From the IMG/VR virus record IMGVR_UViG_3300002460_000019, positions 9,659 to 31,323 of that record: 21,665 nt of DNA, one strand, 5' to 3'. Below are positions 1-21,665 of this stretch, piece after piece. The position numbers and the translations under genes are program-made. Origin of the DNA: a virus. Position 1 is the first letter of the stretch. Each line of letters begins with the position of its first letter. Below the pieces are notes generated by a model, which worked only from the letters and a program-made list of their open reading frames with translations, was not told where the DNA came from and did no database searches.

Positions 1-629
1 ACGCATGGGTGTCTGGCGACGCATGGGTGTATGGCAACGCACAGGTGTATGGCGACGCATGGGTGTATGGCAACGCACGGGTGTATGGCAACGCATGGGT
101 GTATGGCAACGCACGGGTGTCTGGCAACGCACAGGTGTATGGCGACGCATGGGTGTCTGGCAACGCATGGGTGTCTGGCAACGCATGGGTGTCTGGCAAC
201 GCATGGGTGTATGGCAACGCATGGGTGTATGGCAACGCACAGGTGTATGGCGACGCATGGGTGTATGGCAACGCACGGGTGTATGGCAACGCACAGGTGT
301 ATGGCGACGCATGGGTGTCTGGCGACGCATGGGTGTCTGGCAACGCATGGGTGTCTGGCAACGCATGGGTGTATGGCGACGCATGGGTGTCTGGCGACGC
401 ATGGGTGTATGGCGACGCATGGGTGTATGGCAAACTCAAAATCCTTGCTGGATATTTCTTTGGCATTCGTTTCTCAAAAGAGGAAATCAAGTACAAAGAC
501 ATCGACGGCACAAATGAGCTTATCTACAAGGGCGAAACGAAGTTTGGAGACGAAGAGGAAGTGTCGCTCACTGGCAAAACTGTCACAGTAACCGTGGGCG
601 ACAAAGAATATCAGGCCGTAATTAAATAA
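1..629 (+). CDS. Hexapeptide-repeat protein, probable left-handed beta-helix (5' end outside the window)
   Basis: The frame is open from the left edge (first full codon at 3), so the true start is missing; the GTG at 9 is only an internal valine codon. The visible part begins with 24 consecutive six-residue units of the form A-[W/R/Q]-V-[Y/S]-G-[N/D] (bases 3-434). A 64-residue C-terminal part follows, rich in charged residues and likely beta strand, ending at TAA. Short alanine/valine/glycine hexapeptide periodicity is the hallmark of left-handed beta-helix proteins, and similar G-N-A-x-V repeats occur in phage and prophage proteins of unknown role. It lies on the plus strand with the small early-type genes, 2 nt before the next gene, so a structural fibre role is not implied. 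All three forward frames stay open over the repeat, but only this one continues into non-repeat coding sequence with a clean gene junction. Function unknown. Confidence 0.7.
   Translation, partial: AWVSGDAWVYGNAQVYGDAWVYGNARVYGNAWVYGNARVSGNAQVYGDAWVSGNAWVSGNAWVSGNAWVYGNAWVYGNAQVYGDAWVYGNARVYGNAQVYGDAWVSGDAWVSGNAWVSGNAWVYGDAWVSGDAWVYGDAWVYGKLKILAGYFFGIRFSKEEIKYKDIDGTNELIYKGETKFGDEEEVSLTGKTVTVTVGDKEYQAVIK
3..434 (+). repeat. 18-bp tandem repeat, 24 copies
   Basis: Twenty-four head-to-tail 18-bp units encode the hexapeptide array. Each differs from the others at only four sites: T/C and G/A in the second codon (Trp, Arg or Gln), A/C in the fourth (Tyr or Ser) and A/G in the sixth (Asn or Asp). 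The Ala, Val and Gly codons (GCA, GTG, GGC) never vary, even at third positions. The last unit ends in a lysine codon and leads into unique sequence. There are no spacers, so it is not a CRISPR array. Confidence 0.95.
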
Positions 630-631
630 TC

Positions 632-934
632 ATGCACCAATTTATTGAACGGAAGATAAGCCAATTCCGAAAGGAATATAGAAAGGTGTACGACAACATT
701 CTGCCACTAGAAGTTTTGGCAAAAGGCAATCCGTGGTTTGAATCCTTCCTCGCCACCTCTTTGACCGAACTCGTGGAGGAGATTCGGGGGAAATTGCCGA
801 AAGAGAAAGAGCAGTTAGACAAGAATGACCCAGACAACTATGGTGGGTGCTATGCGATTGCTGGCTTCAACTCCTGTCGCTCCCAAGTGCTGAGTATGCT
901 TGATGAGATTATTAGTAACAATAAGGAGGTATGA
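632..934 (+). CDS. Small phage protein of unknown function (100 aa)
   Basis: An ATG-started reading frame begins 2 nt after the repeat protein stops and ends in an ATGA overlap with the next small gene. The protein is mostly helical in appearance, with a charged N-terminal half (residues 1-20 are rich in Lys, Arg and Glu), a Glu/Lys-rich middle and a Gly/Cys-containing stretch (Y-G-G-C-Y near residue 90 of the gene's C-terminal third). No signal peptide or membrane segment is visible. I do not recognise the family. Tight spacing on both sides supports it as a real member of the plus-strand operon. Confidence 0.7.
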   Translation: MHQFIERKISQFRKEYRKVYDNILPLEVLAKGNPWFESFLATSLTELVEEIRGKLPKEKEQLDKNDPDNYGGCYAIAGFNSCRSQVLSMLDEIISNNKEV

Positions 935-1065
935 AAAAAGAATTAAAAATCAAAGTACAATGTGTCGGGTGTGGTGCGACAAAAGAAGTTTGTGAAGAGC
1001 AGACAGAACAGCCAATGTGCGATTTGGACTTTATGCCGATGATAGCCGTCGAGATAACTCTATGA
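931..1065 (+). CDS. 44-aa cysteine-containing protein, possible zinc ribbon
   Basis: The ATG overlaps the previous stop as ATGA (931-934), and the TGA overlaps the next ATG in the same way (1062-1065). The peptide has a Lys-rich N-terminus and a C11-x2-C14 pair followed by C21 and C30, compatible with a small zinc-binding knuckle. AAGGAGG at 923-929 is a perfect Shine-Dalgarno core but lies only 1 nt before this ATG, too close for normal use, so translation is probably coupled to the upstream gene. Function unknown. Confidence 0.5.
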   Translation: MKKELKIKVQCVGCGATKEVCEEQTEQPMCDLDFMPMIAVEITL

Positions 1066-1235
1066 CCCCCAACCCCCGAAAGGTGAAAGTGATAAGGGGA
1101 TATGTGGTTAGAGACTACCTTGAAAATGGATGGGATAAAAATGACATATTTCTGTTCATATACCGCAAAAAACAAGCCAAGCATATTTTTGTCCCCGTCA
1201 CCATTACTTACTCCCAGCCTAAACGAAACAAATAG
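1062..1235 (+). CDS. 57-aa basic protein of unknown function
   Basis: The start ATG at 1062 shares an ATGA overlap with the preceding stop, which favours it over an upstream alternative start at 1017 lying inside the neighbouring gene. The product is basic: the N-terminus contains R-K-V-K-V, an aromatic-rich middle reads D-I-F-L-F-I-Y-R-K-K, and the end is Lys/Arg-rich. It may bind nucleic acid, but no named motif is recognised. The next small gene begins directly after its TAG. Confidence 0.5.
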   Translation: MTPNPRKVKVIRGYVVRDYLENGWDKNDIFLFIYRKKQAKHIFVPVTITYSQPKRNK

Positions 1236-1397
1236 ATGAACCATTTAATTTTTCTAGGAGTGGGAATGATTATTATGATGATTCAGTGGCACGCGCACTA
1301 CATCATGAACGCAGTATCAACATATTTCGACACAATTCCCATAATGATTCTTGCGCTCCTGTTTGTGTATTGCTACTTATCCACCATAAATGAATAG
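1236..1397 (+). CDS. 53-aa small membrane protein
   Basis: The ATG follows the previous TAG with no gap. Two hydrophobic stretches, roughly residues 3-17 and 35-50, could each span the membrane, separated by a short loop containing His and Asn. It is a possible inner-membrane protein of the host-takeover type. Its location in the early-type operon rather than the lysis region makes a holin role less likely, though not excluded. Start choice rests on the abutting junction. Confidence 0.5.
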   Translation: MNHLIFLGVGMIIMMIQWHAHYIMNAVSTYFDTIPIMILALLFVYCYLSTINE

Positions 1398-1453
1398 TAT
1401 GACCTCTCGCATCCCCCCCGCCGTAGACTCGCAGAGAAGAAGATAATTACACT

Positions 1454-1705
1454 ATGATGAACAACAAATATCCACAGAATCAAACAAATCAACCCGTGGG
1501 AAGCACACATTCAGACGAACCCTTATTCACCTACACCCACCACACCTCTCCCTACAATCCATTGTGCCAGCAAACAAAAGATGACCGCGCCCGCATCTTC
1601 GTCGAAGCAGAGAAGCTTGCCATGCCGTCAAAGGACAGTGGCTGGGAAGAGAGTGCGCGGGTCGTGAAGTTGTCGGACTTGCGGGACATTATTTTCCGTT
1701 CGTGA
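1454..1705 (+). CDS. 83-aa protein of unknown function
   Basis: The gene starts at tandem ATG codons (1454 and 1457), about 12 nt after a purine-rich stretch that might serve as a weak ribosome binding site. The N-terminal half is low in complexity and rich in Asn, Gln, Thr, His and Pro, so probably disordered. The C-terminal half is charged and helical in appearance, and D-D-R-A-R-I-F-V-E-A-E-K near residue 45 is its best-ordered segment. I do not recognise the family. The 56 nt before it hold no convincing gene. Confidence 0.5.
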   Translation: MMNNKYPQNQTNQPVGSTHSDEPLFTYTHHTSPYNPLCQQTKDDRARIFVEAEKLAMPSKDSGWEESARVVKLSDLRDIIFRS

Positions 1706-1718
1706 TAAAATAACGTAA

Positions 1719-1844
1719 GTGGACAAAATAAAACAATTTTTCTGTGCTAAGTGTGGGGAGATGATTCGAGGTAAACATTATTTTTGGCGCGGAAAACATT
1801 ACGATGAAATATGTATCGAGTGGGCGTGGTATCATGCTGTATGA
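1719..1844 (+). CDS. 41-aa zinc-ribbon-like protein (GTG start)
   Basis: The frame opens at GTG 1719, 13 nt after the previous stop, and its TGA overlaps the RusA-like ATG as ATGA at 1841-1844. It encodes C9-x2-C12-G followed by an aromatic, His-rich segment (G-K-H-Y-F-W and G-K-H-Y) and C32, resembling half of a treble-clef or LIM-like zinc module. With only three cysteines the metal site would need a His or Glu ligand. The coupled junction is the main support; function unknown. Confidence 0.5.
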   Translation: MDKIKQFFCAKCGEMIRGKHYFWRGKHYDEICIEWAWYHAV

Positions 1845-2167
1845 GACACCGAATTGCGATAAAACCACTTTCGGTAAACCAAGCATATCGTGGACGCAGA
1901 TTTGCCTCTCCTGCATTAAAAGCGTTCAAAAGCGAACTTGGCTACCTCCTCCCTAAATTAAGCGTCCCAGGGGGCAAATTGAGTGTTTTTTACCGCTTCG
2001 GCGTGGCTTCTCGTGCTTCCGATGGGGACAATCTCATAAAATGCGTTCAGGACTGTCTTTCTGCACAATATGGCTTCAATGACAATAAAATCTATAAATG
2101 GTCAATAGAGAAAGTTATTGTGAAAAAAGGGGAGGAGTTTATCGAGTTTTCAATAGATGTGCTATAA
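1841..2167 (+). CDS. rusA: RusA-family Holliday junction resolvase
   Basis: The 108-residue product begins P-L-S-V-N-Q-A-Y-R-G-R-R (residues 9-20), the usual RusA N-terminal segment. It carries the acidic metal-binding motif D61-G-D63-N-L-I-K67 and a later D81 in N-D-N-K-I, matching the spacing of the catalytic Asp residues and Lys of the E. coli enzyme. RusA dimers cut four-way junctions symmetrically; in phages they resolve recombination and replication intermediates before packaging. The usual family length is about 120 residues, so this is full length. I chose ATG 1841 because it overlaps the previous stop (ATGA) and leaves the conserved N-terminus intact; a frame start at 1811 would add ten unrelated residues. 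It is the last plus-strand gene before the terminator. Confidence 0.88.
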   Translation: MRHRIAIKPLSVNQAYRGRRFASPALKAFKSELGYLLPKLSVPGGKLSVFYRFGVASRASDGDNLIKCVQDCLSAQYGFNDNKIYKWSIEKVIVKKGEEFIEFSIDVL

Positions 2168-2202
2168 TAAAAACATCTATCCCTGTTCAGGTGCTCTGAC
2201 GC

Positions 2203-2246
2203 GTATAAAAAGACCGCCCTCACTGCGAAAGGCGGTCTTTTTATAC
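2203..2246. terminator. Two-way intrinsic terminator between convergent operons
   Basis: A perfect 16-bp inverted repeat (2203-2218 and 2231-2246) encloses a 12-nt loop. The GC-rich core GACCGCC/GGCGGTC is flanked by A-tracts and T-tracts, so a U-rich tail follows the stem in both transcripts. It sits between the stop of the RusA-like gene and the stop of the holin-like gene that arrives from the other side. Confidence 0.9.
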
Positions 2247-2272
2247 GGCCATCTTGCGGTAGCACAAGGATA

Positions 2273-2467
2273 TTATACCTTTCCGAGCCGCACGTTGGCA
2301 AGATGTTTCGATATTTGGGAAACACCCAAACCGACTAACACTACGGCCCATTCAGGAAGCGCAAGTCCTGCAAGATTCGCCGGGATCGCATTGAGTCCTG
2401 CGACAAGGGCGATATACCCAATGTTGAAGGCGAATGTTTTTAGTCTTTTTTTGAGTTCTTCTGACAT
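2273..2467 (-). CDS. Small two-segment membrane protein, holin candidate
   Basis: This 64-residue protein has a charged N-terminus (S-E-E-L-K-K-R-L-K), a hydrophobic segment at about residues 12-30, a short turn containing Pro, a second hydrophobic segment at about 38-52 and a basic tail. Size, topology and position at the end of a region with a lysozyme-like lysin fit a class II holin, which would form membrane lesions that release the lysin. No sequence signature proves this. The upstream region is AT-rich and has no Shine-Dalgarno sequence. It is the last minus-strand gene before the convergent terminator. Confidence 0.55.
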   Translation of the reverse strand: MSEELKKRLKTFAFNIGYIALVAGLNAIPANLAGLALPEWAVVLVGLGVSQISKHLANVRLGKV

Positions 2468-2488
2468 ATTGATAAAATTATTTAATAA

Positions 2489-3109
2489 TTACTTGGGCTT
2501 TGCATCGTAGTATTTTGATTGCTTAATCTGTTGCCATGCTTTATATCCATAATTGTCAGTTTTCCAATGACAAGAAGCGCAAAGGGTTTGTCCATTTTCT
2601 AACTTCCACAAATCGGCGCAAACGAGAGCAGATTGAATATCCATGATATTGTGTTTGCGTAACAAAAGACCAAACGCCTCAATGTGGTCTGCGTGCAAAG
2701 ACCTACCCATTTTACCACAATGGCGACAAGTAAAACTATCTCTACGCAATACCGATTCTCGCCATTGTGAGTAATTAAGACTATCGCGAACTCGTTCCTG
2801 AAGACTTGTCATTCCTTCGTCGCGGTATCTATAGGCACATTTTTTGCTACAAAAGTTAGTTTGTACTCGCTTAATATCTCTCGGATATTTATATTTTTCA
2901 GTTCCACAAACAGGACATTTTATGGTTTTTCCTTTCCAAGAATTTGGATATTTTTTCCCCGCCTTTGTTAATGCAATTTTTTCTCTTGTTTCTTTTGAAA
3001 TCACCTTCCCTTTTTGGGCAAGTTTCATGTGCATTTTTTGTTCAGTAGTGAAAACCCGACCAATGTTTATGGTATGTCCCTTTTGAAACCCTTTTATTCC
3101 TTTTGGCAT
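2489..3109 (-). CDS. HNH homing endonuclease with NUMOD3-like and zinc-ribbon modules
   Basis: The 206-residue protein has, in order: a basic segment with T-R-E-K-I and a nearby K-G-K repeat resembling NUMOD3 DNA-binding motifs (about 30-60); a zinc ribbon with C65-x2-C68 and C87-x3-C91; and a C-terminal HNH nuclease with C128-x2-C131, A-D141-H142-I, E-N172-G-Q-T-L-C177 and C180-H181. This architecture is typical of free-standing phage homing endonucleases, which nick or cut a cognate site in related phages and spread by recombination. I start it at ATG 3109; the upstream 40 codons of the same frame only read through the end of the lysin gene in another frame. It lies 7 nt after the lysin stop. 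Confidence 0.85.
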   Translation of the reverse strand: MPKGIKGFQKGHTINIGRVFTTEQKMHMKLAQKGKVISKETREKIALTKAGKKYPNSWKGKTIKCPVCGTEKYKYPRDIKRVQTNFCSKKCAYRYRDEGMTSLQERVRDSLNYSQWRESVLRRDSFTCRHCGKMGRSLHADHIEAFGLLLRKHNIMDIQSALVCADLWKLENGQTLCASCHWKTDNYGYKAWQQIKQSKYYDAKPK

Positions 3110-3116
3110 AATGTCA

Positions 3117-3689
3117 TTATACGGGTTTTGTGTCCCAAAATCGACTTCTTGATGGATAAGCCATCCACCACTTTGCATTACCCTTTTTGAACTCTCGTGC
3201 CATAATGCGAATACACTTGGCGGGGTCATTTAGGCACTCGTCTTTGTCCTTAAACGTTGCTCCCTTGCCTATCCAAAACGGAACACCTTGCTTGTTCTTT
3301 CCGTCATTAAACTGACAAATTCCCCAATCAGTTGTTCCGTTTTTGTTGTTTGCGTTTACCGTCCAAGCGTTCCACCCACTTTCCCCGGCGATTGTGGCTT
3401 GCAAATCTCTCATCATGGATACCGACAACCCTTCTTCCTTGCACACTTTCTCCGCGAGGTCATACATGTCCAGTCGTTCGTGTAATGGCCCGCCTCGCCA
3501 TCCGTCATCATGAAATACTACTTTTGGTTCAGGTGAGACAGGAGGAACAACGACAGGATAATCAGGAACGATTACGGGTGGCACAAAATCTGGGTGTGCT
3601 GGGTCTTTCGCGGGATCGTAGGTGAAGTGCTTAACCAAAAAATCCTTAATCGCCAGTAGTGCTTGTTCGAGGAGTTTTAACTGCTTCAT
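3117..3689 (-). CDS. Lysozyme-like / transglycosylase-like endolysin
   Basis: The 190-residue protein has a helical N-terminus (residues 1-22), a Pro/Val-rich linker (about 31-57) and a C-terminal lysozyme-fold domain. The A-G-E103-S-G-W-N motif supplies the likely catalytic glutamate, and G-T-T-D-W-G-I-C-Q-F-N (118-128) matches the second conserved block of lytic transglycosylases and related lysozymes; W-W-M-A-Y lies near the end. It would cleave peptidoglycan glycan strands, either at lysis or from the virion. There is no signal peptide, so release would need a holin, and a candidate lies two genes downstream. HNH endonuclease genes sit on both sides. No wall-binding domain is recognisable unless the N-terminal helix serves that role. 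Confidence 0.82.
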   Translation of the reverse strand: MKQLKLLEQALLAIKDFLVKHFTYDPAKDPAHPDFVPPVIVPDYPVVVPPVSPEPKVVFHDDGWRGGPLHERLDMYDLAEKVCKEEGLSVSMMRDLQATIAGESGWNAWTVNANNKNGTTDWGICQFNDGKNKQGVPFWIGKGATFKDKDECLNDPAKCIRIMAREFKKGNAKWWMAYPSRSRFWDTKPV

Positions 3690-3699
3690 GTTTAGTCAA

Positions 3700-4353
3700 T
3701 TATAGCACGCCCAATAACTTGTAGTTTTTTCTCCCATAAGTGTCAGTTGCTTTGTGACATGGAACACAGAGAGTTCTTCCATTATCTATGGCGAAACGGA
3801 GGGCAGGATATTGTGCGAACGGTTTGATGTGGTCGGCGTTTAACTTCACCCCCCTTTGTTTACACCAAACACAAGTATAATTGTCTCGCGTGTAAACTGC
3901 GGTACGCCATAAACGATATTCCATAGACGTTCTAATCTTTTTATTTACATCGGTAATCCCTCCCTTCCAAAAATGGGAATTGGCACCAGACCTTTGGGGG
4001 AATTTTTTTCCAAGACAATAACCCTTGTGACCGCGTTGTGCTTTTCGTATTTTTTCCTTGGTTTCCTCTGTGATTATTTGCAGTTTTCTTTTCTCTCGTA
4101 TTTTTTGTTTTGTTGCCTCAGTGTGTGGTTTGCGTATACGATGAAGAAGGCAATGAGTATTGTGATGGTTAAACAACTGTTTCGCACAAATGAGGCACTT
4201 AGGTTTTCCGCCTTTCCAATTCGGACTTTCTACTCCCGTGCGTGAACGATGAGCGCTACAGTAAGTACTGGTACGGCTGGACAGTTGTTTCGTGCAAACA
4301 AGACACTTGCGTTTTCCTCCTTTCCAGTTTGGGCTTTCTTTTCCTTTTTTCAT
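3700..4353 (-). CDS. HNH homing endonuclease with duplicated zinc-finger modules
   Basis: The 217-residue protein opens with two copies of a 36-residue module, each carrying E-S-P-N-W-K-G-G-K followed by C-x2-C and C-x2-H (C17, C20, C32, H35; then C53, C56, C68, H71). A NUMOD3-like basic stretch (about 78-108) follows, then a third W-K-G-G at 129-132 and an HNH domain with C161-x2-C164, A-D174-H175-I-K, D-N191-G-R-T-L-C196 and C199-H200. It is a free-standing homing endonuclease type. A promoter-like sequence and a hairpin lie upstream (4401-4429 and 4359-4381), suggesting separate expression from the structural operon. The lysin gene starts 10 nt after its stop. Confidence 0.85.
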   Translation of the reverse strand: MKKGKESPNWKGGKRKCLVCTKQLSSRTSTYCSAHRSRTGVESPNWKGGKPKCLICAKQLFNHHNTHCLLHRIRKPHTEATKQKIREKRKLQIITEETKEKIRKAQRGHKGYCLGKKFPQRSGANSHFWKGGITDVNKKIRTSMEYRLWRTAVYTRDNYTCVWCKQRGVKLNADHIKPFAQYPALRFAIDNGRTLCVPCHKATDTYGRKNYKLLGVL

Positions 4354-4358
4354 ATATT

Positions 4359-4381
4359 TATACTCGTCAATAGCGAGTATA
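4359..4381 (-). promoter_or_regulatory. Hairpin just upstream of the HNH start codon
   Basis: An 8-bp perfect inverted repeat (TATACTCG/CGAGTATA) with a 7-nt loop ends 5 nt before the HNH ATG at 4353. In a transcript it would sit where a ribosome loads. There is no U-tract after it, so it is not an intrinsic terminator. Hairpins that limit early translation are known for T4 homing endonuclease genes; a similar role here is inference. Confidence 0.55.
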
Positions 4382-4390
4382 TCTCGACTT

Positions 4391-5227
4391 TTATAGGTTT
4401 ATTATACCGCCAATTTTAGCCTTGAGCAAATTGATAAGTTCTTGCAATTTTGTAATTATTATTTTTAACAGGGATACCTGCAAAAGTTTCGTACTGGGTT
4501 CAAGGTGGAAGCGTTTGCAGATTTGGATATTGTGTCCAAAAGAAATAGTCTTAATGCTTTGGTCATAAGAATCAAATACCCTCCAACCCATATTCACCTC
4601 ATCGGTACCAAACAAAACGCACCAGTGCGTATTCGGTTCTCCTCTGTCCACGAACACTCCATTCTCCTCGAACCAGGCGGTAACTGATACGCCAAGAGGA
4701 GAATACTGAAGGGCCTCCGCAATTTTCTTCACTCGTTCGTTTTGAGTAATCGAGCCACGCCAAACATATTCGTGTTTGAGTTCAAACGGGAACTTTAATC
4801 CTTCTTCGAGCAGTTCATCCGACATGGGCTTCGGGGTTAGGAACTCTTCGTAAGTTTTCGTCATGGGAAGCAATGCCTGGTCAATCAAGCCATGCTCGCG
4901 GATTGATTCGATGGTGTGATGAGGATCTGCGCCTGGAGGCGTGATGTCAGCGAGGATATAGTTGAACCGCTCACTGTAGTTTGGTTCTACTCCCTTAACT
5001 CGCTTTAGCATTATCTCTATCGCATTTTGCGTTCCCCAGACTGTACATCCAGCCGTGTCCCAAGAATCGCCAAACTGCGGTTCGTACAGAGGAAGATAGG
5101 AAGACCAATCGCCTGAAGGTTGGAGAATGATTTGAGGCAATGCATCTAGGCCACCGAGAACATACGCCTCGGTATCATCATCCCTGATTTGCAAGCCATA
5201 ATGTTTTAATCCGTTGGCAGGATTCAT
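4391..5227 (-). CDS. Papain-like cysteine peptidase / amidase domain protein
   Basis: The 278-residue protein has the layout of a papain-fold enzyme: D-T-A-G-C61-T-V-W at the start of a helix (nucleophile region), N-T-H201-W-C-V-L-F in a strand, and F-D219-S-Y-D222 as the third catalytic position. Such domains in phages act as peptidoglycan peptidases or process virion proteins. The last 33 residues are hydrophobic and helical (L-L-K-I-I-I-T-K and following), perhaps a membrane-seeking or oligomerising tail. Its ATG overlaps the preceding HNH-like stop as ATGA. Position in the lysis region suggests a second wall-degrading enzyme, but substrate cannot be told from sequence. Confidence 0.68.
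   Translation of the reverse strand: MNPANGLKHYGLQIRDDDTEAYVLGGLDALPQIILQPSGDWSSYLPLYEPQFGDSWDTAGCTVWGTQNAIEIMLKRVKGVEPNYSERFNYILADITPPGADPHHTIESIREHGLIDQALLPMTKTYEEFLTPKPMSDELLEEGLKFPFELKHEYVWRGSITQNERVKKIAEALQYSPLGVSVTAWFEENGVFVDRGEPNTHWCVLFGTDEVNMGWRVFDSYDQSIKTISFGHNIQICKRFHLEPSTKLLQVSLLKIIITKLQELINLLKAKIGGIINL
4401..4429 (-). promoter_or_regulatory. Sigma70-type promoter candidate for the HNH gene
   Basis: On the minus strand a TTGCTC hexamer (4424-4429) lies 17 nt before a perfect TATAAT (4401-4406). The -10 is consensus and the spacing ideal; the -35 is weak. It lies inside the 3' end of the peptidase gene and would give a leader of roughly 40 nt containing the hairpin before the HNH ATG. 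Confidence 0.45.
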
Positions 5228-5571
5228 GGCCTATGCTGAAACTTATTAAACCAAATTCTTGCGTCGGTAAATATCTCTTTATTGTAGCTCAAAAATGAAC
5301 CAAGATGCCCCACTCCTCGATGATGATTCAGTGTTCCCAAACCTTCGCATAACCATAAAACATTCGTAACATCGAGTTCCATTGATGGGTCTACACTGAA
5401 AGGGGTCACGTGGTGGAGTTGACTTTTTTTATTTCCACAGATGGCACATTGTTTCGGACAACTCTTTTCAAAGTCTCTTTTGAACTTCCCCCAAGAGCCA
5501 GACCTCGCCATGCCTCCAAGTCTGTCGCTTTCAAACAATCGCTCCCAGAGATTTTGCAGGAATTCAACCAC
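5224..5571 (-). CDS. Small HNH endonuclease
   Basis: The 115-residue protein has C42-x2-C45, L-H53-H54-V-T-P, L-D-V-T-N70-V-L-W-L-C75, N-H83-H84 and G-V-G-H89-L-G-S-F, ending D-A-R-I-W-F-N-K. This matches a compact phage HNH family whose members end with a G-H-L-G and S-Y-N block. I place the start at GTG 5571 because homologs as I recall them have a short hydrophobic/basic N-terminal extension; ATG 5511 (M-A-R-S-G-S-W) is the alternative. Its stop overlaps the next ATG. It may be a terminase-associated nicking HNH or a mobile endonuclease; I cannot separate these. Confidence 0.78.
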   Translation of the reverse strand: MVEFLQNLWERLFESDRLGGMARSGSWGKFKRDFEKSCPKQCAICGNKKSQLHHVTPFSVDPSMELDVTNVLWLCEGLGTLNHHRGVGHLGSFLSYNKEIFTDARIWFNKFQHRP

Positions 5572-5690
5572 ACGTGAGAAGTTGGCGAATAAAATTTTTG
5601 AACGAACGAACTATTTTCAGAGAATCGAACCACGTTGGTTCCTTGTCCGTAAAATGCTCGATTGAAAGGGGGTCTTTCATTTATATTATG
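5572..5690. other. Non-coding gap with short hairpins
   Basis: This 119-nt gap separates the membrane coiled-coil gene from the small HNH gene. It contains a 6-bp hairpin TGAAAG/CTTTCA (5663-5679), a 5-bp hairpin GAACC/GGTTC (5627-5641) and a GAAC triple tandem at 5601-5611. Neither hairpin is followed by a U-tract on the minus strand. No credible gene is present. Confidence 0.4.
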
Positions 5691-5942
5691 TTATTTGACA
5701 GAACGTTGGAGTAACGTCTTTATATCTGCTTTTATTTCAGAGTTGTCCTTTTTTATCGTATCGACCGCTTCAACGACTGTCGCAATCTGTTTATCTTGCG
5801 TTATGTTTATACTCCTTGTTTCTTTTGCTAATTCTTCAGTTCCCGCCGCGAGTATGCGGTTTTGCACAAACCAACCCCCGACAGCAGAAAGAATAATACC
5901 GACGGCAACCGAGCTGGAGATGATAATATTGCCTCGGCTCAT
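5691..5942 (-). CDS. Membrane-anchored coiled-coil protein (83 aa)
   Basis: From ATG 5942 the protein has a short polar N-terminus, one membrane segment (about residues 5-25, I-I-I-S-S-S-V-A-V-G-I-I-L), then a charged helix with heptad-like spacing to the end. The ATG overlaps the preceding TGA as ATGA, which is why I reject a longer frame reaching 6044 inside the neighbouring gene. Small N-anchored coiled coils of this kind are common next to phage lysis genes and resemble holin-accessory or spanin-like proteins; the role is not proven. Confidence 0.65.
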   Translation of the reverse strand: MSRGNIIISSSVAVGIILSAVGGWFVQNRILAAGTEELAKETRSINITQDKQIATVVEAVDTIKKDNSEIKADIKTLLQRSVK

Positions 5943-6865
5943 ACAGTGAAAATTTCCTTTTTGTAAAACAAACGAATCATGCCAAAGATGATTAACTGGT
6001 CGGTGCTTGGTGGAGCCGGAACAGCAAGCGCAACCGGTGTCCATGTCCCGCTTGAACGAAACTCAAGGACGATATTTCCGCCATCGGATATTTGATTAAC
6101 CCGCGAACCTGTATACGTCGTTGAGCCGTAGTCTGCGCTGACATAAGAAATGATATAAACTCCCGATCCGGTCGATACACCTGCATTACCATTTCTCGGC
6201 CCATACGCACCACAGCCCGAGTTTGCTTCTACACTATCATCAGCAAGTAAAACGCACGGTGCGCCCATAACTCCTACCCCACTTGCGTCTGTTGAAGCTC
6301 CACCGCCCGCTCGTGTTGTTGAAGTTCCTGTTATGGAAGAAGCTGTCCCATCTCCACCATCACGAGCTGCGTCTGTCGCTCCAGCCTCTGTTGCGCCTCC
6401 ACCGGGGCCGCCTTGGGCAGTTGCGCTTGCTCCTGCATCAAATCCTTGAGACGGAGAACCCACTGCTGGCCCTGCTGCTCCCGAATTAGCCGCTCCTCCA
6501 CCACCGCTTCCTCCTTGAAGTCCTGCGACATTTGACGGGGTTGTATTTCCATAGGCACCACCCCCTCCGCCATGACAATCGAATAAAGTCCCCATTGAAG
6601 TCGTAGCTCCTGTGGTGCCCATATTATTACCCGCCGCCCCTGAAGCTCCGGCTGCGCCAATGGTAATGGTGTATTCTGTGTCTGCGACAACAGTAAGAGC
6701 GGTATCGGAACGATAACCCCCTGCGCCCCCCGCGCCCGCATAAGAAGGGGAGCCGTTTGATCCACCACCACCTCCTCCGCCGCCGACACACAAAGCATTT
6801 ATTGTAAGTGCAGAAGCAAAGAATGGCAAGAAAAGCGCTATGATGATGAGGAGTTTTTTCATCAT
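5939..6865 (-). CDS. Exported glycine-rich tail/adhesin-like protein
   Basis: The 308-residue product starts with tandem ATG codons (6865 and 6862) and a classical signal peptide (M-M-K-K, a hydrophobic core, then A-S-A near residues 17-19). The body is a glycine-rich domain: V-G-G-G-G-G-G-G-G near 28-35, then G-A-G-G-A-G-G-Y-R-S and E-Y-T-I-T-I-G-A-A-G (about 43-76), the pattern of glycine-rich fibre tips. The C-terminal 70 residues return to strand-rich sequence. Glycine-rich sandwiches serve receptor binding in phage fibres; a Sec signal on such a protein is unusual and suggests display on the host envelope or an atypical virion. It overlaps both neighbours by ATGA, so translation is probably coupled. 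Confidence 0.68.
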   Translation of the reverse strand: MMKKLLIIIALFLPFFASALTINALCVGGGGGGGGSNGSPSYAGAGGAGGYRSDTALTVVADTEYTITIGAAGASGAAGNNMGTTGATTSMGTLFDCHGGGGGAYGNTTPSNVAGLQGGSGGGGAANSGAAGPAVGSPSQGFDAGASATAQGGPGGGATEAGATDAARDGGDGTASSITGTSTTRAGGGASTDASGVGVMGAPCVLLADDSVEANSGCGAYGPRNGNAGVSTGSGVYIISYVSADYGSTTYTGSRVNQISDGGNIVLEFRSSGTWTPVALAVPAPPSTDQLIIFGMIRLFYKKEIFTV

Positions 6866-7347
6866 CTTGATGTAGGGATTATATCTTTGGTAAGTGGATC
6901 AACCCAGCGAGCTTTTTGTTCGTTAAACTCAACAACTCCTGTTGGTTTTGGAGGAATAAAAGCGTTGAGGGTTCTGTCATAAATGTATCCTATTCCAGCG
7001 TAGTTCTTCCTAAGAGAGCCGTCGGGTTTTGTTTCTACCCAATTCTTCGGATCGCCCCACTTGCCAGTCGCAAGGTCTTTTTCACTGATGACGATGACGC
7101 GCAAAACAATTCCTTTGACATCTATCTCTGCAAAAAGAGATGGTTTATTACTCAAAACAGCGCCAAGTTTCGTAACCATCTTTTTGTTGACAATCTTGTT
7201 GACAATTGGTTTTACGGTATCAATTCGTTCAATGGTGAACTCTTTTTGTTCAATGTTTGGGAGTGGAACATGGCGAAAGTGCGGATAGGTCGGAACAGGA
7301 TTCACCCACAGAATGATTGCGAGAAAGAATGGGGCAAGGAAGTCCAT
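6862..7347 (-). CDS. Membrane-anchored protein with a cyanophage-like virion domain
   Basis: From ATG 7347 the 161-residue protein has an immediate hydrophobic anchor (residues 2-15), a Pro-rich stretch, a charged linker and a C-terminal domain (about 71-150) with I-V-L-R-V-I-V-I, W-G-D-P-K-N-W-V-E-T, R-K-N-Y-A-G-I-G-Y-I-Y-D, A-F-I-P-P-K-P and a late R-W-V-D-P. I recognise that block order from small structural proteins of marine and cyanobacterial phages; its exact role there is unclear to me. A longer start at 7371 would overlap the upstream gene by 19 nt; 7347 lies 5 nt after that stop and brings the anchor to the N-terminus. Confidence 0.62.
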   Translation of the reverse strand: MDFLAPFFLAIILWVNPVPTYPHFRHVPLPNIEQKEFTIERIDTVKPIVNKIVNKKMVTKLGAVLSNKPSLFAEIDVKGIVLRVIVISEKDLATGKWGDPKNWVETKPDGSLRKNYAGIGYIYDRTLNAFIPPKPTGVVEFNEQKARWVDPLTKDIIPTSR

Positions 7348-7352
7348 ATATT

Positions 7353-8549
7353 TTAATGACTCCACGAACATGATGGGTCGGTGACTGTGCCCGCTGCCGA
7401 ACCGATGTCAAACCAGAATGATTCTCCCGAGGTAAAGGTATTATTTGCACTGATAGTAGTAAACGTAACAGAGAGTCCGGCAGAAGATAAAACTGCCGTA
7501 GTTGATGAGGTACTGTCTCCAAGTTGGGCGACAAATGTTCCTCCGTTTCTATTGGTACAACCAATGTCAGTAATCGTTACGGGTGTTTTCCATCCAGCGA
7601 CCTTGAGAGTCGTCGTTCCGCTCCCCATCGTGGATGTGGAAAAAACGAATGCTCTGTCCGTGCTTGTCGCCGCACCATAAACTAAACCTGCTTGGGAAAC
7701 GGCAAGTACTGATGATGTGATTGACGGAATTGTTATTGTGCCAAGATTTATTGTTTGGAATGTTGAAGAGGCTGTGCTCATAATGCCTCCAGAAAAGTCT
7801 ATGAGGGTGCTTGTAGAGACTCCGGTAAAGGTAGTTGCCGTAGTGAAAGGATAACCAAATATCGCGCAAGTTGAACAAGAAATCGTGTCATCAGTAAGAA
7901 CTATCGGAGAAGTTACTGCAAGGTTGGTATCATCGGAAATATCCAAACCGGAAACGTCTGCAGTGCTCACCGTAGCGCAAGTGGCGGCCCCGAGAGCGGA
8001 CAATGAGCGCACGAATTGATTAGTACACGAAGTCCCTGCATAAGCCGCAAATACTCCATTTCCATTTGTCAGCGTTAATGCGCTCGCAATGCTAGGAATC
8101 GCAAGCGTAGTGATGGTGGATGAGGCCGAATTGAAGTATTGAATAGTTGAAGAGCCTATGGACATGAGGCCATTGGTAAAAGCGACAAGGGTAGACGTGG
8201 AAACTCCCGTAAAACTCGTCTGTTGGGTAAAGGGCCATTGAGCGGTGGAACAAGCTGTACATTCTATTACTGCACCGCTTGTGCCAAGAATGACTGGACT
8301 GTTAGAAACAGTAACGGGTGAAGTCGCCGTGAGCGTGGAAGTAGCACGATTGGCTACCGTGTTTACCCCAGAAAAATACAAAAGATTGCCTGATACCGCT
8401 GCAGTTGATGTAGAAATTGCATTACCAAAATTAGCATTGATAACACTGCGTGAGGCTGTGAGCGTATCTGTTCCCAGCATTGTGGTAAAACTTCCACCAA
8501 TGGCTGTAAAAGGGGCCAAGAATAGGGCTAGTAATATGAGTTTTTTCAT
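7353..8549 (-). CDS. Exported Ser/Thr-rich repeat fibre-like protein
   Basis: The 398-residue protein has a signal peptide (M-K-K-L-I-L-L-A-L-F-L, cleavage likely near A-I-G-G-S at 16-20) and an overwhelmingly Ser/Thr/Ala/Gly body. Two related copies of a roughly 90-residue unit occupy about 73-172 and 210-296, sharing T-S-P-V/I, C-x2-C, P-F-T, F-T-G-V-S-T-S-T-L, S-S-T and I-P-S-I. The C-terminal 100 residues look like a separate beta domain with three cysteines (331, 394 and nearby pattern W-S-H at the end). It resembles phage fibres of candidate-phylum metagenomes. ATG 8549 is preferred over an upstream TTG because it puts the signal peptide first. Confidence 0.68.
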   Translation of the reverse strand: MKKLILLALFLAPFTAIGGSFTTMLGTDTLTASRSVINANFGNAISTSTAAVSGNLLYFSGVNTVANRATSTLTATSPVTVSNSPVILGTSGAVIECTACSTAQWPFTQQTSFTGVSTSTLVAFTNGLMSIGSSTIQYFNSASSTITTLAIPSIASALTLTNGNGVFAAYAGTSCTNQFVRSLSALGAATCATVSTADVSGLDISDDTNLAVTSPIVLTDDTISCSTCAIFGYPFTTATTFTGVSTSTLIDFSGGIMSTASSTFQTINLGTITIPSITSSVLAVSQAGLVYGAATSTDRAFVFSTSTMGSGTTTLKVAGWKTPVTITDIGCTNRNGGTFVAQLGDSTSSTTAVLSSAGLSVTFTTISANNTFTSGESFWFDIGSAAGTVTDPSCSWSH

Positions 8550-8586
8550 GTTTGACAATTATTAAGGGTTATGATAAGATGGGGGA

Positions 8587-8673
8587 ATGATAATCTTTTT
8601 TACTATTTGTGTAACTGCTTTTATTACCTGTTTGCTGATTGCATCGATTTATGAATCTAAAATAGAAGATTAA
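8587..8673 (+). CDS. Possible 28-aa plus-strand membrane peptide
   Basis: An ATG-started frame fills the only gap in this part of the minus-strand operon. The product is a single hydrophobic helix (F-F-T-I-C-V-T-A-F-I-T-C-L-L-I-A) with a short charged tail. A G-rich run lies directly before the ATG. It points against all neighbours and its stop overlaps the end of the large minus-strand gene by a few bases. It may be chance; listed because it exactly fills the intergenic space. Confidence 0.2.
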   Translation: MIIFFTICVTAFITCLLIASIYESKIED

Positions 8674-10220
8674 TCTTTGTATTCATTAAGCAATCCCTGA
8701 ATGTATGCCTTATCCACGGGTGTAAGCAGTTTTTCTCCGCTTTGCAGTAATTTGCCCAGGGCGATTCTCACTTCGGGTTTTAAGACAAGTTTTCCCGCTT
8801 TATATAATACAAAACCTGCGCCACCTACTAATACCACTGCTGGGGCGAATGTCGCCGCCGCGCCAAGTCCTCCAATTCCGGCAGCAGCCGCAATAGCTTG
8901 AACAATTTTGTTTTTTGTTCCAAGTATTTGTCCAATCTTTTGGAATTTTCTCATTATCGCCGTGTTCGCTTCTTCAGCCGCTTTTGGTGCGATATTGTCC
9001 ATTGCGTCAAACAGTGCATGTTGTTTTGCCAGAGACGTTTTCACGCCAGCAGTAGGAGCTTTTTCATCAAGTAAATTTTTGAATGTATTCCTCACCTCAC
9101 GATTAGCAAGAGTAAAAGCATTATCTACATTAGCATCAAAGGTTTTAGGTTTTTGACTAAGCACCCAAGCATCATATTCTTTTTTTGCCTTGAGCAAACC
9201 TGAACCTGTGCTGGGATTTTCATTGACTATTTTTATAGCACCATCAAGCAATCTTCCTGCTGTAGTTTGAGCATCTCCAACAATGGTCGGGCTTAATGCC
9301 AGTTTTTCTTGCGCCCTTTTTAAGCGACTGATGGTTTCTCTGCGAGGAAGGGCAAAATCATTAGCGGCAACAGCCATTTTCAGATTTTGCGCCTCAACTT
9401 TATTAGCCGCTTGAACAATTGAATAATTCTTTTGATAGGTATTTTTAGAAGATATTTGAGGAATTTCCTGAACCGCATTTGCCATGTTTTTCTCTGCAAC
9501 AGTCAACTCAACTATATCTTTTTTGAATAATCCCTTTTCGGTTGTCCTTGCAACCTCCGCCTCACGAACTGCTTTTGTTTGTACTGGTCTTGTCAGTTCA
9601 CGAGCAAATGCTTTCTTTTGTGCTACTGCCGATGAAATCCCCGATATTTCAAGGGCCTTTCCTGTTATGATGCCTCCCTTTGCGGCACCTTTTCCAAGTA
9701 ATTGCGCTCCCTTTCCGACAGGAAGAATCGAACCCAACAATCCTGTTGCCTCAAGGTTGGCCGCCGCTTCTGGGTGTTGTGCCTTGAATTGTCCATACTT
9801 TTCGGCTATAACTTGCGCAGTATCAGTTTCTGCTATCTTTTTGGCTCCAGCTCCAACTGCGCTACCAACAGCTTTTTCAATAAACTTTGGAGTAAGAGCT
9901 TTGAGTCCGGCAAAAGCAATGTCTCCTACGGCCCCTGCACCCTGTCCAAGCACTTGAAGGCCAGCACTAAATTTCGATTGTTCTCCGCGTTGAGCAGAAA
10001 GTATTGCTTCCGAACCTTTTTCTGCTCTTTTAGATAAATCAGCAGAAAGACCAGTTTTTTCTACGGCAAAATCTGTTATCTGGTCTTTATATACGGGATA
10101 TTTTGCGACAATCCTTTTTGCCAATTCCCCATCATCCATTTGTGCGTAAGAAATACCATCGGATGCCACTCCGGAAGGAAATTTGATTCGTATTTTCTGC
10201 GCAAATTCCTGTGTTGTCAT
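8670..10220 (-). CDS. Large probable internal virion / DNA-ejection protein
   Basis: The 516-residue protein begins with a segment rich in short helices (E-F-A-Q-K-I-R-I-K-F-P, then D-D-G-E-L-A-K-R-I-V and K-Y-P-V-Y-K-D) that I associate with tail-associated or internal proteins of podoviruses. The middle is Ala/Lys-rich and helical. A long glycine/alanine-rich hydrophobic stretch at about 439-476 could insert in a membrane, followed by a charged C-terminus. This fits proteins that leave the capsid during infection and form a conduit across the envelope. The ATG overlaps the stop of the 605-residue neighbour (ATGA), so the two are probably made together. No enzymatic motif is seen. Confidence 0.6.
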   Translation of the reverse strand: MTTQEFAQKIRIKFPSGVASDGISYAQMDDGELAKRIVAKYPVYKDQITDFAVEKTGLSADLSKRAEKGSEAILSAQRGEQSKFSAGLQVLGQGAGAVGDIAFAGLKALTPKFIEKAVGSAVGAGAKKIAETDTAQVIAEKYGQFKAQHPEAAANLEATGLLGSILPVGKGAQLLGKGAAKGGIITGKALEISGISSAVAQKKAFARELTRPVQTKAVREAEVARTTEKGLFKKDIVELTVAEKNMANAVQEIPQISSKNTYQKNYSIVQAANKVEAQNLKMAVAANDFALPRRETISRLKRAQEKLALSPTIVGDAQTTAGRLLDGAIKIVNENPSTGSGLLKAKKEYDAWVLSQKPKTFDANVDNAFTLANREVRNTFKNLLDEKAPTAGVKTSLAKQHALFDAMDNIAPKAAEEANTAIMRKFQKIGQILGTKNKIVQAIAAAAGIGGLGAAATFAPAVVLVGGAGFVLYKAGKLVLKPEVRIALGKLLQSGEKLLTPVDKAYIQGLLNEYKD

Positions 10221-12034
10221 ATTCCTAGTGGATTAGCAGTTGTAACTCCACTTCCTGAAGATAATCCAAGTGGATCATTACCAGTTCCCAATAATTCATC
10301 AACAGATTGGTAAGCGTTTCCTGCGGCAGTTCTTAGAGAGGCATATACCAAGTCTCTATTGGCCTTTTTTTGCACAAGAACCTCAACAGAATCTCCCGGT
10401 TGAGGAAGATATTGTTGTCTTGCTTCGGAAAATTCGGTAGCTGAAATAACTGCACCAGATTCACGACGAAGTTTGGCATTGATAAAGTTCCGAGCTGCTT
10501 GCACATATTGTTGTATATCTGAAGATTGGAAAGCCGCCGGAAGATTGATTTGAGACAAAAATGATGCAAGGTTCATTCCAACGATATTCGCCTCTTGCGT
10601 TTGTATAATCGGATTCGCCTGTTCTATTCTCGCCGCATATTCTGCTACAGTCTGTTGTGCGACAGTTGGCACCTTAACATTGGAATCTTTAAGCCATTGC
10701 TCATAAGTTCCGGGTTTTCCCGCAAGTTCCCATTCTTTGTAGCTCATTGGCGCATCAGCAGTTACTGCGCCCGCAATCACCGCTTTCTCACTCGACACCC
10801 CATATCTCGTCGCAACTTGAGCAACACCTAAAGCTGTCGTCGCCTTACCCATTTCCTGAAGAATGGCGGAACCATTGGGAAGCTGTGAAAGCGCATTTAC
10901 ATATTTCAGCATTTCCGTCTCGGCGCCCTTTGTGTTTTCCTCCTGTCGCGTGATGGCTTTTTCCCGTGCGTCCAGTATGGCTTTCTGTGCAATCGCCCTA
11001 TCCTTGTCTTGCCTTGTCGTTTCGAGATCAGCGATAAGAAGCTCGAGATTGGACTTGGCTACTGCAATTTGTTCCTTTAATGTCCCAAATTTAAGCTCTA
11101 CAGCCCTGTCTACTGCATCTTGGGCTGTTGCTACGTTCCCCTTCGCCATTTCGAGCTGAGCGAAGATTTGGAGGCTTTTCACCGAGTTCTTTCGCAGAGC
11201 CTCCGCTTTCTGCCTTGTGTCTATGGCTGTCGTTACCCCAGCGCCAGCTTCCTGAGTTTGCGCTTGAATGTTCGCCGCTTCAAGTTGAGAGACTTTAAGC
11301 TGAGAAGAAAGGTCATTCTGCAAACGGGTTAATTCAGGAAGGTTGGTAGCTTGTCCTTGCTCCGCTCGATAGGCCCCTTCACCAACAAGTCCCTGTTGCT
11401 GTTTTCTGATTGCTTCTGTCTCTGCACTTATCTTCGCTTCTTGAGGGGTGGCGGCAAGAGGTTCATATCCGGGAACTGAGGCCGAACCTCCTAAAGGAGT
11501 AGGGGCAGGGGTATAAGCTGGCGTAGTTCCCGTGCCGATATTTGCGCTTGAAAGAGGTGTAGTGGGAGGATTGCCGATTGCCGTTGCTCCTGAAGGAAGA
11601 TTAAAAGTAGCAAGGCGAGCATTATATTTATCTATTGTTTCTCCTGGTTGGAGAAAATATCTTGTGTCTACGGGGTTTTGCGCTTGAGCAGAGGCAAGAT
11701 TGGAGGCAGAGAGAGCCGCTTCTTGGGCTTGGCCTTCAGGAGTGCCCCTTTGGTACTCAGCAAAAGTTTGAGGACGACCTGTTTTAAGGTTTGATACATA
11801 ACCGCTCGGAGTATCAGCTTGGGCGGCTCGTAAAGAATCCGCAAGAGCTTTCGAGTAGCCACTGCCCTCTACGAGTCCTCTTTGTTGATAGCCTCCTATA
11901 ATCCCTCCGACATCAGAAATATACTGTTCACGGCTCAGTTCCGTACCATATACATCTTGTTGTCCATATGGAGTGGCAAAGTAGAGGTCGCCAGACTTGT
12001 AGTATTTTTGTTTGAGTTGTTCGGGAGTTGCCAT
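10217..12034 (-). CDS. Large coiled-coil probable virion/ejection protein
   Basis: The 605-residue product starts with an aromatic-rich region (K-Y-Y-K-S-G-D-L-Y-F-A-T-P-Y), then a Pro/Thr-rich low-complexity linker (about 150-200), then a long predicted coiled coil (about 225-375, rich in Gln, Lys, Glu and Ala), and finally a Gln/Ala-rich helical C-terminus ending S-G-S-G-V-T-T-A-N-P. Location between the fibre gene and the membrane-inserting partner suggests an ejection or internal core protein. It begins a transcription/translation unit of its own: an extended -10 element lies 8 nt before the ATG. I do not recognise a named family. Confidence 0.6.
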   Translation of the reverse strand: MATPEQLKQKYYKSGDLYFATPYGQQDVYGTELSREQYISDVGGIIGGYQQRGLVEGSGYSKALADSLRAAQADTPSGYVSNLKTGRPQTFAEYQRGTPEGQAQEAALSASNLASAQAQNPVDTRYFLQPGETIDKYNARLATFNLPSGATAIGNPPTTPLSSANIGTGTTPAYTPAPTPLGGSASVPGYEPLAATPQEAKISAETEAIRKQQQGLVGEGAYRAEQGQATNLPELTRLQNDLSSQLKVSQLEAANIQAQTQEAGAGVTTAIDTRQKAEALRKNSVKSLQIFAQLEMAKGNVATAQDAVDRAVELKFGTLKEQIAVAKSNLELLIADLETTRQDKDRAIAQKAILDAREKAITRQEENTKGAETEMLKYVNALSQLPNGSAILQEMGKATTALGVAQVATRYGVSSEKAVIAGAVTADAPMSYKEWELAGKPGTYEQWLKDSNVKVPTVAQQTVAEYAARIEQANPIIQTQEANIVGMNLASFLSQINLPAAFQSSDIQQYVQAARNFINAKLRRESGAVISATEFSEARQQYLPQPGDSVEVLVQKKANRDLVYASLRTAAGNAYQSVDELLGTGNDPLGLSSGSGVTTANPLGI

Positions 12035-12042
12035 GTTAAGTA

Positions 12043-12051
12043 ATTATACCA
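12043..12051 (-). promoter_or_regulatory. Extended -10 promoter candidate before the coiled-coil gene
   Basis: The minus strand reads TGG-TATAAT, an extended -10 element, in the 25-nt gap after the glycine-rich fibre gene. Only 8 nt separate it from the ATG, so a transcript would be almost leaderless. No -35 is visible. The same 11-mer TATGGTATAAT occurs at 19290-19300. Confidence 0.4.
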
Positions 12052-12059
12052 TAATAAAA

Positions 12060-13262
12060 TCAGAACGTGTTTAACATTCTTACTGCGATTCCATCAGCTC
12101 CTGCTCCGCCGGCACCACCATTGATTGTGGAAAACACAGCCCCTGCTATTCCTGCTGCTTCAGTGGTTCCCGCTCCTCCACCACCATAGCCACCGACAGC
12201 ACCAGAACCGCCTGTTCCTGTTCCTCCCGCGCCGCCAGAACCACCAGTAACGGTGTATGTTCCTGAATCTGCTGTGAGTGTATTGTAAACCGCGAGATAC
12301 ATTCCTCCTGCTCCTCCACCTCCTCCGCCGCCGCCGCCAGTAATACTTCCATTTGTTCCTGCTGTTCCTGTTGCACCACTCAAATCAATTGTTCCTGTGA
12401 CATTGTAAGCACCAGCAACTTCGATAAGTGATGCTCCTGCTCCTCTGCCACCACCCCCTCCTGCGCCACCATTATCGGAAGTTCCACCTCCACCTTCTCC
12501 ACCTCCACCACCTGCACCAGGAATGATTGATCTTCCTAAATAACGGACATATTCTGTGGTACGGGCATAAAACATTTGCGCTATGGTTATCTGCGCCCCC
12601 ACAGCTCCTCCTGCATTGCTGTTCTCAAAATCTCCTCCTCCTCCGTAATGAGCAGAAGCATCAAAAATTGCAAAACTATTTGTCCCATTTCCTCCATCTT
12701 CACCTGTTGGTGTTGCACCAGCGCCTCCTGATCCAGCAGTTGCACCCAAAGAGCGATAATCTATAGCTCGTGTTGCCGTTGAAGTAATTGTTACATCCCC
12801 TTGAGATTTTAAGATGATTACTGTTCCACCAGAATATGGATTGGAAAACGCCAAACCTCCGGTTCCAGTGATAGAAATTGACGTGTAGTTTTTTGTTACC
12901 AGAGGGGCATTTTCCAAATCTATCGTTGTTGTTCCCGAAGAAATAGTGAGCGCACCGTCAGCACCAGTTCCTCCGATGTTCACAATCGTCTGTGAAATCG
13001 CCACAGTAGAGGCAACCATTTTCCCCGCATCATCTACACGAAACGGAGCTGTAGCTCTATCGGGGAATAATTTACCCGCCCAAAAACGAATATCAGTCGT
13101 TGCCGTTCCTGCGCCGGACATCCCCGCCTTTCTTGCAACGAATTTGTCCGCGATACTGCGAGCAGAAAGCGGATTACTTCCCAGCCTTCGGGAAATATCA
13201 AAACCCATATCTTCTATCTCCCCTTTGAGTACATCAATCTGTGCTTGGAGTTCTTCATTCAT
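12060..13262 (-). CDS. Glycine-rich tail fibre / receptor-binding protein
   Basis: The 400-residue protein opens with a short coiled coil (N-E-E-L-Q-A-Q-I-D-V-L-K-G-E-I), probably the attachment or trimerisation part, then a conserved-looking D-I-R-F-W-A-G and F-R-V-D-D-A-G-K block, strand-rich sequence, and three glycine-rich clusters (about 190-225, 255-285 and 310-365) with runs of up to nine Gly. The pattern fits a fibre whose tip is a polyglycine sandwich. ATG 13262 is chosen because it overlaps the preceding stop by 8 nt; upstream ATGs in the same frame lie inside that gene. Unlike the other glycine-rich protein at 5939-6865 it has no signal peptide. Confidence 0.7.
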   Translation of the reverse strand: MNEELQAQIDVLKGEIEDMGFDISRRLGSNPLSARSIADKFVARKAGMSGAGTATTDIRFWAGKLFPDRATAPFRVDDAGKMVASTVAISQTIVNIGGTGADGALTISSGTTTIDLENAPLVTKNYTSISITGTGGLAFSNPYSGGTVIILKSQGDVTITSTATRAIDYRSLGATAGSGGAGATPTGEDGGNGTNSFAIFDASAHYGGGGDFENSNAGGAVGAQITIAQMFYARTTEYVRYLGRSIIPGAGGGGGEGGGGTSDNGGAGGGGGRGAGASLIEVAGAYNVTGTIDLSGATGTAGTNGSITGGGGGGGGGAGGMYLAVYNTLTADSGTYTVTGGSGGAGGTGTGGSGAVGGYGGGGAGTTEAAGIAGAVFSTINGGAGGAGADGIAVRMLNTF

Positions 13263-14820
13263 AAAGGTCATCGGGAATATCCTCATAAACAAAAGAAAAA
13301 GATGTTATCTCCGCGTTCCCCGTGGATTCAATACGAAACTGTATTTCTCGATAAGTCGGCAAGGTAGCCCCGGAGCTTTCAATGTTAATCGCCGAATGAG
13401 AAAGGGAGTTATCCGTTGTATGAGTAAAAATGGTGGTAAAAGTCGTCTCTTCGTCTTTGAGATACTTCAGAACAACCGAGCCTGCGGTGGGAAGAAAAAC
13501 ATGATTTACTGTTACGCCAATCAATTTTTTCTTCTGTTTGGGGTTGCCGAACTTTAAGGATTCATAGATAGAAGTAAAAGTGAAGTTTGTGCCATCATCA
13601 GTTTTTGTCACTTTCCCCGCACTTTCAGCCGAGTGGGAAATAAACCAATAATTCCCTGCATTGCCAAAGGAATTGATGAAGTAGTTTGATGTATCCACTC
13701 CTTCTTCGACAAAATCCAAAGCGAGGCCGAAATTGCCGTTTTTATTCTTCCTGCCGAATGCCCATATTCCTAGATGAAAAGTAGACTCCGTAGAAGTGGA
13801 ATTGTGAAATGGAACGGAAGCAACCCAATACATCTTGTTATCTTTAATAACGACATTTCGGGGAAAACGAGTTACCGTATCGGGAAAAGCGGTTGCGTCT
13901 GCGGTAACGCTCTGATTAGCCACAATCTCTTTATAGACAGTAGGAACTCCGCCCGCCCACATACGAACTACCATTGCGCCCTTCGTAATCCCCAGGGTTG
14001 ATGTGAGGTATTTATCGGATACCCCGACAACCCTCCCTTCGACATTCCCTAGAACACGGAGCGCACCTTCGCCCCAATCAATCACATCGGAAACCGTCGT
14101 ATCTGTTACCATATCCCAGATAAAGACCTGAGAGCGGCCGGAAGGCTTCGTAATATTCGATGTTCCATACGCACAGCCGATGGCGATATAAGACCCATAA
14201 CGACACGCGGAAACAATACGCATATCAGAAGGAATCTGCGTCATTACATTGTCGGTAACAACCGAAGCTGAAGAAACCTTTACTACTCTGTTATTGTAAA
14301 AAAGATACAGATTATTATCCGAACCCACCACTCCTTGAGCCACTGAGGTTATTGTTGCACCTAAGGCTCCTGTAACGGTATTCGTAAACGTCGAGCCGAT
14401 AACCCATTTTGATACATTTGTTGTTCCCGAAAACATCCACCACGCTGATTGCCACTCAATGAAACATCCCCGAATCAAAGCACTGGTGCCTTCTGCCGTG
14501 CTTTCGATAGTCCAGTTACCCGTTGTCGGGTCTGCTTTAGAGAAGACTTTAGGAACCGCAGAAGCGGCCGCCCTGCCTAGACCATAGAGTTTTCCATCTA
14601 AACCAAGTTGGAAATCCTGCACACGATATTGTTCTAAGTCTGTGGAGGAAACGCTTGTCGAAGTGTCAGCTTCCGTAGAACGATAAGGGGTCAGTCTGTT
14701 TGGGGAGGAAAAAACGTCGAAATGTTTTGACATTCCAAACTGTGAGGGAATATTCGAGCGCAAATCGTCCGTCATTCCACCATCGAATCTGTTTATTTCT
14801 ACTCGATGCTGTTTTGCCAT
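13255..14820 (-). CDS. Tail nozzle-like beta-propeller protein
   Basis: The 521-residue protein starts V-E-I-N-R-F-D-G-G-M-T-D-D-L-R, a common opening for this class of tail proteins, and is composed of repeated short strands separated by turns (for example L-Y-G-L-G-R, W-W-M-F-S-G, L-Y-L-F-Y-N-N-R and Y-I-A-I-G-C), as in a beta-propeller. The T7 tail nozzle is a beta-propeller, and genes of this kind sit between the connector and the fibres in short-tailed phages, as here. Two small neighbours overlap it at either end. Direct homology to a named nozzle cannot be shown by eye. Confidence 0.62.
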   Translation of the reverse strand: MAKQHRVEINRFDGGMTDDLRSNIPSQFGMSKHFDVFSSPNRLTPYRSTEADTSTSVSSTDLEQYRVQDFQLGLDGKLYGLGRAAASAVPKVFSKADPTTGNWTIESTAEGTSALIRGCFIEWQSAWWMFSGTTNVSKWVIGSTFTNTVTGALGATITSVAQGVVGSDNNLYLFYNNRVVKVSSASVVTDNVMTQIPSDMRIVSACRYGSYIAIGCAYGTSNITKPSGRSQVFIWDMVTDTTVSDVIDWGEGALRVLGNVEGRVVGVSDKYLTSTLGITKGAMVVRMWAGGVPTVYKEIVANQSVTADATAFPDTVTRFPRNVVIKDNKMYWVASVPFHNSTSTESTFHLGIWAFGRKNKNGNFGLALDFVEEGVDTSNYFINSFGNAGNYWFISHSAESAGKVTKTDDGTNFTFTSIYESLKFGNPKQKKKLIGVTVNHVFLPTAGSVVLKYLKDEETTFTTIFTHTTDNSLSHSAINIESSGATLPTYREIQFRIESTGNAEITSFSFVYEDIPDDLYE

Positions 14821-15011
14821 CAGTTTTTCGCTTCATTTGTTAAGGTGAGAGCATTCTTTGATTCTCTCGCAAGCAACATATGCACCGAATCCCAAGTGAA
14901 TGTCGCATCATCCCACGTCATTGTTGCCTCATCCCATGTCATACTGGAAATCTTTGCCTCGTTGGTTAAGGTGAGAGAGTTCTTTGATTCTGCGGTAAGT
15001 GAAAGTGCCAT
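14820..15011 (-). CDS. Small repeat-containing structural protein (63 aa)
   Basis: The protein is two near-copies of E-S-K-N-[S/A]-L-T-L-T-N-E-A-K at its ends (residues 8-20 and 50-62) around three short copies of T-W-D-[E/D/S] (M-T-W-D-E-A-T, M-T-W-D-D-A-T, F-T-W-D-S). Small T-W-D repeat proteins occur beside connector genes in uncultured phages, as far as I recall, with no assigned role. Its stop and the next ATG share a base (TGATG), and it starts 1 nt after the connector stop. Confidence 0.6.
   Translation of the reverse strand: MALSLTAESKNSLTLTNEAKISSMTWDEATMTWDDATFTWDSVHMLLARESKNALTLTNEAKN
14839..14991 (-). repeat. Direct repeat within the small structural gene
   Basis: A 27-nt segment occurs at 14839-14865 and again at 14965-14991 with 2 mismatches, coding for the two S-K-N-x-L-T-L-T-N copies. 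Between them a 13-nt CATCCCA-C/T-GTCAT unit is also duplicated. The structure indicates recent internal duplication. Confidence 0.8.
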
Positions 15012-15012
15012 A

Positions 15013-15739
15013 TCATCGGAAGTTTATCTGTTCAGTAGTCATAAAGCGCCGACTGTCTTTTTCCCGACGACTATAAAACTTCAACATGTCATCGGTCATT
15101 TCTCTTATTTTCGCTTCAAAGATAGCGACCCTATCTTTTTTATAATTTATCGCGTAAGGCAAGGCGGCCATATACGCGACAAGCACATGATATGGAGAGG
15201 CGATACCCGGTGCTTTTGTTCCAGTCGTTACTTGTGCGGAAGTAAACAAATCAGCCGTTCTCTTAAATCCCACCTTAAGACCGGAAGAAAGAGTAACCGT
15301 CACCCCATCATCAGGGGCTGGATAAAGACGAATGGAATCTCCCTGTTTGTCGTAATAGGTAGGCAAGCCATCTGTTTCAAATATCTGTTCGAGTGGTGAT
15401 TGATATAATGCGCCGGTGTTTAATTCTGCTTGGTCTATGGGTTGTAAGTGATACCAATCTCCATTTACGTCCTTCACTTTTACCCAAAGAATATCCAAAT
15501 ACTCATCAGCGAATGAATAAGATTCTTGCCCATTTACCAAGGTACCTGTCCCAATAGGTAAATCAGAATAATTCGTATCATCATACTGCCACACCCCATC
15601 AGCATTGATTATTTTTCCAATGAGGGATTCAAGGGCGTTATTGACGAATATAAGTAAGTTGGCCGCAGTTAAAGAAGTAGTATCTGCATCCACCAAGAAA
15701 CGTGCGTAGGTATTTAGGTCAGCGATTGTAATAAGCCAT
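15013..15739 (-). CDS. Head-tail connector (adaptor) protein, apparent frameshift at its start
   Basis: The clear open frame runs from 15696 (TTG) to 15013 and encodes a 227-residue protein with V-N-N-A-L-E-S-L-I near the N-terminus, Y-D-K-Q-G-D-S-I-R-L-Y-P-A-P-D in the middle and a helical, basic C-terminus. This is the layout of phage adaptors that bind below the portal. TTG 15696 is a poor start: the same frame remains coding-like upstream as I-T-I-A-D-L-N-T-Y-A-R-F-L, back to 15732. ATG-GCT at 15734-15739 lies one base out of frame; removing T 15733 would give M-A-I-T-I-A-D-L-N. I therefore extend the gene to 15739, 10 nt after the glycosyltransferase stop, and flag it as frameshifted. 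Confidence 0.65.
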
Positions 15740-15749
15740 TGTTCGTTTA

Positions 15750-16319
15750 CTAATAAGTATATAAACCAACGTGTCCAACCTTAATTGTGGGGTCACACCA
15801 GAGATCAAAACCCGAATCTATGGCGGTGTAGCAAAACCACGCATCTTCTCCGACAACCAATTCTCCTTTTTTATCACGCCCAAAATTAAACCAGGGCAAT
15901 TTCAGTTTTTCAAAGACAGACAATTTGATGAGCAAAATCCCTGTTCCCAATAGGGCGCATTTGAACAGTTTTGTCTTTGATTCAGAAAACTCCGTCAATG
16001 GTACAGCGACTTTTTCCAAAGGAAACTTTCTCTTATGACATTGCACCCCGACAATATCTTTATCATGAGAAAGCAGTTGTTTTATCGTGTCTGAATGGAA
16101 TAACATATCCGAATCCACAAAAAGAATATGTGTCCCCCCCTTTTTTATAGCCTCATTTACTAACCATGTTCTCGCCCCGGCCACATCGCATCCTTGCCAC
16201 ATCAGAAAATCAACAATACAGGGATTCCCGATAATCGCACTGGCAATCGAGTGTCCAGTGCGGGCAACCATCATATCCGTACAAGGCATTGCGATAATGA
16301 GTTTTATTTTATCTTTCAT
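15750..16319 (-). CDS. GT-A-like glycosyltransferase
   Basis: The 189-residue protein has a Rossmann-like start (I-K-L-I-I-A-M-P-C), R-T-W-L-V-N-E-A-I, T-H-I-L-F-V-D-S-D-M with the D-x-D metal motif (about 63-72), D-I-V-G-V-Q-C-H-K-R-K, G-E-D-A-W-F-C near residue 160 (the acid position of inverting GT-A enzymes) and a late V-G-H-V-G histidine. These blocks, in this order, define small phage or bacterial GT-A enzymes that use nucleotide sugars. It lies between the capsid and the connector genes, so it may decorate a virion protein or modify the host envelope. It has no membrane segment. Confidence 0.75.
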   Translation of the reverse strand: MKDKIKLIIAMPCTDMMVARTGHSIASAIIGNPCIVDFLMWQGCDVAGARTWLVNEAIKKGGTHILFVDSDMLFHSDTIKQLLSHDKDIVGVQCHKRKFPLEKVAVPLTEFSESKTKLFKCALLGTGILLIKLSVFEKLKLPWFNFGRDKKGELVVGEDAWFCYTAIDSGFDLWCDPTIKVGHVGLYTY

Positions 16320-16341
16320 GGCGTGTTTTGCGTATCATATC

Positions 16342-16363
16342 TTGCTCCCCGAAAGAGGAGCAA
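16342..16363 (-). other. Hairpin after the capsid gene
   Basis: A 7-bp stem TTGCTCC/GGAGCAA with an 8-nt loop lies in the 63-nt gap between the capsid stop and the glycosyltransferase start. It lacks a U-tract, so it is more likely an mRNA-stabilising or attenuating structure than a full terminator; it could let capsid mRNA exceed downstream mRNA. Confidence 0.5.
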
Positions 16364-16382
16364 AGATGATGCACAATCCGAA

Positions 16383-17288
16383 TCAAACAACATTGACATC
16401 GAACACAATCGGCAAGAGGTTCGTGGGAACCAACAGACCGTAATCGAGTCGAGTGTGAATGCCTGTTCCCGAAAGCATACCCGCCGTAGAAGACGGAGGT
16501 GTTTCGGTTACATAGGTCTTTCCAAAGGTACTCTTCAGAAGTCCGAGCTTTTGCACTGCACTTACCCCTGCAAAGAGGTGATTTGCCGCGTGAGAAGTCG
16601 AGACATAATGTTTAAGACCCAGGTATTCAACTCCGATTTTTCCACCATTTTTCAGGTTAGCGTCAGCGAGATTGAATCCGTTTGACTGCATAAACTGAAC
16701 AAGAAATGTCCAGTCTTCAGGCCGCCAAACAATGAACCCACCATTCTGTTTATACAGGTCAAAACCGTTTGCGGTATAGATTTCCTCTATAACGCCGCGA
16801 ATAATGTCATCAACATTATTCGCTGAAACAGTAATGGTCGTTGACGCGAGTCCGAGGACTCCGCCACCCGTATCACCGAAGTTTGTCCAGTTGGCGTGAT
16901 TCGCCAAGAGAACTGTTTCAACACGTTCACCAATCTTCTTTCCAAGTAAATCACCCATCTGCGCATAGCTTGCGTAATTTGATTGCGCCTGATCAGCATA
17001 ATCAAGATACACAGCATCGACATCCGTGGTAATCATCCCAAGAGTTTGATTAGTCTGCGTGACGGGAATGAACGTAATGACTTTCGTCAGGTCAGTCCTT
17101 TCCGCCGCAGAAGCGAACTTACCTGTTGAAACAGCAGGTTCACCAGATGTAGCGATAAGCGGGAAATTGAGAATTTGCGTGTCACTATAAGTAACATCGC
17201 AAACCTCCTTCCATGTCTGAGGTTTATCAAGGCGTTGGGCGATTCTATTCTCCCAAAACTCCTGATAGAGATATGTACTATTAGCCAT
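16383..17288 (-). CDS. Major capsid protein
   Basis: The 301-residue product has a typical capsid layout: an N-terminal helix (Y-L-Y-Q-E-F-W-E-N-R), a long loop, an extended G-E-P-A-V-S-T-G segment, a spine-like helix (L-G-K-K-I-G-E-R-V-E-T-V-L-L) and a core domain with V-D-D-I-I-R-G-V-I-E-E-I and strands ending F-D-V-N-V-V. It directly follows a scaffold-like gene and precedes the connector, the usual morphogenesis order. The HK97 fold is inferred. The start (MANST) is preceded by an AT-rich leader without a Shine-Dalgarno sequence. No N-terminal prohead propeptide is obvious. Confidence 0.83.
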   Translation of the reverse strand: MANSTYLYQEFWENRIAQRLDKPQTWKEVCDVTYSDTQILNFPLIATSGEPAVSTGKFASAAERTDLTKVITFIPVTQTNQTLGMITTDVDAVYLDYADQAQSNYASYAQMGDLLGKKIGERVETVLLANHANWTNFGDTGGGVLGLASTTITVSANNVDDIIRGVIEEIYTANGFDLYKQNGGFIVWRPEDWTFLVQFMQSNGFNLADANLKNGGKIGVEYLGLKHYVSTSHAANHLFAGVSAVQKLGLLKSTFGKTYVTETPPSSTAGMLSGTGIHTRLDYGLLVPTNLLPIVFDVNVV

Positions 17289-17324
17289 GATTAATAAATA
17301 AACTAGTAATCAGGCGTAATTAGA

Positions 17325-17915
17325 TTAATGATGCCAGGCGGGTTTATTGGTGTTTTCTTTCTCCAATTTCCTGTTAATAACTTCGCTTCGTAATTTGAAG
17401 TCTTTTGGCAGTTCCCCCTTTTGTTCAAAACGGGCCAGCCAATAATCTGTCGTATCTATTGGCCCTCCGCTCGAACGTCTTGTCGAGCCTGGCGTCGCAT
17501 CCTTGAGTTCATTGTCTTTACGCAGGGCATTTAATTTTGTTTGGACATAATCGTCCTTGAGTGCCTGGCGGACAGTTTGACCCGTTCGTTTCATCACGTT
17601 ATGTATGAGTTCTATCTCATCGCTATCCGTAATGCCTTTGAGGTCAAGATAATCAAGTTGCGTTTCATCTAATTCGCCCTTCTTTTCTTCTAACTTCTCT
17701 TCTACTTTCTCTTCTACTTTCTTTTCTACTTTTTCTTTCAGTAGTTTTGCTTCAGCTTTCTTGGCTCGTTCAAAGAGTTGTTTGTTCGTATCTTCCGTCT
17801 CCTTGAGTTTCGCTTTGAGAGCAACCGCATCAAGTTCTTCCCCTACTGCGGTATCGAGATTCTGCTCGTCAGTGTTCTCATTTGAAGAGTCGAGATTCTC
17901 ATTTTCTTTTTCCAT
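17325..17915 (-). CDS. Capsid scaffolding protein
   Basis: The 196-residue protein is highly charged. It has an acidic, Asn/Glu-rich N-terminus (about 1-30), a long Lys/Glu coiled coil with repeated V-E-E-K and L-E-E-K (about 35-80), an ordered middle (L-D-L-K-G-I-T-D-S-D-E-I) and a basic C-terminus with W-L-A-R-F-E-Q-K-G-E-L-P. Coiled coil plus basic C-terminal segment directly upstream of the capsid gene is the standard scaffold arrangement. It would guide procapsid assembly and then leave. Start context TTAAATT-ATG is shared with two other genes. Confidence 0.75.
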   Translation of the reverse strand: MEKENENLDSSNENTDEQNLDTAVGEELDAVALKAKLKETEDTNKQLFERAKKAEAKLLKEKVEKKVEEKVEEKLEEKKGELDETQLDYLDLKGITDSDEIELIHNVMKRTGQTVRQALKDDYVQTKLNALRKDNELKDATPGSTRRSSGGPIDTTDYWLARFEQKGELPKDFKLRSEVINRKLEKENTNKPAWHH

Positions 17916-18100
17916 AATTTAAGTGTTTATGACACAACGCACTTTTAAGAGTTGTGCTACTCGATAAATAAAACCGAAAAACCGAATGTCTTGCGACACC
18001 CGGTTGGAACAACAAGAGAGAAACAACGACGAAAACTCCCTTGTGGCCCCGATCGGATGCCGCAAAACGTGTCGTTGTTTCCGCTAAGTTGTCAAAGGTC
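17916..18100 (-). other. 185-nt non-coding gap with a long-range inverted repeat
   Basis: No supported gene lies here. A perfect 11-bp inverted repeat (18020-18030 and 18071-18081, GAAACAACGAC and its complement) encloses 40 nt that contain an 8-bp palindrome CCGATCGG. The stretch precedes the scaffold start, so it would form a 5' structure on scaffold/capsid mRNA. Near-repeats AAACCGAA occur at 17970-17982. No sigma70 -10/-35 pair is convincing. Confidence 0.5.
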
Positions 18101-18643
18101 TTAGTCTGGAACAAATTCACTGACGAAAACGGTAATATGTCCTGTCCCTGTGTAACCGTTGCGATAAATGGTAATCACCGCTTCGTTCAATCCTGCAAGA
18201 ATAAGATCTGCACCCGTGGCTTCAGCAAGGAACAAGTCCGTGCTTGCGTCCACATCATCAATGGTGAGCGATGATGCAACCGTTGTAGAGGCATTCTTGA
18301 GCCGAAACGACATCTTATCTCCGACATTAGGAATATACGAAGCAGTTGATGTTGCGCCGATTTGAATCGTTACATCAACACTTGGGTTGATCTTGATGAC
18401 CTCGCTGCCTATTTCATTCGCCGTGAGCGTATAAGTCGTAAGCGTTGTTCCTGTAGTTGTCGCAAGTTCTAGTCCGCCGACCGTTACACCATCACCGAAG
18501 AACTGACGCGCAAAGGGCTGGATTCCACCCACCTCTTTTACAATAGTCTCTATCTTCTCTAACCCCGTCGGGCGAGGGAGAAAAAATCCCAAGAAACCGA
18601 CAACCACGAGAACCCCAAGTATGACCTTTAATGTTTTATCCAT
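18101..18643 (-). CDS. Membrane-anchored beta-rich virion-region protein (180 aa)
   Basis: A short cytoplasmic-type N-terminus (M-D-K-T-L-K) is followed by a hydrophobic segment (about 7-22, V-I-L-G-V-L-V-V-V-G-F-L-G-F-F), then a polar linker and a beta-rich domain from about residue 55 with repeated Thr-rich strands, ending V-F-V-S-E-F-V-P-D. The C-terminal domain resembles decoration-type or fibre beta sandwiches, but position between portal and scaffold and the N-terminal anchor do not fit a standard decoration protein. It could be exported and anchored on the host, or sit in an unusual virion. It shares the TTAAATT-ATG start context. No family recognised. Confidence 0.6.
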   Translation of the reverse strand: MDKTLKVILGVLVVVGFLGFFLPRPTGLEKIETIVKEVGGIQPFARQFFGDGVTVGGLELATTTGTTLTTYTLTANEIGSEVIKINPSVDVTIQIGATSTASYIPNVGDKMSFRLKNASTTVASSLTIDDVDASTDLFLAEATGADLILAGLNEAVITIYRNGYTGTGHITVFVSEFVPD

Positions 18644-18659
18644 AATTTAAGTTTTATGT

Positions 18660-18719
18660 TTAATAATTTCGACCTCTCTTTTTTATCTTTTTTCTTCCGT
18701 AACCTGATTTATGTGGCAT
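18660..18719 (-). CDS. 19-aa very basic peptide
   Basis: An ATG-to-TAA frame encodes a peptide beginning M-P-H-K-S-G-Y-G-R-K-K and ending R-G-R-N-Y; nine of the nineteen residues are Lys, Arg or His. It lies 5 nt after one tiny gene and 16 nt before the next, filling the gap. I recall similar unannotated tiny Gly/Lys-rich peptides beside structural genes in uncultured phages. It may bind nucleic acid or the portal interior, but that is speculation. Confidence 0.4.
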   Translation of the reverse strand: MPHKSGYGRKKIKKRGRNY

Positions 18720-18724
18720 AATCT

Positions 18725-18817
18725 TTATTTCTTTTTCTTTTCCACCTTAGCTTCGACCTTTGCTTCAGATGCCTGTTTTTCCAATTTGTCCTTTAAGGAC
18801 GGTAAGCGTTTTAACAT
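18725..18817 (-). CDS. 30-aa Lys/Glu-rich helical peptide
   Basis: The frame starts at ATG 18817, 9 nt after the previous stop, and encodes M-L-K-R-L-P-S-L-K-D-K-L-E-K followed by a Lys/Glu/Ala helix ending in K-K-K-K. Regular Lys/Glu spacing suggests an amphipathic helix. It sits in a run of closely spaced small genes between the portal and scaffold genes. Function unknown; it could be a vestigial scaffold helper. Confidence 0.4.
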   Translation of the reverse strand: MLKRLPSLKDKLEKQASEAKVEAKVEKKKK

Positions 18818-18826
18818 GATGTTTTA

Positions 18827-19267
18827 TTAATTTCTATAAGTTATCGTATAATCCCCGTCGTATCCATCGCCTGTTTCAACAACAATACCTTTGACTACTT
18901 GCACATCGTACACGAGCGTCCCTGCCGCATCGGAGGTACCCAAAACGTGTGCAATTATTTTCCCAATAGTCAGGGTGGCATTTTTCACATCATCAGTTTG
19001 ATACGTTGAGGTCGCGGTTGAGGTGGCATCATACACTTTCAGATAACCTGCTGTTCCGACTTGATTCACAATGATTGATCCGAAGATTCCACCTCCTTTC
19101 AACGCTTGATATGCCGCAGTGGTCATCACATACGCAGTCGTTGTTGAAGTGTATGCTTGACCATCGCCAATACTGCCGAGCTTCGCTGGTTGACCGACCA
19201 AACCAACAAACCATGAAGCAATGGCAAGTAAAAAGGCGGCTATTCCTAATACAATTTTGTTTTTCAT
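18827..19267 (-). CDS. Signal-peptide/anchor beta-rich protein (146 aa)
   Basis: A hydrophobic N-terminus (K-I-V-L-G-I-A-A-F-L-L-A-I-A-S-W-F-V-G-L-V-G) is followed by Thr-rich strands (T-S-T-T-T, D-A-T-S-T-A-T-S-T) and a beta domain ending D-Y-T-I-T-Y-R-N. It could be a signal anchor or a cleaved signal peptide. The similar architecture of 18101-18643 suggests a paired function, such as a surface-displayed duo. An extended -10 element lies 22 nt upstream of the ATG. Unrecognised family; a typical phage would not need an exported protein here. Confidence 0.58.
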   Translation of the reverse strand: MKNKIVLGIAAFLLAIASWFVGLVGQPAKLGSIGDGQAYTSTTTAYVMTTAAYQALKGGGIFGSIIVNQVGTAGYLKVYDATSTATSTYQTDDVKNATLTIGKIIAHVLGTSDAAGTLVYDVQVVKGIVVETGDGYDGDYTITYRN

Positions 19268-19289
19268 AATTTAATTTAGCTACTAATTC

Positions 19290-19298
19290 ATTATACCA
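19290..19298 (-). promoter_or_regulatory. Extended -10 promoter candidate
   Basis: The minus strand carries TGG-TATAAT within a 43-nt intergenic gap, 22 nt before the ATG at 19267. A TTGACA (19309-19314) is present but only 13 nt away, too close for a normal -35. It would start transcription of the anchor protein, tiny genes, scaffold and capsid. The 11-mer is identical to that near 12043. Confidence 0.5.
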
Positions 19299-19310
19299 TA
19301 CTTTTTACTG

Positions 19311-19568
19311 TCAACGAGCAGGGTTTACCCCTTTGGGCAAAACTACAACAGTTTTATGTTTGGCTATTTCTCTGAAGGCATCCTCGACCGCTTTGATACC
19401 GTCTAATCTTGCTCTGAATGCCTGACCGAGCGATTCGTTACTGAAATCTTGGATACTCGAAATCTGTTGATAGCTTTCTGGCATTTCAAACTGTTTCAAA
19501 ACCTCCGCTTTTACTTCATCAAAAAGAGCTTTATCATCCGCTATTCTCGTTAAAATTGATTCAGACAT
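19311..19568 (-). CDS. 85-aa protein after the portal
   Basis: The ATG lies inside the last codons of the portal gene (8-nt overlap), so translation is probably coupled. The protein is acidic-helical in its first half (D-D-K-A-L-F-D-E-V-K-A-E-V-L-K) and basic toward the end. It resembles small helical proteins found next to portals, but no family is recognised. It ends in P-A-R followed by TGA, just before the promoter-like element. Confidence 0.6.
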   Translation of the reverse strand: MSESILTRIADDKALFDEVKAEVLKQFEMPESYQQISSIQDFSNESLGQAFRARLDGIKAVEDAFREIAKHKTVVVLPKGVNPAR

Positions 19569-21378
19569 TTACTGTTTCTTCTACTGGTAAAGAGGCCTTC
19601 TGTTGTGTCTGTTGTTGCATGGCTAATTTCTCTATGCCGGAGAAGTCAGCAGGACTCATGCCGGAAAACTCCAAAATCTGATTAAATGACTTCGCCATCC
19701 CTGGTATCTGCATCACCTGTGCAAAACCCTGTGGATTACTAAAGGCAAAACGAAAAATGTTTACTATCTTGTCGGTCATAACCGCGAGATTCTTCGACTT
19801 CCCCGCAACACTTACTTTCACCGATAAAGGCGTGTTTTTGAACTCTCCCTTTAAGATTTCGATAAAGTGTTTGCTTCCTTTCTTTCTAAAATCTTCCTCA
19901 ACCTTTTTTGCATAGGCTTCTTCTTCATCAGGAAACCATGTCATGCCATTTAACACTTTCTCATTCTTCCAGTATTTCATCTGATTGGCAATAATTTTTT
20001 CTTTCACATACTGCAAATCTTCCAAAGAAAGCTCGGAAAGAAACTTCGTTCCTTGTGTAATTTTCTTTTGAATATGAGGAATAATCCAATCTTGATAGAT
20101 TTCTTCCAAGTGTTTAGCGTACTGGCCTCTGCGATAATCATGCAGTCCCCGTGACTCATTCGTGACTAATTCTTGGAGCTTGAATGGTGTCCCGGCAGTA
20201 GGAGATTGACCCATAATGGAATCATTGGCTGCACCCATTTGTTGAGCGTGCGTTTCCCATTGCGCCACGGATGTTTCAAAGAGGCGCATATTGCGGGGGA
20301 ATGTATCCACTTGAGCAATGTCAGTGTTTGGAGCAATATCCACGATTTCCAAGTTCTTCATGTTCTTGAGTCCTCCAGGATGTTTGGCGGCAACAGCAGG
20401 GTCGCTTGATTTCAGTATCGTCACTGCAGCTGCATCGAGCATATTCTGCATACGAATCATGTCATAATTTACCCAGACTTGAGCCTCAAACAATTCCTCT
20501 GCTCCTCCAAAGCCTAAAGCACGTCCATAGACGGGATCACGTTTAATCAGTTTGAATGGCGATTCTTTTTCCTCTGCCGTATAAAGGATTATACCATTTC
20601 TTTCACCTACATCTTTTCCTCCGATAGGAGTATAGAAACACACAATGAACATTCGTGTTTCATAATCCTCACCCTGATAGGTGTGGTCAGAAAAACGCTT
20701 CGGGAGATTACCATGCACTTCGTACACCTCAATATACCGTCCGGGTGTCTCTGTTATCGTTCCCTGTTTATCATCTTTTTTCTCTTCTCGTGAAAGAACA
20801 ATAACTTCTTCGAGCGTTTGTGTTGCTCCATTTTCCTCTTTTCCCCACCCTTTATCCCCCATAGCCAAAAGCTGGTCGGGAGAATAAAAATGCTTAATTC
20901 CTATTGGGCCTGAAAGTAAGTCTGTCTGGTCGCAGAACACGATAGATTGCAAGGGGACAACTTCAGGACAAGGCTTATTAAGATGTTTCGACAATCCTCC
21001 ACCAAAATCTATACGGGAGACATTTAATTCATCAATGAACGTATCAATATTATTCTCCACCACGAACACATCATCATGATATTTCTTCACCAAAAGTGAT
21101 AGATGAAACTTGTCTTCTTGATCTACATATATCTGCACATCTTTGACTTCGATGTCTTCAGTGCGATGTTGAAGATTCAAAATAGGGCGAGTGATATTCT
21201 TGACGGGTTTATAATCGGATTTTCCCGTAGATAATTGAGAATTATTATACAATTCGGACAACGTAATGTGTTCCTTAAAGTTCCATTGCCAGGCGTCACT
21301 AAGAGAAATGGGTAACCTAAATTGCGCCTCCATTGCTTTAATGTAAGAAAATATATCCGTATGGTGTTGTATCTGCAT
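19561..21378 (-). CDS. Portal protein
   Basis: The 605-residue protein has the portal layout: an N-terminal helical part with a wing region, a central domain with D-M-I-R-M-Q-N-M-L-D and Q-S-P-T-A-G-T-P-F-K (the latter like the S-x-T-A-x-E/K motif of portal stems), then a helical C-terminal crown with a Gln-rich tail. The dodecameric ring would form the DNA channel and the packaging motor dock. Length fits podovirus-type portals (about 500-700). A weak AGGA lies 10 nt before the ATG. Placement immediately upstream of the head genes agrees. An unusual point is that no terminase gene is visible; it should lie to the right of the window. Confidence 0.82.
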   Translation of the reverse strand: MQIQHHTDIFSYIKAMEAQFRLPISLSDAWQWNFKEHITLSELYNNSQLSTGKSDYKPVKNITRPILNLQHRTEDIEVKDVQIYVDQEDKFHLSLLVKKYHDDVFVVENNIDTFIDELNVSRIDFGGGLSKHLNKPCPEVVPLQSIVFCDQTDLLSGPIGIKHFYSPDQLLAMGDKGWGKEENGATQTLEEVIVLSREEKKDDKQGTITETPGRYIEVYEVHGNLPKRFSDHTYQGEDYETRMFIVCFYTPIGGKDVGERNGIILYTAEEKESPFKLIKRDPVYGRALGFGGAEELFEAQVWVNYDMIRMQNMLDAAAVTILKSSDPAVAAKHPGGLKNMKNLEIVDIAPNTDIAQVDTFPRNMRLFETSVAQWETHAQQMGAANDSIMGQSPTAGTPFKLQELVTNESRGLHDYRRGQYAKHLEEIYQDWIIPHIQKKITQGTKFLSELSLEDLQYVKEKIIANQMKYWKNEKVLNGMTWFPDEEEAYAKKVEEDFRKKGSKHFIEILKGEFKNTPLSVKVSVAGKSKNLAVMTDKIVNIFRFAFSNPQGFAQVMQIPGMAKSFNQILEFSGMSPADFSGIEKLAMQQQTQQKASLPVEETVNV

Positions 21379-21379
21379 A

Positions 21380-21665
21380 TTATTTAAATCCTACCAATAA
21401 TTCTTTAGAAACTTGAAAGCGTGCAAGCGGCATAAATAATCTTTTTATTCTTGCAGGTTGTAAAAACAAGACCTTTTTCTTGTCTCCTTGTGTAAGCGTG
21501 AGCACCCCTTTCAACATAATCTTCACGGGCTTTGGCAAGGCTAAAAGTGCCTCAAGAACAGTTGTACCCCTACCGACAAAACAAAGACCCGCGATAGTGA
21601 GGGTGAGAGTAAAAACATCATTTTTTATAACTTTAGGAGCTTTCTTCTTCGCAGGAGCTTTCTTC
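21380..21665 (-). CDS. Unknown protein with Lys/Ala/Pro linker (N-terminus outside the window)
   Basis: The frame enters from the right edge and stops with TAA at 21380, 1 nt before the portal ATG. The visible 94 residues start with a K-K-A-P-A-K-K-K-A-P-K low-complexity linker, then V-F-T-L-T-L-T-I-A-G, G-R-G-T-T-V-L-E-A-L-L-A-L-P-K-P-V-K-I and a basic C-terminus with R-I-K-R-L-F-M-P-L. The order linker then small alpha/beta domain resembles phage proteins of unknown function that I have seen beside portal genes. It is not the terminase as far as visible. Confidence 0.6.
   Translation of the reverse strand, partial: KKAPAKKKAPKVIKNDVFTLTLTIAGLCFVGRGTTVLEALLALPKPVKIMLKGVLTLTQGDKKKVLFLQPARIKRLFMPLARFQVSKELLVGFK

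Follow-up and report, generated by a model that had tools for sequence, protein, structure and literature searches.

Predicted membrane anchors on cement-, spike- and fibre-type proteins encoded in the late gene block of an uncultivated tailed phage family

The window, by which we mean the whole 21,665-nucleotide stretch of DNA that was analysed, corresponds to positions 9659-31323 of a virus record 31,323 bases long, and its late genes lie co-directionally on the minus strand throughout. They run from a portal-like gene through an 85-aa gene (19311-19568), the genes for two proteins termed A and B, a scaffold-like gene and the major capsid protein (MCP) gene to a glycosyltransferase-like gene, after which come an adaptor-like gene and more structural genes, then C, E and D, and finally a lysis-like region. 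Portal, scaffold and MCP were named from gene order and size alone, and none of the three matched a Pfam or PHROG family. The features under discussion are listed here in that order.

19561..21378, minus strand: putative portal-like protein, from position and size; without an anchor
18827..19267, minus strand: protein A, N-terminal anchor and small jelly-roll body, flanked by the portal-side 85-aa gene and B
19199..19255, minus strand: predicted membrane anchor of A, residues 5-23 (hydropathy; AlphaFold helix 2-22)
18830..19165, minus strand: jelly-roll body of A, with an anchorless homologue of 84-87 aa in sister phages
18101..18643, minus strand: protein B, N-terminal anchor and beta domain of capsid-spike type, between A and scaffold
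18578..18634, minus strand: predicted membrane anchor of B, residues 4-22 (hydropathy and structure model)
18104..18484, minus strand: spike-type body of B, residues 54-180 (Pa223 capsid spike match)
17325..17915, minus strand: scaffold-like acidic protein, putative role from position and composition; without an anchor; boundary of the slot defined below
16383..17288, minus strand: putative major capsid protein, from position; without an anchor; query for gathering relatives
12060..13292, minus strand: glycine-rich fibre-like protein without any export signal, in contrast to D
7353..8549, minus strand: protein C, in which a fibre motif comes immediately after an anchor or signal and precedes a Ser/Thr-rich body
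8487..8540, minus strand: hydrophobic segment of C, residues 4-21 (hydropathy)
8427..8492, minus strand: fibre motif SFTTMLGTDTLTASRSVINANF of C, anchorless in the related loci L003 and L004 and anchored in other relatives
6862..7347, minus strand: protein E, weak N-terminal hydrophobic segment and phrog_7759 domain (residues 72-153)
5939..6865, minus strand: protein D, classical signal peptide (ASA) and Gly_rich_2 domain (PF21722, 1.9e-15; phrog_2295, 5e-26)

The lysis-like genes comprise a lysozyme-like gene (3117-3689) and small transmembrane proteins at 2273-2467 and 5691-5942, the second of which has a holin-like look and is concealed by a longer, over-extended open reading frame (5691-6044). 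The 31-kb record has no recognised integrase gene. The terminase at L002:758-1975 could be aligned with terminases of relatives, and that of one relative is 46.5% identical to Flavobacterium phage terminases. Several neighbouring genes are recorded here for their own sake. The glycosyltransferase-like gene (15750-16319; phrog_1574, 2e-24; Anp1, 2e-6) directly follows MCP and is found in several relatives too, while positions 9-629 encode YdcK-type beta-solenoid repeats (PF18836, 7e-32) with units NAWVYGNARVYG, a similar protein being present at L088:794-1387. HNH-like genes (2489-3229, 3700-4353 and 5224-5571) are dispersed over the late and lysis-like region, and those of relatives (L003:7142-7567, L007:7432-7941 and L019:9137-9787) also interrupt the portal-MCP stretch. 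A short protein with a signal peptide at L002:3151-3537 looks transglycosylase-like by eye, and a Pfam search with it gave no match.

Hydrophobicity was measured for every plausible gene as the best 15-residue Kyte-Doolittle mean near the N-terminus, with values above 2.0 taken as strong. The observation in an earlier note on this DNA was confirmed: the five genes to which it had assigned an export signal or anchor proved to be exactly the late-block genes with a strongly hydrophobic N-terminus, with means from 2.17 to 2.94 (2.67 for 5939-6865, 2.17 for 6862-7347, 2.42 for 7353-8549, 2.94 for 18101-18643 and 2.47 for 18827-19267), and all other listed genes stayed at or below 1.70 apart from the small transmembrane protein at 5691-5942. 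A signal or anchor is clear in four of the five genes, whereas 6862-7347 is a weaker case: E has no basic residue at its given start and no 19-residue segment above 1.6, and starting at its in-frame Met at residue 65 would keep the phrog_7759 domain intact, a domain that is present in marine phages without an anchor. D, whose start codon overlaps the stop of the gene for E, has n-, h- and c-regions and an ASA cleavage-like motif, and the N-termini of A, B and C look, from their sequence, like uncleaved anchors. The hydrophobic cores, whose median length is 18 residues and which are rarely joined by a second segment, have a mean hydropathy of 2.2-3.3 and mostly basic N-termini. Counts of basic residues on the N-terminal versus the other side of the segment (A, 19 versus 4, p 0.003; C, 11 versus 3; B, 15 versus 12) favour an N-in/C-out orientation for A and less clearly for C, with no such bias for B. 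Overall, inner or assembly-type virion proteins are mostly the ones without signals and outer-surface types the ones with them, the exception being the signal-less glycine-rich fibre-like protein.

The structure model of A (AlphaFold, pLDDT 84) consists of a helix and a jelly roll, and its best solved matches (VIA-align) are small jelly rolls including the KHP40 and KHP30 cement proteins and the HFTV1 turret (Z 6.7-7.2 for these, the structural matches of A lying at about 7-8), so that the modelled body may be described as a jelly roll of cement or turret type, a likeness at the level of a common fold that falls short of showing homology. The best matches among viral models include tailed-phage proteins of anchorless size (86-100 aa). 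A haloarchaeal ChaoS9 'transmembrane domain protein' that ranked low in the same viral fold search was set aside, being encoded far from head genes and having a different N-terminal layout. Anchored homologues of A occur in about 34 non-redundant related genomes, and the 84-87 aa protein that sister phages encode without an anchor could be aligned with anchored A over 75 columns (hhalign 93.3%, E 2.8e-7).

For B, the model (pLDDT 74) superimposed on the Pa223 capsid spike (PDB 9ny6) with Z 10.6 and an rmsd of 2.5 over 100 residues, followed by baseplate and tailspike parts and T4 gp9. Homologues of B differ between anchor and head, four of them having collagen repeats there and one (L074:8400-9110) a signal peptide followed by PG_binding_1 (PF01471, 3.2e-11), and of the independent signs that the body is located beyond the membrane this peptidoglycan-binding variant is the best. 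Some matches to B were taken as chance: a weak PADLOC match to a restriction enzyme, a PDB sequence search that returned almost only antibody light chains, and matches of the B profile in four weak genomes of the small-genome phylum considered below, 4/5 of which fell on the anchor end of the model. Two of these profile loci (L100 and L102), when read, held unrelated proteins after a similar N-terminus.

C was tested as a tail fibre and has the fibre start motif and repeats, with no significant match in named phages. Residue 24 of C is an in-frame Met, near the point at which its anchorless homologues start. The anchored fibre form is present in 13 other loci with an anchored slot and in 0/4 with an anchorless or empty one; linked switching of fibre and slot anchors would be suggestive (14/17 versus 0/4, p 0.006), and since the tree gives 1-2 independent pairs we do not claim it. 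More long fibre-like proteins with signal peptides are located towards the end of the structural block of relatives (L037:19269-20888, L074:19390-20835, L079:18420-19814 and L089:18084-21173).

Viral relatives were gathered with an MCP query (5 loci), a portal query (3) and an MCP alignment (80), and removal of MCPs more than 97% identical left 60 relatives. Searches of named phages with MCP, portal, fibre and glycine-rich protein gave no match in 50,697 records, which left no cultivated relative that could be used, and neither the MCP profile against GTDB contigs nor the window's own fibre and glycine-rich proteins against viral contigs returned relatives. The slot, which reaches from the small gene beside the portal to the scaffold gene, was read and classified by hand. 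At least two anchored proteins occupy it in 33 genomes (30 of the 60, together with the window, L008 and L009), one anchored protein in 6, only anchorless proteins in 8 and none in 9, the stretch being incomplete in the rest. The two anchored genes that the earlier note had placed between portal and scaffold, where it expected no export, are thus members of conserved families, encoded with the head genes in the window and relatives alike. An automatic count over the related loci found an anchored N-terminus in 60/85 slot genes versus 27/640 other genes (odds ratio 54, p 4e-46, the p value being inflated by related sequences).

The same note had named homologues without hydrophobic N-termini as evidence against its claim, and such homologues do exist, namely of the A domain, of the fibre motif and of the E domain. 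They come from other genomes, in which they replace the anchored form, and this points to swapping and not to mis-annotation. No classified genome carries an anchored A or B beside an anchorless A, and in L068 anchored A adjoins an unrelated unanchored protein. Most members of both main branches of the MCP tree are anchored, and the tree calls for at least 7 switches between the anchored and the unanchored state. Because the slot of close relatives holds anchorless decoration-type proteins or nothing, its product looks dispensable for capsid assembly and looks to have changed place more than once.

The host is possibly a member of the Patescibacteria. TerL relatives were found in metagenome-assembled genomes (MAGs) of four assignments (uncultured bacterium, Elusimicrobia, Nanoarchaeia and Rhizobiales), a spread of labels that makes binning errors likely. 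The phylum of the uncultured-bacterium MAG has small genomes, with ribosomal protein L30 missing in 24/25. Absence of L30 is a criterion for Patescibacteria, so small genomes without it fit that group. MCP matched 2/380 genomes of this phylum, and MCP searches of the phyla of the Nanoarchaeia and Elusimicrobia MAGs gave only the centre itself, or nothing. The episymbiont host raised by the earlier note is therefore weakly indicated, with TerL in a small-genome MAG speaking for it and the few MCP matches and the TerL matches in other phyla against it. Start codons of the window and related loci give a weak host clue: Shine-Dalgarno sequences are nearly absent (5% versus 3% in shuffled sequence), T stands at -1 in 60% of ATG starts and TATAAT near the start in 6-10%, a context that resembles some small-genome loci more than it does Flavobacterium phage Fpv5. 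As a separate observation, large proteins at L104-L109, L114, L116 and L117 (from the small-genome phylum of G001) have, by eye, a MerR-type helix-turn-helix start and continue with GTIxTGxWNGTxI...YGGTGxT repeats as in phage fibres, an odd combination.

Taken together, we tentatively favour, at somewhat less than an even chance, the reading that in this family of uncultivated tailed phages proteins with folds of outer-surface type carry anchors and are displayed on the envelope of the infected cell, where they occupy phage receptors. The interpretation in the earlier note is partly supported: among the roles that it had offered, display on the host envelope is the best supported, by anchors conserved in divergent genomes, bodies of outer-surface type and the peptidoglycan-binding homologue of B. 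We infer export, orientation, timing and use, as follows, from N-termini that were observed and are conserved, from the folds, and from the way in which anchorless versions take the place of anchored ones. A (cement/turret-like), B (capsid-spike), C (tail-fibre-type) and D (glycine-rich fibre-type) would be translated with an N-terminal anchor or signal peptide and would enter or cross the cytoplasmic membrane, leaving the N-terminus inside and the body outside. Late in infection the bodies would be shown on the envelope and occupy the phage's own receptors, both on the infected cell and on its debris, keeping incoming phages and released progeny from adsorbing there. Export is likely because a B homologue joins a signal to a peptidoglycan-binding domain and others have collagen-like stalks, while blocking of receptors is the probable role, for which folds and late position are the whole basis. 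The folds are probably used in virions of the family too, as the anchorless versions in sister phages would simply decorate virions.

Other readings of the anchors have to be set against this one. It is unlikely, in our estimate, that the anchored proteins are true virion parts, with capsids assembled in the cytoplasm taking up A, B and C together with a membrane, or at one, to give a membrane-associated or wrapped tailed virion. Such a virion would account for anchors on outer-surface but not inner proteins and for the substitution of soluble decoration-type proteins in the same slot of close relatives, and B with its stalk and anchor has the layout of an envelope spike, but the lysis-like genes (3117-3689, 2273-2467 and 5691-5942) point to release by lysis and the layout lacks precedent, none being found in a literature search; we know of no enveloped member of the Caudoviricetes. 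That the whole outer surface set of cement, spike and fibre is made as membrane proteins and ends on the virion, with a repeated switch to soluble forms in sister lineages, we regard as a slim prospect. Nor does it seem likely that these are cytoplasmic decoration or fibre proteins whose hydrophobic N-terminus either serves as a helix for docking or trimerisation or is cut off by a protease: anchorless orthologues, presumably virion decoration, and the charge pattern of B, which gives no clear N-in signal, would suit this, yet segments of such length and hydropathy behind mostly basic N-termini are of the kind that export machinery recognises, they precede several unrelated bodies, and in one homologue of B the signal is followed by a peptidoglycan-binding domain, D adding a classical cleavage motif.

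Partial mis-annotation, with 6862-7347 and 7353-8549 starting downstream as soluble fibre-region proteins and only A, B and D exported, appears improbable. Met 65 just before the domain of the former and Met 24 of the latter would permit it, whereas the fibre motif is anchored in the 13 other anchored-slot loci and a start at residue 24 would lose conserved SFTT residues. Highly doubtful, finally, is service to the host, in which the displayed proteins would help an episymbiotic, Patescibacteria-like host adhere to its partner cell. It has been proposed that phages of Patescibacteria carry surface-adhesion genes of lectin-like type (PMC12911398), and both the related TerL in a MAG of the small-genome, L30-less phylum and the recurrence of fibre-type repeats in large proteins of that phylum would agree with it, but these genes belong to the late virion block, which is expressed before lysis, the lack of a recognised integrase and the scarcity of MCP matches speak against it, and TerL matches extend to MAGs of other phyla. 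Display on the infected cell remains the reading with the fewest new assumptions.

Surface proteins of tailed phages are taken to be cytoplasmic, and to our knowledge no tailed phage displays proteins of capsid-spike, cement or fibre type on the infected cell; a literature search likewise found no paper on anchored capsid or fibre proteins. Either infected cells are coated with mimics of the phage surface, an arrangement that would be new for exclusion or adhesion, or the making of a tailed virion can include a membrane step, and because anchorless relatives with the same gene slot offer a natural comparison, the question is testable.

Compared with known virion proteins, A has a body similar to the jelly roll of the KHP30/KHP40 cement and HFTV1 turret proteins, and the anchorless A of sister phages has a suitable size and position for such a protein, but A itself is anchored. 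B shares the fold of its body with the C-terminal domain of the capsid spike of Pseudomonas phage Pa223 and is likewise encoded in the head-gene region; it differs from that spike in its N-terminal membrane anchor, the two being about 13% identical, and it has no recognised capsid-binding part. Capsid spikes and decoration proteins are expected to be soluble and free of export signals, and A and B depart from this with hydropathies (2.47 and 2.94) that are kept in relatives. C has the motif of anchorless tail fibres that start T-x-x-GTDxITxSRxxINxNF (L003, L004, L012, L013 and L023), with an anchor ahead of it, and in most anchored fibre forms the region after the motif is of GTWNGTAI...GGTGTT type. 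As exported or membrane-anchored phage proteins, judged from sequence alone, the set also resembles superinfection-exclusion proteins, although PADLOC, Pfam and PHROGs gave no match to an exclusion or defence family and no lipobox was seen. T5 Llp, lambdoid Cor and lactococcal Ltp/Sie2009 are phage surface proteins that mask receptors or exclude superinfection; they are phage-encoded, exported and located on the envelope of the infected cell, and the same would be expected of the proteins described here. Those are small dedicated lipoproteins or membrane proteins, whereas the bodies encoded in the window have capsid-spike, cement and fibre folds and lie within the head and tail gene block.
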